From contig JAIXXN010000029.1 in the NCBI GenBank assembly GCA_027490725.1, positions 1-64,000 on the forward strand: 64,000 bases of DNA. Reading direction: 5' to 3'. The position numbers and the translations under genes are program-made. This stretch comes from Oxalobacteraceae bacterium. Its GTDB lineage: Bacteria > Pseudomonadota > Gammaproteobacteria > Burkholderiales > Burkholderiaceae_D. The notes under the pieces were generated by a model. That model did no database searches, was not told where the DNA came from, and saw only the letters and a list, made by a program, of their open reading frames with translations. Positions 1 to 64,000 of the stretch are shown here, piece by piece. The stretch's first letter is position 1. Every line of letters begins with the position of its first letter.

Positions 1-19
1 AACTGTATATAATCACAGT

Positions 20-1276
20 ATGATTTTGGTCTATCGTTACCGAGTGAAGTCGTTGATCGGCTTGCTGAACAAGCAAAGTCGGGCGTGTAATTTCGTCTGG
101 AATTTTTGCAACGACAGGCAGAAAGACGCTCTGCGGTTTGGTCGTCGTTGGCATACGGGTTTCGACCTGAACAAACTTACGCAAGGCAGTAGCAAGGAAC
201 TGGGCCTGCACTCGGGTACGATCAATGCTGTTTGCGAGCAATACGCCAAGTCGAGAGCGCAGAAAAAGCGCCCTTTCTTGCGCTACCGAGGCAAAAAAAA
301 CCTTGGATGGGTTCCGCTCAAGGGGCGTGAACTTAAACGCGAAGGTGATGCGTTCCGGTTCGCTGGCAATACGTTTCGCGTGTTCAACAGCCGCCCGCTC
401 CCGGAGGGCAAGATCAGGGACGGCACGAATTTTTCCTGTGACAGTCGGGGCAACTGGTTTCTCAACGTCGTGATTGAAGTGGCGGCGACGGCCGCTAACG
501 CGCGCGCGCCGGTGCGAGGGGTGGGGATAGACCTTGGACTGAAAAACTTCGCGATGCTGTCCACTGGCGAAAAGATCGAAGCGCCGCGGATTTACCGCGG
601 TAAGGAACAAGCACTTGCTGTCGCCCAGCGTGCGCACAAGAAGCGTCGAGTGAGAGCTATGGACCACTACGCCGACGATCTGGCACAGCTCATCGAAGCG
701 CTGAACCTGAAGAACATCATCCTGGCCGGATTCTCGACCGGCGGCGGCGAGGTGGCACGCTATGTGGGTCGTCACGGCACCAAGCGCATCGCCAAGCTGG
801 GGCTGATCTCGGCGGTACCGCCACTGATGCTCAAGACCGCCACCAATCCGGGCGGCTTACCGATGGAAGTGTTCGATGGAATACGCGCCGGCTCGCTTGC
901 CAACCGTGCCCAGCTTTATCTGGACATTGCCTCCGGCCCGTTCTACGGCTACAACCGTGCAGGTGCGAAGCCGTCGCAGGGCATCATTCAGGCCTGGTAT
1001 GCCCAGGGCATGCAAGCCGGCCACAAAAACACCTACGATTCGATCAAGGCATTCTCGGAAACGGACTTCCGCGCAGACCTGAAAAAATTCGACAAACCGA
1101 CTTTGATCATTCACGGTGACGACGACCAGATCGTGCCGATCGACGCATCGGGTAAGGCCTCGGCCGCAATCGTTCAGCACGCCAAACTGATCGTCTATCC
1201 CGGCGCACCGCATGGCCTGACCGATACGCACAAAGATCGATTCAACGCTGACTTGCTGGCCTTCGCCAAGTCCTAA
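20..1276 (+). pseudogene. Chimeric ORF: truncated TnpB/OrfB transposase joined in frame to the C-terminal part of an alpha/beta hydrolase
   Basis: The 418-residue frame contains two unrelated halves. Residues 1-213 look like the N-terminal part of an IS200/IS605-family OrfB (TnpB), including the first RuvC-type aspartate in GIDLGL (D171) and the basic stretch KKRRVRA. TnpB then stops abruptly, so its later catalytic acidic residues and zinc finger are missing. From M214 (ATG at 659) the sequence is a non-haem chloroperoxidase/arylesterase-like alpha/beta hydrolase that keeps nucleophile S239 (GFSTGGG), the acid in HGDDDQ (D369) and H398 (GAPHG), but has lost its first 80 or so residues with the oxyanion-hole HG motif. 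Neither half should work as in its family. I read this as an insertion/deletion scar that happens to be in frame. Expression of a hydrolase fragment from M214 is possible but unlikely to be active. Confidence 0.8.
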
Positions 1277-1282
1277 GACGCC

Positions 1283-1309
1283 GGGCCCGCAGAACACTGC
1301 GGGCCCTTT
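1283..1309 (+). terminator. Rho-independent terminator after the chimeric ORF
   Basis: A perfect 9-bp stem GGGCCCGCA / TGCGGGCCC with a 6-nt loop, followed by a short TTT run, lies 6 nt after the stop codon at 1276. It probably belonged to the original hydrolase gene. Confidence 0.7.
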
Positions 1310-1342
1310 CAGCTAGCACGCAGAGCTCCCGCACGGTGCTGG

Positions 1343-2071
1343 CTATTTGATTTTATAGATGACGTCCACGGACTGGCTCATGCGCAAGGTGACCAGCATC
1401 GTCAGGTCGCGAACCTCCTGCGTATTGCGCGCCGCGCGATCAGAATTTGAATCCATATTGGTGGTCTGCAAACCGATTGCGCCAGTGAGGTTTTTCAACT
1501 GCCCTGCTGACACGGCTGTGGCACCGACCACCGTCTTGCCTACCCCGCGCGCCATAGTATCCGCGCGGCGCCGTGCATCTTTCAAGGCCTGCAACATCAA
1601 TTCACCTTCAATCTTGTCACGCTCTGAGGCACTGAACGAAGTGGAAAAATGGTCGAGATTCTTCATCGCCAGAATCGGGGCTATCAGTGCGCGCCATTTC
1701 GACACATCACGCACGTCGATATGCACTGAACACACCAGATCGTAGAGAGGTTCTTTCGCTTCCGCCCCCTCGCTCTTGCGCATCTCACGCCGTACATCAC
1801 GAATCTCGAGCTGGGCAGTATCCATCCCCAGCTGTTCAACGAGGGCGCGCAGTTCGGCAGCCCGCTCATTCACCAGCGCGAGCGACATTGCGGGATCGGC
1901 ATCATAGGCGCTGATTTCAAAATCGATCTCGCCGCGATCCGGCAGCATCATGAGAAAACCATTGCCCGAGGCATGGATAAACGGATAGCTGGGCAAATCT
2001 GCTGATCTTGCCGCCTGCGACACCGTCAACGTACTGGCAACGAGCATGGTTGCGATCAAGCATTTGAGCAT
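1343..2071 (-). CDS. SIMPL-domain (DUF541) exported protein
   Basis: A 242-residue protein with a typical signal peptide (charged start, hydrophobic residues 4-20, cleavage near residue 24). The rest fits the SIMPL/DUF541 family: an N-terminal strand region with GEIDFEI, a middle region around residues 60-140, and the C-terminal helix with ALKDARRRADTMA followed by VRDLTMLVTLRM. SIMPL proteins are periplasmic or outer-membrane oligomers of poorly known function, sometimes linked to oxidative stress. The gene stands alone next to the scarred left edge and shows no link to the aromatic genes. Family call good; function unknown. Confidence 0.75.
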   Translation of the reverse strand: MLKCLIATMLVASTLTVSQAARSADLPSYPFIHASGNGFLMMLPDRGEIDFEISAYDADPAMSLALVNERAAELRALVEQLGMDTAQLEIRDVRREMRKSEGAEAKEPLYDLVCSVHIDVRDVSKWRALIAPILAMKNLDHFSTSFSASERDKIEGELMLQALKDARRRADTMARGVGKTVVGATAVSAGQLKNLTGAIGLQTTNMDSNSDRAARNTQEVRDLTMLVTLRMSQSVDVIYKIK

Positions 2072-2312
2072 CTTGTCATCCCATCAGAAGTATTGTTATC
2101 AGTCAGCAACGCAGCACGATGCCGGCAGAGGAAAGCTTGCGCTTAGCAATATATTACAGTTGGGATAATATTAATATCCTTTAGCATCACCGCTGCGCCT
2201 GGTGAGCACTGGTATTGTCACGGCTCCAGGCGCAAGTCCCGCATCGGCGTGGGTGGCGATGGCTGAAGAAAAAAATTGGTATTGTTGTATTTTCATCATT
2301 TTTCGATTCTAG

Positions 2313-2637
2313 GTGGTGAATATAACCGGCGTCCAGAGCTATGATTATGTAGGCGAGCCGGGAAATACCGTGATCGAACTGAACCTCGGCGCCCTGTCCC
2401 AAATCACCAGCATCGCCTGGAACTTCGGTATGACCGCCTATTCGCCAAGCTGGCTGGCCGATATGCAAATCTCGTTCACGAATAGTTCGGGCAATGGCGT
2501 GTATTTCGCGCCGAGCGACACGGAAGACAGTGGTAGCGAACATCAATCGGGCAGTGCCAGCCCCGTCGACCTATGCCATGATGCTGCTGGGTCTGATTGC
2601 CGTGGGTGCTGTGGCACGCCGCCGTCAGAACAGCTAA
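2313..2637 (+). pseudogene. Decayed PEP-CTERM exosortase-substrate gene
   Basis: Reading from 2313, about 70 residues look like the middle of a secreted PEP-CTERM protein (stretches such as NTVIELNLGA, SWLADMQISFTN and GVYFAP). The signal peptide is missing, and the frame opens directly after a TAG. From 2530 a different frame encodes a typical sorting tail: VPAPSTYAMMLLG, then IAVGAVA, ARRRQNS and TAA at 2635-2637. That is a PxPSTYA motif, a hydrophobic helix and an Arg cluster, with PAP in place of PEP. The two pieces are out of register and the spacer between them is much shorter than expected, so an internal deletion or frameshift has occurred besides the 5' truncation. No exosortase gene lies in the window, though the host presumably has or had one. 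Confidence 0.7.
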
Positions 2638-2656
2638 TCGGCTCTGACCAGTCGAG

Positions 2657-2691
2657 CCCGCCCGGCGCCTGCGCCCGGCGGGTTTTTTTTT
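2657..2691 (+). terminator. Rho-independent terminator of the PEP-CTERM pseudogene
   Basis: A GC-rich stem (CCCGCCCGGCGC paired with GCGCCCGGCGGG, one mismatch) is followed directly by nine T residues. It lies 20 nt after the TAA of the PEP-CTERM tail and points along the plus strand, which supports that tail having been a real gene end. Confidence 0.85.
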
Positions 2692-2752
2692 GAGTCCTGC
2701 TCCGCTGTAGCAAACCATGCTTGCTAGAACTGGAAACTCACGCGTCTGCAGC

Positions 2753-3937
<1,185 letters not shown>

Positions 3938-4043
3938 TTAGTGTGCCGCCATCGTAGCGTCGCAGCGTCGCAAAAAAAATGGATCAAATCGCATAAAACT
4001 TGTACTATTTTGACACTCGCCCATTTTTCCTCGCACACTAGCC

Positions 4044-4946
4044 ATGCCCCGCACCGACACTCCCAACGCCAAGCCCGCACGACCTGAGGTACCCCAGTTT
4101 GGCCTGTATGGCGAGCAAACACGGGGAGAAAACGCCGAGTTCGTTCATATAGAATTAATCGAAACCCGTAGCCGCCAGCATCACTGGCATATTGAAAAAC
4201 ATACCCACAAAGGACTGTTTCAGGTACTTTTTCTCTACGGCGGCGACGTGCGCGCCAGCGTTGACGGCGAGCTCTGGGAGTGTTGCGCCCCGTGTGTCAT
4301 CACCCTGCATCCTTCGGTGGTGCACGGCTTCGATTTCTCCGCCGAGGCGCACGGCTACGTCCTGACAGTGGACCAGAATGTCGTATTCGCCGTTGCGGAA
4401 AACCACGGCGATCTGTACTCCTCGCTGTTCGTAGAGCCGCTAGCGATCGACCTGAGCGACCAGCCGGCACTGCATAGCCGCCTCGAGTCACTACTGAAAA
4501 ACCTGCTCACGGAAGCAGCCTGGCCGCAGTACGGTCACACCCTGATGCTGGAGTGGCTGGCGCGCAGTGCCTTGCTGCTGCTGGTGCGTCTGCATGCGGA
4601 ACACCGCATGGCCGATCAGTCCGGGCGTAGCGATTTCGAACTATTCAGCCGCTTCCGTGCCGAGGTGGAGCGGCGTTACAAAGAGCAATGGCAGCTGAGC
4701 CAGTATGCCACTGCGCTGCGGGTAAGCCCGACACGGCTGAATCGCCTGTGCCTGAAACTGTCCGGAAAATCGGCGTTCGATATTACGCAGGACAGGCTGA
4801 TGCTGGAAGCCTGTCGCAAGCTCACCTATCTGCCGGCCAGCATCGCCAGCATTGCCTATGAACTGGGATTTCAGGATCCCGCCTACTTCAGCCGGCTGTT
4901 CAAAAAACGCATGGGCCTAACGCCCAAGGCCTTCCGCGGCGGCTGA
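4044..4946 (+). CDS. pobR: AraC/XylS-family activator of pobA
   Basis: A 300-residue AraC-type regulator. Residues about 30-110 form a cupin-like sensing domain (HHWHIEKHTHKGLFQVLFL, then HPSVVHGFDF). The C-terminal 100 residues carry two helix-turn-helix units, ending SIAYELGFQDPAYFSRLFKK, a near-consensus AraC signature. It is divergent from pobA with a 124-bp gap. AraC-type PobR/PobC proteins activate pobA in response to 4-hydroxybenzoate in several proteobacteria. That this one does so is inferred from position. Confidence 0.85.
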   Translation: MPRTDTPNAKPARPEVPQFGLYGEQTRGENAEFVHIELIETRSRQHHWHIEKHTHKGLFQVLFLYGGDVRASVDGELWECCAPCVITLHPSVVHGFDFSAEAHGYVLTVDQNVVFAVAENHGDLYSSLFVEPLAIDLSDQPALHSRLESLLKNLLTEAAWPQYGHTLMLEWLARSALLLLVRLHAEHRMADQSGRSDFELFSRFRAEVERRYKEQWQLSQYATALRVSPTRLNRLCLKLSGKSAFDITQDRLMLEACRKLTYLPASIASIAYELGFQDPAYFSRLFKKRMGLTPKAFRGG

Positions 4947-4959
4947 AGCGCCGGCCAGA

Positions 4960-5733
4960 CTACAGCAGCGCGTTCAGCTCCACCTGCATCTTGATCAGTG
5001 CCGGCAGACAGCGCTCCACCATCTGCTCGAGCGGCATACGGCCAGCGTGGACGCTGATGTTCATCGCCGCCACCACCTCGCCCCGGAAATTCTTCAACGG
5101 CACGGCAATGGTGCGCAAACCCAGCTCCAGTTCCTGATCAACCAGCGCGTAGCCCTGCGCGCGGGTGCGGGCAATCTCCTCGGCCAGAAGTTCGGTGCTG
5201 ACGATGGTGTGCTCGGTAATCCGTTCCGGCTGCGCCCGCGCCAGAAAGTCATCGAGTTGCTGCTGCGGCAGGTGCGCCAGCAGTACCCGACCATTGGCGG
5301 TGCAGTAGGCTGGCACGCGGGTGCCAGGCTGCAGCGTCACCGACACCAGCTGGCCAGCACTGACTGCCGCCACGCAGACCAGTTGATCCTGATCGAGCAC
5401 GCCAGCCGATGCCGCCTCGCCCAGTGCGTAGGCGAGCCGGTACAACAGCGGCTGGACGATGCGCGGCAAGCGCGCCGAATGCAGATAGGACTGCCCCAGT
5501 CGCAACACCATCGGGGTCAGCGCGAACAGCTTGTTCTCATGGCGCATATAGCCAAGATGGGTCAGGGTAATCAGGTAGCGCCGTGCAGCCGCACGTGTCA
5601 GACCGGTGCGTTCGGCCACCTCGGCGATACTCAGTCGGCTGCGCTCCTGATCGAAAGCAGCAATCACCAGCAGCCCTTTTTCAAGGCCAGCCACCATGTC
5701 GCGCTGGGCGGGCGTGTCGTGTTCTGTCTTCAT
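4960..5733 (-). CDS. IclR-family regulator of the PcaU/PcaR type
   Basis: An IclR-type regulator with an N-terminal winged helix (SIAEVAERTGLTRAAARRYL) and a C-terminal effector domain (ELGLRTIAVPLKN). An in-frame GTG at 5769 would extend it by 12 residues. I prefer the ATG at 5733 (MKTEHDTPAQ), because the GTG lies inside the operator at 5753-5780. It is divergent from pcaH and most likely controls the pcaH-pcaG-pcaB-pcaCD operon and itself in response to protocatechuate or beta-ketoadipate, as PcaU and PcaR do. A second paralogue lies at 15205. Confidence 0.88.
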   Translation of the reverse strand: MKTEHDTPAQRDMVAGLEKGLLVIAAFDQERSRLSIAEVAERTGLTRAAARRYLITLTHLGYMRHENKLFALTPMVLRLGQSYLHSARLPRIVQPLLYRLAYALGEAASAGVLDQDQLVCVAAVSAGQLVSVTLQPGTRVPAYCTANGRVLLAHLPQQQLDDFLARAQPERITEHTIVSTELLAEEIARTRAQGYALVDQELELGLRTIAVPLKNFRGEVVAAMNISVHAGRMPLEQMVERCLPALIKMQVELNALL

Positions 5734-5752
5734 CAGCAAGAAATTTAAGGAT

Positions 5753-5780
5753 TTGTGCGAGTATCGCACAAATTGTGCGC
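5753..5780. promoter_or_regulatory. IclR (PcaU/PobR-type) operator of three repeats
   Basis: Two copies form a perfect palindrome, TTGTGCGA (5753-5760) and TCGCACAA (5764-5771). A third copy, TTGTGCGC (5773-5780), repeats the first with a 20-bp period. Acinetobacter PcaU and PobR bind this architecture: a palindrome plus a direct repeat of about 10 bp. It lies between the divergent iclR and pcaH genes. Confidence 0.75.
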
Positions 5781-5876
5781 ATAGCGAATCTTACCCGCAG
5801 TCGCCGTCTTGTGACGTCAGGCCGCCCTCCTTACCATGGTTCCACAGCAATTACATCAACCATCAGGAGACCCGCC

Positions 5877-6569
5877 TTGAAATTCGATGCTATTCCCGCC
5901 GAAGTCTATCCCCAGCTAATCTACCCTCCCTACAAGTCGACCCACAAGCGTGGCCCCACCCAGCCGCTGCTGCGCATCAACGCCGATCAGCCAGTGCTGG
6001 AGAATGTGATCGCCGCACCGCGCATTCTGCTGCCCAACGATATGGATCTGACGGCACAGGGGCATGGCGCACCACTGGGCGAGAAGATTGTCGTTACCGG
6101 CCGCGTGGTCGACGAAGACGGCAAGCCGGTGCGCAACTCGCTGCTGGAAGTCTGGCAGTGCAATGCCGCCGGACGCTACTGGCACAAAAAAGATCAGCAC
6201 GACGCACCGCTCGACCCGAATTTCTACGGCATCGGCAAAATGATGACCGATGACGATGGCCACTACCGCTTCGTCACCATCAAACCCGGCCCCTACCCCT
6301 GGGGCAACCATGACAAAGCCTGGCGTCCGGCGCACATCCACTTTTCCCTGTTCGGCAATGTCTATGCCCAGCGTCTGGTCACGCAGATGTATTTCCCGAA
6401 CGATCCCCTGTTCGCCTACGACCCGATTTTCCAGAGCATCCCCGATCAGGCCGCGCGCGAGCGCCTGATTTCCCGCTTTAGTCTCGAGCACACCGTCAGC
6501 GACCAGATGCTCGGCTACGAATTCAATATTGTGCTGCGTGGTCGCGCTGCCACGCCGATGGGCATTTAA
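5877..6569 (+). CDS. pcaH: Protocatechuate 3,4-dioxygenase beta subunit
   Basis: Intradiol ring cleavage of protocatechuate to 3-carboxy-cis,cis-muconate; the beta subunit carries the Fe(III). I place the start at a TTG (5877) with AGGAG 7 nt upstream; this gives 230 residues beginning MKFDAIPAEVYP, the family length. The frame is open upstream but that part is not PcaH-like. Iron ligands are visible as Tyr in GRYWHKK, Tyr in GPYPWG and two His in WRPAHIHFS. First gene of an operon with pcaG, 13 nt downstream. Confidence 0.95.
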   Translation: MKFDAIPAEVYPQLIYPPYKSTHKRGPTQPLLRINADQPVLENVIAAPRILLPNDMDLTAQGHGAPLGEKIVVTGRVVDEDGKPVRNSLLEVWQCNAAGRYWHKKDQHDAPLDPNFYGIGKMMTDDDGHYRFVTIKPGPYPWGNHDKAWRPAHIHFSLFGNVYAQRLVTQMYFPNDPLFAYDPIFQSIPDQAARERLISRFSLEHTVSDQMLGYEFNIVLRGRAATPMGI

Positions 6570-6582
6570 AGGAGCTATCAGT

Positions 6583-7104
6583 ATGAGCAACATCACCACC
6601 GCACAGACCATCGGTCCATTTTCGCACGCAGCCTGGCAGTGGGCGGTCGACACCACCAGCGCCGAGCAGCTACACACCAGCGCTGCCACCATCACCATCA
6701 ATGGCACCATTTATGATGGCGATGGAACGCCGATCAATGACGCCCAGATCGAAGCCTGGCAGCCAGATTCGGCGGGCGCCGAAGCTGCCCAGGCGCTGCC
6801 CGGTTTCCGCCGCGTTCCCAGTGGCGAACAGGGTGAATTCAGCCTGCGACTGTCGCAGTGCGTCGCACCGACCAGCGGCACGCCGGCCACCTTTATCACG
6901 GTATTCGCGCGCGGTCTGGTCAAGCACCAGTTCAGCGCCGTATTTCTGGACGATGACAGCGGTCTGGCAGATTCGCCGATACTGACACAGGTGCCAGCGG
7001 CGCGCCGCCCTACCCTGATCGCCCGCAAGACCGCGCCGGGAGTCTATCATTGGGACATCTGGATGCAGTCCGATAAGGAAACCGCATTCTTTGACTATGT
7101 CTGA
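6583..7104 (+). CDS. pcaG: Protocatechuate 3,4-dioxygenase alpha subunit
   Basis: Structural partner of PcaH. The start is the ATG at 6583, 7 nt after AAAGGAG; earlier in-frame codons lie inside pcaH. The 173-residue product is somewhat shorter than the roughly 200 residues of Pseudomonas PcaG but keeps the beta-sandwich landmarks: TIGPFSH at the N-terminus, GTIYDGDGTPINDAQIEAWQ near 40-59, and the C-terminal YHWDIWMQ. As usual for alpha subunits, the iron ligands are not conserved. Confidence 0.93.
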   Translation: MSNITTAQTIGPFSHAAWQWAVDTTSAEQLHTSAATITINGTIYDGDGTPINDAQIEAWQPDSAGAEAAQALPGFRRVPSGEQGEFSLRLSQCVAPTSGTPATFITVFARGLVKHQFSAVFLDDDSGLADSPILTQVPAARRPTLIARKTAPGVYHWDIWMQSDKETAFFDYV

Positions 7105-7122
7105 CCTGCCAGCGGAGTCCAC

Positions 7123-8526
7123 TTGAGCGTATCCATTTTCGACAGCTTTCTTACCACGCCGGACATGATCGCCGTCTTCGACGACGGCGCCATCATTCAG
7201 GCCATGCTGCAATTCGAGCAGGCGCTGGCACAGGCACAGGCGCAACAAGGCCTGCTTACGCCTGAAACGGCGCGCGCCATCGCCGGTGCCTGCAAGGCGC
7301 AGTTGTACGATATTCCGGCCATCGTCAATGCCGGACGGCGCGCCGGCAGTCTGGCGATACCGCTGATAAAGGAATTGACAAGTCACGTCGCCCAGTATGA
7401 CGCCGAAGCGGCGACCCGCGTACATTGGGGCAGTACCAGTCAGGATGTGATCGATACCGCGATGGTGCTGGCCACGCGCGACGCACTGCAACTGCTGGAC
7501 GATGGACTGCACGACCTGACCGGACGTTTGCTGCTGCTGGCAGAACAGCACACGGCAACGCCGGTGCTGGCGCGCACCCTGATGCAACCGGCGCAGGTGA
7601 GCAGCTTCGGTTTCAAACTGGCTGGCTGGCTGGCGCCGCTGGTACGCGGCCGTACACGCTTGCGCGCAAGCGCCGCCCGCGCACTGCAGTTACAGCTGGG
7701 CGGCGCAGTCGGCACGCTGGCTGTGATGGGCGAACAAGGGCCGGCCGTGGCTGCGCTGGTGGCGGACTCTCTCGCGCTGCAACTGGCAGACGCCGCCTGG
7801 CACACCCAGCGCGACGAGTGGGTCAGACTAGGCCTCGAAGTGGCCGTACTGACCGGCAGCATGGGCAAGATCGCCACCGACCTCAGTCTGATGGCGCAGG
7901 GCGAAATTGCCGAGCTGGCGGAGCCGTCCGGTCAGGGCCGTGGCGGCTCGTCTGCCATGCCGCATAAACGCAATCCCGTTGCGGCGATGATCGCGCTGGC
8001 CGCTGCGACGCGCACCCCACAGCGCGCCGCAACGCTGCTGGCCAGCATGGGGCAGCAACATGAGCGCGGCCTAGGCAACTGGCAAGCCGAACTGGCCGAA
8101 TGGCCGGCGCTGTTCCTCAGCGCCCACGGCGCTTTGCAGGCATTGAACGATGCCTTCAGCGCGCTACAGGTGGATAGCGGACGCATGCGGCGCAATATCG
8201 ACGCGCTGCAGGGCCTGGTATGCGCCGAGGCAGCCTCGGCATGGCTGGCGCGGGTGATAGGCCGGCCGGCCGCGCACACCCTGTTGGAACAACTGAGTGG
8301 GCAGGCGCTTAGCAGCGGCCAGCATCTGGCCGAACTGCTGGCAAACGCAATCCACAACGATGAAAGCTTGCGCCGCCAGCTAGATCCTGCCGCGCTAGAG
8401 CCCCTATTCGACCCGGCCAGCGCCGCCGCACCGGCATCCCGCCTCGCACAGCGCCAGCTGTCCACGCTGCGCGCCGACATCGCAGCGCTGAATGCCACCC
8501 CCTTCTATATCAGGACACCTGCATGA
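7123..8526 (+). CDS. pcaB: 3-carboxy-cis,cis-muconate cycloisomerase
   Basis: Fumarase/aspartase-superfamily enzyme forming 4-carboxymuconolactone. The 467 residues match the family (about 450). The superfamily signature GGSSAMPHKRNP is present near residue 280, with WGSTSQDVIDTA near 105. The start is a TTG (7123) 7 nt after GGAG; no better ATG lies upstream. The stop overlaps the start of pcaCD by ATGA, which implies translational coupling. Confidence 0.95.
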   Translation: MSVSIFDSFLTTPDMIAVFDDGAIIQAMLQFEQALAQAQAQQGLLTPETARAIAGACKAQLYDIPAIVNAGRRAGSLAIPLIKELTSHVAQYDAEAATRVHWGSTSQDVIDTAMVLATRDALQLLDDGLHDLTGRLLLLAEQHTATPVLARTLMQPAQVSSFGFKLAGWLAPLVRGRTRLRASAARALQLQLGGAVGTLAVMGEQGPAVAALVADSLALQLADAAWHTQRDEWVRLGLEVAVLTGSMGKIATDLSLMAQGEIAELAEPSGQGRGGSSAMPHKRNPVAAMIALAAATRTPQRAATLLASMGQQHERGLGNWQAELAEWPALFLSAHGALQALNDAFSALQVDSGRMRRNIDALQGLVCAEAASAWLARVIGRPAAHTLLEQLSGQALSSGQHLAELLANAIHNDESLRRQLDPAALEPLFDPASAAAPASRLAQRQLSTLRADIAALNATPFYIRTPA

Positions 8527-9785
8527 GCTACGACCCGATAGACCACGACTTTGAACGCGGATTAGCCAAGCGCCGCAGCGTCCTCGGCGACGCCTGGGTA
8601 GACCGTTCACTGTCCAGCGCCAATAATTTCAATGCCGAGTTCCAGAACATGATCACACGCTATGCGTGGAACGACATCTGGGGACGCCCCGGTCTGGATC
8701 ATAAAATCCGGCGCGCGATGGTACTGGCCACCACCATCGCGCTGGGGCGCTGGGAAGAATTCGAACTGCACGCCCGTACCGCGCTGCTGGCCGAGGGCGC
8801 CAGCGCCCTTACCCCGGACGAGCTCAAAGAGATCCTGATGCAGTCGGCAATCTACGCCGGTGTGCCGGCTGCCAATACCGCCTTCACGCATACACTGGCG
8901 ATCCTGCGCGAGCTTGGACCGCAAATCGGTTACACGCTGCAAGCGCTGGATGCCGGCGCCAGCAACCACCCCGGCAGCGGGCGTGAGGGCCGCAGCAAAG
9001 GCCAGCCGGCCCTGCACTACAGCATCCGCGAGCCGCGCAATGGCAAGGCGCCACGCCATACGCTGGTGCTCAGTCACGCGCTAGGCTGCGACCTGAGCAT
9101 GTGGGATGAATTGGCGAATCAGCTGGCAGCCGACTGCCGGGTGATCGCCTACGACCATCGCGGCCATGGCGGCTCGGACGCGCCGCAAGGTCCCTACAGC
9201 ATGGCCGATCTGGCCGACGACGCGGCGCAGCTATTGCGCGAGCTCGATACCGGGCCGGTCGTATGGCTGGGGCTATCGATGGGCGGCATGGTCGGTCAGG
9301 AGCTGGCCTTACGCCATCCGTCGCTGCTGCGCGCGCTGGTGCTGGCCAACACCACCTCCGGCTATCCCGAGGCTGCACGCGCCATGTGGCAGCAGCGCAT
9401 CGCCACCGTCAGCGAGCAAGGCATCGAAGCCATCGCTGACGCCGTGATGGGACGCTACTTCCATGACGCCTTCAGGGCCGCCCACAGCGCTACGGTGACG
9501 CGCTACCGGCGCCGCCTGCTGACGACCAGCCTGCACGGCTATCTCGGTTGCTGTCACGCAGTCGCCCTGCAGGACACGACGACGCGTCTGGGAGCGATCG
9601 CCGTGCCAACCCTGGTGATCGCGGGAGAACTGGATCAGGGCACGCCGCTCAGTATGGCGCAAGCCTTGCAGCAATCGATTAGCGGCGCCACACTGACTGT
9701 GCTATCGGAGGCCTCGCACCTGAGCGCTATCGAACAGGCAGCACCATTTGCGCAGGCGGTCGTCAGCTTCGTCGCCGCACTGTAG
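8523..9785 (+). CDS. pcaCD: Fused 4-carboxymuconolactone decarboxylase / 3-oxoadipate enol-lactonase
   Basis: One 420-residue polypeptide carries two successive pathway steps. Residues 1-130 are a CMD-family decarboxylase (TRYAWNDIWGRPGLD, then YAGVPAANTAF). A Gly/Ser/Arg-rich linker spans about 145-165. Residues 165-420 are an alpha/beta hydrolase with YDHRGHGGSD, nucleophile S252 (GLSMGG), D371 (GELDQG) and H399 (EASHLS), i.e. the enol-lactonase. Together they turn 4-carboxymuconolactone into 3-oxoadipate. The domain order is decarboxylase then hydrolase, opposite to the PcaL fusion of actinomycetes. Last gene of the operon. Confidence 0.93.
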   Translation: MSYDPIDHDFERGLAKRRSVLGDAWVDRSLSSANNFNAEFQNMITRYAWNDIWGRPGLDHKIRRAMVLATTIALGRWEEFELHARTALLAEGASALTPDELKEILMQSAIYAGVPAANTAFTHTLAILRELGPQIGYTLQALDAGASNHPGSGREGRSKGQPALHYSIREPRNGKAPRHTLVLSHALGCDLSMWDELANQLAADCRVIAYDHRGHGGSDAPQGPYSMADLADDAAQLLRELDTGPVVWLGLSMGGMVGQELALRHPSLLRALVLANTTSGYPEAARAMWQQRIATVSEQGIEAIADAVMGRYFHDAFRAAHSATVTRYRRRLLTTSLHGYLGCCHAVALQDTTTRLGAIAVPTLVIAGELDQGTPLSMAQALQQSISGATLTVLSEASHLSAIEQAAPFAQAVVSFVAAL

Positions 9786-9808
9786 GCCGCTGCCGCAGCG
9801 ATGCGGCC
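9785..9808. terminator. Possible bidirectional hairpin between convergent pcaCD and vanB
   Basis: GGCCGC and GCGGCC flank a 12-nt GC-rich loop that can itself pair. The gap between the convergent stops is only 37 nt. There is no clear T tract, so termination is uncertain. Confidence 0.35.
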
Positions 9809-9822
9809 GGTCGGTTTACAGT

Positions 9823-10788
9823 TTACAGGTCGAGCACCAGCATGGCGCTCTTCGCGCGTGAGCAGCAAGGGGTGAACTGCTGATTGCTCGCCTGCTCTGA
9901 CTCGTCCAGATACAGATCGCGGTGCTCGGGAACACCATCGAGCACCCGCGTCAGGCAGGTGCCGCACACACCCTGCTCGCACGAGGCAGGGATGAATACA
10001 CCGGCGTCACTCAGCACCCGTAGCACCGTGCTGTCTGCCGGGATGGTGTACACCTTGCCGCTCGAGGCCAGCTTCACGTCAAACGGCTGATCGCCACCAG
10101 CATCCGGCGCAGCGCTCATGCCAAAGTATTCGAGGTGCAGCTGCGCTGTCGGCCAGTCGTGCGCACTGGCCGTGGCCTTCACGTACTCAATGAAGCCTGC
10201 CGGGCCACACAGATAGATATGCGTGCGGCGATCCAGTTGCGCCAGCAGTGCGGCCAGATCCAGCTTTTGCGCGGCGTCGCCGCTGTCGTAATGGAACTGC
10301 ACCTGCGGGGCAAACGCTGCTGCGGCAATGCGCGCACGGAAGGCGGTGCGCTCCGGCGAGCGCGCGCAATAGTGCATCGCGAACGGTGCGCCCTGCGCCG
10401 CCAGCGCCTCGGCCATCGCCAGAATCGGCGTGACCCCGATGCCGCCAGCGAGCAACAGGCTCGGTCCGGCATCGGCTAGTGCAAACAGATTTTTCGGTGC
10501 GCTGATGTGCAGCACGCTGCCCGTCTGTACCCGCTCGTGCATGGCCTGCGAGCCGCCACGCGATGCCGGGTCACGCAGGACACCGATCAGGTAGCGCTGC
10601 CGTTCATGGGGCGCATTGCACAGCGAGTACTGGCGCACCAGTCCCTCGCCAAGATGGACGTCGATATGCGCCCCCGCCGTAAAAGCCGGCAGCGCGGCGC
10701 CGTCGACACTCACCAGTTCATAGGTGCAGATCTCCTCGGCCTCCTGATGGCGCTGCGCCACCCGCACTTGCAGTAATGGCGCGCTCAT
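9823..10788 (-). CDS. vanB: Vanillate O-demethylase reductase subunit
   Basis: Class IA-type oxygenase reductase (321 residues) passing electrons from NAD(P)H through flavin and a plant-type [2Fe-2S] cluster to VanA. N-terminal flavin-binding domain with RQYSLCN, nucleotide-binding GGIGVTPILAM, and a C-terminal ferredoxin domain with cluster Cys in CEQGVCGTC and a later Cys in the TPCCSRA segment. I start it at the ATG at 10788 (MSAPLLQVRV), which overlaps the vanA stop by ATGA; the frame extends 8 codons further but inside vanA. Confidence 0.94.
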   Translation of the reverse strand: MSAPLLQVRVAQRHQEAEEICTYELVSVDGAALPAFTAGAHIDVHLGEGLVRQYSLCNAPHERQRYLIGVLRDPASRGGSQAMHERVQTGSVLHISAPKNLFALADAGPSLLLAGGIGVTPILAMAEALAAQGAPFAMHYCARSPERTAFRARIAAAAFAPQVQFHYDSGDAAQKLDLAALLAQLDRRTHIYLCGPAGFIEYVKATASAHDWPTAQLHLEYFGMSAAPDAGGDQPFDVKLASSGKVYTIPADSTVLRVLSDAGVFIPASCEQGVCGTCLTRVLDGVPEHRDLYLDESEQASNQQFTPCCSRAKSAMLVLDL

Positions 10789-11816
10789 ACTTTGCGCTCC
10801 TGTTGCAGCCACTGATCGATGACGCGCCGCGACTGGACGCCGCCGGCGTCGATGTTCAACATCAGCAGCTTGCGCTCGGGATGGCGCAGCAGGTTGGCTT
10901 GCTGTAGCTCCAGCATTTCCTGATCTTCGCCGAATATCTTGCCCTGGCCGGTGCGGATGGTGGCGGTCAGCTCCTGATCCTCAGGCTTGAAGTTGCGCGC
11001 CATTCCCCAGAAATACCAGTGCGACGTAGCGCTTTCCGGCGTAATGAAATCGACCACGATGCTGGCAGCCTTGTGCTCGGGCGCCGCGTCATAGCCGCCC
11101 TTGCCCGCATGGGCCACACCGACTTCGATCAGCACGTGGCTGGGCGGCGTGAAGCGGCAGATCTGCCAGCGGTCGACCGGCACGTCGTCGGCCAGACCGT
11201 TGGCGCGCAGCGCTGCGCGCCAGAACGGCGGCGCCATAATGTTTTCCATGTAGCGGCTGGTAATCACCTGCTCGCCCTCCACCCGGGTGTGCACCGCTGC
11301 TTCGTCAATTTCCTTCTGGCCGATGCTGCTCGCATGGACGTAGGTTTCATGCGTTAGATCCATCAGATTGTCGATCATCAGGCGATAATCGCATTGAATG
11401 TGATACAGCCCGCCACCATAGGCCCACTCGGGATTGTCCGCCCATTCGAGATGGTGGATCAACGCCGGATCGGCCAGCTCGCTTTCGCCCGTCCATACCC
11501 AGATAAAGCCGTAACGCTGTTCCACCGGATAGCTACGGATGCAGGGGAAGCCCCGCACGCGCTGGCCCGGCATGCTGAGAACTTTTCCTTCGCAGCCCAT
11601 TTCCAGACCGTGATAGCCGCACACCAGCTGGCCGTCGCGGACGAAACCCAACGACAGCGGCGCGCCTCGATGCGGACAGAAGTCCTCGACGGCTGCCGGC
11701 TTGCCGTCGGCGCCGCGATAGAACACGATTTTCTCTCCGCAGATCTGGCGTCCCAGAGGACGCCCATCGATTTCGTCGGGCGTGCAAGCCACATACCAGG
11801 TGTTTTTTGGGTACAT
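10785..11816 (-). CDS. vanA: Vanillate O-demethylase oxygenase subunit
   Basis: Rieske non-haem iron oxygenase demethylating vanillate to protocatechuate plus formaldehyde. The Rieske centre is CPHRGAPLS ... CGYHG (near 46-69 of the 343-residue protein). The mononuclear iron site is in DNLMDLTHETYVH. AGGAG precedes two adjacent ATGs; the second (11816, MYPKNTWYVA) has the better spacing and matches known VanA starts. Order vanA-vanB on the minus strand, divergent from a MarR gene. No formaldehyde-detoxification gene lies nearby. Confidence 0.95.
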   Translation of the reverse strand: MYPKNTWYVACTPDEIDGRPLGRQICGEKIVFYRGADGKPAAVEDFCPHRGAPLSLGFVRDGQLVCGYHGLEMGCEGKVLSMPGQRVRGFPCIRSYPVEQRYGFIWVWTGESELADPALIHHLEWADNPEWAYGGGLYHIQCDYRLMIDNLMDLTHETYVHASSIGQKEIDEAAVHTRVEGEQVITSRYMENIMAPPFWRAALRANGLADDVPVDRWQICRFTPPSHVLIEVGVAHAGKGGYDAAPEHKAASIVVDFITPESATSHWYFWGMARNFKPEDQELTATIRTGQGKIFGEDQEMLELQQANLLRHPERKLLMLNIDAGGVQSRRVIDQWLQQERKV

Positions 11817-11860
11817 CATGTCTCCTAATCGAATCATGGAATTTTTTGAATTTTTGAATA

Positions 11861-11880
11861 ACGTTCAGTGCACTGAATGT
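11861..11880. promoter_or_regulatory. Palindromic operator candidate between vanA and the MarR gene
   Basis: A perfect 14-bp palindrome, TTCAGTG/CACTGAA (11864-11877), sits in a 20-bp imperfect one, about 45 bp upstream of vanA and 115 bp upstream of the divergent MarR gene. Its length and symmetry suit a MarR dimer. Confidence 0.6.
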
Positions 11881-11994
11881 CGTAAAGTATAGACCGTAAA
11901 CCGGTGCCGTAAACCACCGGGCCAAATTTTTTATTCTGAGTTTTGTATCTTGAATTAGCGCCCACGATAACAGCGCGCCAGCAGAGAGCACCTT

Positions 11995-12501
11995 ATGCCC
12001 CACACCGAGAGCCAATTGACTGACCTGTACGAACATCCGGGTCACTTGCTGCGTCGCGCACAACAGATTTCGGTGTCGATTTTTTACGACGAAATGGGCG
12101 CCGAACTGACACCCGTGCAATACGCCCTGCTACGCAATCTGGAAAGCCACGCAGGCATCGATCAGGTATCGCTGGCCGCCATCAGCGGCATTGATACCTC
12201 CACCGGCGCCACGGTGTGTGCGCGTCTTGAAGAAAAAGGCCTGCTTCAGCGTAGCGTGATTCCCACCAACCGCCGCCAGCGCGCACTGGCCATCACCCCG
12301 GCCGGCGAACAATTGCTGGCCGATCTGATTCCCGGTGCGCAGCGCTTGCGGCGCCGCTTGCTGGCACCGCTCAGTAGCGCCGAACAGCTGCAATTCATGG
12401 AACTGCTCACCAAACTGGTACAGGAAAATAACCAACAGAGCCGCGCGCCACTGAGCAGTGCTACGCCCATCACGCACGACAGCATCACACCCGTTCGATA
12501 A
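11995..12501 (+). CDS. MarR-family regulator divergent from vanAB
   Basis: A 168-residue winged-helix MarR protein: dimerisation helices at both ends and recognition region QVSLAAISGIDTSTGATVCA, followed by the wing with PTNRRQRALAITPAGE. Position suggests it represses vanAB and responds to vanillate or a relative. VanR in Pseudomonas and Caulobacter is of GntR type, so this would be a different class of vanillate regulator. The last 17 nt overlap the convergent end of pcaF. Confidence 0.85.
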   Translation: MPHTESQLTDLYEHPGHLLRRAQQISVSIFYDEMGAELTPVQYALLRNLESHAGIDQVSLAAISGIDTSTGATVCARLEEKGLLQRSVIPTNRRQRALAITPAGEQLLADLIPGAQRLRRRLLAPLSSAEQLQFMELLTKLVQENNQQSRAPLSSATPITHDSITPVR

Positions 12502-13687
12502 TCATCGCAATACCCTGTCCGACACCGATGCACATGGTGCACAGCGCATAGCGACCACCGCTCCGCTGCAACTGGTAGGTGGCCGTGGTGACCAGCCGCG
12601 CCCCGCTCATTCCCAGCGGATGGCCTAAGGCGATGGCGCCACCATTCGGATTGACGCGCGCGTCGTCATCACGCAATCCCAGCTGGCGCAATACTGCCAG
12701 TCCCTGCGCGGCGAAGGCCTCGTTCAGTTCGATCACATCCATCTGCTCCAGCGTCAGGCCGGTCTGGCGCAACAGCTTTTGCACGGCCGGCACCGGCCCG
12801 ACGCCCATCACGCGCGGTGCGACGCCGGCCGTGGCCATGCCAACGATGCGGGCCAGCGGCGTCAGACCGTAGCGCGCGGCCGCCTCGCGGCTGGCGATCA
12901 GTAGCGCGCAAGCACCGTCATTGATGCCGGAAGCGTTACCGGCGGTGACGCTGCCATCTGTGCGCACCACCCCTTTCAGTTTCGCCAGCGCCTCCAGCGT
13001 GGTGGCACGCGGGTGCTCGTCCTGCGCAAACAGCAGCGGCTCGGCATTTTTTTGCGGCAGCGCCACCGGCACGATCTCGCGCTCGAAGATACCTTCGGCA
13101 ATTGCTATGGCAGTCTTGCGCTGGCTGGCCAGCGCGAAGGCATCCTGATCGGCGCGGCTGATGGCGTAATCGGTAGCGACATTTTCTGCCGTCTCCGGCA
13201 TGGTCTCCACGCCGTATGCCTGCTTCAGTGCCGGATTAACGAAGCGCCAGCCCATGGTGGTGTCTTGCAATGCAGCGTTGCGGGTGAAAGCCGCATCGGG
13301 TTTACCCATCACGAATGGTGCGCGGGTCATCGATTCCACCCCGCCGGCAATCATCAGGCTAGCGTCACCAGCCTGAATCGCGCGGGCTGCCGTACCAATC
13401 GCGTCCATGCCGGAACCACACAGGCGATTGACGGTGGAACCCGGCACCGCCTGCGGCAACCCGGCCAACAATGCCGACATGCGCGCCACGTTGCGGTTAT
13501 CTTCGCCGGCCTGATTGGCGCAGCCATAAATCACGTCATCCACCTGATCCCAATCCACTGCGGGATTGCGCCGCATCAGCGCGCGCAGCGGCACGGCGCC
13601 CAGGTCGTCGGCACGCACGCTTTTCAGGGCACCGGCATAGCGGCCGATCGGGGTGCGCACGGCATCACAGATATAAGCTTCGTTCAT
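12485..13687 (-). CDS. pcaF: 3-oxoadipyl-CoA thiolase
   Basis: Last step of the beta-ketoadipate pathway, cleaving 3-oxoadipyl-CoA to succinyl-CoA and acetyl-CoA. The 400 residues match the family. The nucleophilic Cys is in [12 protein letters not shown] (near 90), the His in [11 protein letters not shown] and the second Cys in CIGVGQG at the C-terminus. The start ATG has GAGAGGA upstream. It lies 14 nt after pcaJ in the operon pcaI-pcaJ-pcaF. The family also includes acetyl-CoA acetyltransferases; context decides the name. Confidence 0.94.
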
Positions 13688-13701
13688 CTCATCCTCTCTG
13701 G

Positions 13702-14343
13702 TTACAGCGCCAGCAGCGGCGCACCAGTGGCCGCCTGCAGCGCTTCAAACGTCAATCCCGGCGCCATCTCACGCACCACCAGTCCGGCCGGTGTGACATC
13801 AAGCACGGCGAGGTCGGTATAGATGCGGTCCACGCAGCCCACCCCGGTTAGCGGGTAGCTGCACTGGCTGACGATCTTGCTGGCGCCGTCTTTGGACTGG
13901 TGTTCCATCATCACGAACACCTGCTTGGCGCCGATCGCCAGATCCATGGCACCGCCCACTGCGGGGATGGCATCGGGCGCACCGGTATGCCAGTTGGCCA
14001 GATCGCCGTTGGCAGCAACCTGGAACGCCCCCAGCACGCACACGTCCAGATGACCGCCGCGCATCATGGCGAAGGAATCACCATGGTGAAAATAGGCGCC
14101 GCCCGTCAGCAGCGTGACCGGTTGTTTGCCAGCGTTAATCAGGTCTTCATCTTCCTCGCCCGGCGCGGGTGCAGGACCCATGCCGAGCAAGCCATTCTCG
14201 CTATGCAGGAAGACTTCGCGTTCGACCGGTAAATGCTCGGCCACCTTGGTCGGCAGGCCGATGCCGAGATTCACATAAGCGCCTTCGGGAATATCGCGAG
14301 CGACGCGGGCGGCCATCTGGTCGCGGGTGTATTTGCTACTCAT
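13702..14343 (-). CDS. pcaJ: 3-oxoadipate CoA-transferase subunit B
   Basis: Beta subunit of the succinyl-CoA:3-oxoadipate CoA-transferase (213 residues). The catalytic glutamate is in LHSENGLLGMG near residue 50. The start ATG overlaps the pcaI stop (ATGA). It works with PcaI to activate 3-oxoadipate for PcaF. Confidence 0.94.
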   Translation of the reverse strand: MSSKYTRDQMAARVARDIPEGAYVNLGIGLPTKVAEHLPVEREVFLHSENGLLGMGPAPAPGEEDEDLINAGKQPVTLLTGGAYFHHGDSFAMMRGGHLDVCVLGAFQVAANGDLANWHTGAPDAIPAVGGAMDLAIGAKQVFVMMEHQSKDGASKIVSQCSYPLTGVGCVDRIYTDLAVLDVTPAGLVVREMAPGLTFEALQAATGAPLLAL

Positions 14344-15005
14344 GCGGACTCCTTGACGACGCGCTGTACAAAAATACCGGGGGTGACGATCACTTCGGGA
14401 TCGAGCTGGCCCAGTTCGACGACCTGCTGCACCTGTGCGATGGTGGTCTTGGCGGCCATCGCCATGATGGGGCCGAAGTTGCGCGCACTCTTGCGGTACA
14501 CCAGATTGCCCCAGCGGTCACCGTGCAGCGCCTTGATCAGCGCAAAGTCGGCGTGAATGGGCGATTCGAGCACGTAGTGACGACCGTTGATCAGGCGCGT
14601 TTCCTTGCCCTCGGCCAGCAGCGTGCCGTAACCGGTGGGCGAAAAGAAGCCGCCGATGCCGGCGCCGGCTGCGCGAATGCGCTCGGCCAGATTGCCCTGC
14701 GGTGTCAGTTCCAGCTCGATTTCGCCCGCACGATACAGCGCATCGAAATGATGCGAGTCGGTCTGGCGCGGAAAGGAGCAGATGATCTTGCGCACCCGCT
14801 TAGCCTTGAGTAAGGCCGCCAGCCCCGTTTCGCCGTTGCCGGCGTTGTTGTTGACGATGGTGAGCTCGCGCGCGCCCTGCGCGATCAGCGCGTCGATCAG
14901 CGCGGACGGCATGCCGGCGTTGCCGAAGCCGCCAATCATGACCGTTGCGCCGTCGTGTATATCGGCCACGGCGCGCTCCAGTGATGCAAATGTTTTATCG
15001 ATCAT
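14340..15005 (-). CDS. pcaI: 3-oxoadipate CoA-transferase subunit A
   Basis: Alpha subunit (221 residues) with the family CoA-binding region GGFGNAGMPSALIDAL near 22-37 and NNNAGNGETG near 51-60. First gene of pcaI-pcaJ-pcaF, facing away from the IclR gene at 15205. Its upstream region holds IclR-type half-sites, consistent with PcaR control. Confidence 0.94.
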   Translation of the reverse strand: MIDKTFASLERAVADIHDGATVMIGGFGNAGMPSALIDALIAQGARELTIVNNNAGNGETGLAALLKAKRVRKIICSFPRQTDSHHFDALYRAGEIELELTPQGNLAERIRAAGAGIGGFFSPTGYGTLLAEGKETRLINGRHYVLESPIHADFALIKALHGDRWGNLVYRKSARNFGPIMAMAAKTTIAQVQQVVELGQLDPEVIVTPGIFVQRVVKESA

Positions 15006-15091
15006 ATGCTTGCCTTATTGTGTTCGGTGCTCAGTGCTGTGTGCCCTGGGCTGTGTGCTTGGTGCGTGCTGCTTGCTGCTTGCTGCTTGAT

Positions 15092-15128
15092 GTTCGATAA
15101 TCGCACAGATGGCTGATTACCGCACATC
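15092..15128. promoter_or_regulatory. IclR/PcaR-type operator upstream of pcaI
   Basis: GTTCGATAATCGCACA (15092-15107) closely follows the known PcaR/PcaU/PobR consensus (GTTCGAT..TCGCAC type). A second half-site, ATTACCGCACA, lies about two helical turns further on. The region is between divergent pcaI and the second IclR gene. Just next to it, at 15067-15090, is a short GCTTGCT repeat of unknown meaning. Confidence 0.65.
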
Positions 15129-15204
15129 GAGTGTAGCAAGCTGAACGCCACGCGGTCAACAAAAAAACCGCTGGCGCGGCTGCCGGCTGCTTTAAAATCA
15201 CGCC

Positions 15205-16044
15205 ATGTCCAAGATTCCCCCTGCCCACACCCCGGTTGCCGACGTCGCGCCGCAACCCGCACCGAGCATCGCCGAACAGATCGATGCCATGACCGATCCC
15301 AGTTTCATGACCTCGCTGGCGCGCGGGCTGGCCGTGATTCAGGCTTTTAGCGATGCACGCAAGCCGCAGACCATCGCCAGCATCAGCCAGAAGACCGGGA
15401 TTCCCCGCGCTGCCGTGCGGCGCTGCCTGCACACCCTGCGCGAACTCGGTTATGTCGATGCGGAGTTGAATAATTTCGCGTTGCGCCCCAAGGTGCTCAC
15501 TCTGGGCTATTCCTACCTGTCGTCGACGCCACTGACCGTATCGGCCCAGCCCTATCTGAGCAACATCAGCCGGACGCTGAACGAATCGAGTTCGCTGGCC
15601 GTACTCGACGAGGACGAAGTTTTATACGTGGCGCGAGCGTCCACGTCACGGGTGATGTCGGTAGCGCTGAATGCGGGCAGCCGGCTGCCGGCCTACTGCA
15701 CCTCGCTGGGACGCGTGATGCTGGCGCAGCTGTCGCCGGTGCAGCTAGACCAGTATCTGGCACGCACCACACTGCGCCCGATGACCGAGCACACGGTCGT
15801 CGATCCGCAACGCCTGCGCGAGATCCTCGCTGGCGTGCGTCAGTCCGGCTACGCCGTCAACAACGAAGAACTGGAACTGGGACTGCGCTCGATCGCCGTG
15901 CCGGTGCGCGGCGCCTCCGGCACTGTGCTGGCGGCACTGAATGTGGGGGCGCAGGCGGCCCGCGTCAGCGTCCAGCAGCTGGAAAACGAATTCCTGCCGG
16001 TGCTGATACGCGGCGCCGCGGACCTCTCGATTTTGCTGCCTTAA
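15205..16044 (+). CDS. pcaR: IclR-family regulator (PcaR type)
   Basis: A 279-residue IclR protein with a Pro/Ala-rich N-terminal extension of about 30 residues, then SLARGLAVIQAFS and the helix-turn-helix TIASISQKTGIPRAAVRRCL, then the effector domain (NNEELELGLRSIAVPVRG). It resembles the 4960-5733 regulator and is divergent from pcaI. PcaR-type proteins activate the pca regulon with beta-ketoadipate as coinducer. Two IclR paralogues in one pca region suggests that the upper (pcaHGB-CD) and lower (pcaIJF) parts are tuned separately. Confidence 0.85.
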   Translation: MSKIPPAHTPVADVAPQPAPSIAEQIDAMTDPSFMTSLARGLAVIQAFSDARKPQTIASISQKTGIPRAAVRRCLHTLRELGYVDAELNNFALRPKVLTLGYSYLSSTPLTVSAQPYLSNISRTLNESSSLAVLDEDEVLYVARASTSRVMSVALNAGSRLPAYCTSLGRVMLAQLSPVQLDQYLARTTLRPMTEHTVVDPQRLREILAGVRQSGYAVNNEELELGLRSIAVPVRGASGTVLAALNVGAQAARVSVQQLENEFLPVLIRGAADLSILLP

Positions 16045-16095
16045 ATCGACCGGCGCTGCGGCGCAGCGTGCCAGTCGCAGTGGCCCGGCAAGGAA

Positions 16096-16881
16096 TCAGT
16101 CGAAGATCGCCACCGCACGGGTCCAGCCGGCCGAGGCCGCACGTATCTTGTGCGGGAAGCAGCTGATCGTAAAGCCGCTAGCCGGCAAGGCTTCCAGATT
16201 GTGCATCTTTTCCAGATGGCAGTAACCGATGTCGCGACCGGCCTTGTGGCCTTCCCAGATCAGGTCGATATTCCCGCTTTCCTGGATCTTCTTTGCCGTA
16301 AAGCTGAACGGCGCATCCCAGCTCCAGGCGTCGGTACCAGTCAGACGCACGCCGCGTTCCAGCAGATACATGGTCGCTTCGTAGCCCATGCCGCAACCGG
16401 CATTGACATAGTCGGGCTGGCCGTAGCGGCTACCGGCGCGGGTATTCACCACCACGATTTCCAGCGGCTGCAGGGTGTGTCCGATGCGCGCCAGTTCCGC
16501 CTCGACTTCCGCAGCAGTGACCACGTGGCCGTCCGGCAGGTGGCGGAAATCAAGCTTGACCCCGGGCTGGAAACACCATTCCAGCGGCACCTCGTCGATG
16601 GTAATAGAGGGTTCGGCGCCGCCCAGCTTGCGGTTCATGGTCGAGTGGAAGTGGTATGGCGCATCCAGATGCGTGCCGCTGTGCGTGGTCAGGCGCACCC
16701 ATTCGGCCGCCGCAGCTTCGCCATCGGGAAAATCGCTGGCTTTGGTGCCGGGTAGCAGATGCATGAATTCCCCCAGCGTCTGCTGGTGGTTCTGGTACTC
16801 GATCTTTGGCGCCAGCATGGGCGGATCGGACAATACATCGTTTTCCAGATAGATCGACAAATCAACAAAGCGGCGTGACAT
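16096..16881 (-). CDS. Cyclase-family (kynurenine formamidase-like) metal-dependent hydrolase
   Basis: A 261-residue member of the cyclase/KynB family with the metal site HSGTHLDAPYHFH near residue 65 and the later DAWSWD segment. The start is the ATG of MSRRFVDLS, with GGAA upstream; the frame is open for 58 more codons, but those are not family-like. Members hydrolyse amides, lactones or cyclic intermediates. It is divergent from the EthD gene, with which it probably forms a functional pair, perhaps opening a lactone-type intermediate. Substrate unknown. Confidence 0.8.
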   Translation of the reverse strand: MSRRFVDLSIYLENDVLSDPPMLAPKIEYQNHQQTLGEFMHLLPGTKASDFPDGEAAAAEWVRLTTHSGTHLDAPYHFHSTMNRKLGGAEPSITIDEVPLEWCFQPGVKLDFRHLPDGHVVTAAEVEAELARIGHTLQPLEIVVVNTRAGSRYGQPDYVNAGCGMGYEATMYLLERGVRLTGTDAWSWDAPFSFTAKKIQESGNIDLIWEGHKAGRDIGYCHLEKMHNLEALPASGFTISCFPHKIRAASAGWTRAVAIFD

Positions 16882-16973
16882 GGAATTCCTTTCAGTGATG
16901 GTGGCGGCTATGCTAAGCCCGGCTTTGCGCCCTTGTACAATCACTTCCGTCGATTCCACCCATCCACCATTTC

Positions 16974-16998
16974 GATAGCATCGCCCCCGCGTGCTATC
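16974..16998. promoter_or_regulatory. Inverted repeat between the divergent cyclase and EthD genes
   Basis: GATAGCA (16974-16980) and TGCTATC (16992-16998) form a perfect 7-bp inverted repeat with an 11-bp spacer, near the middle of a roughly 215-bp divergent promoter region. The spacing suits an activator or repressor dimer; which one is unknown. Confidence 0.4.
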
Positions 16999-17095
16999 CG
17001 GATTCCGCATAGCTGCTTTCGCAGCGCGCACGTAGCTACGCCAGTAAGGCCCCACGTACCATCGGCTTTTCTATTGCCTATTCGAGGAGCCTATC

Positions 17096-17836
17096 ATGAT
17101 CAAAATGTTAGCGGCGATCTGCCGCCGCCCGGGCATGACCCATGCCGAATATCTGGCCTATGTCCAGCACGTACACGGCCCGCTGGCCTGCGAAAATCCC
17201 GTGGCGCTGCAGCGCTATGTGCAGAATCATGTGTTCGATGCCGCCTTCGGCAGCAGCGCCGAAGCAGCCCACAACATGTTGCCAGTGCGTGATTCGGTGA
17301 CCGAGTTGTACTGGGACACGGCAGAGGACATGCGCAGCACATTCTCACACGAGCATGTGCGCACCAAGGTCGGTCCAGACGGCCCGAATTTCAGTGACTC
17401 CGGCGCGGGACTGAGCATGGTTGCCATCGAAGTCGAACAGCCGGTCAGCCATCCGGCCAGTTTCAGCGGCGCCAAGGTACTGCACTATCTGCGGAGCGAC
17501 GCCAGTCTGGCGCTGCCGGAGTTCTTCGAGCGCTGGAGCGCGGCGCATGCCTACGCGCTCCAGCACGCGCCGCAAGCGGCCGCAGCACTTCGGCGCTGCG
17601 TGCATAATCGCCAGCTGCCCGAGTTCAACCCCATGCTGGCCTATTTCGGCGGCAAAGAAAGCCTGATTTACGAAGGTGTCGCCAGTCTGTATTTTGACAA
17701 TGCCCACACTATGGGCGCTTTCCGCGCCTATGAAAGCGCGCTGCTGGCCTACAACGCCGAACCGGCCACCCGCTTCTTCGTCCCGCAACAATCGTTCTTC
17801 CTGTATGCCAGCGAAGTGCCGATCTACCAGCGCTAA
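17096..17836 (+). CDS. Tandem EthD-domain (dimeric alpha-beta barrel) protein
   Basis: A 246-residue protein with two ferredoxin-like EthD units. The first is near 1-110 (LAAICRRPGMTHAEYLAYVQ, then HGPL). The second is near 125-240 (KVLHYLRSDASLALPEFFER, then YASEVPIY). GAGGAG precedes the ATG. EthD proteins assist cytochrome P450s or act as small cyclases/decarboxylases on polyketide or aromatic rings. Its place beside a cyclase-family hydrolase and an FdeR-like regulator suggests a role in a flavonoid-derived intermediate. That is inference. Confidence 0.75.
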   Translation: MIKMLAAICRRPGMTHAEYLAYVQHVHGPLACENPVALQRYVQNHVFDAAFGSSAEAAHNMLPVRDSVTELYWDTAEDMRSTFSHEHVRTKVGPDGPNFSDSGAGLSMVAIEVEQPVSHPASFSGAKVLHYLRSDASLALPEFFERWSAAHAYALQHAPQAAAALRRCVHNRQLPEFNPMLAYFGGKESLIYEGVASLYFDNAHTMGAFRAYESALLAYNAEPATRFFVPQQSFFLYASEVPIYQR

Positions 17837-17838
17837 GC

Positions 17839-17899
17839 TTAGCCTTTAGCCTTTAGCCTTTAGCCTTTAGCCTTTAGCCTTTAGCCCTAAGCCTATAGC
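17839..17899. repeat. TTTAGCC heptanucleotide tandem repeat
   Basis: Six perfect copies of TTTAGCC (17845-17886) plus a partial leading copy, with a degenerate tail (CTAAGCC, TATAGCC), fill the gap between the convergent EthD and LysR genes. The period of 7 makes it prone to slippage; being noncoding, it would not shift a frame. Confidence 0.95.
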
Positions 17900-17910
17900 C
17901 CTTACCCAGG

Positions 17911-18843
17911 CTAAGCTTTCCCGCCCTGATCCGCGGCGTCCATCCGCAGCACCGCCTGCTGCAGCAGCTGGCGTAGCCAGACCAGCCCCGGATCCTGGGT
18001 GCGGTATTTATGCCACTGCATCACCTGCTGCATGCGCTTCATCGGCAGCGGCATCGGCAATAAGCTCAGTGGCAAGCCGCGCCGCACCACCTCCGCAAGG
18101 CGGCGGTGCACAGTGGCCACGCGCTGGGTACCGACCACCAGATACGGTGCCGCAAGGAAGCTAAATGAGGTCACCTCGACCCGCCGCGAAATCCCGGTGC
18201 CCTCCATGAACAGATACTCGAAGGTGCGGTCCATGCCGGGCGGCTGCATCACCACGTGGCCGGCTGCCTTGTAGTCGGCCAGAGTCATTTCGCCGGCGGC
18301 GGCATAGCGACTGCCGTTCCACACCACACAGCAGAACTGTTCATCGAACAGCGCCTCATTCGGATGGGCCGGCGAACAATAATCGTGGGGGATCACCAGC
18401 AGGTCGGCGTCACCCTGCTCGAGCGCGCGCTGCGGCTGGCGGGTCTGCGGCAGTAGATTGAACTGCACTTTGCTGCCTTGTTCCTGCGCCAATGCCAGGG
18501 CGTGCGGCAGCAGCACCGCCATCGAAAAGTCGGACACAAAAATGCGGAACTCACGATCCGACTGGGTCGGGTCGAAGTGCGGGGTGGCGGTGATCGTCGT
18601 ATTGACACGCACCAGCACATCGCGTACCGCTTCCTGCAAGGCTTCGGCACGCGGTGTCAGCTCCATCTGGCGCCCGACCTGTACCAGCAACTCATCGTCG
18701 AAATAGTCGCGCAAGCGCGCCAGCGAACTGCTGAGCGCCGACTGGCTCATGTGCAATTGCTCGGCCGCACGACTGACACTGCGCAGCGTGAACATCGCAT
18801 CCAGCGCCACCAACAGATTCAGATCCAGCTTGTTGAAACGCAT
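17911..18843 (-). CDS. fdeR: NodD-like LysR regulator, candidate FdeR
   Basis: A 310-residue LysR protein starting MRFNKLDLNLLVALDAMF, strikingly like the NodD N-terminus, with helix-turn-helix SVSRAAEQLHMSQSALSSSL and the NodD-like extension RLRDYFDDELLVQVGR. It is divergent from the 18970-33033 catabolic operon. In Herbaspirillum seropedicae the NodD-like FdeR activates naringenin degradation genes in response to flavonoid. Neighbours here (VOC dioxygenase, Rieske ferredoxin, FAD monooxygenase) fit that system. Family certain; the FdeR name rests on context. Confidence 0.8.
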   Translation of the reverse strand: MRFNKLDLNLLVALDAMFTLRSVSRAAEQLHMSQSALSSSLARLRDYFDDELLVQVGRQMELTPRAEALQEAVRDVLVRVNTTITATPHFDPTQSDREFRIFVSDFSMAVLLPHALALAQEQGSKVQFNLLPQTRQPQRALEQGDADLLVIPHDYCSPAHPNEALFDEQFCCVVWNGSRYAAAGEMTLADYKAAGHVVMQPPGMDRTFEYLFMEGTGISRRVEVTSFSFLAAPYLVVGTQRVATVHRRLAEVVRRGLPLSLLPMPLPMKRMQQVMQWHKYRTQDPGLVWLRQLLQQAVLRMDAADQGGKA

Positions 18844-18874
18844 GACAGTCTCCGGTTTTTATAGGTATCTACGG

Positions 18875-18910
18875 CATCGATACTACGAATGCATACAATC
18901 AATTTTACAC
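18875..18910. promoter_or_regulatory. Shared promoter motif, copy 1 (fdeR / DUF1302 divergent region)
   Basis: TCGATAC (18877-18883), 5 bp, ATGCAT (18889-18894), 2 bp, then AATCAATTTTAC. The same blocks with the same spacing occur at 28046-28076, upstream of the FAD monooxygenase. It lies about 35 bp upstream of the divergent LysR gene and 60 bp upstream of the DUF1302 gene. Candidate binding site for the LysR protein. Confidence 0.65.
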
Positions 18911-18969
18911 ATATACGACGCATCGGCAAACTGTCTGTTCTAAATCAAAAAACAATGTTGGAGACCGAA

Positions 18970-20610
18970 ATGAATAAAACCCTGACCATGCTGGTAGCAG
19001 CACTGGCGGCTGGCGCCAGCCACGCCGGCGAAATCGAAACATCCCATCCCGACTGGAGCATCCGCTTCGACAACACCCTGAAAGCCAGCGCACTGTATCG
19101 TCTGCACGACGCCAACCCGCTGCTGGTCGATAGCACCCGTCAGCTGGTGCCGGGCGTCGCGGCATCGGCTTTCCCGCAAGCCCTGAACTTTAATGCCGGC
19201 GATGACAATTTCCGCAAACAGGGCTGGGTCTCGAAACGGGTCGACCTGCTGAGCGAGTTCGATGCGGTCTACCGCAAAGACTTCGGGCTACGTGTGAGCG
19301 GCGCGGCCTGGTACGACCAGGCCTACCACGGCCACACTGATGCGACCGACAGCCTGAACGGCCAATCGCCCGTCAATGCCCTGCTCGATTCCACTGTCAA
19401 GCTGGCTGGCCGCAAGGCCGAAGTGCTGGACGCCTTTGTGTTCGGCGGCTGGGAACTCAGCCCGGGCCACAAGCTGAGCCTGCGTCTGGGCCAGCACGCG
19501 CTGGTGTATGGCGAAACGCTGTTCTTCGGCGATAACGGCATCGCCCGCGCGCAAGGGCCGACCGACGTGATGAAACTGCTGTCCTCGCCGAATGCCCAGT
19601 TCAAGGAAATCATCCGGCCGGTGCCGCAGGTGTCCGGCCAGTTGCAACTGAGCCCGGACGCCAGTGTCGGCGCCTACTACCAGTTCCGCTGGGAAGCTGA
19701 CCGCATGGCGCCCGCCGGCAGCTACTTCAGCCCTTCCAACAATATCTGGGGCGGCTCGACGCTGCCGGAAATCATCAACGGCCAGGTACTGCTGCCAGGG
19801 ACAGACCAGCGTCCTGCTAACAGCGGGCAATACGGCGCCCAGTTCAAATGGCGTCTCGACGAAACCGATCTCGGCTTCTATGCCGCTCGCTACCACGACA
19901 AGTCCGGCCAGTTTTACTCGCAGCTGAACGTCACCAGTGCGGCACCGGGCAGCTGGTACTACATTTTCCCCGAGGCCATCACCACCTGGGGCGCCAGCGC
20001 CACCCACTCGCTGGGCAATGTCAGTCTGGCTCTGGAAGCGTCGCTGCGCAACAACATGCCGCTCACCAACCAGAACGTGGTCTATCCGAACCTGCAAGCG
20101 GCGCCAGCCTATGCCACCGGCCGGACCGCGCACCTGAATCTGTCCTGGCTCAGCACCCTCAGCCCCAACTGGCTGTCGCGTGAATCGTCGCTGATCGGCG
20201 AGCTGGCCTGGAACCGCGTGTTGTCGCAGAACGACGCCTTCCACACCATGGACGAGCGCCGTACACGCGACGCGACCGCCTTGCAGCTGATCTTCACCCC
20301 AAGCTACCGGCAGGTGCTGGCGGGGCTGGATCTAAACGTGCCGGTCGGCCTGCGCTACGTGGTCGATGGGAATTCCTCGGTCACCGGACTGGGCTGGGGC
20401 GCCAAACATAGCGGTACCGCCACGCTGGGACTGGAAGGTACGTATCAGGGCGTCTGGCAGTTCGCCATCACCTACAACCAGTATCTGGGCAAGGCCGAAC
20501 CTTTCATTGACTACCGTCCGCTGCTTAATCACGGCGCTGCCGTTTACAGCAGCGGCAATCTGCTGGCCGACCGCGACCACCTCGCACTGTCGCTGCGCCG
20601 CACCTTCTAA
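18970..20610 (+). CDS. DUF1302 outer-membrane beta-barrel protein (module A)
   Basis: A 546-residue exported protein: signal peptide (MNKTLTMLVAALAAGASHAG), then a beta-rich DUF1302 body ending in Phe (LRRTF), as outer-membrane barrels do. The ATG at 18970 has GGAGAC upstream; earlier in-frame codons lack a signal peptide. Landmarks include YGETLFFGDNGIARAQGPTD and WEADRMAPAGSYF. First gene of the operon DUF1302-DUF1329-YCF48-MMPL. Such modules occur beside genes for hydrophobic substrates and are thought to serve transport, probably with this protein as the outer-membrane pore. Paralogue at 42288. Confidence 0.85.
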   Translation: MNKTLTMLVAALAAGASHAGEIETSHPDWSIRFDNTLKASALYRLHDANPLLVDSTRQLVPGVAASAFPQALNFNAGDDNFRKQGWVSKRVDLLSEFDAVYRKDFGLRVSGAAWYDQAYHGHTDATDSLNGQSPVNALLDSTVKLAGRKAEVLDAFVFGGWELSPGHKLSLRLGQHALVYGETLFFGDNGIARAQGPTDVMKLLSSPNAQFKEIIRPVPQVSGQLQLSPDASVGAYYQFRWEADRMAPAGSYFSPSNNIWGGSTLPEIINGQVLLPGTDQRPANSGQYGAQFKWRLDETDLGFYAARYHDKSGQFYSQLNVTSAAPGSWYYIFPEAITTWGASATHSLGNVSLALEASLRNNMPLTNQNVVYPNLQAAPAYATGRTAHLNLSWLSTLSPNWLSRESSLIGELAWNRVLSQNDAFHTMDERRTRDATALQLIFTPSYRQVLAGLDLNVPVGLRYVVDGNSSVTGLGWGAKHSGTATLGLEGTYQGVWQFAITYNQYLGKAEPFIDYRPLLNHGAAVYSSGNLLADRDHLALSLRRTF

Positions 20611-20630
20611 TAACAACCACAGGAGACACT

Positions 20631-22007
20631 ATGCAACATCCACGCCGCATACCGAATCTGACCACGCTGGCCGCACTGGTCGCGCTGGCCGCTCTGGCGA
20701 ATACGCTGCCCGCGACCGCCGCAGTGACGCCCGAAGAAGCCGCAAAACTGAAAACCGAGCTGACCCCGCTGGGCGGCGAAAAAGCCGGCAACAAGGACGG
20801 CAGCATCCCCGCCTGGACGGGCGGCTACACCACCGCCATTGCCGGCGACAAGCCGGGTGGACGCCGCGGCGACCCTTTCAAAGACGAGAAGCCGCTGTAT
20901 GTCGTGACTGGCAAGAACGCCGAGCAGTACGCCAGCGTACTGACCGACGGCACCAAGGCCATGCTGAAAAAATATCCGGACTACCGGCTCGACGTCTACC
21001 AGACCCACCGCACCGCTGCCGCGCCGCAGTGGGTGTATGACAACACCTTCAAGAACGCCACCCGTGCCAAACTGGCCAGCGACGTGGTCAGCGGCGCCTA
21101 TGGTGGTCTGCCCTTCCCTATCCCTAAGAGCGGCGCCGAAGTGATGTGGAACCACCTGCTGCGCTGGCGCGGTACTGCATTCCAGGCACCACTCAACCAG
21201 TACCAGCTGACCGCTGACGGCAAGCCCGTGCTAACCACCAGTGGCATCGCCGACATCCAGATGCCTTACTACTTCCAGGAAGGGACGCTGGAACAGTTCA
21301 GCAAGAGCAATGAATACTGGCTGGTACGCCTGATTAACTCTGGTCCGCCTATCCGCGCAGGCGAAGCCATCGTTGGTCGCAACAATATCGATGCCAGCAA
21401 GGATCAGGCCTGGGTCTACCTGACTGGCCAGCGCCGCGTGCGCAAACTGCCGAGTCCCTGCTGCGATACGCCAACCCCGTCCGCCGCAGGCGTGATGAGC
21501 TTCGACGAGATCGCCACCTGGACCGGACGCACCGACCGTTTCGACTGGAAGCTGCTGGGTAAGCAGGAGATGTTAATCCCCTACAACAGCAACAAGCTGC
21601 TGCAGCCGAAGAGCGACGCCGAGGTGATGGGCAAGGCTTATCTGAATCCCGACCATGTGCGCTGGGAGCGCCACCGCGTCTGGGTGGTCGAGGCGACGCT
21701 GCGCGCCGGCCAGCGCCATCAGGCACCGAAGAGCCGCTACTACTGCGACGAAGACACCTGGAACTGCGTACTGGCTGACCGCTGGGATGCCAACGGCCAG
21801 CTGTGGAAGACGCTCTGGTCGCAGACCTTTGTGGCGCCGGATCTGCCCGCTACTGTAATCGGCGCCTTCGGCTTTACTGATCTGGTCTCCGGCAGCGCCT
21901 TCATCGGCGACCTGTACACCGCCAAGCCCAACCAGTATGTCATCAAGCCACGCTATCAGGACAGCATCTTCACCCCTGATGCCATGGCCAGCGAAGGTGC
22001 CCGCTGA
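20631..22007 (+). CDS. DUF1329 periplasmic protein (module A)
   Basis: A 458-residue exported protein with signal peptide (residues 1-30, cleavage near ATAAV) and the DUF1329 hallmark GGEKAGNKDGSIPAW followed by NTFKNATRAK and PFPIPKSG. DUF1329 has a LolA/LolB-like lipid-carrier fold in the structures known to me, so a role in ferrying a hydrophobic ligand across the periplasm is plausible. Close paralogue at 44005 with the same landmarks. It overlaps the next gene by 1 nt. Confidence 0.85.
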   Translation: MQHPRRIPNLTTLAALVALAALANTLPATAAVTPEEAAKLKTELTPLGGEKAGNKDGSIPAWTGGYTTAIAGDKPGGRRGDPFKDEKPLYVVTGKNAEQYASVLTDGTKAMLKKYPDYRLDVYQTHRTAAAPQWVYDNTFKNATRAKLASDVVSGAYGGLPFPIPKSGAEVMWNHLLRWRGTAFQAPLNQYQLTADGKPVLTTSGIADIQMPYYFQEGTLEQFSKSNEYWLVRLINSGPPIRAGEAIVGRNNIDASKDQAWVYLTGQRRVRKLPSPCCDTPTPSAAGVMSFDEIATWTGRTDRFDWKLLGKQEMLIPYNSNKLLQPKSDAEVMGKAYLNPDHVRWERHRVWVVEATLRAGQRHQAPKSRYYCDEDTWNCVLADRWDANGQLWKTLWSQTFVAPDLPATVIGAFGFTDLVSGSAFIGDLYTAKPNQYVIKPRYQDSIFTPDAMASEGAR

Positions 22008-23098
22008 TGTCAGTAAAAACCTATTGGCTTGAGTGCGCATGGTACTGCGCACTGGCACTGGGGGCAGCGCCCGCCGGCGCCGCTGGCAGCACGCCAGCGG
22101 ACGGCGCGGTCAGCGCCGCGCGCTTGCGACCGGCAGTCACGGCGCAACACGCGGCGCAGGCGGTGATGCTGGGGGCAGCCTGGACGGGAACGCGCATCGT
22201 CAGCGTCGGCGAGCGCGGCCTCATCCTGTTCAGTGACGATCAGGGACAGCACTGGCAACAGGCGAGTGTCCCCGTCAGTGTCACGCTGACGGCGGTGCGC
22301 TTTGCCGACCCGCAGCATGGCATCGCGGTCGGCCATGCCGGCGTAATCCTCACCAGCGCCGACGGCGGCGCGCACTGGCAGACCGTCATGGACGGCCAGC
22401 GTATTGCCGCACTGGCGCTGGCAGATGCACGGGCCCGCAACGACGCCGCTGCCATGCGCGATGCCGAGCGGCTCACGGCAGATGGCGCCGACAAGCCACT
22501 GCTCGACATCTGCCTGCTGGGCAATGGCCGCATGCTGGCTGTGGGTGCCTACGGACTAGCCTTCGGCAGCGACGACGGCGGGCGCAACTGGCGCTCCTGG
22601 ATGGGGCGCATCGACAATCCGCAAGGTCTGCACCTGAACACCGTGCGCCGCGCTGGCGACACCATCCTGATCGCCGGCGAGCGCGGCATGGCTTTGCTGT
22701 CCAGCGATAGCGGGCGCAGCTTCCGGCGCCTGCAACTGCCCTACCGCGGTAGCTTCTTCACCGCCGAACTGCCGGCCGCCAACGACCAGCAATTGCTACT
22801 GGCTGGCCTGCGCGGCAACGTCTGGCGCTCCGCCGATGGTGGCAACAGCTGGCAACAGCTGAACAACCCGCTGCCGGTATCGATTACCGGCTCAACCCTG
22901 CGCCACGACGGCTCGCTGCTGCTGGCCAACCAAAGCGGCTTGCTGCTGACGCTGCAGGGGCAGACGCTGACACCGGTTCCGGCGCAGCCGCTACCGCCAC
23001 TCAACGGGGTACTCGAGCTACCCGGTCGCCAATTGCTGGCGCTGTCCATGCAGGGACTGCTGCCAGTGACGGCGCGCACCTCGGGAGCACAGCCATGA
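22007..23098 (+). CDS. YCF48-like BNR-repeat periplasmic protein (module A)
   Basis: A 363-residue protein with a probable N-terminal signal and several beta-propeller blades of the YCF48/BNR type: FSDDQGQHWQQASVP, TSADGGAHWQTVM, SDDGGRNWRSW, SSDSGRSFRRLQ, SADGGNSWQQL. Such propellers usually act as assembly or docking factors. It overlaps the MMPL gene by ATGA, so production is probably coupled to the pump. Paralogue at 45385. Confidence 0.82.
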   Translation: MSVKTYWLECAWYCALALGAAPAGAAGSTPADGAVSAARLRPAVTAQHAAQAVMLGAAWTGTRIVSVGERGLILFSDDQGQHWQQASVPVSVTLTAVRFADPQHGIAVGHAGVILTSADGGAHWQTVMDGQRIAALALADARARNDAAAMRDAERLTADGADKPLLDICLLGNGRMLAVGAYGLAFGSDDGGRNWRSWMGRIDNPQGLHLNTVRRAGDTILIAGERGMALLSSDSGRSFRRLQLPYRGSFFTAELPAANDQQLLLAGLRGNVWRSADGGNSWQQLNNPLPVSITGSTLRHDGSLLLANQSGLLLTLQGQTLTPVPAQPLPPLNGVLELPGRQLLALSMQGLLPVTARTSGAQP

Positions 23099-25473
23099 AG
23101 CGCGCCGAACACCTGAAGCAGTTCGACCGAGCCTCCGGTTCGTTGGTCGAACGCTTGCTGTTCAATCACCGCCTGCTGGTGATGCTGATCTGTGCACTGA
23201 TCACCGCCCTGCTCGGCTGGCAGGCGACCCGTCTGAACATCAACGCCAGTTACGAGAAAACCATTCCGGCCAACCATCCCTACATCCGCAACTATCTGGC
23301 CAACCAGAGCGAACTGACGGGACTGGGCAATGCGGTGCGGATCGCGGTGGATAATCCGCGCGGCAGCATCTATGACCGGGCCTATCTGGATACCCTGCGC
23401 AAGCTGAGCGAGGAAGTGTTCCTGCTACCGGGCGTAGCACGCAGCCAGATGAAGTCGCTGTGGACCCCGGGCACGCGCTGGGTCGGGGTCACCGAAGACG
23501 GTCTGGAAGGCGGACCGGTGATTCCAGACGGCTATGAAGAAGGCGGCGCCGCCAGCTTGACGCAGCTACAGGCCAACATCGCCCGCTCCGGCGAAATCGG
23601 TCAACTGGTGGCCTTCGATGGCCGCTCCAGTGTGATCTATGTACCGCTGCTGGTGCGCGACAGCGACGGCCAGGCGCTCGACTACGGCCTGTTCGCGCAG
23701 CGCCTGGAAGCGCTGCGCAACAAGTATGAACAGCAGGGCGTGCGCCTGCATATCACCGGCTTCGCCAAGCTGGTCGGCGACCTGATCGATGGTGTGCGTG
23801 CGGTGCTGGTGTTCTTCGCCATCGCGGTGGCTATCGCCAGCGCCATGGTCTACTGGTACACGCGCTGCGTCCGCTCCACCGCGCTGGTAGTGCTGGCGTC
23901 GCTAGTGGCCGTGGTGTGGCAACTCGGCATGCTGCCGATGCTCGGCTATGCGCTCGACCCGTACTCGATTCTGGTGCCGTTTCTGGTGTTTGCCATTGGC
24001 ATGAGCCACGGCGCCCAGAAGATGAACGGCATCATGCAGGACGTGGGCCGCGGCATGCACAAGCTGGTGGCAGCCCGCTACACCTTCCGCCGTCTGTTTC
24101 TGGCCGGCCTGACGGCACTGCTGGCCGATGCGGTCGGTTTTGCCGTGCTGTCGACCATCGATATCGCGGTGATCCGCGAACTGGCGGTGGCCGCCTCGCT
24201 GGGCGTGGCCATGCTGATCTTCACCAACCTGATCCTGCTGCCGATTCTGCTCAGTTACACCGGCGTCAGTGCCGCTGCGGCGGCCCGCAGCCTGCGGGCG
24301 GAAACGGCCGATGCCTCGGGTCAGGCACGCCATCCGTTCTGGGCCCTGCTGGACCGCTTCACGGGCCGTCGCTGGGCCAGCGGCGCGATCGCCGTGGCGC
24401 TGCTGCTGGCCGCAGGCGGTTACGCGCTGAGCACCCGCTTGAAAATCGGCGATCTCGATCCGGGCGCACCGGAACTACGCGCCGACAGCCGCTACAACCG
24501 TGATGTGGCCGCCCTATCGGCTGCCTACGGCGCGTCCAGCGATGTGCTGGCAGTGATGGTGAAAACCGCCGACGGCCAGTGCGCGCAATACGACACGCTC
24601 AACAAAATCGATGCGCTGGAATGGCAGTTGCGCCAGATCGACGGCGTCGAAAGCAGCAACAGTCTGGCGCTGCTGAACCGCCGCGTGCTGGTAGGGCTGA
24701 ACGAAGGCAACCCGAAATGGTATGAGTTCCTGCCCAATCAGGACATGCTGAACACCGTCACCGCCGGCGCTCCGCGCGGCCTGTACAACGATAGCTGCAA
24801 TCTGCTCACCGTATATGCCTATCTGCGTGACCACAAGGCCGACACGCTGGCACGCGTGGTATCCCACGTGGAAGCCTTCGCTGCAGCCAACAACAGCAAG
24901 GACGTGCAGTTCCAGCTGGCGGCAGGTTCAGCCGGCATCGAGGCCGCCACCAATATCGTGGTGCAACAGGCGTGGCGCCGCATGTTGCTGCTGGTGTATG
25001 CGGCAGTCGTGCTGCTGTGCTTTATCACCTTCCGCTCCTGGCGTGCGGTGCTGGTCGCGGTCCTGCCGCTGATGCTGACCTCGGTGCTGGCGGAAGCGCT
25101 GATGGTGCTGTTCGGCATGGGCGTCAAGGTCGCCACACTGCCGGTCATCGCGCTCGGCGTCGGCATTGGCGTCGACTATGCGCTGTACATCCTGAGTATC
25201 ACGCTGACCCAGATGCGTCAGGGCGCCAGTCTGTCCGCCGCCTACTATCAGGCGCTGCTGTTCACCGGCAAGGTGGTGATGCTGACCGGCGTCACGCTCG
25301 CCATCGGCGTGATTACCTGGGTGTTCAGCCCGATCAAGTTCCAGGCCGATATGGGCCTGCTGCTGGCCTTTATGTTTGTGTGGAATATGCTCGGCGCGCT
25401 GATTCTGGTGCCGGCGCTGTCGCACTTCCTGCTCAAGCCAGCAGCCCAACCGCTTTCACCACAAGGAGCATAA
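23095..25473 (+). CDS. MMPL/RND-superfamily transporter (module A)
   Basis: A 792-residue inner-membrane protein with the RND layout: one segment near 26-46, a large periplasmic domain to about 230, five segments to about 395, a segment near 430, a second periplasmic domain, and five final segments. Signature stretches are FLVFAIGMSHGAQKMNGI and ALGVGIGVDYALYIL. It lacks the length of HAE1 efflux pumps and fits the MMPL branch handling lipids or other hydrophobic molecules. It ends at TAA directly followed by the ATG of the hydrolase gene. Direction of transport is not shown by sequence. Confidence 0.88.
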   Translation: MKRAEHLKQFDRASGSLVERLLFNHRLLVMLICALITALLGWQATRLNINASYEKTIPANHPYIRNYLANQSELTGLGNAVRIAVDNPRGSIYDRAYLDTLRKLSEEVFLLPGVARSQMKSLWTPGTRWVGVTEDGLEGGPVIPDGYEEGGAASLTQLQANIARSGEIGQLVAFDGRSSVIYVPLLVRDSDGQALDYGLFAQRLEALRNKYEQQGVRLHITGFAKLVGDLIDGVRAVLVFFAIAVAIASAMVYWYTRCVRSTALVVLASLVAVVWQLGMLPMLGYALDPYSILVPFLVFAIGMSHGAQKMNGIMQDVGRGMHKLVAARYTFRRLFLAGLTALLADAVGFAVLSTIDIAVIRELAVAASLGVAMLIFTNLILLPILLSYTGVSAAAAARSLRAETADASGQARHPFWALLDRFTGRRWASGAIAVALLLAAGGYALSTRLKIGDLDPGAPELRADSRYNRDVAALSAAYGASSDVLAVMVKTADGQCAQYDTLNKIDALEWQLRQIDGVESSNSLALLNRRVLVGLNEGNPKWYEFLPNQDMLNTVTAGAPRGLYNDSCNLLTVYAYLRDHKADTLARVVSHVEAFAAANNSKDVQFQLAAGSAGIEAATNIVVQQAWRRMLLLVYAAVVLLCFITFRSWRAVLVAVLPLMLTSVLAEALMVLFGMGVKVATLPVIALGVGIGVDYALYILSITLTQMRQGASLSAAYYQALLFTGKVVMLTGVTLAIGVITWVFSPIKFQADMGLLLAFMFVWNMLGALILVPALSHFLLKPAAQPLSPQGA

Positions 25474-26643
25474 ATGTTTCGCTACTTCCCCACCAACTAC
25501 GTCTGGGACCTGTCAGTCAATCTCGCCATCGAAATGGGCGCCAAAATGGGCGAGATTCAGGAAATGTGCGCACCGTTGCAGGAGGCTGCCAAACAGCCCG
25601 ACGCGGCCGGCTCGCAGGCCTTCCGGGCCACCTGGGTACGCATGGCTGACAAGCTGTGCGAACTAGCCGAAGAAGATGAGGCGCGCGGACGCCTGATCTC
25701 GGCCGGCGACAAATACGGCCGCGCCGCGACGTACTACCTGACCGCCGAACGCCTGCAAGCCCACGGCGCCGAGGGCCGTACTGCCCTGTATCGGCGTTTC
25801 CTCGACGTGTTCGCCAAAGGCATTGCCCTGGCCGGCGAAAACTGCGAGCGGGTCGAGATCCCGTATGGCGACGCCCACATCGCCGGTCTGCTGGTACGGG
25901 CCGAAGGCGGCGCCGCCCGCGCACCGCTGCTGGTGCAGCTGAATGGCCTCGACTCGACCAAAGAAATGAAATACCGGGTCGGCCTGCCGCGCTGGCTAGC
26001 CCAGCGCGGCGTGTCCTCGCTGATCATCGATCAGCCGGGTACCGGCGAAGCGTTGCGCCTGCACGGAATGACGGCGGTGTACAACACCGAAATCTGGGCC
26101 AGCAAAGTGGTCGACTGGCTGGAAACCCGCGCCGACGTCGATCCCCAACGCATCGGCTGCGAGGGCGTCTCGCTGGGCGGTTACTACTGCCCGCGCGCGG
26201 TGGCATTCGAGCCACGTTTCGCCTGCGGCGTGGTGTGGGGTGCCAACCACGACTGGCGCGACGTACAGAAGAAACGTCTGCAAAAGGAAGGCAGCTTCCC
26301 GGTTCCCCATTACTGGCAGCACGTGCAGTGGGTGTGGGGTGCCAAAGATATGGACGACTTCATGAAGATCGCCGAAAACGTCCATCTGGACGGGGTGGTT
26401 GAACACATCAAAGTGCCCTTCCTGGTCACCCATGGCAGCAAGGACTCGCAGATTCCGCCGCACTGGGCCGAGCGCACCTATCAGCAGCTGGTGAACAGTC
26501 CGAAACGCGAGCTGAAGTTCTTCACCGAACGCGAAGGCGGTGTGCAGCACTCCAGCTTCGACAACTCCGCCAATGCTGGCGCCTACATTGCTGACTGGGT
26601 CGCCGAAACGCTGGGCGGCCGGGTCGCACTTTCATCTAACTAA
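25474..26643 (+). CDS. Alpha/beta hydrolase, probable C-C bond hydrolase of ring-cleavage products
   Basis: A 389-residue hydrolase with a helical N-terminal cap region (1-125) and a catalytic domain: nucleophile S233 in GVSLGG, acid in THGSKDSQIPP and His in GGVQHSSF. The layout resembles 2,6-dihydroxypseudooxynicotine hydrolase and FrsA-like enzymes, which cut C-C bonds beside a carbonyl. Immediately upstream of the VOC ring-cleavage dioxygenase, it probably hydrolyses the opened A ring. By gene order it would correspond to the hydrolase of the fde operon. Substrate inferred. Confidence 0.8.
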   Translation: MFRYFPTNYVWDLSVNLAIEMGAKMGEIQEMCAPLQEAAKQPDAAGSQAFRATWVRMADKLCELAEEDEARGRLISAGDKYGRAATYYLTAERLQAHGAEGRTALYRRFLDVFAKGIALAGENCERVEIPYGDAHIAGLLVRAEGGAARAPLLVQLNGLDSTKEMKYRVGLPRWLAQRGVSSLIIDQPGTGEALRLHGMTAVYNTEIWASKVVDWLETRADVDPQRIGCEGVSLGGYYCPRAVAFEPRFACGVVWGANHDWRDVQKKRLQKEGSFPVPHYWQHVQWVWGAKDMDDFMKIAENVHLDGVVEHIKVPFLVTHGSKDSQIPPHWAERTYQQLVNSPKRELKFFTEREGGVQHSSFDNSANAGAYIADWVAETLGGRVALSSN

Positions 26644-26654
26644 AGGAAATCGCT

Positions 26655-27617
26655 ATGAATATTCTCGGACTAGACGCACTGGTCTTCGGCGTTGACGACG
26701 TCGCCGCCTGCAGCCAATACCTGACCGACTATGGACTGACGCCAGTCGACACCAGCGCCGCCGGTGGCCGTTTCGAAGCGCTCGATGGTTCCGCCATCAT
26801 CATCGCCCATCAGGATGATGCCACGCTGCCGCCAGCACTGCCGACCCGCAGCATGCTGCGCAAAACCGTCTACGGCGTCGCCGATGCCGCCACGCTGGAG
26901 GCCATTGCCGCAGAACTGGGCAAGGACCGCACGGTGCGCCGTCTGGCCGACGGTTCGCTGGAGAGCAGCGACGACTCCGGCTTCGTGCTGGGCTTTCAAG
27001 TCAGCGTGCGGCGCGCAATTTCCCTGCCGGCGGAAGCCATCAATGCACCCGGCGCCCCGGCGCAGCGTGGCCCGAATGTGGTCGCAGTGGACGAACAGGC
27101 AGTGGTGCAGCCGCGCACCTTATCGCACGTGGTGTACTTCGTGCCGGATCTGGAACAGGCCGAATCCTTCTACACTAAACGGCTGGGCTTCCGCTGCACC
27201 GACCGCCTGCTGGGCGCCGGCCCCTTCCTGCAGCCAGCTGGCACGCTGGAGCACCACACCCTGTTTATGATCAAGACTCCCGCCTTCATGCAAGGCGTGG
27301 AACACTTCACCTTCCATCTGGGCGGCCCCAGCGAATTGATGCTGGCCGGTACCCGACTGGTGAATCAGGGCTATCAGTCGTTCTGGGGACCGGGCCGCCA
27401 CAAGTTCGGCTCGAACTGGTTCTGGTACTTCAACAGCCCGCTCGGTTGCCACGTCGAGTACGACGCCGACATGGATCTGCACGACGCCAGCTGGCAGCCG
27501 CGTTCGGTGCCAATGAGCGCCGATGCCTCGCAGCTGTTCCTGTTCCATCCGCGCGACAAGTGGGCCCCGGGCGGCCCGCCGCCAGCTGCAGCAGGCGCAG
27601 CGCCAGCCAGCCACTAG
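26655..27617 (+). CDS. fdeC: VOC-family extradiol dioxygenase, FdeC-like
   Basis: A 320-residue two-module glyoxalase/extradiol dioxygenase. The C-terminal module holds the likely Fe(II) ligands: His in LSHVVYF (near 157), a His in the EHHTLF / EHFTFHL region and Glu in CHVEYDADMD (near 272). The N-terminal module (1-120) is the degenerate copy. Lying between the hydrolase and the Rieske/FAD genes, it fits FdeC of Herbaspirillum seropedicae, which opens the hydroxylated A ring of naringenin by meta cleavage. The gene name is by context; the enzyme class is clear. Confidence 0.8.
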   Translation: MNILGLDALVFGVDDVAACSQYLTDYGLTPVDTSAAGGRFEALDGSAIIIAHQDDATLPPALPTRSMLRKTVYGVADAATLEAIAAELGKDRTVRRLADGSLESSDDSGFVLGFQVSVRRAISLPAEAINAPGAPAQRGPNVVAVDEQAVVQPRTLSHVVYFVPDLEQAESFYTKRLGFRCTDRLLGAGPFLQPAGTLEHHTLFMIKTPAFMQGVEHFTFHLGGPSELMLAGTRLVNQGYQSFWGPGRHKFGSNWFWYFNSPLGCHVEYDADMDLHDASWQPRSVPMSADASQLFLFHPRDKWAPGGPPPAAAGAAPASH

Positions 27618-27626
27618 GCGCCGCCC

Positions 27627-28001
27627 ATGCCAGCCCGTGAGTTTATGCTGTGCCGTCTGGACCAGTTGCCCGACGGCGAGGCGCGCGGTTTCGACCCGTT
27701 GGGCACTGGTCAGGACAGCGTGCTGGTGGTGCGTCAGGGCCAGCGTCTGCATGCTTACCGCGACCTGTGCCCGCACTACGGCGACACGCCGATGGCCTGG
27801 CGCCGCCACGCCTACCTGAACGCCGAGCGCAGCCACATCGTCTGTGCTGCGCATGGCGCGCTGTTTCAGATCGATGGCGGCGCCTGTGTCAGCGGGCCCT
27901 GTCTGGGTCAGTCGCTCACGCCGCTACAGGTCTCGGTCAGCAGTGCCGGCGAAGTCTGGCTCAGCGACGCAAGCGCAGCCCCACAGCAGGCAAGTAGTTA
28001 G
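27627..28001 (+). CDS. Rieske [2Fe-2S] ferredoxin-like protein
   Basis: A 124-residue protein with one Rieske domain: CPHYGDTP near residue 50 and CAAHGALFQIDGGACVSGPC near 72-91, giving the C-x-H ... C-x2-H ligand set. It is 9 nt after the dioxygenase gene. It could keep the extradiol iron reduced (as XylT-type ferredoxins do) or supply electrons to an oxygenase. No dedicated ferredoxin reductase is nearby. Confidence 0.85.
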   Translation: MPAREFMLCRLDQLPDGEARGFDPLGTGQDSVLVVRQGQRLHAYRDLCPHYGDTPMAWRRHAYLNAERSHIVCAAHGALFQIDGGACVSGPCLGQSLTPLQVSVSSAGEVWLSDASAAPQQASS

Positions 28002-28043
28002 AACCACGGCGGCTGCCAGCGCAGCCGCCACAACCATTGATAG

Positions 28044-28080
28044 CGTCGATACAAGCCATGCATTTAATCAATTTTACTTA
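28044..28080. promoter_or_regulatory. Shared promoter motif, copy 2 (upstream of the FAD monooxygenase)
   Basis: TCGATAC (28046-28052), 5 bp, ATGCAT (28058-28063), 2 bp, AATCAATTTTAC: the same blocks and spacings as at 18877-18908. It lies about 75 bp upstream of the 28150 gene in a 148-bp gap within the operon. This suggests an internal promoter under the same regulator. Confidence 0.65.
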
Positions 28081-28149
28081 TGTGGCAAGTATCTTCACAC
28101 TAGGCTGCAAGCAGCACACAACAACAAATATTTACCCTTGGAGACACAA

Positions 28150-29280
28150 ATGACTTCCCCTGCACAAAACATCCTGATTATCGGCGGCGGCTTTTCCGGC
28201 ATGGCTGCGGCCATCCAGTTACGCAAGCAAGGCCTGAGCGTGGAAGTAGTCGAAATCGATGCCGGCTGGCGTTCCTACGGTGCCGGCATCAGTCTGGGCG
28301 GTGCTACCCTGCGCGCCTTCAAGACCCTGGGCATCCTCGAACAATTCATGGCGCAGGGCTCGGCCGCCGACGGTGTCGACCTGTTCCTGCCGAATGGACA
28401 GAGGCTGGCCCAGCTGCCGACACCACGTCTGGCTGGCCCCGAGATCCCCGGCGGCGGCGCCATCATGCGTCCGGTGCTGGCGAAGATTCTCGCTGAAGCG
28501 ACGATTGCCAGCGGCGCCAAAGTACGGCTGGGCTGCACTTTCACCGCGCTGCGCCAGCACGCTGACGGCGTCGAAGTGACTTTCACGGACGGCGAAACGC
28601 GCAACTACGATCTGGTGATCGGCGCCGACGGCCTGTATTCCAATGTCCGGGAAGCGGTGCTGCCGGAGGCGCCCAAGCCGCAATATACCGGCCAATGCGT
28701 GTGGCGCGCCGTCTTGCCACGGCCAGCCGAGGTCGAGCGGGCCATGATGTGGGTCGGCCCGAAAGTCAAAACCGGCGTGAATCCGGTGTCACGTGACCAG
28801 ATGTATTTATTCGTCACTGAAGACCGCGCCGAGAACGTGCAGATCGATCCACAACAGTTCGCCCCGATGTTAACCGAGCTGCTGGCCCCCTTCCCTACGC
28901 CGCTCATGCAGCATTGCCGCGACGCACTCAATCAGGACGCCCAGATCGTCTACCGTCCGCTGGAACAACTGCTGGTACAGCAACCATGGCACGTTGGCCG
29001 GGTGGTACTGATCGGCGACACCGTACACGCCACCACCCCGCACATGGCATCCGGCGCCTGCATCGGTATCGAGGATGCAATCGTACTGGCCGAGGAACTG
29101 GGCAACGCCGACAGCGTTGAACAGGCACTGTGCCGGTTTGGCGCACGGCGCTGGGAGCGCTGCCGTATGGTGGTGGAGAATTCGGGCCGGCTTGGCGAGA
29201 TCGAGGTTCGCGGCGGCGACAAGAGCGAGCACGCGCAGATCATGCGCGACACCCACCTGGCGCTGGCCGCGCCGATCTGA
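28150..29280 (+). CDS. fdeE: FAD-dependent aromatic monooxygenase, FdeE-like
   Basis: A 376-residue class A flavoprotein hydroxylase: FAD GxGxxG (IIGGGFSGMAAAIQL, residues 10-24), DG motif (LVIGADGLYSNVR) and GD motif (VVLIGDTVHATTPHMASGAC). The start is the ATG at 28150 with GGAGAC upstream; the frame runs further upstream but that part is noncoding. It is related to salicylate and 6-hydroxynicotinate hydroxylases. In the fde operon, FdeE hydroxylates naringenin at C8, creating the catechol that FdeC cleaves. Assignment is by family plus neighbourhood. Confidence 0.8.
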   Translation: MTSPAQNILIIGGGFSGMAAAIQLRKQGLSVEVVEIDAGWRSYGAGISLGGATLRAFKTLGILEQFMAQGSAADGVDLFLPNGQRLAQLPTPRLAGPEIPGGGAIMRPVLAKILAEATIASGAKVRLGCTFTALRQHADGVEVTFTDGETRNYDLVIGADGLYSNVREAVLPEAPKPQYTGQCVWRAVLPRPAEVERAMMWVGPKVKTGVNPVSRDQMYLFVTEDRAENVQIDPQQFAPMLTELLAPFPTPLMQHCRDALNQDAQIVYRPLEQLLVQQPWHVGRVVLIGDTVHATTPHMASGACIGIEDAIVLAEELGNADSVEQALCRFGARRWERCRMVVENSGRLGEIEVRGGDKSEHAQIMRDTHLALAAPI

Positions 29281-29295
29281 GCGTAGGGGCCCGCC

Positions 29296-30450
29296 ATGAC
29301 GCATGACACACTGGATGAACGCTGGCCCGCCCGCATCGCGCTGATGGTGGCGCATTGTGCCGGCATGGTCGATCTGGTCGCTTTGCCGGTCTGGGTCGGC
29401 ACGCTGATCACCCGCTACGGCTTCGATCCGCAACGGGCTGGCGCACTGGCCACACTATTCCTGCTGGGCGCTGTCGGTTTCAGCCTGTTATGGGCGCCGC
29501 GTTTCCACCGCCTGCGCGCCGACGTGGTCGCACCGTGCGGCTTCGCACTGGCCGGCATCGCCTTTGTCGGCGCCGCATTCACTAGCGACTTTGCGACGCT
29601 GGCCGTGTTGCACGCGCTGGCCGGCGCCGCCGCAGGCACTGCGCTGAGTATGACGCACGGCACCATGGGGCGCAGTAGCAATCCGCACCGCATATTCGCA
29701 CTGGCCGGGATGGCGCTGGGAGTGTTCGCGATCGCCTTCCTCGGCCTGACACCGGTGCTGGTCAGCAGTGCAGGCGGTCCCGCGCTATTCCGTGTGTTCG
29801 CGGCAGTGATGCTGGTCGGCGCAGTGGTCACGGCGGTAGCCTTTCCGGCGGCAGCGGGCGCCGCCGAACAAAGCGCCCGGCCAGCCGGTAGCGGCCGTCT
29901 CAGTACCGCAGTCTGGTTTGCCGCGCTGGGCATCAGCTGCATGGGACTGGTACAGGCCATGCTCTTCAGCTTTCTCGAGCGGATCGGCGCTGACCGCGGC
30001 TTCACTCCGGCGGCTGTCACCGGTGTGTTGATCGCACTGGGCTTCGTCAATCTGATCCCGGCGCCCATGGCTGCCCTGCTCCAGCGCCGCTGGCCCGCCC
30101 ATCTGGTGGTACTTGGCGGGCCGGTAGTACAGGCGGCACTGGCAGTGACCATCGCCGGCAGCACGGGCTATCTACCGTATGCCATCGCCGGTGCCAGCTT
30201 CGCCGCCGTGATGATTTTCACCCATACCTTCGCCTTCGGTCTGGTGGCGCAACTCGATCCCGGCGGCCGTGCGCTGTCGGCCACGCCTGCCATGCTGATG
30301 ACCGGCGCCGCCATCGGCCCGCTGCTCGGAGGCACGCTGGTCAAATACGCCGGTTATGGTGTGCTAGGTAGCGCTGCTGTGCTGCTAGCCTGTGTTTCGC
30401 TCTACTGTTTCGCGCAGGCCGGCCGTCGTCGCGCCCTCGCTTTTTCCTGA
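29296..30450 (+). CDS. MFS transporter
   Basis: A 384-residue membrane protein with about 12 hydrophobic segments and small Gly/Ala-rich helices typical of the major facilitator superfamily (for instance GALATLFLLGAVGFSLLW and GMALGVFAIAFLGLTPVLV). It lies in the same orientation 15 nt after the monooxygenase gene. It probably moves an aromatic substrate or intermediate across the inner membrane; a specific substrate cannot be read from sequence. Confidence 0.8.
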   Translation: MTHDTLDERWPARIALMVAHCAGMVDLVALPVWVGTLITRYGFDPQRAGALATLFLLGAVGFSLLWAPRFHRLRADVVAPCGFALAGIAFVGAAFTSDFATLAVLHALAGAAAGTALSMTHGTMGRSSNPHRIFALAGMALGVFAIAFLGLTPVLVSSAGGPALFRVFAAVMLVGAVVTAVAFPAAAGAAEQSARPAGSGRLSTAVWFAALGISCMGLVQAMLFSFLERIGADRGFTPAAVTGVLIALGFVNLIPAPMAALLQRRWPAHLVVLGGPVVQAALAVTIAGSTGYLPYAIAGASFAAVMIFTHTFAFGLVAQLDPGGRALSATPAMLMTGAAIGPLLGGTLVKYAGYGVLGSAAVLLACVSLYCFAQAGRRRALAFS

Positions 30451-30476
30451 ACAACCTCGCTAATTCCGGAGTTTCC

Positions 30477-31055
30477 ATGAGCTTCCCCCCGATCCACCGC
30501 ATCGTCACCGGCCATGACGCCGCTGGCAAAGCCATCGTCAGCACGGTGGGACCGCTGCCTACCGTCATCGAACTGGCGGCCATTCCCGGCACCGTGTTCC
30601 ACGAAGTCTGGAGCACCGCCAGCACCCCGGCAGCGGCCGACAACGGCCCGGATCCTACCATCGGCCCGCTCACCCTGCCCCCGCCGCCACTGGGTACCCG
30701 CCTGCGTTTTGTTGACATTCCCCCTGACACCGCCGAATTTCTGGCACTTGGTGCGGCGCGTATGCACGACGCCTTCACCCAGGTCGGCGACGCAACTGCG
30801 TCGACCGTACGCGCCCATTCGCCGCACCCGCTGATGCACCGCACCGAGTCGGTCGACTACGGCATCGTCATCGACGGTGAACTAACACTGGTGCTGGACG
30901 ACTCCGAGGTAGCGCTGCGACCCGGCAGTGTGGTGATCCAGCGCGGCACCAACCATGCCTGGGCCAACCGTTCGCAGCGTCCCTGCCGGATTCTGTTCGT
31001 ACTCATCGACGCTGCCTACGACCCCGCCATCAGTGCTGCGCTGGCACAGCGCTAG
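30477..31055 (+). CDS. Cupin-domain protein
   Basis: A 192-residue protein whose C-terminal half is a single cupin barrel: HRTESVDYGIVIDGELTLVL near 120-139 and PGSVVIQRGTNHAWANRS near 150-167. The first half is less conserved. Small cupins in aromatic clusters act as decarboxylases, isomerases or ring-modifying enzymes. Between the MFS and FAH genes, a role in processing the ring-opened chain is likely but unproven. Confidence 0.75.
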   Translation: MSFPPIHRIVTGHDAAGKAIVSTVGPLPTVIELAAIPGTVFHEVWSTASTPAAADNGPDPTIGPLTLPPPPLGTRLRFVDIPPDTAEFLALGAARMHDAFTQVGDATASTVRAHSPHPLMHRTESVDYGIVIDGELTLVLDDSEVALRPGSVVIQRGTNHAWANRSQRPCRILFVLIDAAYDPAISAALAQR

Positions 31056-31081
31056 CCCTAGCCAACTCACCCAAACCGCCT

Positions 31082-32089
31082 ATGAAATTCGCAACCCTGC
31101 AAGACCACACCCTGGATGGCCGCCTGCTGCTCGTATCGCGCGATCTGAGTCGCTGCATTGACGCTGGCGCGCTGGCGCCGTCGCTACTCTACGCACTGCA
31201 ACACTGGCCCAGCGTGGAAGCCTTCCTACGTGCACGTTACGACGCACTCAACGCCGGCGAGCTGCAAGGCGAGCCCTTCGATCCGCGGCGCTGCGCCGCG
31301 CCACTGCCGCGCAGCCCGCAATGGTGCGACGGTTCCGCCTTCCTCAACCACGCTCACCTGATGGCGCAGGCCTTCGACACCCCGCCCATCCCGAACCTGG
31401 ACACCATTCCTCTGATGTATCAGGGCGCCAGCGATGACTTCCTCGGCCCGCATGATGCCGTACCACTACCGAGCGAAGCGGACGGCATCGATTTCGAAGG
31501 GGAGTTCGGCGTGATTCTCGACGCAGTGGCGATGGCCAGCACGCCGGCCCAAGCACTGGCTGCGGTGCGGCTGGTGGTGCAGTTGAACGACTGGAGCCTG
31601 CGCGCCATGGGGCCGCGTGAAATGCGCACCGGCTTTGGTTTCCTGCAAGCCAAACCATCCACCAGCTTTGCGCCGGTGGCCGTCACCCCGGATGAACTGG
31701 GCAACGCCTGGCAGGACGGCCGCGTGCACCTGCAGCTGGAAGTGGACTGGAACGGCAGCCGCTTTGGCCAGCCTAATGGCGGCGAAATGGGTTTCGGCTT
31801 CGGTGAACTGATCGCCCACGCTGCCCGCACGCGCCGCCTCAGCGCCGGCACCATCATCGGCACCGGCACCGTATCGAACCGCAGCCGCACCGCCGGTTCG
31901 GCCTGCATTGCCGAACGCCGGGTAATCGAAATGATCGATCAGGGCGCCGCCCGCACCGGCTTCATGCGCTTCGGCGACACGGTACGCATGGAAGCGCGCT
32001 GGCCCGGCGCCGGCCATGGTCCGTTCGGGGTCATCGAGCAGCAAGTGGTAGCAGCGGGCGCTGTACCAGCTGCAGGACTGGCCGCATGA
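31082..32089 (+). CDS. Fumarylacetoacetate hydrolase-family protein
   Basis: A 335-residue FAH-family enzyme with the metal-binding segment DFEGEFGVIL near 137-146, LNDWSLRAMGPRE near 170-182, and FGFGELIAHAARTRRL followed by GTIIGTGTVSN near 260-270. FAH enzymes hydrolyse acylpyruvates or decarboxylate/hydrate oxo-dienoates. Here it probably acts late in A-ring degradation to yield a C3 or C4 acid. The stop overlaps the epimerase start by ATGA. Confidence 0.85.
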   Translation: MKFATLQDHTLDGRLLLVSRDLSRCIDAGALAPSLLYALQHWPSVEAFLRARYDALNAGELQGEPFDPRRCAAPLPRSPQWCDGSAFLNHAHLMAQAFDTPPIPNLDTIPLMYQGASDDFLGPHDAVPLPSEADGIDFEGEFGVILDAVAMASTPAQALAAVRLVVQLNDWSLRAMGPREMRTGFGFLQAKPSTSFAPVAVTPDELGNAWQDGRVHLQLEVDWNGSRFGQPNGGEMGFGFGELIAHAARTRRLSAGTIIGTGTVSNRSRTAGSACIAERRVIEMIDQGAARTGFMRFGDTVRMEARWPGAGHGPFGVIEQQVVAAGAVPAAGLAA

Positions 32090-33033
32090 GCCACATTGTG
32101 ATTACCGGCGCCAGCGGCTTTGTCGGCCGTGCGCTGGTACGGCGTTTGCGCGCAGATCCGCAACATCAGCTGACCCTGATTGATCAGGCCTTTGATGCCG
32201 CTACGGACGGGCCTAACACCCGGCAATTGCTCGGCTCCTTCGGCGACCCTGCCGTACTCGATCAGGCGCTGCGTACCCCGGCCGATATCGTGTTCCATCT
32301 GGCCAGCGTACCCGGCTCACTGGCCGAACGCCAGCACGCGCTGGGCTATCAGGTCAACCTGCAAGCCACACTGACGCTGGCGCACCGGCTGGCCGCACAA
32401 GGAGAACAGCAGGGACACGTGGCACGTCTGGTGTTTGCCAGTTCGATCGCAGTCTACGGGCCGCTCGGCACCCTGCCGGTACGGGAAGGCCAGCCTGCGC
32501 AGCCGGCCATCAGCTACGGCGCTCACAAGCTGATGGCGGAGATCGAACTGGCCGACCTGAGCCGACGCGGTGCTGTGGATGCGGTCAGCCTGCGCTTACC
32601 GGGCATCGTCGCCCGCCCCGCCACCGAAACCGGGCACGGATCGGCCTTCATGAGTCTGATCATGCACCGCCTGGCGGCGGGCCAGCCTTACGTCTGTCCG
32701 GTATCGTCCGGTGCGACCGCCTGGTGGATGTCACTGCCCTGCTGCGTCGACAACCTGCTGCATGCGGCGGCCATCAGCACGGCCGACGCACCGCCCTCGC
32801 GTTGCTGGCAACTGCCGGTCCTACATCTGAGCATGCATCAGATCTTGGCAGCGCTGGAACAGCGCTATGGCGCGCAGTGCGGACAACTGCTTAGCCATCA
32901 GGTGGACCCGCAGATCGAAGCACTGTTCGGCCGCTTCCCAGCTTTGCACACGCCTGCTGCACTGGCCGCCGGCTTCCGTCACGACGGCGACGCCGACGCG
33001 CTGATCCGGCACGCCATGGCGCCAGCGCAGTAA
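32086..33033 (+). CDS. NAD-dependent epimerase/dehydratase (extended SDR)
   Basis: A 315-residue SDR with the NAD motif GASGFVGRALVRRL at the N-terminus, an active-site Ser region (FASSIAVYG), and YxxxK in SYGAHKLMAE near 144-153. It resembles the D-erythronate dehydrogenase / DenD-like group more than sugar-nucleotide epimerases. As the last gene of the operon, it may reduce or oxidise a hydroxy-acid from the A ring. Function open. Confidence 0.78.
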   Translation: MSHIVITGASGFVGRALVRRLRADPQHQLTLIDQAFDAATDGPNTRQLLGSFGDPAVLDQALRTPADIVFHLASVPGSLAERQHALGYQVNLQATLTLAHRLAAQGEQQGHVARLVFASSIAVYGPLGTLPVREGQPAQPAISYGAHKLMAEIELADLSRRGAVDAVSLRLPGIVARPATETGHGSAFMSLIMHRLAAGQPYVCPVSSGATAWWMSLPCCVDNLLHAAAISTADAPPSRCWQLPVLHLSMHQILAALEQRYGAQCGQLLSHQVDPQIEALFGRFPALHTPAALAAGFRHDGDADALIRHAMAPAQ

Positions 33034-33048
33034 GACTGGACGCCGCAT

Positions 33049-33083
33049 CGGCGGCCCGCAGCAGCAACAGCTGCGGGCCGCCG
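33049..33083 (+). terminator. Strong hairpin after the catabolic operon
   Basis: A 14-bp perfect stem (CGGCGGCCCGCAGC with GCTGCGGGCCGCCG) and 7-nt loop, 16 nt after the epimerase stop. A second, longer-loop repeat (AGCTGCC ... GGCAGCT, near 33100-33130) follows. There is no strong T tract; it sits between convergent genes. Confidence 0.6.
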
Positions 33084-33147
33084 TATTCGCGCATTAAAGC
33101 TGCCGTACTACAGCTTCAGTAAGGCAGCTTCAGGTCGACCAGCCCGT

Positions 33148-34134
33148 TCACTTCTGCACCGGAACGATACTTACCGGCAGCTGGTAGCCGCGGCCCTGGG
33201 CACGCGCGCGCAGCAACAGCATTTCCGCCGTTGCCACATCCTGCAAGGCCGAGCCCACTGATTTGTACAGCACAATGTCATCGGCCGAGTGTCGGCCTGT
33301 GACGCGCTGGCCGATCAGATCCTCCAGCGCATGCAGCTTGTCCGCGACAGCGACACCCTCACGCGCCGCGGCAATCAGGTCGCCGGTATCGTGCAGCACC
33401 TCTTCGACCATATCCGCCACGATCAGCTTGGCACGGCGGATCACCTCCACGTCGACCTCGCGCTGTTCCGGCAGCGTCGAACCGATCGATACCACCGTCA
33501 TGCCGGGTTCCAGCCACTCGCCCAGCAGCACCGGAGCTTCATCGCGCGCACGTGCTGCACAGATCACCACATTGGCGCCTGCCAGCGCCTGCTGCGGCGT
33601 ACTCGCCACCCGCACCAGCAATCCCAGCTTCTCATGGAACTCGTCGGCAAAACGCTGCCGGCTGGCCGGTGTCGGGCTGAATACCGCCACCGACTCGATG
33701 GCACGCGCCGCATACAGGGCCTGCAACTGCGAACGCGCTTCGAAGCCGGCACCGATCACGGCAACCCGTAGCGGCAGCCGTGGCGCCAGCACGTCCACCG
33801 CCAGCGCGGCGGTGGCAGCGGTGCGGATGGCGGTGATCTGGTTGCCATCGATGAGCGCAGCCAGTGCCATGCTACGGGCGTCGAATAGCGATACCAGATA
33901 GCTGGCGCAGGCACCACGTGGCGAGGCGGCGATCTGTTTGCTGCCCATAAAGCTGCCGGTCGGCGAGACCGCACTCAGGCCGCGCAGCCAGATGCCGTCG
34001 CCGCGTGCCATCGAACGCGGTGGCACCATCTGTGCCTGCAACGGCGCAGCATAGGCGGCACGCAAGGCCTCGATGGCAGCTTTCCAGTCGTGCAGAGCAC
34101 TGACATCTTGGTCGGTTAAAAACAGGGTGGACAT
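33148..34134 (-). CDS. Ornithine cyclodeaminase / mu-crystallin family protein
   Basis: A 328-residue member with the Rossmann motif VAVIGAGFEARSQLQAL near 125-141, the substrate/cofactor region GSKQIAASPRG near 63-73, and GSALQDVATAEMLL near the C-terminus. The family contains cyclodeaminases and imine/ketimine reductases. It is the last gene of a minus-strand group (lyase, aldehyde dehydrogenase, LysR, this gene). A role in aromatic catabolism is not evident from the family alone. Confidence 0.8.
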   Translation of the reverse strand: MSTLFLTDQDVSALHDWKAAIEALRAAYAAPLQAQMVPPRSMARGDGIWLRGLSAVSPTGSFMGSKQIAASPRGACASYLVSLFDARSMALAALIDGNQITAIRTAATAALAVDVLAPRLPLRVAVIGAGFEARSQLQALYAARAIESVAVFSPTPASRQRFADEFHEKLGLLVRVASTPQQALAGANVVICAARARDEAPVLLGEWLEPGMTVVSIGSTLPEQREVDVEVIRRAKLIVADMVEEVLHDTGDLIAAAREGVAVADKLHALEDLIGQRVTGRHSADDIVLYKSVGSALQDVATAEMLLLRARAQGRGYQLPVSIVPVQK

Positions 34135-34254
34135 GGGTTAAGACTCCTATCAATTAGTGACAGGCATACCTTAGCGGGGCGCGCCGCGCGCAGGAAGCGC
34201 GTGGGCAGCATAGCAGTATTGGCGAATCCGGATAGCCGGAGGTGTGCGCTACCT

Positions 34255-35148
34255 TTAAGCGGCAAACAGATGCGCGATCAGTTGCGAGATGGCCCGCGTC
34301 GCCAGAGTGTGGGGGCGATGCTGGGTAGTGCCCAGTACGATACTCCGCTCAAGCTCTGGCTGGACAATGCGCGCAGCGCCCAGCCGGGCATCACTGGCGA
34401 CCGTCTCGGCCATGGATGCGACAATCGCGTAACCGGCGCCGGCCACCGCCAGTTCCCGCTGTAAGGCGATGGTGTCAGCCTCGATCGCAACCGTCAGCCG
34501 CAGTCCGCGCTCGCGCGCCAGGGCGTCCAGCCGCTTACGCAGCACGTGAGGTTCGGCCGGCAAAATCAGCGGCATGCCGGGCAGCGCAGCAAACGCTATA
34601 CTGCCGTCCAGCAGCACCGGATCACCGGCCGGCCCGATCAGGTCGAGCGCCATGCTGCGTAGGCAGGTCACGCCTGCGCCACTCACCGGCCCCTCGCGCA
34701 AGAGTAGCGCCAGATCCAGCCGCCCCGCATCCAGCCATTCTTCGAGCTGGGCGCTGGAACCTTCTGCCAGATGCAGGCGGATACGCGGATACTGCGCACG
34801 TACCGCGCGGAACAACCGCCCTGCAAATCCCGGCACCGATGACGGCAGTAAGCCGACATGCACCTCGCCTATCGGTATGCCGTTGGTAGTCAGGATTTCG
34901 TCGGCCAGCAAGTCGGCGTCGTCGATCAGCGGCAGAATACGGGCGTGAACGATCTGGCCGAACTCGGACAGCACCACGCCGCGCCCGGTGCGCCGGAACA
35001 GTTTGCCACCGCATTGCGTCTCCAGCTGCGCAATCTGGCGGCTGATGACGGATTGCGGCGCATTCAAAGCATCGGCGGCACGGGTCAGGCTACCCAGCTG
35101 GGCAACAGTTGCAAACAGGTGCCAGCGCGGGTCGAGTATCGGCAGCAT
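34255..35148 (-). CDS. LysR-family regulator
   Basis: A 297-residue LysR protein: helix-turn-helix SLTRAADALNAPQSVISRQI near 17-36, then a substrate-binding domain starting near 92 (GEVHVGLLPSSVPGF). It lies downstream of, and in the same direction as, the lyase and aldehyde dehydrogenase genes, an uncommon place for LysR. A divergent target is not available, so it may be autoregulated with this group. Confidence 0.85.
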   Translation of the reverse strand: MLPILDPRWHLFATVAQLGSLTRAADALNAPQSVISRQIAQLETQCGGKLFRRTGRGVVLSEFGQIVHARILPLIDDADLLADEILTTNGIPIGEVHVGLLPSSVPGFAGRLFRAVRAQYPRIRLHLAEGSSAQLEEWLDAGRLDLALLLREGPVSGAGVTCLRSMALDLIGPAGDPVLLDGSIAFAALPGMPLILPAEPHVLRKRLDALARERGLRLTVAIEADTIALQRELAVAGAGYAIVASMAETVASDARLGAARIVQPELERSIVLGTTQHRPHTLATRAISQLIAHLFAA

Positions 35149-35181
35149 GAAGGAGAGATTCAGCGGGCAGGTGCCAGCAAT

Positions 35182-36633
35182 TTACCAGGATGCACAAATA
35201 TACTTGGATTCCAGGTATTCCAGCAAGCCGTCATGGCCGCCTTCGCGCCCCACCCCGCTTTGCTTCCAGCCACCGAAGGGCGCGGCCGGATCGGATACCA
35301 CGCCACGGTTGATGCCAACCATGCCGGCTTCGATACGTTCCGCCACCGCCAGTGCCTGGGCCAGGTCGCGCGAGTGCACAAAGGCTACCAGCCCGAACTC
35401 GGTATCGTTGGCCAGTGCAATCGCCTGGTCCACCGTATCGAACACGCACACCGGTGCCACTGGCCCGAAGATTTCCTTGCGCAGAATACTGGCATCGGGC
35501 CGTACGCCAGTCAGCAAAGTCGGCTCATAGAAATAGCCCTTGCCTTCGCGCGCACGGCCGCCGGTCAGCAGCGTTGCGCCCTGCGCGACGGCTTCCTCGA
35601 CCAGCCGCGCCACCTTATCGAGCGTGGCACGGTTCACCAGTGGTCCGAGCTGCACATTTTCGTCCAGCCCGGAACCGAGTCCGACTGCCGCCATCGCCGC
35701 CGCAAAACGTTGCGAGAATTCCTCAGCCACCGGACGCGCCACATAGAAGCGGTTGGCGGCGGTGCAGGACTCGCCGCCGTTGCGCAACTTGGCCACCATC
35801 GCCGAGGCCACCGCCAGTTCCAGATCCGCATCGGCCAGCACGATGAAGGGCGCATTGCCGCCCAGTTCCATCGAACACTTGACCACCTGATCGGCCGCCT
35901 GCGCCAGCAGGATGCGGCCGATTTCTGTCGAACCGGTGAAGGATAGCTTGCGTACGCGCGGGTCGTGCAGCATGGCATCGACGATACGCCCGCTCTGGCG
36001 CGACGGTACGACGTTAATTACACCGGCCGGCACGCCGGCCTCGGCAAACAGCGCCGCCATCGCCAGTGCTGTCAGCGGCGTCTCGGACGCAGGTTTCAGC
36101 ACCACCGTACAGCCAGCCGCCAGCGCGGGACCGATCTTGCGGGTGGCCATCGCGGCCGGGAAATTCCACGGTGTCACGAACACCGCCACACCGATCGGCT
36201 GGCGTATCACCATGATGCGGTTGGCACCGCTCGGCGCCGTGCCAATTTCACCGCTGATACGCACTGCTTCTTCCGCATACCAGCGCAGGAACTCGGCGGC
36301 GTAACTGACTTCAGCGCGAGCCTCGGCTAGTGCTTTGCCGCTTTCGAGCACGATCAGACGGGCAAATTCTTCCTTGCGCTCGGTCAGCAACTCGAAGGAC
36401 TTGCGCAGCACTTCGCCGCGCTGGCGTGGCGCCGTAGCTGCCCACGCCTTGCCTGCCGCATGGGCGGCCGCCACCGCATCGAGCGCGTCCTCCACGGTGG
36501 CACTGGCCACACTGCCCAGCACAGCTTCGGTAGCCGGATCAATCACCTCAAAGGTGGCGCCGTCGGCAGCCGGGCGCCAGGCGCCGTTTATATACAGGCC
36601 CTTGGGGACCTTACTCACTTCAGGATAGGACAT
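35182..36633 (-). CDS. NAD(P)+-dependent aldehyde dehydrogenase (succinate-semialdehyde type)
   Basis: A 483-residue ALDH: NFPAAMATRKIGPALAAGC near 155-173, glutamate in MELGGNAP near 256, catalytic Cys in GGESCTAANRFY near 290, and C-terminal FGGWKQSGVGREGG. Closest in feel to GabD-like succinate-semialdehyde dehydrogenases. It follows the DHDPS-family lyase by 21 nt. A lyase plus ALDH pair could release an aldehyde and oxidise it to an acid. Confidence 0.88.
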   Translation of the reverse strand: MSYPEVSKVPKGLYINGAWRPAADGATFEVIDPATEAVLGSVASATVEDALDAVAAAHAAGKAWAATAPRQRGEVLRKSFELLTERKEEFARLIVLESGKALAEARAEVSYAAEFLRWYAEEAVRISGEIGTAPSGANRIMVIRQPIGVAVFVTPWNFPAAMATRKIGPALAAGCTVVLKPASETPLTALAMAALFAEAGVPAGVINVVPSRQSGRIVDAMLHDPRVRKLSFTGSTEIGRILLAQAADQVVKCSMELGGNAPFIVLADADLELAVASAMVAKLRNGGESCTAANRFYVARPVAEEFSQRFAAAMAAVGLGSGLDENVQLGPLVNRATLDKVARLVEEAVAQGATLLTGGRAREGKGYFYEPTLLTGVRPDASILRKEIFGPVAPVCVFDTVDQAIALANDTEFGLVAFVHSRDLAQALAVAERIEAGMVGINRGVVSDPAAPFGGWKQSGVGREGGHDGLLEYLESKYICASW

Positions 36634-36654
36634 GGTGTTTCCTCGAGAATCGCG

Positions 36655-37674
36655 TCAGGATGGATGGCGGCCGATGATGAACTGGCTGTCGGCGTCGCTG
36701 GTCGGGGTAAAGCCGGTCGCGGCCAGCCCCTGACGCAGCATCTTCATCAGGCGGTCCGGCACCCGCATCGCCGGTGCGCGCAGCGGGCCACCGTTGAAGC
36801 CGGCCAGCCAGTCCTGATACTTCCACATGCTGCGATTCAGCACGCCAGTACCACCCGCATAGGTCTGCGCCGCTGCGCCGTTGGCGTTACGTGCCGGCGC
36901 CATCTGCCAGAACAGCTGCATTGCCGCGTCCCATTGGCCCTGGCGCGCCAGCTCGAAGGCCTTGGGATAGTAGTCGCCCATCCACTGGGTATTGCTGGTA
37001 CCGGAAAACTGCAGATCCATCAGGCTCATCATCGGAATCGCGTCACCCTCGATCGGGCAACTGATCACCACCTCATCGCGGAAGTGGTGCCACATTTCGC
37101 ACAGCCCAGACACTAGCGGGAAGCCTTGTTCCGACTTGATCGCCACGATATTCGGAATATCATCGAGCAGCTTGCGCACAAACTCTACCGGCATCCCGGC
37201 GGGGTGCACCCGTTCGAAGCCCCACAGCGGAATCGGGAACAGCATGACCGCCAGATCGGTCGCGTCGCAGAAAGCTTTGGTGTAGTCATAGATCTCCTGC
37301 AAGGTGGTCGGCCAGAACTGCGGCGGATAGGACAGCAGCACGATGTCGGCACCAGCCTTTTCGGCCAGTTTGACGGCCTCGATATTTTCCTGCAGGGTGC
37401 CGAAGGCAGCGTGGAAGAACAGCCCCATGCGGTCACCTGCGGTGTCGCGCGCCCAGGCCGTGAACTGGGCATTTTCTTCCGGCGTGAGCGCCACTTCGGA
37501 ACATAGCAGGGTGTAGCTGTAGCCATAGTCCATGGCCAGCCCGATGTCGTGGCGGATACCCTTTTCATTGAGGCGCTTCAGGTCTGCGCTATAGCTGGGA
37601 ATGGTGACGCCACTACAGCCCACCAAATGCTGGCGCGCCCAGGCGCGTGCGTCTTGCTTGCGATACTTGGCCAT
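36655..37674 (-). CDS. Dihydrodipicolinate synthase-family aldolase/lyase
   Basis: A 339-residue class I aldolase-type protein. The start is the ATG at 37674, with an excellent GGAGGAAAG upstream; the frame runs 12 codons further. The Schiff-base lysine is in NIVAIKSEQGFP near 196 and the family Tyr in LLSYPP near 130. Family members include hydratase-aldolases that release pyruvate from ring-cleavage side chains. The substrate may be a flavonoid or phenylpropanoid fragment, but no motif settles it. Confidence 0.82.
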   Translation of the reverse strand: MAKYRKQDARAWARQHLVGCSGVTIPSYSADLKRLNEKGIRHDIGLAMDYGYSYTLLCSEVALTPEENAQFTAWARDTAGDRMGLFFHAAFGTLQENIEAVKLAEKAGADIVLLSYPPQFWPTTLQEIYDYTKAFCDATDLAVMLFPIPLWGFERVHPAGMPVEFVRKLLDDIPNIVAIKSEQGFPLVSGLCEMWHHFRDEVVISCPIEGDAIPMMSLMDLQFSGTSNTQWMGDYYPKAFELARQGQWDAAMQLFWQMAPARNANGAAAQTYAGGTGVLNRSMWKYQDWLAGFNGGPLRAPAMRVPDRLMKMLRQGLAATGFTPTSDADSQFIIGRHPS

Positions 37675-37821
37675 CTTTCCTCCGCTTGTGTGTTGTGCCA
37701 TCCAACACATCTTAGGGAAGTAAGCCAGATGCAGTAAGGCTGCGTCCGGGAAAGCAGCTATGCCGAATTTGCGATAGCTGCGGGGCCGCTTAGCCTGCCC
37801 CGCATCCTGGCAACCGTGCGC

Positions 37822-39714
37822 TCAGGGCTGCTGCAGCTTCTTCATCCGGTAGGATAGCTGCGGGCGCGTCAGGCCCAGCATGCGCGCCGCCGCCGACAGA
37901 TTGCCATCGGCGCGCTTCACCGCCGCCAGTATCAGCGTGCTTTCCAGATGATCGAGCGACCAGTCCTGCTCGGCAGACGAGGCCTGCTGACGCAGCATAT
38001 CAGGCAGCACATCGAGCAAGGCGCCGCCCGGTGTCTGCGGCACTTCCTGCATATTCGGCGAATTCGGCGAATTCGGCGTGTTCGGCGTCTGGGCATTGGC
38101 CGTCAAGCGGCCGGTCTGCGCCAGCGAGAAGTACGAGGTCTGGGCTTCTTCACCGCTGGTAAACAGGTGCGGCAGATCGATCGGGCCATCCTCGTCGGCA
38201 TAGATCACGCCGCGCTCCACCAGATTCTGCAATTCGCGGATATTGCCGGGGAAATGGTAGTTGAGCAAGGCATCGACCGCCCGTGCCGTAAACCCGGTCA
38301 CGCGGCGCTGGTGCTTGTGGCCATAGTGGCGCATGAAGTAGCCCATCAGCAGCGGGATGTCGTCGCGCCGGTCACGCAGCGGTGGCAGGCGAATCGGGAA
38401 CACGTTGAGGCGGAAGAACAGATCCTCACGGAAGCGACCCTGCCGGATTTCCTCGCGCAGATCGACATTGGTCGCCGCCACCAGCCGCACGTCGACTTTG
38501 ACGCTGCGCACCCCGCCGACCCGCTCGATCTCGCCCTCCTGCAAGGCGCGCAATAGCTTGCCCTGAGCAACCAGGCTCAGCGTGCCGATTTCGTCGAGGA
38601 ACAGGGTGCCGCCGGAAGCGCGCTCGAAGCGGCCCGCGCGCGACTGGTTGGCACCAGTGTAGGCGCCGCGCTCCACGCCGAACAGTTCGGACTCGATCAG
38701 GGTCTCGGGAATCGCCGCGCAGTTCACCGCCACAAAGGCCTGCTCCTTGCGCGCGCTGATCTGATGCAGCATGTAGGCGAACAGCTCCTTGCCGACACCC
38801 GACTCGCCCGTAAACAGCACCGTGGCGGCAGTCGGCGCTACCCGTTTCAGCATATGGCAGGCAGCGTTGAAGGCCGACGATACCCCGACCATCTGCTTTT
38901 CTGCATAAGGCCGTTCGTCGTCGCCCGGCAGCGGCGCCGCCTGCTGATGCGTGGCCGGTTCGCCATAGGCGGTGGTACTGACAAACGACTCGGCATTCAG
39001 GAAGCGCAGATCGTCTTCCACATTGTCCCATTCGTCCGCCGGCTTGCCGATCAGGCGGCAGTGCTTGTGACCCATCGCCGTGCACTCGAGTTCGCGATAG
39101 ATGGTCAGCCGGCCGATCATGGCGCTAGTGTAGCCGATCGCGTAGCCGGTCTGCATCCAGCAGGCCGGTTCCGTGCCGTGGCCAAATTCGGCCGTGTGCA
39201 CTTCGGCCTCACTGGAGTGGTGCCACAGAAACTCGCCATGGTAGGTACCGCGTTCGAAGTCGAAATCAAAATGCAGCGGCTCTACCTTCACCGCCCCTTC
39301 CAGCGAATGCATGCGCGGGCCGGCCGCAAACAGCGAACCCGGTTCGGCATCGGGCCAACGTTCGCGCAGCAACTGCGCATCGCGTGCGCCAGCCGAATAG
39401 CCAACCCGGGTGAACAGGCCACGGGTGCGCTCCGGGCCGATGCTCTCCATCAGTTCGCGCCGCAGCGAACCGAGCGAAGTCAGATGTAGCAATTGCATGC
39501 GCTGGCCATTCAGCCAGATGCGCCCATCGCCCGGTGAAAAATGCAGGCTTTGGGTCAGATCGTCCAGCGTCGGGGCAGCACCGGCTTTCAGGTTCAGGCT
39601 GCCGCCCTGCTGCAACATCTTGCCACTGACCCGGGACATCTCGGCCAGCGACACGCGAGGGGGGATAGTCATGTCTCCACTTTCTTCATTTTTTATCAAA
39701 TCATACATCGACAT
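37822..39714 (-). CDS. Sigma-54-dependent activator of the XylR/DmpR family
   Basis: A 630-residue enhancer-binding protein. Residues about 30-135 form the XylR_N sensor, then a V4R domain (about 140-215; HTAEFGHGTEPACWMQTGYA). Next is the AAA+ domain with Walker A GESGVGKE, the sigma-54 contact GAYTGA and Walker B GGTLFLDEIG, and a C-terminal Fis-type helix-turn-helix (NLSAAARMLGLTRPQLSYRM). Such proteins bind phenolic effectors directly. It is divergent from the calA-containing operon, whose promoter has a -24/-12 signature at 39856, so it is the likely activator. Confidence 0.92.
   Translation of the reverse strand: MSMYDLIKNEESGDMTIPPRVSLAEMSRVSGKMLQQGGSLNLKAGAAPTLDDLTQSLHFSPGDGRIWLNGQRMQLLHLTSLGSLRRELMESIGPERTRGLFTRVGYSAGARDAQLLRERWPDAEPGSLFAAGPRMHSLEGAVKVEPLHFDFDFERGTYHGEFLWHHSSEAEVHTAEFGHGTEPACWMQTGYAIGYTSAMIGRLTIYRELECTAMGHKHCRLIGKPADEWDNVEDDLRFLNAESFVSTTAYGEPATHQQAAPLPGDDERPYAEKQMVGVSSAFNAACHMLKRVAPTAATVLFTGESGVGKELFAYMLHQISARKEQAFVAVNCAAIPETLIESELFGVERGAYTGANQSRAGRFERASGGTLFLDEIGTLSLVAQGKLLRALQEGEIERVGGVRSVKVDVRLVAATNVDLREEIRQGRFREDLFFRLNVFPIRLPPLRDRRDDIPLLMGYFMRHYGHKHQRRVTGFTARAVDALLNYHFPGNIRELQNLVERGVIYADEDGPIDLPHLFTSGEEAQTSYFSLAQTGRLTANAQTPNTPNSPNSPNMQEVPQTPGGALLDVLPDMLRQQASSAEQDWSLDHLESTLILAAVKRADGNLSAAARMLGLTRPQLSYRMKKLQQP
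38052..38087. repeat. Nine-base repeat in the regulator's interdomain linker
   Basis: Four tandem 9-bp units (TATTCGGCG, AATTCGGCG twice, TGTTCGGCG) encode the repeat TPN-SPN-SPN-N between the AAA+ domain and the DNA-binding domain. Being a multiple of three, slippage would change linker length without a frameshift. Confidence 0.9.
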
Positions 39715-39730
39715 CTCTCCAAGTTCATCA

Positions 39731-39740
39731 TTTGATCAAA
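39731..39740. promoter_or_regulatory. Candidate upstream activating sequence of the sigma-54 regulator
   Basis: TTTGATCAAA is a perfect 10-bp palindrome about 115 bp upstream of the -24 box, matching the TTGATC / GATCAA half-sites of XylR/DmpR/TouR binding sites. A further half-site-like TATCAAATCAT lies near 39694-39704, inside the start of the regulator gene. Confidence 0.5.
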
Positions 39741-39855
39741 CATCGGCAGCACGCATCTTTTGCTGCAATGCGAGGTATCCAGTCCCGTCAGCGCCCCGCT
39801 CCACAGGGTAAAACCGCCCCATGCTGCATTGCAAAACCCAAAGCCACCGCTGAGC

Positions 39856-39871
39856 TGGCACGCAACTTGTA
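39856..39871 (+). promoter_or_regulatory. Sigma-54 (-24/-12) promoter
   Basis: TGGCACGCAACTTGTA matches TGGCACG-N4-TTGCA at all but one position, with exact GG-to-TTG spacing. The start codon of the first gene is 93 bp downstream, and an XylR/DmpR-type activator is encoded divergently. Confidence 0.85.
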
Positions 39872-39963
39872 ATAGCTAAGGCAAGAGAGGCAGGCAGTAC
39901 TGCATGCAACTAGCGTGCTAGCAGACTGACTTGCCCACCCACCCCTCATCCACAGGAGACCGT

Positions 39964-41433
39964 ATGACCAACGACAAGGCGCTTTTGCGCCCATCCATCT
40001 GGCAAGACCTGATATTCAATGGCGACTGGGTCGCCGCACACGGCGGTCGTCACAGCTTCCTCGAACCTGCCACCGGCGCAGCATTAGGCAGCGTTGGCCT
40101 GGCCGATGCCGAAGACGTGGCAAGCGCCGCTACGGCAGCCCGCGCCGCGCAGGCGGCATGGGCTGCCAGCGACTACAAGGAACGCGCAGCCATCTTTCGC
40201 CGTGCCGCCGCAGCCATCGTCGAACACCATGACGAACTGGCGACCTGGATCGTGCGCGAAACCGGCGCGATCCGCCCGAAAGCCGATCTGGAACTGCGCG
40301 AGGCCGGCGCCCATCTGCAGGAAGCCGCAGCGATGCTGACCCAGCCCAAAGGCCAGTTGCTAGCCTCTGCCAGCGACCAGATGAGCATTGCTCGACGCGT
40401 CCCGCACGGCGTGGTGGGCGTGATTTCGCCGTTCAACTTCCCTTTGATTCTGTCGATACGCTCGATCGCCCCGGCGCTGGCCACCGGCAACGCGGTGGTA
40501 CACAAGCCTGACCTGCAAACGCCGATCAGTGGCGGCGTGCTGATTGCCCGCATCTTCGAAGTTGCCGGTCTGCCCAAGGGTGTGCTGCACGTGCTGCCCG
40601 GTGCAGCGGAAGCCGGTCAGGCCATGTGCAGCCACCCCGACATCGCCATGATTGCCTTCACCGGTTCCACCGCCGTGGGCCGGGCCATCGGCGAACTGGC
40701 GGGCCGCAACCTGAAGAAAATGTCGCTGGAACTGGGCGGCAAGAACTCGCTGATCATCCTCGATGATGCCGACCCGGATATCGCCGCTGCCAACGTGGCC
40801 TGGGGCGCATATCTGCATCAGGGTCAGATCTGCATGGCATCCGGGCGCATCCTGCTCCAGCGCGGCATCGCCGATGCCGTCATCGAGCGTCTGGTTGCCA
40901 AGGCCACCCATCTGCCGGTCGGCGACCCGATGAGCGGCAGCGTGGCACTCGGCCCGCTGATCAACCCGCGGCAAGTGCAGCGGGTGCATGCCATCGTGCA
41001 CGACAGCGTGGCCGCTGGCGCCACCCTGCTGGCCGGCGGCAGCTACCAGAACCAGTTCTACCAGCCCACCGTGCTGACCGGCGTGGCCCCGGGCATGCGC
41101 TGCTTCGAGGAAGAGCTGTTTGGCCCGGTCGCCTCGATCACCGTCTTCGACACCGATGAAGAGGCCATCGCACTGGCCTCCGCCACCAGCGGCTGTCTGG
41201 CGCTGGGCGTGATCACGCCGACGCTGGGGCGCGCCATGCGCATCGTCGACCGCGTACCGGCCGGCCATGTCCACATCAACGACCAGACCGTGCTGGCCGA
41301 AGCGCACGCACCATTTGGCGGCGGCGGTACCTCGGGCAATGGCGGCCGTCATGGTGGCACGTCCGACTGGGACGAGTTCACCCAGTGGCAGTGGCTGACG
41401 CTCAAAACCGAAGCGCCACGCTATCCCTTCTAA
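39964..41433 (+). CDS. Benzaldehyde/coniferaldehyde-type aldehyde dehydrogenase
   Basis: A 489-residue ALDH starting at the ATG with AGGAGACC upstream. Landmarks of the XylC-like aromatic subgroup are ARRVPHGVVGVISPFNFPL near 141-159, SLELGGKNSLIILDDAD near 257-273 and HQGQICMASGRIL near 286-298. As it is followed directly by calA, the likely substrate is coniferyl aldehyde (giving ferulate), although vanillin and benzaldehyde are also possible. First gene of the sigma-54 operon. Confidence 0.85.
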   Translation: MTNDKALLRPSIWQDLIFNGDWVAAHGGRHSFLEPATGAALGSVGLADAEDVASAATAARAAQAAWAASDYKERAAIFRRAAAAIVEHHDELATWIVRETGAIRPKADLELREAGAHLQEAAAMLTQPKGQLLASASDQMSIARRVPHGVVGVISPFNFPLILSIRSIAPALATGNAVVHKPDLQTPISGGVLIARIFEVAGLPKGVLHVLPGAAEAGQAMCSHPDIAMIAFTGSTAVGRAIGELAGRNLKKMSLELGGKNSLIILDDADPDIAAANVAWGAYLHQGQICMASGRILLQRGIADAVIERLVAKATHLPVGDPMSGSVALGPLINPRQVQRVHAIVHDSVAAGATLLAGGSYQNQFYQPTVLTGVAPGMRCFEEELFGPVASITVFDTDEEAIALASATSGCLALGVITPTLGRAMRIVDRVPAGHVHINDQTVLAEAHAPFGGGGTSGNGGRHGGTSDWDEFTQWQWLTLKTEAPRYPF

Positions 41434-41457
41434 CCAATTCCACCACCAGGAGAGCAC

Positions 41458-42225
41458 ATGAAGTTACGTAACAAAACCATCGTCATCACCGGCGTAGCGT
41501 CCGGCATCGGCGCCGAAGTGGCACGGCTGGCGCGTTTTGAAGGCGCTACCGTGATCGGCATGGACCGCAACGAGCCAGGCCTGACGCTGGACGGCTTTAT
41601 CCCCGTCGATCTGGGCCAGACCGCCAGCATCGACGCCGCCATTGCCCAGCTGCCGCAACGGGTCGATGCCCTGTGCAATATCGCCGGCGTGCCCGGCACC
41701 GCCGATCCGGCACTGCTAGCACGCGTCAACTATCTCGGCCTGCGCCACCTGACGGAAGGCGTCCTGCCCCGCATGCCGGCCGGCGGCTCGATCGTCAACG
41801 TCGCCTCGATTCTAGGTGCCGAGTGGCCGCTGCGCCTCGCCCTACACAAGCAGTTGGCCGAGGTGCAGGGCTTTGCCGAAGGACAGGCCTGGCTGGACGC
41901 CCACCCGGTGCCGGCCGAGACCTGCTACCAGTACTTCAAGGAAGCACTGATCGTGTGGACCTACAGCCAGTCGCAAAAGTGGTTCCTGGCCCATTCGGTA
42001 CGCATGAACAGCGTCGCACCGGGTCCGGTCTTTACACCAATTCTGGGCGACTTCATCTCCATGCTGGGCGAAGAGCGGGTGCAGCGCGATGCCCACCGCA
42101 TGAAGCGCCCGGCCTACGCCGACGAGGTGGCGTCCGTCATCGCCTTCCTGTGCAGCGATGAATCGCGCTGGGTCAGCGGCATCAACCTGCCGGTCGACGG
42201 AGGTCTGGCTTCGACTTTTATCTGA
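41458..42225 (+). CDS. calA: Coniferyl-alcohol dehydrogenase (short-chain dehydrogenase)
   Basis: A 255-residue SDR closely matching Pseudomonas CalA in length and landmarks: GVASGIGAEVARL near 12-24, NIAGVPGTADPALLARVNYL near 77-96, the active-site region with CYQYFKEALIVW near 155-166, and the ending DGGLASTFI. It oxidises coniferyl alcohol to coniferyl aldehyde with NAD+. It lies 24 nt after the aldehyde dehydrogenase gene. Alternative family reading: hydroxysteroid dehydrogenase/carbonyl reductase. Confidence 0.88.
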   Translation: MKLRNKTIVITGVASGIGAEVARLARFEGATVIGMDRNEPGLTLDGFIPVDLGQTASIDAAIAQLPQRVDALCNIAGVPGTADPALLARVNYLGLRHLTEGVLPRMPAGGSIVNVASILGAEWPLRLALHKQLAEVQGFAEGQAWLDAHPVPAETCYQYFKEALIVWTYSQSQKWFLAHSVRMNSVAPGPVFTPILGDFISMLGEERVQRDAHRMKRPAYADEVASVIAFLCSDESRWVSGINLPVDGGLASTFI

Positions 42226-42287
42226 TGACTGTCATCCGCCCGGCCGCGCGTTAGCGGCCACACAAAACTATAACCAGGAGACTGATA

Positions 42288-43991
42288 ATGCAAGCGAATC
42301 AACGCCCAAGCCTTACCGTATTGGCATTGGCCCTAGCGGCCGCCCTGCCGGCAGCCCATGCCGTCGAGTTCCAGACCGACAATCCCGAACTCAAGATCAG
42401 CTGGAACAACACCTTCAAATACAGCAGCGCCTACCGTCTCAAGGACGCCGAGGCTGGTCTGCTGGCGGGTGGCTACCCTTCTGCCGGTGCCGCGGACTTT
42501 ACCGGCTATAACCTCGACGATGGCAACCAGAACTTCCGCCGCAAAGGCATCGTCTCCAGCCGCATCGACTGGCTGTCCGAATTCGATGCCGGCACCCGCA
42601 ATCTGGGCCTGCGCATCAGCGCCGCCGCGTGGTACGACGCGTCATACAACCGCAGCAACGACAACGGCTCGGCAGGCAGCAACGCCGTCACGCTGTCCGG
42701 GCGCGCCGCCAATACCTTCGCCGATGGCACCCGGCTGCTGCACGGTCGTAACGCCGAGCTGCTGGACGCCTTCGTATTCGCCAAAGGCACGCTGGGCGAG
42801 CTGCCGGGCACCGTCCGGGTCGGCCGCCACACCCTGCAATACGGCGAGAGCCTGTTCTTCGGTGCCAACGGCATCGCCAACGCCCAGGGGCCGGTCGATC
42901 TGGTCAAGCTGCTCAGCGTACCGGGCGCCCAGTTCAAGGAAATCCTGCGCCCCGTCAATCAGATCTCCGGCCAGTTGCAGGTACTGCCCAACGTGTCGAT
43001 CGGTGGCTATTACCAGTTCGAATGGCGCCCAACCCAGATCCCGGGTGTCGGCAGTTATCTGAGTTCCTACGACGCCGCCGGCGCAGGCAACACCGCCTTC
43101 CTGGTAGCGCCAACCAACAGTGGCGCGCCAGCCTTCTACGCCGTACCGGACATGAAAGCCAGCAACTCCGGTCAGGGCGGCCTGCAAGTCAAGTACTCAC
43201 CCGCCGGCTCGGACGTCGAATACGGCTTCTATGCAGCGCGCTATCACGACAAAACGCCGTATTTCTACCTCGGCTTCGCACCCGGCTTCCCGCCCGGCGC
43301 GCCGTCGACCATCAGGGCGGCGTACGCGGAAGGCATCCGCACCTTCGGCGCCAGTGCCAGCACGGTACTGCTGGGTGCCAACGTGGCCGCCGAAGTATCG
43401 GTGCGCCGCAATTCGCCGCTGGTCAGCGATCCCACCCCTAACTTCCTGTCGCGTGCAGGCGCCGGCGTGTTCGCCGACAACAGCGGCAATCCCGGCTACG
43501 CGGTCGGCAATACTGCGCACGTCAACCTGTCAGCGATCTATGTGATGCCGACCAATCCGTTCTTCGAGGGCGCGTCGCTGCTCGGTGAACTGGCATGGAA
43601 CCGCGCCACCAGCGTCAGCTGGCAGGGATCGCTCGACCCGAACACCACCCGTGACGCCACCTCGGCACGCTTTATCTTCGAGCCAGCCTACTATCAGGTG
43701 CTGGACGGACTTGACCTGTCGGTCCCGATCGGCCTCGGCTACAACATCGACGGCCGCTCGCGCGCCATCTTCAACTTCAACGGCGGCAGCTCGCACGGCG
43801 GCGATTTCAATATCGGCGTCAACGCCACCTATCACCAGGACTGGAAGTTCGGCATCAGCTATGTGCGCTTCCTCGGCGCGGCAGGCACCTTCCTGAAAAA
43901 TAATCCGGCCACCAATACGCCCATCCTGAGCTACGCCCAGTCGCTGGCGGACCGCGATTACATCTCCTTCAATATCAAACGCGCATTCTAA
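42288..43991 (+). CDS. DUF1302 outer-membrane beta-barrel protein (module B)
   Basis: A 567-residue paralogue of the 18970 protein, with a signal peptide (cleavage after PAAHA) and the same landmarks (ISWNNTFKYSSAYRL, YGESLFFGANGIANAQGP, C-terminal IKRAF with terminal Phe). AGGAGAC precedes the ATG. First gene of the second envelope module, 62 nt after calA, so probably in the sigma-54 operon. Likely outer-membrane entry route for a lignin-type phenolic or ester. Confidence 0.85.
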   Translation: MQANQRPSLTVLALALAAALPAAHAVEFQTDNPELKISWNNTFKYSSAYRLKDAEAGLLAGGYPSAGAADFTGYNLDDGNQNFRRKGIVSSRIDWLSEFDAGTRNLGLRISAAAWYDASYNRSNDNGSAGSNAVTLSGRAANTFADGTRLLHGRNAELLDAFVFAKGTLGELPGTVRVGRHTLQYGESLFFGANGIANAQGPVDLVKLLSVPGAQFKEILRPVNQISGQLQVLPNVSIGGYYQFEWRPTQIPGVGSYLSSYDAAGAGNTAFLVAPTNSGAPAFYAVPDMKASNSGQGGLQVKYSPAGSDVEYGFYAARYHDKTPYFYLGFAPGFPPGAPSTIRAAYAEGIRTFGASASTVLLGANVAAEVSVRRNSPLVSDPTPNFLSRAGAGVFADNSGNPGYAVGNTAHVNLSAIYVMPTNPFFEGASLLGELAWNRATSVSWQGSLDPNTTRDATSARFIFEPAYYQVLDGLDLSVPIGLGYNIDGRSRAIFNFNGGSSHGGDFNIGVNATYHQDWKFGISYVRFLGAAGTFLKNNPATNTPILSYAQSLADRDYISFNIKRAF

Positions 43992-44004
43992 GGAAAAAAC
44001 TATA

Positions 44005-45369
44005 ATGAAGACGACTCTGACTATTGCCGCTGCACTGGCGCTGGTTTTCCAACTGCCATTCGCCGGCACTGCCGGCGCTGCCGTCACCGCCGATGAAGCG
44101 GCCAAACTGCACGCCACCCTGACGCCGCTGGGCGCCGAAAAAGCCGGCAACAAGGACGGCAGCATCCCGGCCTGGGATGGCGCTTACAGCAAAGTGCCGG
44201 CTGGTTACAAAGCGGGCGAGTTCCGCGCCGATCCCTTCGCCAGCGAAAAACCGACACTTAGCATCACCGGTAAAAACGTTGACCAGTACGCGGCCAAACT
44301 GTCCGCCGCCACCATCGCGCTGCTGAAAAAATACCCGGCCTACCGCATCGACATCTACCCGACCCATCGCACTGGCGGTGCTCCAGCCTGGGTCTACGAA
44401 AACACCTTCAAGAACGCCACCCGCGCCAAATCGATCGACGGCGGCTTCGGTGTAGAAGGTGCGTATGGCGGCATTCCCTTCCCGATTCCGAAGACCGGCT
44501 ACGAGGCGATGATGAACCACCGTCTGGCATGGACCGGTGAAACCACCGTGTTCCCGCTGCGTACCACCATCGTCACCCCGGACGGCAAGCGCGCCACCGC
44601 CACCGAAGCCGAACAGACCATCATGCGCCCTTACTACTTCAAGGACGGCAGTCTGGATAAGTTCGACGGCATCTACCAGTTCGGTCGCCTGATTACCCGC
44701 GCGCCCGCCTCGAAAGCCGGCGAAGGCATTCTGGTCCACGATGGCATCAGCGAAGCCCAGCCGCGCGCGATCTGGCAATATCTGGTGGGACAGCGCCGCG
44801 TGCGCCGCGCGCCGTCCGTTTCCTACGATACGCCGGACTCGGTCACTTCCGGCATCGGCCTGTTCGATGAAGCGTTCATGCTGTTCGGGCCAATCGATCA
44901 CCATGAGCTCAAGCTGGTCGGCAAAAAGGAAATGTACATCCCGTATAACAACAACCGCGCCGCTGCCGCAAAAATCGCCGATCTGGTGGGCCCGCAATTC
45001 CTCAACCCCGATCTGGTGCGCTGGGAACTGCACCGGGTCTGGGAAGTCGAAGCCACCCTGATCCCCGGCAAACGCCACGTCGTCACCAAACGCCGCTATT
45101 ACCTCGATGAAGACACCTGGCAGATCATTCTGGTCGATGGCTACGACGCACAAGGCCAGATCTGGCGCGGCAACTACACCCTGACCTTGCTGGCACCGGA
45201 CGTGCCGGCGCTGGTGGGGAATGTGATGTGGGGCACCTACAACGTGCAGACCGGCGCCTATCTGCTCAACGAAGCTTCCAACGATCTGGCGTCGCAGTAC
45301 AAGACCATTCCACGTCTGCCCGCTAGCTACTTCGGTCCCGAAGAACTGGCCAACCAGGGCTCGCGCTAA
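44005..45369 (+). CDS. DUF1329 periplasmic protein (module B)
   Basis: A 454-residue exported protein, signal peptide residues 1-26, closely paralogous to 20631: GAEKAGNKDGSIPAW, NTFKNATRAK, YGGIPFPIPKTG and LNPDLVRWELHRVWEVEATL. Probable periplasmic carrier between the barrel and the pump. Confidence 0.85.
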   Translation: MKTTLTIAAALALVFQLPFAGTAGAAVTADEAAKLHATLTPLGAEKAGNKDGSIPAWDGAYSKVPAGYKAGEFRADPFASEKPTLSITGKNVDQYAAKLSAATIALLKKYPAYRIDIYPTHRTGGAPAWVYENTFKNATRAKSIDGGFGVEGAYGGIPFPIPKTGYEAMMNHRLAWTGETTVFPLRTTIVTPDGKRATATEAEQTIMRPYYFKDGSLDKFDGIYQFGRLITRAPASKAGEGILVHDGISEAQPRAIWQYLVGQRRVRRAPSVSYDTPDSVTSGIGLFDEAFMLFGPIDHHELKLVGKKEMYIPYNNNRAAAAKIADLVGPQFLNPDLVRWELHRVWEVEATLIPGKRHVVTKRRYYLDEDTWQIILVDGYDAQGQIWRGNYTLTLLAPDVPALVGNVMWGTYNVQTGAYLLNEASNDLASQYKTIPRLPASYFGPEELANQGSR

Positions 45370-45384
45370 GTGAAGGAGGCATCG

Positions 45385-46503
45385 ATGAATCGAGTTAATT
45401 CCTTCGCGGGGCGCTGCGCGGTGCTCGCCGCGCTGACTGCCGGCGCTAGCCTGCTGCCGCTGCTGGCGCCACAGGCGCTGGCTCAGGCTGAGTCAGTGCC
45501 GAGCGCTGCGCGCGCCACGGCAGCGCTGAGCCAGCCCGCGCTGGTGACGCCCAAGGCCCTGAATGCCAGCATGCTCGCAATTGCCGCCGCCGGTCAGCGG
45601 CTGGTGGCGGCCGGCGAGCGCGGCACCATCCTGTACTCGGATGATGCCGGCAAGAGCTGGCGTCAGGCCAGCGTGCCGGTGGGCGTCAGCCTGACGGCAC
45701 TGCAATTCGTCGATGCCACACAGGGCTGGGCAGTGGGTCACCAGGGTGTGGTGCTGCATACCCGCGATGCGGGCGCTAGCTGGACCAAGCAGCTGGACGG
45801 GATACAAGCCGCCGCGCTGGTGCTGCAGGCTGCGCAACAGCTGAGCGGGGCAGAACAGGCCCGCGCGCTGGAAGACGCGCGCCACCTGATCGAGGACGGG
45901 CCGGACAAGCCCTTGCTCGACCTGTACTTCGAGAACGCCCGCAACGGCTATGTGCTGGGCGCCTACAACCTGCTGTTCAAGACCAGCGATGGCGGCGCCA
46001 CATGGCAGGCGTGGCAGCTGCATGTCGACAATCCCAAGGGCCTGCATCTGTACGGCATGCGCGGTAACGGCGCGACGCTGTATCTGGCAGGCGAACAGGG
46101 ACTGCTGCTGCGCTCCACCGATCAGGGCAACAGCTTCCGGGGCCTCGCCAGCCCCTACAAGGGCAGCTATTTCGGTGTACTGGCAGCGCGCAGCGGCGCG
46201 CTGCTTGCCTACGGTTTGCGCGGCAACGTCTACTGGTCCGGCGATCAGGGCAGCAGCTGGAGCAAGGTCGAGAGCGGCGTGCAGGCTTCCCTGTCCGGTG
46301 CCACCGAACTGGCCGACGGCACGCTGGTACTGGTGAGTCAGGGCGGCGAGGTGCTGCTCAGCCGCGACCAGGGCCGCAGCTTCAGCGCCCTTGCTGGCAC
46401 GACCTTGCCACTGGCCGCCGTTGCGCAGGCGCGCGACGGTGCGCTGGTGCTGGCGGGACTGCGCGGCATGCGCCGCATGGCCGTACCGGCCACGGCGCAA
46501 TAG
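45385..46503 (+). CDS. YCF48-like BNR-repeat periplasmic protein (module B)
   Basis: A 372-residue protein starting at the ATG with AAGGAGG upstream; a GTG 15 nt earlier is less likely. Signal-like N-terminus followed by propeller blades (YSDDAGKSWRQASVP, TSDGGATWQAW, STDQGNSFRG, SGDQGSSWSKV, SRDQGRSFSAL). Paralogue of the 22007 protein. Presumed assembly or docking partner of the adjacent pump. Confidence 0.82.
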   Translation: MNRVNSFAGRCAVLAALTAGASLLPLLAPQALAQAESVPSAARATAALSQPALVTPKALNASMLAIAAAGQRLVAAGERGTILYSDDAGKSWRQASVPVGVSLTALQFVDATQGWAVGHQGVVLHTRDAGASWTKQLDGIQAAALVLQAAQQLSGAEQARALEDARHLIEDGPDKPLLDLYFENARNGYVLGAYNLLFKTSDGGATWQAWQLHVDNPKGLHLYGMRGNGATLYLAGEQGLLLRSTDQGNSFRGLASPYKGSYFGVLAARSGALLAYGLRGNVYWSGDQGSSWSKVESGVQASLSGATELADGTLVLVSQGGEVLLSRDQGRSFSALAGTTLPLAAVAQARDGALVLAGLRGMRRMAVPATAQ

Positions 46504-46539
46504 CGCCCTCCACCCTTCACACGAACAAGCTGGAACATC

Positions 46540-49500
46540 ATGCACACAGATCAAGATTTAGAACAACAGCCAGTCGTGCGGCGGCTACAGGACTTCGACA
46601 CCGGCTCCGGCAATCTGGCCGAACGGGCGCTGTTCAACTTCCGCCCCCTGGTCATCCTGCTTTGCCTGCTGGCGACCCTGGTGCTCGGCTATCAGGCCAC
46701 CCGCATCAAGCTCAATGCCAGCTTCGAGAAGATGATCCCGAGCTTACATCCCTACGTGCTGAATTATCTGGCCAATAAGGCCGATCTCAACGGGCTGGGT
46801 AATTCGGTACGCATCGCCGTGGAAACCGGCGGCGCTTCGATTTACGAGCGCGCCTACCTCGACACCCTGCAACGTCTCAACGATGAAGTGTTCCTGTTGC
46901 CGGGCGTGGACCGGCCCTTCATGAAATCGCTGTGGACCCCGAGTACCCGCTGGGCCGCCGTCACCGAAGAAGGTCTCGATGGCGGCACCGTCATCCCGGA
47001 CGGCTACGATGGCTCGGCTGACAGCCTGACCCAGTTGCGCGCCAATATCGCCCGCTCTGGCGAAATCGGCCAGCTGGTGGCAGCCGACTTCAAGTCCAGC
47101 ATCGTGTATGTGCCGCTGCTCGAACAGAATCCGCAGACCGGCCAGGCGCTCGACTATGGGGCGCTGTCCGAGCGCCTCGAACAGATCCGCGCCAAGTACC
47201 AGAAGGAAGGCGTGCGCATCCACATCACCGGTTTCGCCAAAATCGTCGGCGATCTGATCGATGGCTTGCAGCAGGTACTGCTGTTCTTCGTACTGGCGAT
47301 CGCGATTGCCGGCGCAGTGCTGTTCTGGTACACGCGCTGCTGGCGCAGTACCACGCTGGTGGTGCTGTGTTCCCTGATCGCAGTACTGTGGCAGTGCGGC
47401 CTGCTGGCTGCCCTGCACTACGAACTCGATCCGTATTCGGTGCTGGTGCCCTTTCTGGTATTCGCCATCGGCATGAGCCACGGCGCCCAGAAAATGAACG
47501 GCATCATGCAGGACGTGGGACGCGGCACGCACCGCGTGGTGGCGGCACGCTACACCTTCCGGCGCCTGTTCGCCGCTGGTCTGACGGCGCTGCTGTGCGA
47601 CGCCGTCGGCTTCGCGGTGCTGGTCAGCATCCAGATCAAAGTCATTCAGGATCTGGCCATCATTGCCAGCATCGGCGTCGCAGTGCTGATCTTTACCAAT
47701 CTGGTACTGCTGCCGGTGCTGCTGTCCTACACCGGCGTCAGCGCCAAAGCGGCCGAGCGCAGTTTGCAGGCTGACAGTGGCGACGGCTCGGATCAGCCAT
47801 GGCTGTGGGTATTCCTGGATCGCTTCACCCAGCGCCGCTGGGCTGCCATCACGGTAGCTGCCAGTGTGCTACTGGGCGGCCTCGGCTACCTTTACAGTCT
47901 GAACCTGAAAGTGGGCGACCTCGATCCCGGTGCGCCGGAACTGCGCGCCGATTCGCGCTACAACCGTGACAACGGCTTCATGGTTGCCAACTATGCGGCC
48001 AGCTCCGACATTCTAGTGGTGATGATCAAGACCGCGCCCGACCAGTGCACCCGCTACGCCACGCTGGCCAGCGTCGATGCACTGGCCTGGCAGCTGGAAC
48101 AACTGCCGGGGGTGGATTCGACCAACTCGATGGCGGCCCTGAGCAAGCTGGCCACCACCGGCTACAACGAAGGCAACTTCAAATGGTATGACCTGATCCC
48201 CAACGCCGGTGCGCTGGGCGCAGTACAGACCCGGGCGCCACGCGAACTGTTTAACCAGAGCTGCTCGCTGCTGTCGCTGTACGTCTACCTGAAGGACCAC
48301 AAGGCGGCAACCCTGAGCCGGGTGGTCGATACCGTGGCCGCGTTTGCCGCCAGCCACGATACACCAGAGGTGCAGTTCCAGCTGGCGGCCGGCAGTGCCG
48401 GCATCGAGGCTGCCACCAACATCGTGGTCAAACAGGCCATGCACGATATGCTGTTCTGGGTCTACGGTGCGGTCATCCTGCTGTGCTACGCCACCTTCCG
48501 TAACTGGCGTGCGGTACTGGTCGCGATCCTGCCGCTGGTGCTCACCTCGATTCTGTGCGAAGTACTGATGGTGGTACTGGGCATGGGCGTAAAGGTCGCC
48601 ACCCTGCCGGTGATAGCGCTCGGCGTCGGCATCGGCGTGGACTATGCGCTGTATGTACTGAGCGTGATGCTGACCCGCATGCGCGCCGGTGCTGCACTGT
48701 CCGACGCCTACCTGCACGCCTTGCGCTTCACCGGCCGGGTGGTAATCCTGACCGGTGTGACGCTGGCCGTGGCGGTGGCGACCTGGCTGTTCTCGCCGAT
48801 CAAATTCCAGGCTGATATGGGCATCCTGCTGGCCTTCATGTTCCTGTGGAATATGGTCGGTGCACTGGTACTGGTCCCCGCGCTCGCACACTTCCTGATG
48901 CCGCAGCAACGCGCTCGCCAGCCCGCGGCATCCGAGCTGCAGCCGCGCGCCACAGCGGAAGCAGTAGGTTCGCCGGAGCCCCTCGCTGCTGCGCTGGCGG
49001 CCGCCGATACCCTGCGCCACACGGCACTTGGCGATGTGATCGGCCGCGCTGGGCGCCATCAGACGCACGCGTGGCTGGGCCTGCCGTTCGCCCAGCCACC
49101 GGTAGGTCTGTTGCGCTGGAAGGCGCCGCGCCCGGCGCAGCCGTGGCGGGACATACGCGAAGCGCTCAGCTTCGGCGCACCGGCACTGCAACTGGGCGGC
49201 GTCACGCTGGAACTGCCGCCCCAGCAATGGGGCAAGCTGGCCGGATCGGAGGACTGCCTGACGCTAAACGTGTTTGCGCCGCAGATGACGGCGGCGCAGG
49301 CCCGCGCCGTCAAACTGCCGGTGATGTTCTGGATCCATGGCGGCGCCAATACCGCTGGCACCGCCGCTACCTACACCACCTTGTGCAACCTGGCCGGCCA
49401 GGATCAGGTGATCGTGGTATCGGCCAATTACCGGCTCGGCATCCTCGGCTGGTTCAGTCTTGCCGAACTGGCGCAGCAGGAGCAGCACCCGGCCGATGCT

Positions 49501-50778
49501 TCGGGCAATTTCGGCACGCTGGATCTGATCGCGGCACTGCACTGGGTGCAGCAGCACATCGGCGCGTTTGGCGGCGATCCTGGCAACGTCACCGTATTCG
49601 GCGAATCGGCCGGCGGCCAGAATACCTACACGCTGCTGGCTAGCCCGCTGGCCAAGGGCCTGTTCCAGCGCGCCATCCTACAATCGCCGCTGGCCGTCAG
49701 CTATGCACCGGCCCAGGCGCGCAACTATAGCGACGACACCCAGCCCGGACGCGCCCTCAGTTCGCGAGAACTGCTGTGTCAATGGGTGCAGCGCAGTGGC
49801 CACGCTAGCGACCGCGCCGCCGCCAAAAGCCTGATCGCGACGATGACGCCAGAGCAGATCGCCGACTACGTGCGTGGTCTGTCCGGCGCGGCACTGCTGG
49901 CGCCGATCACAGCGGGCCCGCTCGGCTTCTACGATGCGCCCTGCGTACTCGAGGATGGCTACGTACTGCCGGCCATGCCGCTGGCTGAGGTGTTCCATGA
50001 CCGTAGCCTGTACCACGCGGTGCCGGTGATCATCGGCACCAACCGCGACGAGTACAAGCTTTTCATGTCCAGCAATCCCGACTACGTACACATGCTGTTC
50101 GGGCGCATCCCGCTGATGCGCAACCGGCGCCGCTACCAGCGTCACGCCGCGTATCTGTCAGCCTTATGGCAGGCTGCCGGTGCGCTCGATCCGGCCAGCG
50201 CCATGGTCGCTTCAGGTCACACGGATGTCTGGACCTACCGCTTCGACTGGGACGAGCAGCCAGCCATACCGCTGATCGCACCGCGGCTGCTGGTGGGCGC
50301 GGCGCACGTGCTGGAAGTGGCGTTCGTATTCCGCGATCTCGATGGCGAGTTTGATCCCACACACGCCTTCACGGCTGCCAACCGGCCCGGCCGCAAGCAA
50401 GTTTCGGACGCCATGGCCGGCTACTGGACCCATTTCGCCCGCCACGGCCTACCCGGTGGCGGCGCTGATAGCGCCCTGCCGGCCTGGACCCGCTGGAATA
50501 ACGATGCCAGTAGCGCACGCCTTATGGTGTTCGATACCAGCGCTGATGGCGGCAGCCGCATGATCGTGCACGATAACAGTGTCGCGTCGCTCAAGCTCGC
50601 CCTGGCGCGCGACCCGGCACTGCGCGACGACCCGCGCGAGCACAGCGAACTGTTCGGACGGCTGTTCCTGTGGTCGATCTTTGGCAGCTATGCCAGCGAG
50701 GAAGCGCTGGAGAGCTTCGCACGCAGCCATGGCTATACCGGCCCAACAGCAACACTGCGCCCCAGCTTCTGGCCATGA
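46540..50778 (+). CDS. MMPL/RND transporter fused to a type-B carboxylesterase
   Basis: A single 1412-residue open frame. Residues 1-787 form a complete RND/MMPL transporter paralogous to 23095 (FLVFAIGMSHGAQKMNGI, ALGVGIGVDYALYVL, last helix ending AHFLMPQQ). A polar Ala/Gln/Pro-rich linker spans about 788-827. Residues 828-1412 are a complete type-B carboxylesterase: oxyanion HGG at 933-935, nucleophile S1023 in FGESAGGQ, acid E1171 in TNRDEYKLF and H1256 in GAAHVLEVAF. No start codon with a ribosome site separates the halves. RND proteins usually end in the cytoplasm, so the esterase should lie on the cytoplasmic face. It may split an imported phenolic ester (feruloyl or coniferyl ester). 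Direction of transport and substrate are inference. Confidence 0.88.
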   Translation: MHTDQDLEQQPVVRRLQDFDTGSGNLAERALFNFRPLVILLCLLATLVLGYQATRIKLNASFEKMIPSLHPYVLNYLANKADLNGLGNSVRIAVETGGASIYERAYLDTLQRLNDEVFLLPGVDRPFMKSLWTPSTRWAAVTEEGLDGGTVIPDGYDGSADSLTQLRANIARSGEIGQLVAADFKSSIVYVPLLEQNPQTGQALDYGALSERLEQIRAKYQKEGVRIHITGFAKIVGDLIDGLQQVLLFFVLAIAIAGAVLFWYTRCWRSTTLVVLCSLIAVLWQCGLLAALHYELDPYSVLVPFLVFAIGMSHGAQKMNGIMQDVGRGTHRVVAARYTFRRLFAAGLTALLCDAVGFAVLVSIQIKVIQDLAIIASIGVAVLIFTNLVLLPVLLSYTGVSAKAAERSLQADSGDGSDQPWLWVFLDRFTQRRWAAITVAASVLLGGLGYLYSLNLKVGDLDPGAPELRADSRYNRDNGFMVANYAASSDILVVMIKTAPDQCTRYATLASVDALAWQLEQLPGVDSTNSMAALSKLATTGYNEGNFKWYDLIPNAGALGAVQTRAPRELFNQSCSLLSLYVYLKDHKAATLSRVVDTVAAFAASHDTPEVQFQLAAGSAGIEAATNIVVKQAMHDMLFWVYGAVILLCYATFRNWRAVLVAILPLVLTSILCEVLMVVLGMGVKVATLPVIALGVGIGVDYALYVLSVMLTRMRAGAALSDAYLHALRFTGRVVILTGVTLAVAVATWLFSPIKFQADMGILLAFMFLWNMVGALVLVPALAHFLMPQQRARQPAASELQPRATAEAVGSPEPLAAALAAADTLRHTALGDVIGRAGRHQTHAWLGLPFAQPPVGLLRWKAPRPAQPWRDIREALSFGAPALQLGGVTLELPPQQWGKLAGSEDCLTLNVFAPQMTAAQARAVKLPVMFWIHGGANTAGTAATYTTLCNLAGQDQVIVVSANYRLGILGWFSLAELAQQEQHPADASGNFGTLDLIAALHWVQQHIGAFGGDPGNVTVFGESAGGQNTYTLLASPLAKGLFQRAILQSPLAVSYAPAQARNYSDDTQPGRALSSRELLCQWVQRSGHASDRAAAKSLIATMTPEQIADYVRGLSGAALLAPITAGPLGFYDAPCVLEDGYVLPAMPLAEVFHDRSLYHAVPVIIGTNRDEYKLFMSSNPDYVHMLFGRIPLMRNRRRYQRHAAYLSALWQAAGALDPASAMVASGHTDVWTYRFDWDEQPAIPLIAPRLLVGAAHVLEVAFVFRDLDGEFDPTHAFTAANRPGRKQVSDAMAGYWTHFARHGLPGGGADSALPAWTRWNNDASSARLMVFDTSADGGSRMIVHDNSVASLKLALARDPALRDDPREHSELFGRLFLWSIFGSYASEEALESFARSHGYTGPTATLRPSFWP

Positions 50779-52058
50779 GCAGCCACGTCCAACCCGGTCT
50801 GTTCTGCAGCTATCAGGACGTATGGCTGCTGGACGGCCTGCGGACCCCGCTAGCCGACTACCGCGGCGCCTTCAGCCAGATCTCGCCAACCGATCTGGGT
50901 ATCAAAGTGGCCCGTGAAGTTCTGCAGCGCAGCGGCGTCGCGCCTGCCGAAATCGGTGCCGTGATCAGCGGCAATATGGCGCCCGGCGATTGCTACCAGT
51001 ACATGCTGCCGCGTCATATCGGCCTGTACGCGGGGGTGCCGCTGTCGGTCCCGGCGCTGAACGTGCAGCGCATCTGTGGCACTGGTCTCGAGCTGTTCCG
51101 TCAGGCCGGCGACCAGATTGCCCTCGGCTACACCGATACGGCGCTGGTGGTCGGCACCGAATCGATGACGCGCAATCCGATCGCCGCCTTTGAACACCGC
51201 GCCGGCTTTAAGCTAGGCGCGCCCGTGGCGTTTCAGGATTATCTGTGGGAGGCACTGATCGACCCGGCGCCCGGCATCAGCATGCCGCAGACTGCAGAAA
51301 ATCTGGCGCGCCGTTACGACATTAGCCGCGCCGACGTGGATAGCTTTGCATCCCTGTCCTACACCCGCGCTCTCGCGGCCCGCGACGGCGGCTTCCACGA
51401 TGGCGAAATCGTCGCCGTTGCCAACCAGGCCTTCACTCTGCCCGGCTATGCCGAGCGCCAGATCCGCCTGCAGGGCCAGTCTGAAGCGCTGGCCCGCGAT
51501 ACCCATCCGCGCCCCTCACCGCCCGAAGTGCTGGCCACACTGCGCCCCTTGTATCCGCAGGGCGTGCAGACCAGCGGCAACAGTTGCGCGCTGACCGATG
51601 GCGCAGCGGCCGCCATCGTCTGCAGCGGAGCTTTTGCGCGACGCGGCGGACGGCAGCCGCAGGCCCGCATCATCGCAGCGGCGCTGGTCGGCGTGCCGCC
51701 CGAAATCATGGGCATCGGCCCGGCGCCGGCGATCAGGCTGCTGCTCGAACGCTGCGGCCTGCGCCTGTCGGAGATCGGCCTATTCGAAATCAATGAAGCG
51801 CAAGGGGCGCAGATCATCGCGGTAGAAAGAGAACTGCAACTGGAGCGGGCACGCCTGAATATTCACGGCGGCGCGATTGCGCTCGGCCACCCGCTAGCGG
51901 CGACCGGGGTCAGGCTGTGCATCACGCTGGCGCGCGCGCTGATCCTGCGCGAGCAGCGCTACGGGGTGGCGGCGGCCTGCATCGGCGGTGGTCAGGGCAT
52001 CGCGCTGCTGTTGGAGAACCCCCACTGGCAAGCGTTACAGCACCATGGCGCTCAGTGA
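50775..52058 (+). CDS. Thiolase-family acyl-CoA acetyltransferase
   Basis: A 427-residue thiolase. The ATG at 50775 overlaps the fusion gene's stop by ATGA. Catalytic Cys in QRICGTGLEL near 98, His in ALGHPLAATG and Cys in ACIGGGQG near the C-terminus are all present. Ferulate clusters of Pseudomonas carry a similar thiolase gene (aat) beside fcs/ech, with no essential role shown for the hydratase-lyase route. It may serve a beta-oxidation-like branch. Its last 24 nt overlap the convergent MarR gene. Confidence 0.85.
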   Translation: MSSHVQPGLFCSYQDVWLLDGLRTPLADYRGAFSQISPTDLGIKVAREVLQRSGVAPAEIGAVISGNMAPGDCYQYMLPRHIGLYAGVPLSVPALNVQRICGTGLELFRQAGDQIALGYTDTALVVGTESMTRNPIAAFEHRAGFKLGAPVAFQDYLWEALIDPAPGISMPQTAENLARRYDISRADVDSFASLSYTRALAARDGGFHDGEIVAVANQAFTLPGYAERQIRLQGQSEALARDTHPRPSPPEVLATLRPLYPQGVQTSGNSCALTDGAAAAIVCSGAFARRGGRQPQARIIAAALVGVPPEIMGIGPAPAIRLLLERCGLRLSEIGLFEINEAQGAQIIAVERELQLERARLNIHGGAIALGHPLAATGVRLCITLARALILREQRYGVAAACIGGGQGIALLLENPHWQALQHHGAQ

Positions 52059-52493
52059 ACGCAGCAGTACCCGCAGTTGCGCATGCAGTGCAGTGCACTG
52101 CTCGGGGTTCAGTTCGTCCAGCATGGCGCGTTCCAGCGCCGCCACGGCGGCATCGCCCTGGCGCAGCAAGGCGCTGCCTTCGGCGCTCAGACGCAGATGG
52201 ATGATGCGGCCATGATAGGCATCGGCCTGGCGCACCACCCAGCCGCGCGCCTCCATGACCTTGACCATCTCGTTAGCCGATTGCGGCGAGATCATCGAGC
52301 GTTCGGCCAGCTGTGCATTCGACAGCTGCTGCTGGGTGTCGAGCACCGACAGCGCCGTGTACTGGGCGGCGCTCAGACCGAGTGCGCCGAGGCTGTCGCG
52401 CAGGCGCCGGCTCAGCACATGATCGAGGCGACCGATCAGATAGGCAATGCCGCTGGGTTTGTCATTTGCCGCCACAGGCGCTACTGGTTTCAT
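52035..52493 (-). CDS. MarR-family regulator of the ech-vdh-fcs genes
   Basis: A MarR winged-helix protein (152 residues from the ATG at 52493; an upstream ATG at 52535 would add 14). Recognition region QLSNAQLAERSMISPQSANE, wing with DAYHGRIIHLRLSAEG. Divergent from ech. MarR proteins such as FerC, CouR and HcaR repress hydroxycinnamate genes and release DNA on binding the CoA thioester, so the same is likely here. I prefer the later start because a TATAAT-like box (52556-52561, minus strand) leaves no leader for the upstream one. Confidence 0.85.
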   Translation of the reverse strand: MKPVAPVAANDKPSGIAYLIGRLDHVLSRRLRDSLGALGLSAAQYTALSVLDTQQQLSNAQLAERSMISPQSANEMVKVMEARGWVVRQADAYHGRIIHLRLSAEGSALLRQGDAAVAALERAMLDELNPEQCTALHAQLRVLLRSLSAMVL

Positions 52494-52529
52494 CGGAATC
52501 CGGAAGGTAAAAAAACGTTCGAAAAGCCC

Positions 52530-52557
52530 TTGCATAACACATCAGGCAGCATATATT
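52530..52557 (+). promoter_or_regulatory. Possible -35/-10 promoter of ech
   Basis: TTGCAT (52530-52535) and TATATT (52552-52557) are separated by 16 bp, and the MarR operator candidates follow directly. The -35 match is weak; spacing and position are good. Confidence 0.4.
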
Positions 52558-52584
52558 ATAAGTCGCTTATCAGGCAACCTGATA
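52558..52584. promoter_or_regulatory. Two overlapping MarR-type operators upstream of ech
   Basis: ATAAG-TCG-CTTAT (52558-52570) and TATCAGG-CAA-CCTGATA (52568-52584) are two perfect inverted repeats sharing three bases. They lie between the divergent MarR and ech genes, over the likely transcription start of ech. Confidence 0.65.
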
Positions 52585-52610
52585 TCAACCTAACATAAAG
52601 TGAGACCGCA

Positions 52611-53444
52611 ATGAACCAATATGAACAGCGCTGGAGCACCGTCAAAGTCGAGATTACCGATGGCATCGCCTGGGTGACCCTGAACCGTCCCGAAAAGCGC
52701 AATGCCATGAGCCCGACCCTGAATCGCGAAATGATCGATGTACTGGAAACGCTGGAACTCGATCCGGCGGCAGAAGTGCTGGTGCTGACCGGTGCCGGCG
52801 ACAGCTGGACCGCCGGCATGGACCTCAAAGAATACTTCCGCGAGAACGACGGCAAGCCGGAGATCTTCCAGGAAAAGCTGCGCCGCGACTGCTCGCAATG
52901 GCAATGGAAGCTGCTGCGCATGTATAGCAAACCGACCATCGCCATGGTCAACGGCTGGTGCTTCGGCGGTGCCTTCTCGCCACTGGTGGCCTGCGATCTG
53001 GCGATCTCTGCTGACGAAGCCGTGTATGGCCTGTCGGAAATTAACTGGGGTATCCCGCCCGGCAATCTGGTCAGCAAAGCGGTCGCCGACACCATGGGTC
53101 ACCGTCAGGCACTGCACTACATCATGACCGGCGACACCTTTACCGGTCAGGAAGCAGCAGCCATGGGGCTGGTCAACAAGAGCGTGCCGCTGGCACAGCT
53201 GCGCGCGGCCACCATCGAACTGGCCGAAAAGCTGCTGGCCAAATCGCCGACCGTGCTGCGCATCGCCAAGAACGGCTTCAAGCGCTGCCGCGAACTGACC
53301 TGGGAGCAGAACGAAGACTATCTGTACGCCAAGGTCGACCAGTCCAATTATCGCGATCCGGAAAAAGGCCGTGCGCAGGGTCTCAAGCAGTTCCTCGACG
53401 ACAAAACCATCAAACCAGGTCTGCAAACCTACAAGCGCGCCTAA
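52611..53444 (+). CDS. ech: Hydroxycinnamoyl-CoA hydratase-lyase (feruloyl-CoA)
   Basis: A 277-residue crotonase-superfamily enzyme hydrating feruloyl-, p-coumaroyl- or caffeoyl-CoA and cleaving it to the aldehyde plus acetyl-CoA. Typical family features: GDSWTAGMDLKEYFRE near 63-78, WCFGGAFSPLVACDLAI near 122-138 and SEINWGIPPGNLVS near 143-156, containing the active-site Glu and the oxyanion-hole Gly residues. First gene of ech-vdh-fcs. Confidence 0.95.
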   Translation: MNQYEQRWSTVKVEITDGIAWVTLNRPEKRNAMSPTLNREMIDVLETLELDPAAEVLVLTGAGDSWTAGMDLKEYFRENDGKPEIFQEKLRRDCSQWQWKLLRMYSKPTIAMVNGWCFGGAFSPLVACDLAISADEAVYGLSEINWGIPPGNLVSKAVADTMGHRQALHYIMTGDTFTGQEAAAMGLVNKSVPLAQLRAATIELAEKLLAKSPTVLRIAKNGFKRCRELTWEQNEDYLYAKVDQSNYRDPEKGRAQGLKQFLDDKTIKPGLQTYKRA

Positions 53445-53501
53445 GACGCCCACGCTTGCAGCACCAGTAACAGTAGCAGCCCACAACCAAGGAGATACCC
53501 C

Positions 53502-54956
53502 ATGCTTACAGCCCGCTTGCTGATCGGAGGCCAAGATCAGGCCGCCACTGGCGATGCCACCTACCAGCGTCTCAACCCGGCCACCGGCGCAGTCGCCTCG
53601 GTCGCCGCTGCCGCCACGCTGGACGATGCCGATGCCGCCGTCGCTGCTGCCCACGCCGCCTTCCCCGGCTGGTCGGCCACGGCGCCCAACGAACGCCGCC
53701 GCCTGCTGCTCAAAGCGGCCGATGCGCTGCAGGCCCGCAGCGCCGAATTCATCGCCGCCGGCGTGGCCGAAGCGGGCGGTGCGCCCGGCTGGTATGGCTT
53801 TAACGTTATGCTGGCCGCCTCGATGCTGCGCGAAGCGGCGTCGCTGACCACCCAGATCGCCGGCGAAGTGATTCCCTCCGATGTGCCGGGTCTAATGGCG
53901 CTGGGAATGCGCCAGGCTTGCGGCGTGGTGCTGGGTATCGCGCCATGGAACGCCCCGCTGATTCTGGGCACGCGCGCGATCGCCACGCCGCTGGCCTGCG
54001 GCAATACGGTAGTGCTCAAGTCCTCGGAAATCTGCCCTGCCCTGCATCGTCTGATTGGCGAAGTGTTTGTCGACGCCGGCTTCCCGGCCGGTGTCGTCAA
54101 CGTCATCAGCAATGCGCCGCAGGATGCGGCTGCCGTGGTGGCACGCCTGATCGCCCATCCGGCAGTCAAACGCATCAACTTTACCGGATCGACCAAAGTG
54201 GGCCGCATCATCGCCCAGCAGGCGGCTCAGCATCTGAAGCCGGTGGTCCTGGAACTGGGCGGCAAGAATCCCTTGCTGATTCTGGATGACGCCGACCTCG
54301 ATGAAGCGGTGCAGGCGGCAGCCTTCGGCGCCTTCTTCAATCAGGGCCAGATCTGTATGTCGACCGATCGCATTATCATTGACCATAAGGTGGCCGATGC
54401 TTTCGTCGAAAAACTGCGCATCAAGACTGCCGGCCTGCGCGCCGGCCAGCCCGGTGAACCCGGTGCCGTACTGGCAGGCATGGTCGACGTTGGCGCTGCT
54501 AGCCGCGTCGCGCACATGATTGCCGATGCCGAGGCCAAGGGTGCCACACTGGTCTGCGGTAGCGCCAGTCACGAAGGCAACCTGCTGCAAGCGGCCATCA
54601 TCGACCACATTACGCCAGCCATGAGCGTGTATCAGGAAGAGTCCTTCGGCCCGATCGTCGGCATCATCCGGGTCGACGGTGACGAAGCTGCACTGGCCGA
54701 GGCCAATAGCGGCGAGTACGGCCTGTCCGCCGCCGTGTTTAGCCGCGATGTGTCGCGCGCGCTGGCGCTGGCGCAGCGTATCGAGTCGGGCATCTGCCAC
54801 ATCAATAGCTCCACCGTGGCCGATGAGGCGCAAATGCCATTCGGCGGCGTCAAGGCCAGCGGCTACGGGCGCTTTGGCGGCAAAGCCGGTATCGCCGAAT
54901 TCACCGACCTGCGCTGGATCACCATCCAGAGTGGCCATCGCCACTACCCGGTGTGA
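53502..54956 (+). CDS. vdh: Vanillin dehydrogenase
   Basis: A 484-residue NAD-dependent ALDH oxidising vanillin (and 4-hydroxybenzaldehyde or protocatechualdehyde) to the acid. ACGVVLGIAPWNAPLILGTR near 142-161, ELGGKNPLLILDDADLDEA near 251-269, catalytic Cys in GQICMSTDRIII near 285. AAGGAG precedes the ATG. The placement between ech and fcs is the classical vanillin dehydrogenase setting. A second aromatic ALDH at 39964 probably serves coniferaldehyde. Confidence 0.92.
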   Translation: MLTARLLIGGQDQAATGDATYQRLNPATGAVASVAAAATLDDADAAVAAAHAAFPGWSATAPNERRRLLLKAADALQARSAEFIAAGVAEAGGAPGWYGFNVMLAASMLREAASLTTQIAGEVIPSDVPGLMALGMRQACGVVLGIAPWNAPLILGTRAIATPLACGNTVVLKSSEICPALHRLIGEVFVDAGFPAGVVNVISNAPQDAAAVVARLIAHPAVKRINFTGSTKVGRIIAQQAAQHLKPVVLELGGKNPLLILDDADLDEAVQAAAFGAFFNQGQICMSTDRIIIDHKVADAFVEKLRIKTAGLRAGQPGEPGAVLAGMVDVGAASRVAHMIADAEAKGATLVCGSASHEGNLLQAAIIDHITPAMSVYQEESFGPIVGIIRVDGDEAALAEANSGEYGLSAAVFSRDVSRALALAQRIESGICHINSSTVADEAQMPFGGVKASGYGRFGGKAGIAEFTDLRWITIQSGHRHYPV

Positions 54957-54970
54957 GGGAGGAGTCCGCA

Positions 54971-56839
54971 ATGACGCAACTCCCCACCACCAGCGCAACA
55001 CTGGACTTGTCGCGCTATCGTCCGGTGCGTATCGGTGGCGCAGCAGTACGGGTCGAGGCAGGCAGCCACGGCGCCTGGCGCATGGCCTCGCAGGAGGCGC
55101 TGGGCAGCTATCCCGAGCGCATCACCGACTGTCTGGTGCGCGGCGCCGAGCGCCACCCCGACCGCACGCTGGCGGCCCAGCGCGGGCCGGACGGCGCCTG
55201 GCAGCGCCTCAGTTACCGGCAGATGCTGGCACAGGCGCGTGCCGTCGGACAGGCTTTGCTGGATCGCGGCCTGTCGGCAGAACGTCCGCTGATGATTTTG
55301 TCCGGTAACGATCTGGCGCATCTGCAACTGGCGCTCGGTGCGCTGTATGCGGGCATACCCTACTGCCCCGTGTCACCGGCTGCTTCCGGCGCCAGCACCG
55401 ACCATAGCAAGCTGCGCCATTTCATCAGCCTACTCACGCCCGGCATGATCTACGCGACGGACGGTAGCGCCTGTGCTACCGCACTGGCGGCAACGGTGCC
55501 CGACGACATCGAGATCGTCATCGAACATGGCGATGCCGGCCGCAGCAGCACGGCGCTAGCACAGCTGCTGGCAACCGTGCCGCGCACCGTCGATGCTGCC
55601 AATGCCGCCTGCGGCCCGCACACCATCGCCAAGTTCCTGTTCACCTCCGGTTCGACCAAACTACCCAAGGCGGTGGTGACCACTCAGCGCATGCTGTGCG
55701 CCAACCAGCAGATGCTACTGCAGAGTTTTCCCGCCTTCGGCGAACGCCCGCCGGTGCTGCTTGACTGGCTGCCCTGGAGCCATACCTTCGGCGGCAGCCA
55801 TAACCTCGGCATCGCGCTATACAACGGCGGTAGTTACTACATCGATGATGGCAAGCCGACCGTGCGCGACTTTGCCACCACCGTGCGTAACCTGAAAGAG
55901 ATTGCACCGACCGTATTTTTCAACGTACCCAAGGGCTGGGAGCTGCTCACGGCAGCACTCGAAAGCGACCCTGAGCTGTGCCAGCATTTCTTTGCGCAGA
56001 TGGAGCTGTTCTTCTTCGCTGGCGCGGGGCTGTCGCAGGCCGCCTGGGATGCACTGGAACGCGTCAGCGAACAGGCTTGCGGCCACCGGATCCGCATCAT
56101 GGCCGGACTGGGCATGACGGAGACGGCGCCCTCCTGCACCTTTACCACCGGTCCCGTAATGATGGCTGGCTATGTGGGTCTGCCAGCACCCGCCTGCGAG
56201 GTCAAGCTGGTTCCAGTCGAGGGCAAATACGAAGCGCGCTTCCGTGGCCCGCATGTGATGCCCGGCTACTGGCGCGCACCTGAAGCCAGCGCCGCTGCCT
56301 TTGACGAGGAAGGCTATTACTGTAGTGGCGACGCCGTGCGCTTTGTCGATCCGGCTCGCCCGGAACTGGGCCTGATGTTCGATGGCCGCATCGCCGAGGA
56401 CTTTAAACTCAGTAGCGGCACCTTCGTCAGTGTCGGGCCGCTGCGGGCGCGGGTGATCAGCACGGGCGCTCCGTATATTCAGGACGTGGTGGTGGCCGGC
56501 ATCAATCGCGACAGCATCGCCTTGCTGGTATTTCCCCGTCTGGAGCAATGCCAGCTGTTGTCCGGGCTGGGTCACGACGCCGATGCCGCGACCATCCTCG
56601 CCAGCGTCCCGGTACGCCAGCACTTCCTGCAGTTGCTGGACCTATGGAATAGCGTGGCGACCGGATCGGCCACCCGCATCGATCGACTGCTGTTGCTAGC
56701 GGAGGCGCCATCCGTGTCGGCCGGCGAGGTGACCGACAAGGGGTCGATCAACCAGCGGCTGGTGCTGGAACGGCGTGCCGCGCTGGTGGAAGCGCTGTAC
56801 GGCGACCGCTGCGACGCGGTGCTGATGGCGCCCGCCTAG
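54971..56839 (+). CDS. fcs: Feruloyl-CoA synthetase
   Basis: A 622-residue AMP-forming acyl-CoA synthetase. The P-loop-like motif FLFTSGSTKLPKAVVTTQRM lies near 220, MAGLGMTETAPSCTF near 378 and the acyl-adenylate motif with YYCSGDAVRFVD near 449. The terminal part with FKLSSGTFVSVGPLRA lacks the standard catalytic Lys spacing, as usual in this long Fcs group. The ATG at 54971 has GGGAGGAG upstream and lies 14 nt after vdh. It activates ferulate, p-coumarate and probably caffeate. Confidence 0.93.
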   Translation: MTQLPTTSATLDLSRYRPVRIGGAAVRVEAGSHGAWRMASQEALGSYPERITDCLVRGAERHPDRTLAAQRGPDGAWQRLSYRQMLAQARAVGQALLDRGLSAERPLMILSGNDLAHLQLALGALYAGIPYCPVSPAASGASTDHSKLRHFISLLTPGMIYATDGSACATALAATVPDDIEIVIEHGDAGRSSTALAQLLATVPRTVDAANAACGPHTIAKFLFTSGSTKLPKAVVTTQRMLCANQQMLLQSFPAFGERPPVLLDWLPWSHTFGGSHNLGIALYNGGSYYIDDGKPTVRDFATTVRNLKEIAPTVFFNVPKGWELLTAALESDPELCQHFFAQMELFFFAGAGLSQAAWDALERVSEQACGHRIRIMAGLGMTETAPSCTFTTGPVMMAGYVGLPAPACEVKLVPVEGKYEARFRGPHVMPGYWRAPEASAAAFDEEGYYCSGDAVRFVDPARPELGLMFDGRIAEDFKLSSGTFVSVGPLRARVISTGAPYIQDVVVAGINRDSIALLVFPRLEQCQLLSGLGHDADAATILASVPVRQHFLQLLDLWNSVATGSATRIDRLLLLAEAPSVSAGEVTDKGSINQRLVLERRAALVEALYGDRCDAVLMAPA

Positions 56840-56860
56840 CCGAACGCCGCCCCCCTCCCT

Positions 56861-56900
56861 GTACCACGGCAGTTGCGGTCTTCCGCACTGCCGTCGGTAC
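56861..56900 (+). terminator. Long hairpin after fcs
   Basis: GTACC-ACGGCAGT-GCGG pairs with CCGC-ACTGCCGT-GGTAC around a TCTT loop, 17 bp with one bulged base on each side. It lies 22 nt after the fcs stop and before a convergent gene. No T tract follows, so it may act on RNA stability as well as termination. Confidence 0.55.
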
Positions 56901-56942
56901 AGGTCTACAGGCGCTACATAGGTGCTGGATAAGTAGTCAGCA

Positions 56943-57407
56943 TCACTGGCCGAGTTTGCTGATACGGGCCTGTATAGGTCCACGACGCGCCAGTAGTTCC
57001 ACACCGCTGCTAAGCCGGCCTAATTTAATCAGCCCCTCCGAATAACGGAAGCCGCGGTAAAAGATCGCGAGATTACCCCACGGGGCATAGTAAGTCAGAT
57101 CACCGACAGCGGGTGTCATACCGGCCGGCGCGCCATCTCTTGACAGCCTGTGCGGCAGATCGCTGATCTTTTCCGTAGCAGCGTAATCTTGCAGAGATAC
57201 CGTGAGCGGCAACAGCGCGAGGAAATCTCGCGCGCTCGGATTGTTGTCCATGTCGACAATCAGGGTGGCATCGGCCATCTCGATTTTGATCTGCACTATA
57301 TTCACCCCGTTTTTTGCGCTGGACTCCCCCCTGGCGGCAAAGGGAGCAAGAATTAATAAACACAGTACTGATCTGGGCCACCAGTCTGTGTAGCGCTGCC
57401 GGTTCAT
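56943..57407 (-). CDS. Exported cyclophilin-like-domain protein
   Basis: A 154-residue protein starting at the ATG with AGGAGG upstream (57407). Signal peptide near 1-27 (SVLCLLILAPFAARG), then the cyclophilin-like fold: NNPSARDFLALLPLTVSLQD near 56-75, GDLTYYAPWGNLAIFYR near 103-119 and a Gly/Leu-rich end. This family is seen beside MFS and LysR genes; the fold resembles peptidyl-prolyl isomerases, but activity is not established. Confidence 0.75.
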   Translation of the reverse strand: MNRQRYTDWWPRSVLCLLILAPFAARGESSAKNGVNIVQIKIEMADATLIVDMDNNPSARDFLALLPLTVSLQDYAATEKISDLPHRLSRDGAPAGMTPAVGDLTYYAPWGNLAIFYRGFRYSEGLIKLGRLSSGVELLARRGPIQARISKLGQ

Positions 57408-57497
57408 TCTGATCCTCCTGAATTCGCAGCGCGCCGCGTCGTTAGACTCCGGCATGATCGGCGTCCGCTGGCTCGGCGCAAGCCGCGTTAAACGTGC

Positions 57498-58610
57498 CTA
57501 GGCAAGATGTTGCTGGAAGAAGGCATTGATCTTATCGAATGGAATCAGATCGACACGGTCGTACAGATCAACGTGCACCGCTCCGGGGACAATCAGCAAT
57601 TCCTTAGGTTCGGCTGCGGCCGCATACGCTGTTTCACTAAAGTAGCGTGAATGCGCTTTCTCACCGTGAATCAACAGGATGGGGCGTGGCGACACTTCCT
57701 TGATGTACGTAAGAATCGGCATATTCATAAATGCCAGTGGCGTAGTGATCGTCCATGCGTTCAGCGAGTTGACGGCGCGCGGATGATAGCCGCGTGGCGT
57801 GCCATAGTAGGCGTGATAGTCGACTAGGAACTGCGCCTCACCAACCTTGAGCTGGTTGTACGGCGCCTGATAGGCAGGACTCCCCTGCTCGGCATCAAGC
57901 CACCGCTGTTTGCTCAGCTGTTCAAGGAGCTGCGTACGCTGTGCCAGTGTGACACTGTCGTTATAGCCTCTAGACATGACGCGGGTCATGTCATACATGG
58001 TGCTGGTGACCACTGCCTTCACGCGCTTGTCGACCGCGACCGCATTCAATGCCATGCCACCCCAGCCGCAAATGCCGATCACACCGATACGCGCACGATC
58101 GACACGGGCGTCCAGTCCGAGAAAATCGACGGCCGCACTGACGTCCTCGGTGTTGATCTCCGGCGAGGCAACATTGCGTGGTTCGCCGCCGCTTTCACCA
58201 GTGAAAGAGCCGTCAAAGGCCAAGGTGATAAAGCCACGTTCGGCCATAGTTTGTGCATACAGGCCGGACGACTGCTCTTTCACAGCGCCAAAGGGACCAC
58301 AGACTACCAGCGCAGCCTGTTTGCCAGTACGGTTCTTAGGCAGATACATGTCGCCGGCCAGGCTAATGCCGTAGCGATTTCTGAAGGCGACCTTCTGATG
58401 CGTCACGTGTTCACTCTTGGCAAATGTCTTGTCCCACGTGTCGTTCAGGACGAGGCTCTGGGCCGACGCCGGGCTCGCGGAAAGCCCGCCGATACCTAGC
58501 GCAGCGATCCCGGTGCCGGCTGCTTTCAGCAGGCTGCGACGGCCCGCAGCGCTGCTCGCTCCGGCGGCAACGGTCATATTTTCATGGGGGATGTTAGTCG
58601 TGCGCGGCAT
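57498..58610 (-). CDS. Tat-exported alpha/beta hydrolase (YcjY/dienelactone hydrolase-like)
   Basis: A 370-residue protein with a twin-arginine signal (GRRSLLKAAGTGIAALGIGG, then SASPASA). The hydrolase domain has GICGWGGMALNAVAV with a Cys at the nucleophile position near 200, as in YcjY-type proteins, DGSFTGESGG near 134-143, an acid in the LLIHGEKAHSRYF segment and His in GAVHVDLYDR. Substrate unknown. Divergent from the MFS gene. Confidence 0.8.
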   Translation of the reverse strand: MPRTTNIPHENMTVAAGASSAAGRRSLLKAAGTGIAALGIGGLSASPASAQSLVLNDTWDKTFAKSEHVTHQKVAFRNRYGISLAGDMYLPKNRTGKQAALVVCGPFGAVKEQSSGLYAQTMAERGFITLAFDGSFTGESGGEPRNVASPEINTEDVSAAVDFLGLDARVDRARIGVIGICGWGGMALNAVAVDKRVKAVVTSTMYDMTRVMSRGYNDSVTLAQRTQLLEQLSKQRWLDAEQGSPAYQAPYNQLKVGEAQFLVDYHAYYGTPRGYHPRAVNSLNAWTITTPLAFMNMPILTYIKEVSPRPILLIHGEKAHSRYFSETAYAAAAEPKELLIVPGAVHVDLYDRVDLIPFDKINAFFQQHLA

Positions 58611-58693
58611 GGGGAAGCTCCTTGTTCGGGGAAATGATGAGCAGCGATTCTAGAGTTGGAGAGCGCAAACCAAGCAGCAGAAAATTACATGAG

Positions 58694-58768
58694 CTTATGA
58701 ATGGTTTTAATCAATCGCGGCTGAAATTAGGAATATGGATCCGCTAATTCATGATGGCTATTCATAAG
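58694..58768. promoter_or_regulatory. Distant inverted repeat in the hydrolase/MFS divergent region
   Basis: CTTATGAAT (58694-58702) and ATTCATAAG (58760-58768) are a perfect 9-bp inverted repeat 57 bp apart, with a smaller nested AATTAG ... CTAATT pair. Such pairs suit a LysR tetramer; the LysR gene at 60175 is the nearest candidate. Confidence 0.4.
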
Positions 58769-58859
58769 CCTAAGCAATCCCGTAGGTCCCAGCACCGGCT
58801 ATTTCCCCTTACCATGCGCTCCCTACTTCTGCGCACGGTCGACAGCGACTCTTTATTTC

Positions 58860-60065
58860 ATGCAGCCATTTCGCACCCGGCACAGCACTGCCGCAGTAGC
58901 ACGATCCACCTACTGGGGCGGCGTCTTCGCGATGTCGCTTGGCGTCTTTGCCCTGGTTGCTGCCGAATTCATGCCGGTCAGCTTGCTCACGCCTATGGCG
59001 ACCGACCTGCACATTTCCGAGGGACAGGCGGGACAGGCAATTTCCGTTTCGGGCTTATTCGCCCTGATTACCAGCCTGTGCATCGCAGCGCTGGCACGGC
59101 GCTGTGATCGCAGGCTGCTGCTGGCCGCACTGACCGGACTGATGATCGTCTCCGCGAGCATCACTGCCTGCGCGACGAGCTATCCCCTGTTCATGCTGGG
59201 CCGGGCCTTCATCGGTGTCGCCATCGGCGGCTTCTGGTCACTCTCTGCAGCCATTGCAATGCGCCTCGTACCCGATGAGCAAGTTCCTAAAGCGCTGGCC
59301 ATCGTCAACAGCGGTAACGCTCTGGCGACAGTGATTGCGGCGCCACTGGGCAGCCTGCTCGGCGCCATGCTCGGCTGGCGGATCGCGTTCTTTTGCGTGG
59401 TGCCGCTAGCTGCCATCGCACTGGTCTGGATCTTGTTCAGTTTCCCGGCGTTGCCGGGAAACCCAGGTCCTCAAGGCCGCAGCAAAGTGTCGCTGCTGAA
59501 GCGTCCAGCAGTGGCGCTGGGGATGCTGGCGGTCAGTCTGTTTTTCATGGGGCAGTTTTCACTCTTCACCTACCTGAGGCCGTTTCTCGAAACCGTGACA
59601 CTAGTCGGCCCCGGCACGCTGTCCGGCATGCTGCTGATTCTCGGGATAGGCGGCTTCATCGGGACCTATCTGATCGGTTCCGTGCTCCGCAACGGGCTGC
59701 GAAGGATATTGGTGGTGATACCATTCATCATGGCTGTGCTGGCCGTGGCGCTGATCATCTGGGGTAAGAACACCAGCGTTGTCGCCATACTGCTTGCAGC
59801 ATGGGGGCTGGTCGGCACCTCGGCGCCTGTCGCCTGGTGGACCTGGCTGGCCCGCACACTGCCCGACGACGCCGAGTCAGGCGGCGGCTTGCTGGTCGCA
59901 CTAGTACAACTGGCCATCGCATCCGGCGCCATTGTCGGCGGCATGTTATTCGACAGCTTAGGCTACCGTGCCACGTTCGGCGCCAGCGCAGCGATATTGC
60001 TAGTGGCGGCTGCAATAGCGGCCATGGCTGGCCGGGCTAGTCACCACTCTGCCGAGGCGGTGTAG
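58860..60065 (+). CDS. MFS transporter (drug:H+ antiporter / sugar efflux-like)
   Basis: A 401-residue membrane protein with 12 predicted segments. The first segment carries FALVAAEFMPVSLLTPMATD, typical of the DHA1 / AraJ group, and GRAFIGVAIGGFWSLSAAIA is the conserved helix-5-like stretch. The N-terminus has a short Arg-rich tail. It lies between the Tat hydrolase and a LysR gene; probably an efflux pump not tied to the aromatic pathway. Confidence 0.82.
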   Translation: MQPFRTRHSTAAVARSTYWGGVFAMSLGVFALVAAEFMPVSLLTPMATDLHISEGQAGQAISVSGLFALITSLCIAALARRCDRRLLLAALTGLMIVSASITACATSYPLFMLGRAFIGVAIGGFWSLSAAIAMRLVPDEQVPKALAIVNSGNALATVIAAPLGSLLGAMLGWRIAFFCVVPLAAIALVWILFSFPALPGNPGPQGRSKVSLLKRPAVALGMLAVSLFFMGQFSLFTYLRPFLETVTLVGPGTLSGMLLILGIGGFIGTYLIGSVLRNGLRRILVVIPFIMAVLAVALIIWGKNTSVVAILLAAWGLVGTSAPVAWWTWLARTLPDDAESGGGLLVALVQLAIASGAIVGGMLFDSLGYRATFGASAAILLVAAAIAAMAGRASHHSAEAV

Positions 60066-60174
60066 CATTCGCGTCGAAAAGGCGGCCGCTCTCGCAGACG
60101 TCGATCACACGATCAGGCCGATTCGCCTCGCTATACTATGGTTGATCTGCTCCGAAACATTTATCAGGCACAAA

Positions 60175-61065
60175 ATGGCACGCGATAATCTCAGCGATAT
60201 TCTGGTGTTCTTCACGGTGGCGCGCGAGCGTAGTTTCACCCGCGCAGCGGCGAAGATGGGGATGACGCAATCCGCACTCAGTCATATTATCCGTGGGCTG
60301 GAAACACGAATGGGGGTGCGGCTGTTGACCCGGACCACACGCAGCGTGTCGCCTACCGAAGCGGGCGAGCGTCTGCTCCAGAACGTCGCTCCGAAACTCA
60401 CCGAAATCGAAACGGAAATCGCCGCCATCAGCGAACTTGGCAACCAGCCGGCTGGGACGATTCGGATTACGGCAATCGACCACGTCATCAATAATATTCT
60501 CTGGCCGCGCCTGCTCCCTCTACTGAAGGCATACCCCGACCTGAATCTTGAATTCAGTTCTGACTATCGAATGGCCGACATCGCTGCCGAGCGTTTCGAT
60601 ATCGGGGTGCGCTGGGGAGATCAACTGGAGGGCGACATGATCGGGGTACGGCTAACCGAGGATATGCGCCTTCTTGTGGTCGGGTCGCCCGGCTACTTTG
60701 AACGGCGCCCGCTGCCCCATTCGATACAGGACCTTCAAAAGCACAATTGTGTCGGGCTGCGGCTCGCGAGTGGTGCGGTGTACGCATGGGAACTCACGCA
60801 CGAAGGGCGCACGGTAGAGTTCCGGCCACGCGGTCAATTGGTCTTCAATAGTGTCTATCAGATGTTGCAGGCTGCACTCGATGGTGTTGGTCTGGCCTTT
60901 GTCACCGAGGACCTGGCTGCGCCGTTTTTACGCGATGGCCGTCTGATCAGCGTGATTGAAGACTGGTGCCCGCACTTTCCGGGGCTGCATGCCTACTACC
61001 CCAGTCGCCGCCATTCGTCCAAAGCGCTGGAGCTGGTCATCGACGCCTTGCGTCTGGTGCGCTGA
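60175..61065 (+). CDS. LysR-family regulator
   Basis: A 296-residue LysR protein. I start it at MARDNLSDILVFF (60175) rather than the ATG at 60142. Helix-turn-helix SFTRAAAKMGMTQSALSHII near 20-39; the effector domain follows with GTIRITAIDHV. It resembles the PBP2_CrgA-like subgroup common beside MFS or reductase genes. It probably controls the 56.9-60 kb genes. Confidence 0.85.
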   Translation: MARDNLSDILVFFTVARERSFTRAAAKMGMTQSALSHIIRGLETRMGVRLLTRTTRSVSPTEAGERLLQNVAPKLTEIETEIAAISELGNQPAGTIRITAIDHVINNILWPRLLPLLKAYPDLNLEFSSDYRMADIAAERFDIGVRWGDQLEGDMIGVRLTEDMRLLVVGSPGYFERRPLPHSIQDLQKHNCVGLRLASGAVYAWELTHEGRTVEFRPRGQLVFNSVYQMLQAALDGVGLAFVTEDLAAPFLRDGRLISVIEDWCPHFPGLHAYYPSRRHSSKALELVIDALRLVR

Positions 61066-61183
61066 GCGGGCCGTGTTGCGCTCAGGCGATGGCGCTATGT
61101 CGCGGCCTAGGATGGTCTTTCAATTCTATGCAGTCGAACACAGCCACTCGTCACACATCGCCTGTGTGGAAATGCTTTTTTGC

Positions 61184-61786
61184 TCAATTGCTTAGACTAG
61201 CCAAGCGGCTAAGTAAGCCGTGCTCAACACCGAAATCGAACCAGAGCGCATCAAGTTCGACACGGTCCGAACAGAACTGCTGGCGCAATTTGTTTAGGCG
61301 TTGTTGCATTGGTTGATTCCAGTTGCTTGCCAAAAGAATTCGCCGGGCATTTACATCATCGGGCAAATCTGCGCCTGCCGTAGAGATATAGCTTGCTCTG
61401 CTCAGCAGAGCGAAACCACTAGATGCCCCCATGGAATCCAGACCACGCAGCGCCTCAACATAGGTCGCATATGCATGCTGGTGGAAAAACTGCTCGAAAC
61501 CACCTTGATCAACCTCATCAGACAAACATCCAACCGCCCAGTACTGGCGTTCAAGCGCAGATAGACTATCGATTCCGCTGGGAGACTTGGCGACCCTTTG
61601 TCCTAGCTCGCGCCAATAGGCTCGGGCATGCAGAAGCGCAAGCTCTCGCTCTCCCGGACTAACTGTCGTCATCCATGCCTTAGGGGGCGGAAGAATCCCG
61701 AGTTGGCACAGCAGGCATTGTTCGTCTAATTGACCTGCCAGCATCGGTAAGATGTCTGCACCACAATCGCGACATTGAATCTTCAT
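61184..61786 (-). CDS. Zinc-ribbon plus DUF4375 protein
   Basis: A 200-residue protein starting at the ATG at 61786 (GAGGAAG upstream). The N-terminus has CRDCG and CLLC pairs that could bind one zinc. The C-terminal two-thirds matches DUF4375 (DMP19-like): CLSDEVDQGGFEQFFHQ and ATYVEALRGLDSMGASSG. DMP19 proteins are DNA mimics or immunity-like proteins, so a role near a toxin locus is possible. No partner is seen inside the window. Confidence 0.65.
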   Translation of the reverse strand: MKIQCRDCGADILPMLAGQLDEQCLLCQLGILPPPKAWMTTVSPGERELALLHARAYWRELGQRVAKSPSGIDSLSALERQYWAVGCLSDEVDQGGFEQFFHQHAYATYVEALRGLDSMGASSGFALLSRASYISTAGADLPDDVNARRILLASNWNQPMQQRLNKLRQQFCSDRVELDALWFDFGVEHGLLSRLASLSN

Positions 61787-61965
61787 CACGCTTCCTCTTT
61801 TACAAAACAATCGCGTGGGCGTGCGCTACTGCAAACAACAGCTGCGCCACCACGCCTTCCGGGTTATCCGCCATTACATACATCGCCGTCGACACTCCGG
61901 TTCTCTCGTGGTGTCAGACCAGACATATCTTTGCTTCGAATGTACTGATATTAAGTGCTAATCAG

Positions 61966-62082
61966 ATGTATGTTGCCGATCAGATCGAGCACATCGACAC
62001 GACTACGGTGACGGGCAATTATCGCAAGTGGCTTAATGCAGGGCTCGATGACAAGCGGCGTAAGCAGCTGTTGACACCTTAG
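61966..62082 (+). pseudogene. Remnant of a tyrosine recombinase (integrase) C-terminus
   Basis: A 38-residue frame, ADQIEHIDTTTVTGNYRKWL then NAGLDDKRRKQLL, resembles the last segment of phage-type integrases, with Tyr in the NYxKW motif that normally holds the catalytic tyrosine. Upstream conserved parts (R, HxxR) are absent. The surrounding gap 61787-62258 holds no other gene I can support. Match is by eye and moderate. Confidence 0.45.
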
Positions 62083-62258
62083 CGACAGCGCAGTCCAAGC
62101 GGCGGGATGCATTTGAGAAATTTAAATGAGCGCAAAAATTCCTGCATCGGAGAATAATGAAGGTCGGGCTTGGCTGGCTGCTTCCGCCCCAAAGCCGCCT
62201 GCCAGGTATAGTCAATGCTCACGGATTGTGATTGGACTTCTCCGCCAAGAGCTAACCT

Positions 62259-62630
62259 TTACCGCTGCTCTAAATAGCCGAGCAGTTCTCTGTAACTTTG
62301 CAGAACAACGGCAACAGCCTCATTAGGATCGTAGTCTTCACTATTAACCGCATCGTGATAGATACGGTAAAGCGGTCCCGCCTCCCCATCGCTGGTCTTG
62401 ATGTAGTAGTAGTCTCCACTTCCACAAAGGCATGAAGCGACTGGAATATAACCATCCCTCGCTACGCCTATTCCAGGCCAGCAGTTTTCCGCCTCGTCGA
62501 TGGATTGCTCTGATGTCAGAAACGTGAGGTCAACGCCGAGACCAGATTGATCGACCTCCTCGGGAACCACAACTTTCGCTCCTGCGAGGGCATTTTTTGA
62601 AATGAAGTCGATCCAGAAATTTGGAAACAT
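62259..62630 (-). CDS. SMI1/KNR4-like (immunity-type) small protein
   Basis: A 123-residue acidic protein resembling SMI1/KNR4-family domains: LASCLCGSG-like loop (VASCLCGSGDYYYIKTSDG), then RIYHDAVNSEDYD and a C-terminal helix. Such proteins neutralise polymorphic toxins. It is short for the family and the similarity is weak. One of several small minus-strand genes here. Confidence 0.45.
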   Translation of the reverse strand: MFPNFWIDFISKNALAGAKVVVPEEVDQSGLGVDLTFLTSEQSIDEAENCWPGIGVARDGYIPVASCLCGSGDYYYIKTSDGEAGPLYRIYHDAVNSEDYDPNEAVAVVLQSYRELLGYLEQR

Positions 62631-62640
62631 AAAACCTTTA

Positions 62641-62663
62641 TGAATGACGCGTTCTGGCCGTTT
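62641..62663. repeat. Duplicated intergenic sequence, copy 1
   Basis: Begins TGAATGACGCGTTCTGGCCG; 21 of 23 bases match the copy at 63609-63631. It lies 11 nt upstream of the SMI1-like gene start (minus strand). Confidence 0.7.
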
Positions 62664-62695
62664 GGCGAAGCGCTACTTGTTACTACGCTTTATTC

Positions 62696-63247
62696 CTATT
62701 GTTCGTCTTCTTCCCTGAGCGGTGAATACGACCAGTCGAGCGCTTGCAGCACACGAGCTGCATCAGAGTCGAACTCGTTCCGATAGTGATGCTCGTGCGG
62801 GACCGGAACTTCGACTCGTCCACGAGTGAACCCAAGCTCCTCAAGAGTAAGCGCGAAACGCGGCAAGGGGCCGTATCCAAAGATTTGGTTATGCCGGTCC
62901 CAAACAATAGTTGCGCTCTCTGTACTTGAGTAAGCCCAAATATCAAAACGGGCATCGCTTGCTAGGTAAGAGGAAAAACCCATCATGAACTTACGAAAAT
63001 CAACTGCATTAATAGCAGGGCTTTGGTAGCGCCCTGCTGGCTCATCACCGCGAGGCGTATGCAAAACATACAGTACATAGTACGGGGGGGTGAGGGACTC
63101 GACTAACTTTCGAAATACCGTCGGATTTCCATTAGGCACACCTGCAACAAGCCGTTGCATTTCTTCGGTGGGCTCTGAAACATCAAATATTGCTGGGTAG
63201 ATGTGTTCTACCCAATTCCCATTCTCGAGGTGGCCTAGTTTGTACAT
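62696..63247 (-). CDS. Hypothetical protein
   Basis: Unrecognised 183-residue product (start at ATG 63247, MYKLGHLENG; the longer frame to 63535 overlaps the small membrane protein and is Cys/Arg-rich, so unlikely). It has FRKLVESLTPPYYVLYVLHT near 45-64, then a mixed alpha/beta region. Immunity-protein-like in size and setting. A GTG 27 nt earlier is an alternative start. Confidence 0.5.
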   Translation of the reverse strand: MYKLGHLENGNWVEHIYPAIFDVSEPTEEMQRLVAGVPNGNPTVFRKLVESLTPPYYVLYVLHTPRGDEPAGRYQSPAINAVDFRKFMMGFSSYLASDARFDIWAYSSTESATIVWDRHNQIFGYGPLPRFALTLEELGFTRGRVEVPVPHEHHYRNEFDSDAARVLQALDWSYSPLREEDEQ

Positions 63248-63315
63248 TGGTGACGAAAACTCATTTTCCACATGGATTTTTAATGTGTCCGGTTCTGGCC
63301 GATTAGAGCCAAGTC

Positions 63316-63594
63316 TTAAGGCAGAAGAATGCCCAAATGACCGGACAAGAAAGCCGCTATCGATATCGCAGCAGCGCCGAACAGGAGGACAAGCGCAACT
63401 GGAATTCGCAACAACGAGAGCAAAGCCAATAGAATCCCGGCAAGCGAAGCTGTTATCGCGACGGTGTAGTTGCCGCGGCTCCAGAACGCTAGAACCCATG
63501 TTGTACCAACATACCCGAGAACGCCTAAACCGCAAATCACCCCGATGAACTCAGCCGTGCTTTCCAAATCCATTAAACGCTCAAGTAATTTCAT
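63316..63594 (-). CDS. Small membrane protein
   Basis: A 92-residue protein with three or four hydrophobic stretches (FIGVICGLGVLGYVGTTWVL, ITASLAGILLALLSLL, VALVLLFGAAAISIAAFL). No family recognised. It ends 68 nt before the preceding hypothetical gene starts on the minus strand. Confidence 0.5.
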   Translation of the reverse strand: MKLLERLMDLESTAEFIGVICGLGVLGYVGTTWVLAFWSRGNYTVAITASLAGILLALLSLLRIPVALVLLFGAAAISIAAFLSGHLGILLP

Positions 63595-63608
63595 AGCTCA
63601 TAGATATG

Positions 63609-63631
63609 TGAATGACGGCTTCTGGCCGTTT
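63609..63631. repeat. Duplicated intergenic sequence, copy 2
   Basis: Begins TGAATGACGGCTTCTGGCCG; differs from copy 1 only at two adjacent positions. It lies 15 nt upstream of the small membrane protein start (minus strand). Confidence 0.7.
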
Positions 63632-63677
63632 CCGGCTCTCCCTTTGCTTGTGCGGACGAAATCGGTTCCCAACGAAA

Positions 63678-63908
63678 CTACGAAAAAGCATATTGTGCGA
63701 CGGCAAAGATAAAGGGTAAAACGCAGAGTGCGACGAGTGCATAGCTGCAACCTGGGTGAGCGAAATTTAGCGTCAATCCCATATAAGGGACGGCCTTTGG
63801 CACCACTAGCCTAGTGTCGCGTTTACTCGAGTACAAGCCTAGCGGTCCTCGCCAACTCCAATTGCCTAGATTGCGCCATTCCATTTCGTTAATGTCGTCT
63901 TGATTCAT
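63678..63908 (-). CDS. DUF5808-domain protein
   Basis: A 76-residue protein. GLYSSKRDTRLVVPKAVPYM then GLTLNFAHPGC matches DUF5808, which pairs a short soluble motif (often DxRxxVPK ... LNFAH) with a transmembrane helix; here VALCVLPFIFAVAQYAF is the helix. Function unknown. Upstream region continues beyond the window. The last 92 bases (63909-64000) show no gene. Confidence 0.65.
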   Translation of the reverse strand: MNQDDINEMEWRNLGNWSWRGPLGLYSSKRDTRLVVPKAVPYMGLTLNFAHPGCSYALVALCVLPFIFAVAQYAFS

Positions 63909-64000
63909 GGTGCGCTCTCCCTATTCAAAAGATAATATTTTTCACTTGGCCTGCTTAAACCCGCTGACAAAAGCGAATCACGGTCGCGCTTAACGGCCGC

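Follow-up and report, generated by a model that had tools for sequence, protein, structure and literature searches.

The window, a stretch of 64,000 nucleotides from an Oxalobacteraceae bacterium described as a soil bacterium, contains the features listed in Table 1. Because calA (NF009092) and ech (NF006588) lie above their curated cut-offs, the locus is, as judged from its gene content, one of coniferyl-alcohol/hydroxycinnamate catabolism with a sigma-54 activator. When the stretch around the sigma-54-like site was shuffled 300 times, a score of 10 was never reached and a score of 9 was reached 8 times, and the best such site scores at least 9 in 20 of 25 relatives. The cassette DUF1302-DUF1329-YCF48-MMPL spans positions 42288–48900 in AmeABCD order, and its last member is the transporter half of a fused gene. 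For the thiolase, homology begins near residue 46–53 of the longest ORF (50670–52058). The original prediction placed the fused gene directly before thiolase and ech-vdh-fcs. The thiolase does adjoin it, but a divergent MarR-type gene precedes ech, so that ech-vdh-fcs may be transcribed separately.

Table 1. Features of the window discussed in the text.
Feature	Position	Strand	Basis
Module A: unfused paralogous transporter, 68% identical	23095–25473	+	Sequence comparison
Module A hydrolase, Peptidase_S9/FrsA-like, 0 nt gap behind transporter	25474–26643	+	Pfam
XylR/DmpR-type sigma-54 activator	37822–39714	-	Pfam XylR_N, V4R, Sigma54_activat, HTH_8
Sigma-54 -24/-12-like site TGGCACGCAACTTGTA	39856–39871	+	10/11 consensus bases
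Aldehyde dehydrogenase, calB-like by position	39931–41433	+	Pfam Aldedh; no listed NCBIfam model above cut-off
Coniferyl-alcohol dehydrogenase (calA)	41458–42225	+	NCBIfam NF009092, 410 bits vs cut-off 242
DUF1302 outer-membrane protein (AmeA-like)	42288–43991	+	Pfam
DUF1329 periplasmic protein (AmeB-like)	44005–45369	+	Pfam
YCF48/BNR periplasmic protein (AmeC-like)	45370–46503	+	Pfam
AmeD-type, HAE3-like RND/MMPL transporter half, residues 1–787, 12 TM	46540–48900	+	Pfam MMPL; 12-protein alignment; AF2
Linker, residues 789–823	48904–49008	+	Short alignment; no ATG between TM12 and esterase core
Type-B carboxylesterase core, triad S1023/E1171/H1256	49009–50571	+	Pfam PF00135, 2.1e-87; triad invariant
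Esterase C-terminal extension, about 68 residues (about 1345–1412)	50572–50775	+	Comparison alignment
Thiolase, start codon tentative	50808–52058	+	Pfam Thiolase_N/C
MarR-type regulator, between thiolase and ech, divergent	52035–52535	-	Pfam MarR_2
ech	52611–53444	+	NF006588 p-hydroxycinnamoyl-CoA hydratase/lyase, 493.6 bits vs 276
vdh-like aldehyde dehydrogenase	53502–54956	+	Aldedh only; no vdh-specific model among 25 matches listed
fcs-like ligase	54953–56839	+	NF009232, 695 bits vs cut-off 777

Translation of positions 46540–50778 (+ strand) gives one open frame of 1412 amino acids with no internal stop, in which the transporter, a linker and a type-B carboxylesterase follow one another. 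Pfam finds MMPL in two stretches (1.7e-21, above the curated cut-off) and COesterase (PF00135) at residues 825–1182 (2.1e-87; 294.7 bits against a gathering score of 27). That a transporter and an esterase with the triad S1023/E1171/H1256 share a single frame, as had been predicted, is borne out by the matches, the open translation and the invariance of the three residues in 12 of 12 fused proteins, E1171 being assigned as the triad acid by motif. The fusion is real and conserved, and a search across genomes for the 1412-residue architecture recovered the one-frame form in at least 11 further distinct genomes. Loss of a stop codon between the two halves through an assembly or sequencing error, suspected earlier at 48880–49030, is rejected as its origin with near certainty, because the identical architecture recurs in these genomes with differing linkers and two of the fused genes (L038 and L044) hold no ATG, GTG or TTG from TM12 to the esterase core. 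The pairing was thought to belong to no described family, and full-text searches of the open-licence literature found no paper on it.

The transporter half has 12 TM helices and two large periplasmic loops (residues 50–245 and 455 to about 620). Hydropathy scanning of the window protein recovered 10 of the 12, along with one false call within the esterase, and the two missed helices were placed by eye within residues 292–343 and at about 625–650. Alignment of the 12 fused proteins reveals the motifs G-M-S313-H314 in TM4 and G-V-D701-Y702 in TM10. The top NCBIfam match is TIGR00921 (HAE3), at 138.8 bits against a cut-off of 351.9. The unfused paralogue of module A likewise stays below this cut-off (137.2 bits), and therefore the model may not cover the lineage of the window transporter, which is classed as AmeABCD-type by its cassette and not as a member of TIGR00921. 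In the accessible text on AmeABCD of Castellaniella defragrans, an HAE3 RND transporter is accompanied by DUF1302, DUF1329 and a photosystem-II-assembly-type partner. This system shares with the window the four-gene cassette, its order, a 12-TM transporter of about 790 residues and a catabolic locus; however, AmeD (787 aa) is described there without an enzyme domain, with monoterpene substrates and as an efflux protein.

The closest solved relatives of the esterase half by sequence are carboxylic ester hydrolases. It shares family and triad with ordinary type-B carboxylesterases (PF00135) such as the Bacillus p-nitrobenzyl esterase 1qe3, but its C-terminal extension is mostly missing in six ordinary ones aligned with it. 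The dN/dS ratios of eight pairs are 0.15–0.30 for the esterase and 0.04–0.16 for the transporter, and both halves are under purifying selection. Separate translation of the esterase inside the fused gene is unlikely, because the linkers lack ATG in all 12 fused genes and those of L038 and L044 also lack GTG and TTG; GTG codons are present in 10. A short alignment suggests that the window linker could be read as a former transporter tail joined to a former esterase spacer. Structure prediction of the fusion (AF2), proposed earlier as a way of locating the esterase, gives six usable helices (TM7–12) in the C-terminal half of the transporter, but it places the esterase with low confidence (mean pLDDT 54.3 for this half plus esterase and 50.5 for the esterase alone). 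Viral contigs scanned to deepen the esterase alignment yielded three distant esterases, and a phage collection yielded four weak matches (29.9–40.6% identity over at most one third of the query).

On which side of the membrane the esterase lies can be approached from its stand-alone, operon-linked relatives. By a home-made rule, none of six such esterases has a Sec-like signal (the start of the L051 protein being assumed), and three of them have a TM segment followed by 3–5 Arg/Lys, an anchor of N-out/C-in type. The esterases of L048, L049 and L051 are without an anchor, so membrane attachment is not universal. In contrast, 16 of the 17 ordinary carboxylesterases examined in the genus (the full-length ones with an ORF among 30 loci, excluding the window's own and one duplicate) carry Sec-like signals and appear to be secreted. 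These findings make the cytoplasmic face the most likely place of action for the esterase, as the original prediction had it, and the even number of helices in the transporter agrees with this placement.

The fusion hints that transporters of this little-understood kind take plant aromatic compounds in, not out. We propose, with a probability of about 0.5, that uptake and the first step in the cytoplasm are coupled in the fused protein. The AmeD-type transporter would receive a hydrophobic phenylpropanoid ester of plant origin by way of the DUF1302 outer-membrane protein and the DUF1329 and YCF48 periplasmic proteins, and the carboxylesterase, tethered at the cytoplasmic end of TM12, would cleave this ester on arrival, which would maintain an inward gradient. 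CalA/CalB and Fcs-Ech-Vdh, encoded in the same locus, would take over the released alcohol and acid, and a monolignol ester, for example coniferyl ferulate, would supply both branches. The fusion would have arisen from neighbouring genes, with the esterase already a cytoplasmic-face protein. We infer the inward direction, the channelling and an ester substrate of the feruloyl/coniferyl type.

Counting the window, at least 12 distinct genomes of the family have the fused form, and at least six relatives carry two separate genes, with a chemoreceptor gene between them in four of the six. Our genome searches scored the best two candidates per genome, or the best three in a search of 392 family genomes. 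The latter found a close esterase (53–100% identical) in 15 genomes: 11 have it joined to the transporter in one frame, two have it immediately downstream of the transporter, and in two it follows the transporter after a chemoreceptor gene; two additional hits are remote (37–42% identity). Frame length from these searches is a poor indicator of fusion: among 21 loci, mostly chosen for long frames and read to the stop, 19 end within 35 residues past the transporter match and in the other two the transporter is fused to another enzyme. In the tree, split forms are scattered among fused ones. For a sample of 18 sequences, a grouping of all fused rows in a single clade is rejected (AU p 0.000145), and at least 4 changes are required. 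A single origin is thus rejected for this sample, although recombination between loci could mimic the signal. The fusion therefore seems to have arisen or reverted repeatedly; most simply, it arose more than once.

These data also bear on tethering without coupling, in which the two frames were joined when a gene between them was lost from a tight, overlapping operon and the tolerated fusion fixes stoichiometry and membrane location, the esterase being equally good on the transporter, on its own anchor or free. The gene pairs of split relatives are a few bases apart or overlap, which would let a deletion join them, the linker is fast-evolving (its length ranges from about 10 to 35 residues across the fused proteins) and close relatives retain split forms, all as expected of such an origin. 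However, fused forms recur at several positions in the tree, all 12 of them retain frame and triad, and two further enzyme types are present on the same transporter C-terminus, which makes it rather unlikely that tethering is the whole explanation.

These two enzymes are an AMP-binding protein (acyl-CoA ligase) and a FAD_binding_2 protein (FAD dehydrogenase), each seen once as a single case in a draft genome; none of their relatives, in groups of 3 and 5 genomes, is fused. Coupled uptake could tentatively be extended to AmeD-type RND transporters in general, which would then be importers of hydrophobic growth substrates. Their C-terminus, on the cytoplasmic side, would serve generally as a docking site to which the enzyme that opens catabolism (carboxylesterase, acyl-CoA ligase or FAD dehydrogenase) is repeatedly fused, a case of vectorial catabolism by an RND protein. 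In module A the hydrolase is indeed a separate gene immediately behind the transporter, but the earlier description of it as having another fold does not hold, as it belongs to a different family that shares the alpha/beta-hydrolase fold of type-B carboxylesterases. Abhydrolase_3 hydrolases sit behind the transporter in other families. None of the three hydrolase types sought lies within 6 kb behind the transporter in 17 of 34 calA-linked loci, a count drawn from the best 80 of at least 591 loci and biased because these were ranked by their likeness to the entire fused protein with its esterase (among the 80, the sequence behind the transporter is shorter than 6 kb in six and that in front of it in eight). 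One genome with a fused gene also holds an unfused calA-linked paralogue without esterase (L052). The esterase is therefore an accessory, which weighs against coupled uptake.

A less probable reading, which we consider distinctly unlikely, is efflux-linked detoxification, in which the esterase converts an incoming lipophilic ester and the transporter expels the accumulating product. Its precedent is AmeABCD itself, published as an efflux system, the accessible text reporting that cells with the deletion tolerated monoterpenes less well and showed a higher net influx of Nile Red (PMC6394551); the best NCBIfam match, under its cut-off, is also to an efflux-named family. However, the enzymes of the locus would consume the esterase products. 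Moreover, an ameB insertion in Castellaniella lowered growth on several monoterpenes, although lost tolerance could also explain this defect (PMC6394551, accessible text). The DUF1302/DUF1329 proteins of P. putida are reported, in the available part of the source, to be essential for Tween 20 metabolism, and a role in substrate transport was proposed (PMC10866462). That system (PP_0765/PP_0766/PP_2018/PP_2019) resembles the window in its DUF1302, DUF1329, periplasmic and efflux-type transporter proteins, whereas its genes lie at two sites and the same text does not mention a fusion. According to the part of PMC13101534 available, the direction of transport cannot yet be confirmed.

DUF1302/DUF1329/YCF48/RND systems are found in several degraders of hydrophobic compounds, and the accessible literature is divided or noncommittal on import versus export. 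A natural fusion with a cytoplasmic catabolic enzyme is a built-in reporter, in which mutants of the catalytic serine or of the linker could help to tell the two apart. If the direction is inward, as coupled uptake would have it, RND proteins would rank among the systems that take up apolar substrates such as plant phenylpropanoids, and a transporter-enzyme module for lignin-derived compounds would be ready-made.

LplT is a transporter of the MFS superfamily. It acts as a lysophospholipid flippase that supplies Aas at the cytoplasmic face, and some bacteria encode the two in a single ORF (PMC11416262, accessible text). As in our proposal, a partner enzyme acts at the cytoplasmic face on what the transporter delivers there, in this case a lipid, and the genes are adjacent in many bacteria according to the same text; unlike in the window fusion, transporter superfamily and enzyme are others, so that the likeness is a functional analogy and not one of membership. 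The same source reports that expression of E. coli LplT was disrupted when Aas was attached to its C-terminus (PMC11416262), and the analogy is therefore no template.

A stand-alone carboxylesterase on the Pseudomonas plasmid pSTY (VLB120) and on a P. putida S12 plasmid matches 98% of the esterase, its extension among it, at 42% identity, and the pSTY homologue aligns up to residue 597 of 599. Like the operon-linked esterases, the pSTY homologue lacks a signal peptide. Unlike the fused esterase, it has no transporter of this family beside it in the 25.8 kb covered and adjoins an AraC-type regulator near phenylacetate genes.

The fused gene is read as one open frame of 1412 codons, and Pfam places MMPL in two stretches of its product and COesterase from residue 825 onwards. 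Our search of 392 family genomes and a species-representative collection, with frames read directly, recovered the same fused frame in 11 other distinct genomes, which rules out a sequencing or assembly artefact. The original prediction of a transporter fused to a carboxylesterase with an intact S1023/E1171/H1256 triad is thus borne out in 12 genomes, the triad being unchanged in all 12 aligned proteins. Carriers include Duganella, Janthinobacterium and an unclassified Oxalobacteraceae bacterium, the rest belonging to the window's own genus. Among 99 loci read, 16 (11 distinct genomes after dropping contigs fetched twice) have at least 561 residues from the end of the transporter match to the stop, and all others have 54 or fewer. 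Over eight pairs, Nei-Gojobori dN/dS ranges from 0.04 to 0.16 in the transporter and from 0.15 to 0.30 in the esterase. The linkers, about 10 residues long in one clade of fused proteins, diverge faster than either half, with a dN/dS of 1.68, over 11 codons, in one pair.

Features of the window and of relatives' loci (L-numbers)
Feature	Location	Remark
Fused transporter-carboxylesterase gene	46540-50778 (+)	
TM4 S-H (residues 313-314)	47476-47481	
TM10 D-Y (residues 701-702)	48640-48645	
C-terminal esterase extension	50572-50775	
Aldehyde dehydrogenase	upstream of fused gene	
Coniferyl-alcohol dehydrogenase	upstream	NCBIfam NF009092 above cut-off
DUF1302, DUF1329, YCF48/BNR genes	upstream of fused gene	
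Thiolase, then divergent MarR gene	downstream of fused gene	
ech	downstream	NF006588 above cut-off
Aldehyde dehydrogenase and acyl-CoA ligase	downstream of ech	ligase below its curated cut-off
XylR-type sigma-54 activator	37822-39714	divergent
-24/-12-like site, candidate sigma-54	39856-39871	10 of 11 consensus bases
Module A (second cassette, transporter unfused)	18889-33033	
Intervening chemoreceptor	L047:5514-7139 (-)	
Intervening chemoreceptor	L048:7697-9277 (-)	
Intervening chemoreceptor	L063:12384-14069	
Intervening chemoreceptor	L065:12387-14102	
Chemoreceptor between transporter and hydrolase	L084:12387-14030	
Transporter with acyl-CoA ligase	L192:2058-6068 (-)	1336 aa
Transporter with dehydrogenase domain	L194:496-4542 (-)	1348 aa

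The D-Y pair in TM10 is a feature of MmpL proteins and is present in the window transporter. At the corresponding position of TM4 every one of the 12 fused proteins has S-H, as do L192 and L194, and a transporter of this sequence is expected to hold one half only of the usual proton-relay pair. The C-terminal extension of the esterase is common to the homologue on Pseudomonas plasmid pSTY, largely missing from six ordinary carboxylesterases aligned, and absent too in the Duganella lactea copy (L044).

With the three best candidates scored per genome, the esterase is found at E <= 1e-60 in 17 of the 392 family genomes. Fifteen are close (53-100%): 11 form one protein with the transporter, two follow it directly and two follow it after an intervening chemoreceptor gene; the remaining two of the 17 are remote (37-42%). 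The nearest homologue met elsewhere is the signal-less pSTY carboxylesterase (42% identical over 98%), also present on a P. putida S12 plasmid; the pSTY copy has no adjoining transporter of this type. Among 369 class genomes, with two best candidates each, only the window's own match covered the esterase at E <= 1e-150, and no single place in 72,556 plasmid records covered 80% of the fused protein.

Six relatives carry transporter and esterase as separate genes. In L049 and L051 the two overlap or abut in different frames, while a chemoreceptor gene with 4HB_MCP_1 and MCPsignal lies between them in the other four (L047, L048, L063, L065), which hints that the substrate may also be sensed by chemotaxis. 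A tree built from the two halves together does not place the 12 fused rows in a single clade (AU p 0.000145); well-supported branches force at least four changes of state there, three on the transporter tree alone and two on the esterase tree. Recombination between loci could mimic this interleaving of fused and split forms, and the joint tree is silent on gain versus loss of fusion. The window falls in a group with two split forms of the chemoreceptor type (support 85/76), and L038, a second fused copy, is sister to another split form of that type (100/99). Because an esterase start with PDILL is, like the chemoreceptor, common to these four, the simplest history would be two or more separate fusions within that clade, in which the chemoreceptor gene was lost along with the start that belonged to the esterase. 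A short alignment is suggestive of a window linker made of transporter tail and esterase spacer.

The number of transporter helices is even, and an AF2 model of its C-terminal half has six helices (TM7-12, pLDDT about 60-86). Our home-made scan finds a Sec-like signal in none of the six stand-alone operon-linked esterases (the start of L051 being assumed) and in 16 of 17 ordinary carboxylesterases of the genus. Three of the six open with one hydrophobic segment followed by 3-5 Arg/Lys; the remaining three lack an anchor. By the positive-inside rule, Arg/Lys behind a hydrophobic segment leave the following domain in the cytoplasm, so the three anchored esterases are predicted to be cytoplasmic. 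The fusion therefore appears to have taken the place of an anchor or a free cytoplasmic start, not of a secretion route. Of the predicted transport-hydrolysis coupling at the cytoplasmic face, the esterase's location agrees with these sequences; the coupling itself is the most likely reading.

Such a protein would most likely join uptake to hydrolysis at that face, much as LplT works with Aas; were its substrate a monolignol ester, for instance coniferyl ferulate, every enzyme named at the locus would be engaged. The likeness lies in a transporter paired with a cytoplasmic-face enzyme: many bacteria have the LplT and Aas genes side by side and some have them as a single ORF, and expression of E. 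coli LplT was disrupted when Aas was fused to its C-terminus (PMC11416262). Direction of transport is the weak step of the uptake-hydrolysis reading. The paper on AmeABCD, a Castellaniella cassette of like gene order, argues for efflux from lower tolerance and higher Nile Red influx on its deletion, and cites weaker growth on several monoterpenes after ameB insertion (PMC6394551). According to the Foldy paper, Tween 20 metabolism in P. putida requires DUF1302/DUF1329 proteins, for which substrate transport is suggested (PMC10866462); a 2026 paper on benzene degraders cites poorer growth on phenanthrene upon DUF1329 deletion and states that transport direction cannot yet be confirmed (PMC13101534). 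In the nanopod paper, proteins with DUF1302 and DUF1329 are listed with those of nanopods and the outer membrane (PMC3110197).

Two further AmeD-type members of the transporter family, about 40% identical, carry an enzyme at the C-terminus, the same end as the esterase: an AMP-binding acyl-CoA ligase (6e-59) in L192, directly behind YCF48 and DUF1329 genes, and a FAD_binding_2 dehydrogenase domain (7.8e-81) in L194, preceded by genes for YCF48 and a thiolase. Each is one case from a draft genome. Within 6 kb behind the transporter on the same strand, 8 of 80 named loci have the carboxylesterase, 12 an Abhydrolase_3-type and two a module-A-type hydrolase, these being the best 80 of at least 591 as ranked by similarity to the whole fused protein, esterase included, and hence a biased sample. 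In some, a chemoreceptor (L084) or periplasmic binding protein gene (L089, L098) intervenes. A general rule is argued against by 17 of 34 calA-linked loci in this biased sample, which lack all three hydrolase types within 6 kb behind the transporter, and by 398 genomes of the phylum, each scored on its two best candidates: 52 had a transporter match, of which only the window's was fused as judged from frame length, and checking three of the longest by hand showed them to be unfused. Both halves belong to known families. Neither their pairing and its recurrence nor the other enzyme fusions turned up in the literature searched, which covered few subscription papers, and all are new so far as that literature shows.

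Sites resembling -24/-12 number 11 across the window against 6.9 expected, no excess over chance, so the evidence for the candidate sigma-54 site is its place and conservation. Among 300 shuffles of its intergenic stretch, eight score 9 and none 10, and the best site scores at least 9 in the same stretch of 20 of 25 relatives. One genome with a fused copy (L042) has a second calA/calB-linked operon (L052), whose transporter is 79% identical with no esterase behind. Module A repeats the order DUF1302-DUF1329-YCF48-transporter, and behind it come genes of hydrolase, glyoxalase-like, FAD-binding monooxygenase-type, MFS, cupin and fumarylacetoacetate-hydrolase kinds; the whole resembles another aromatic catabolic cluster.
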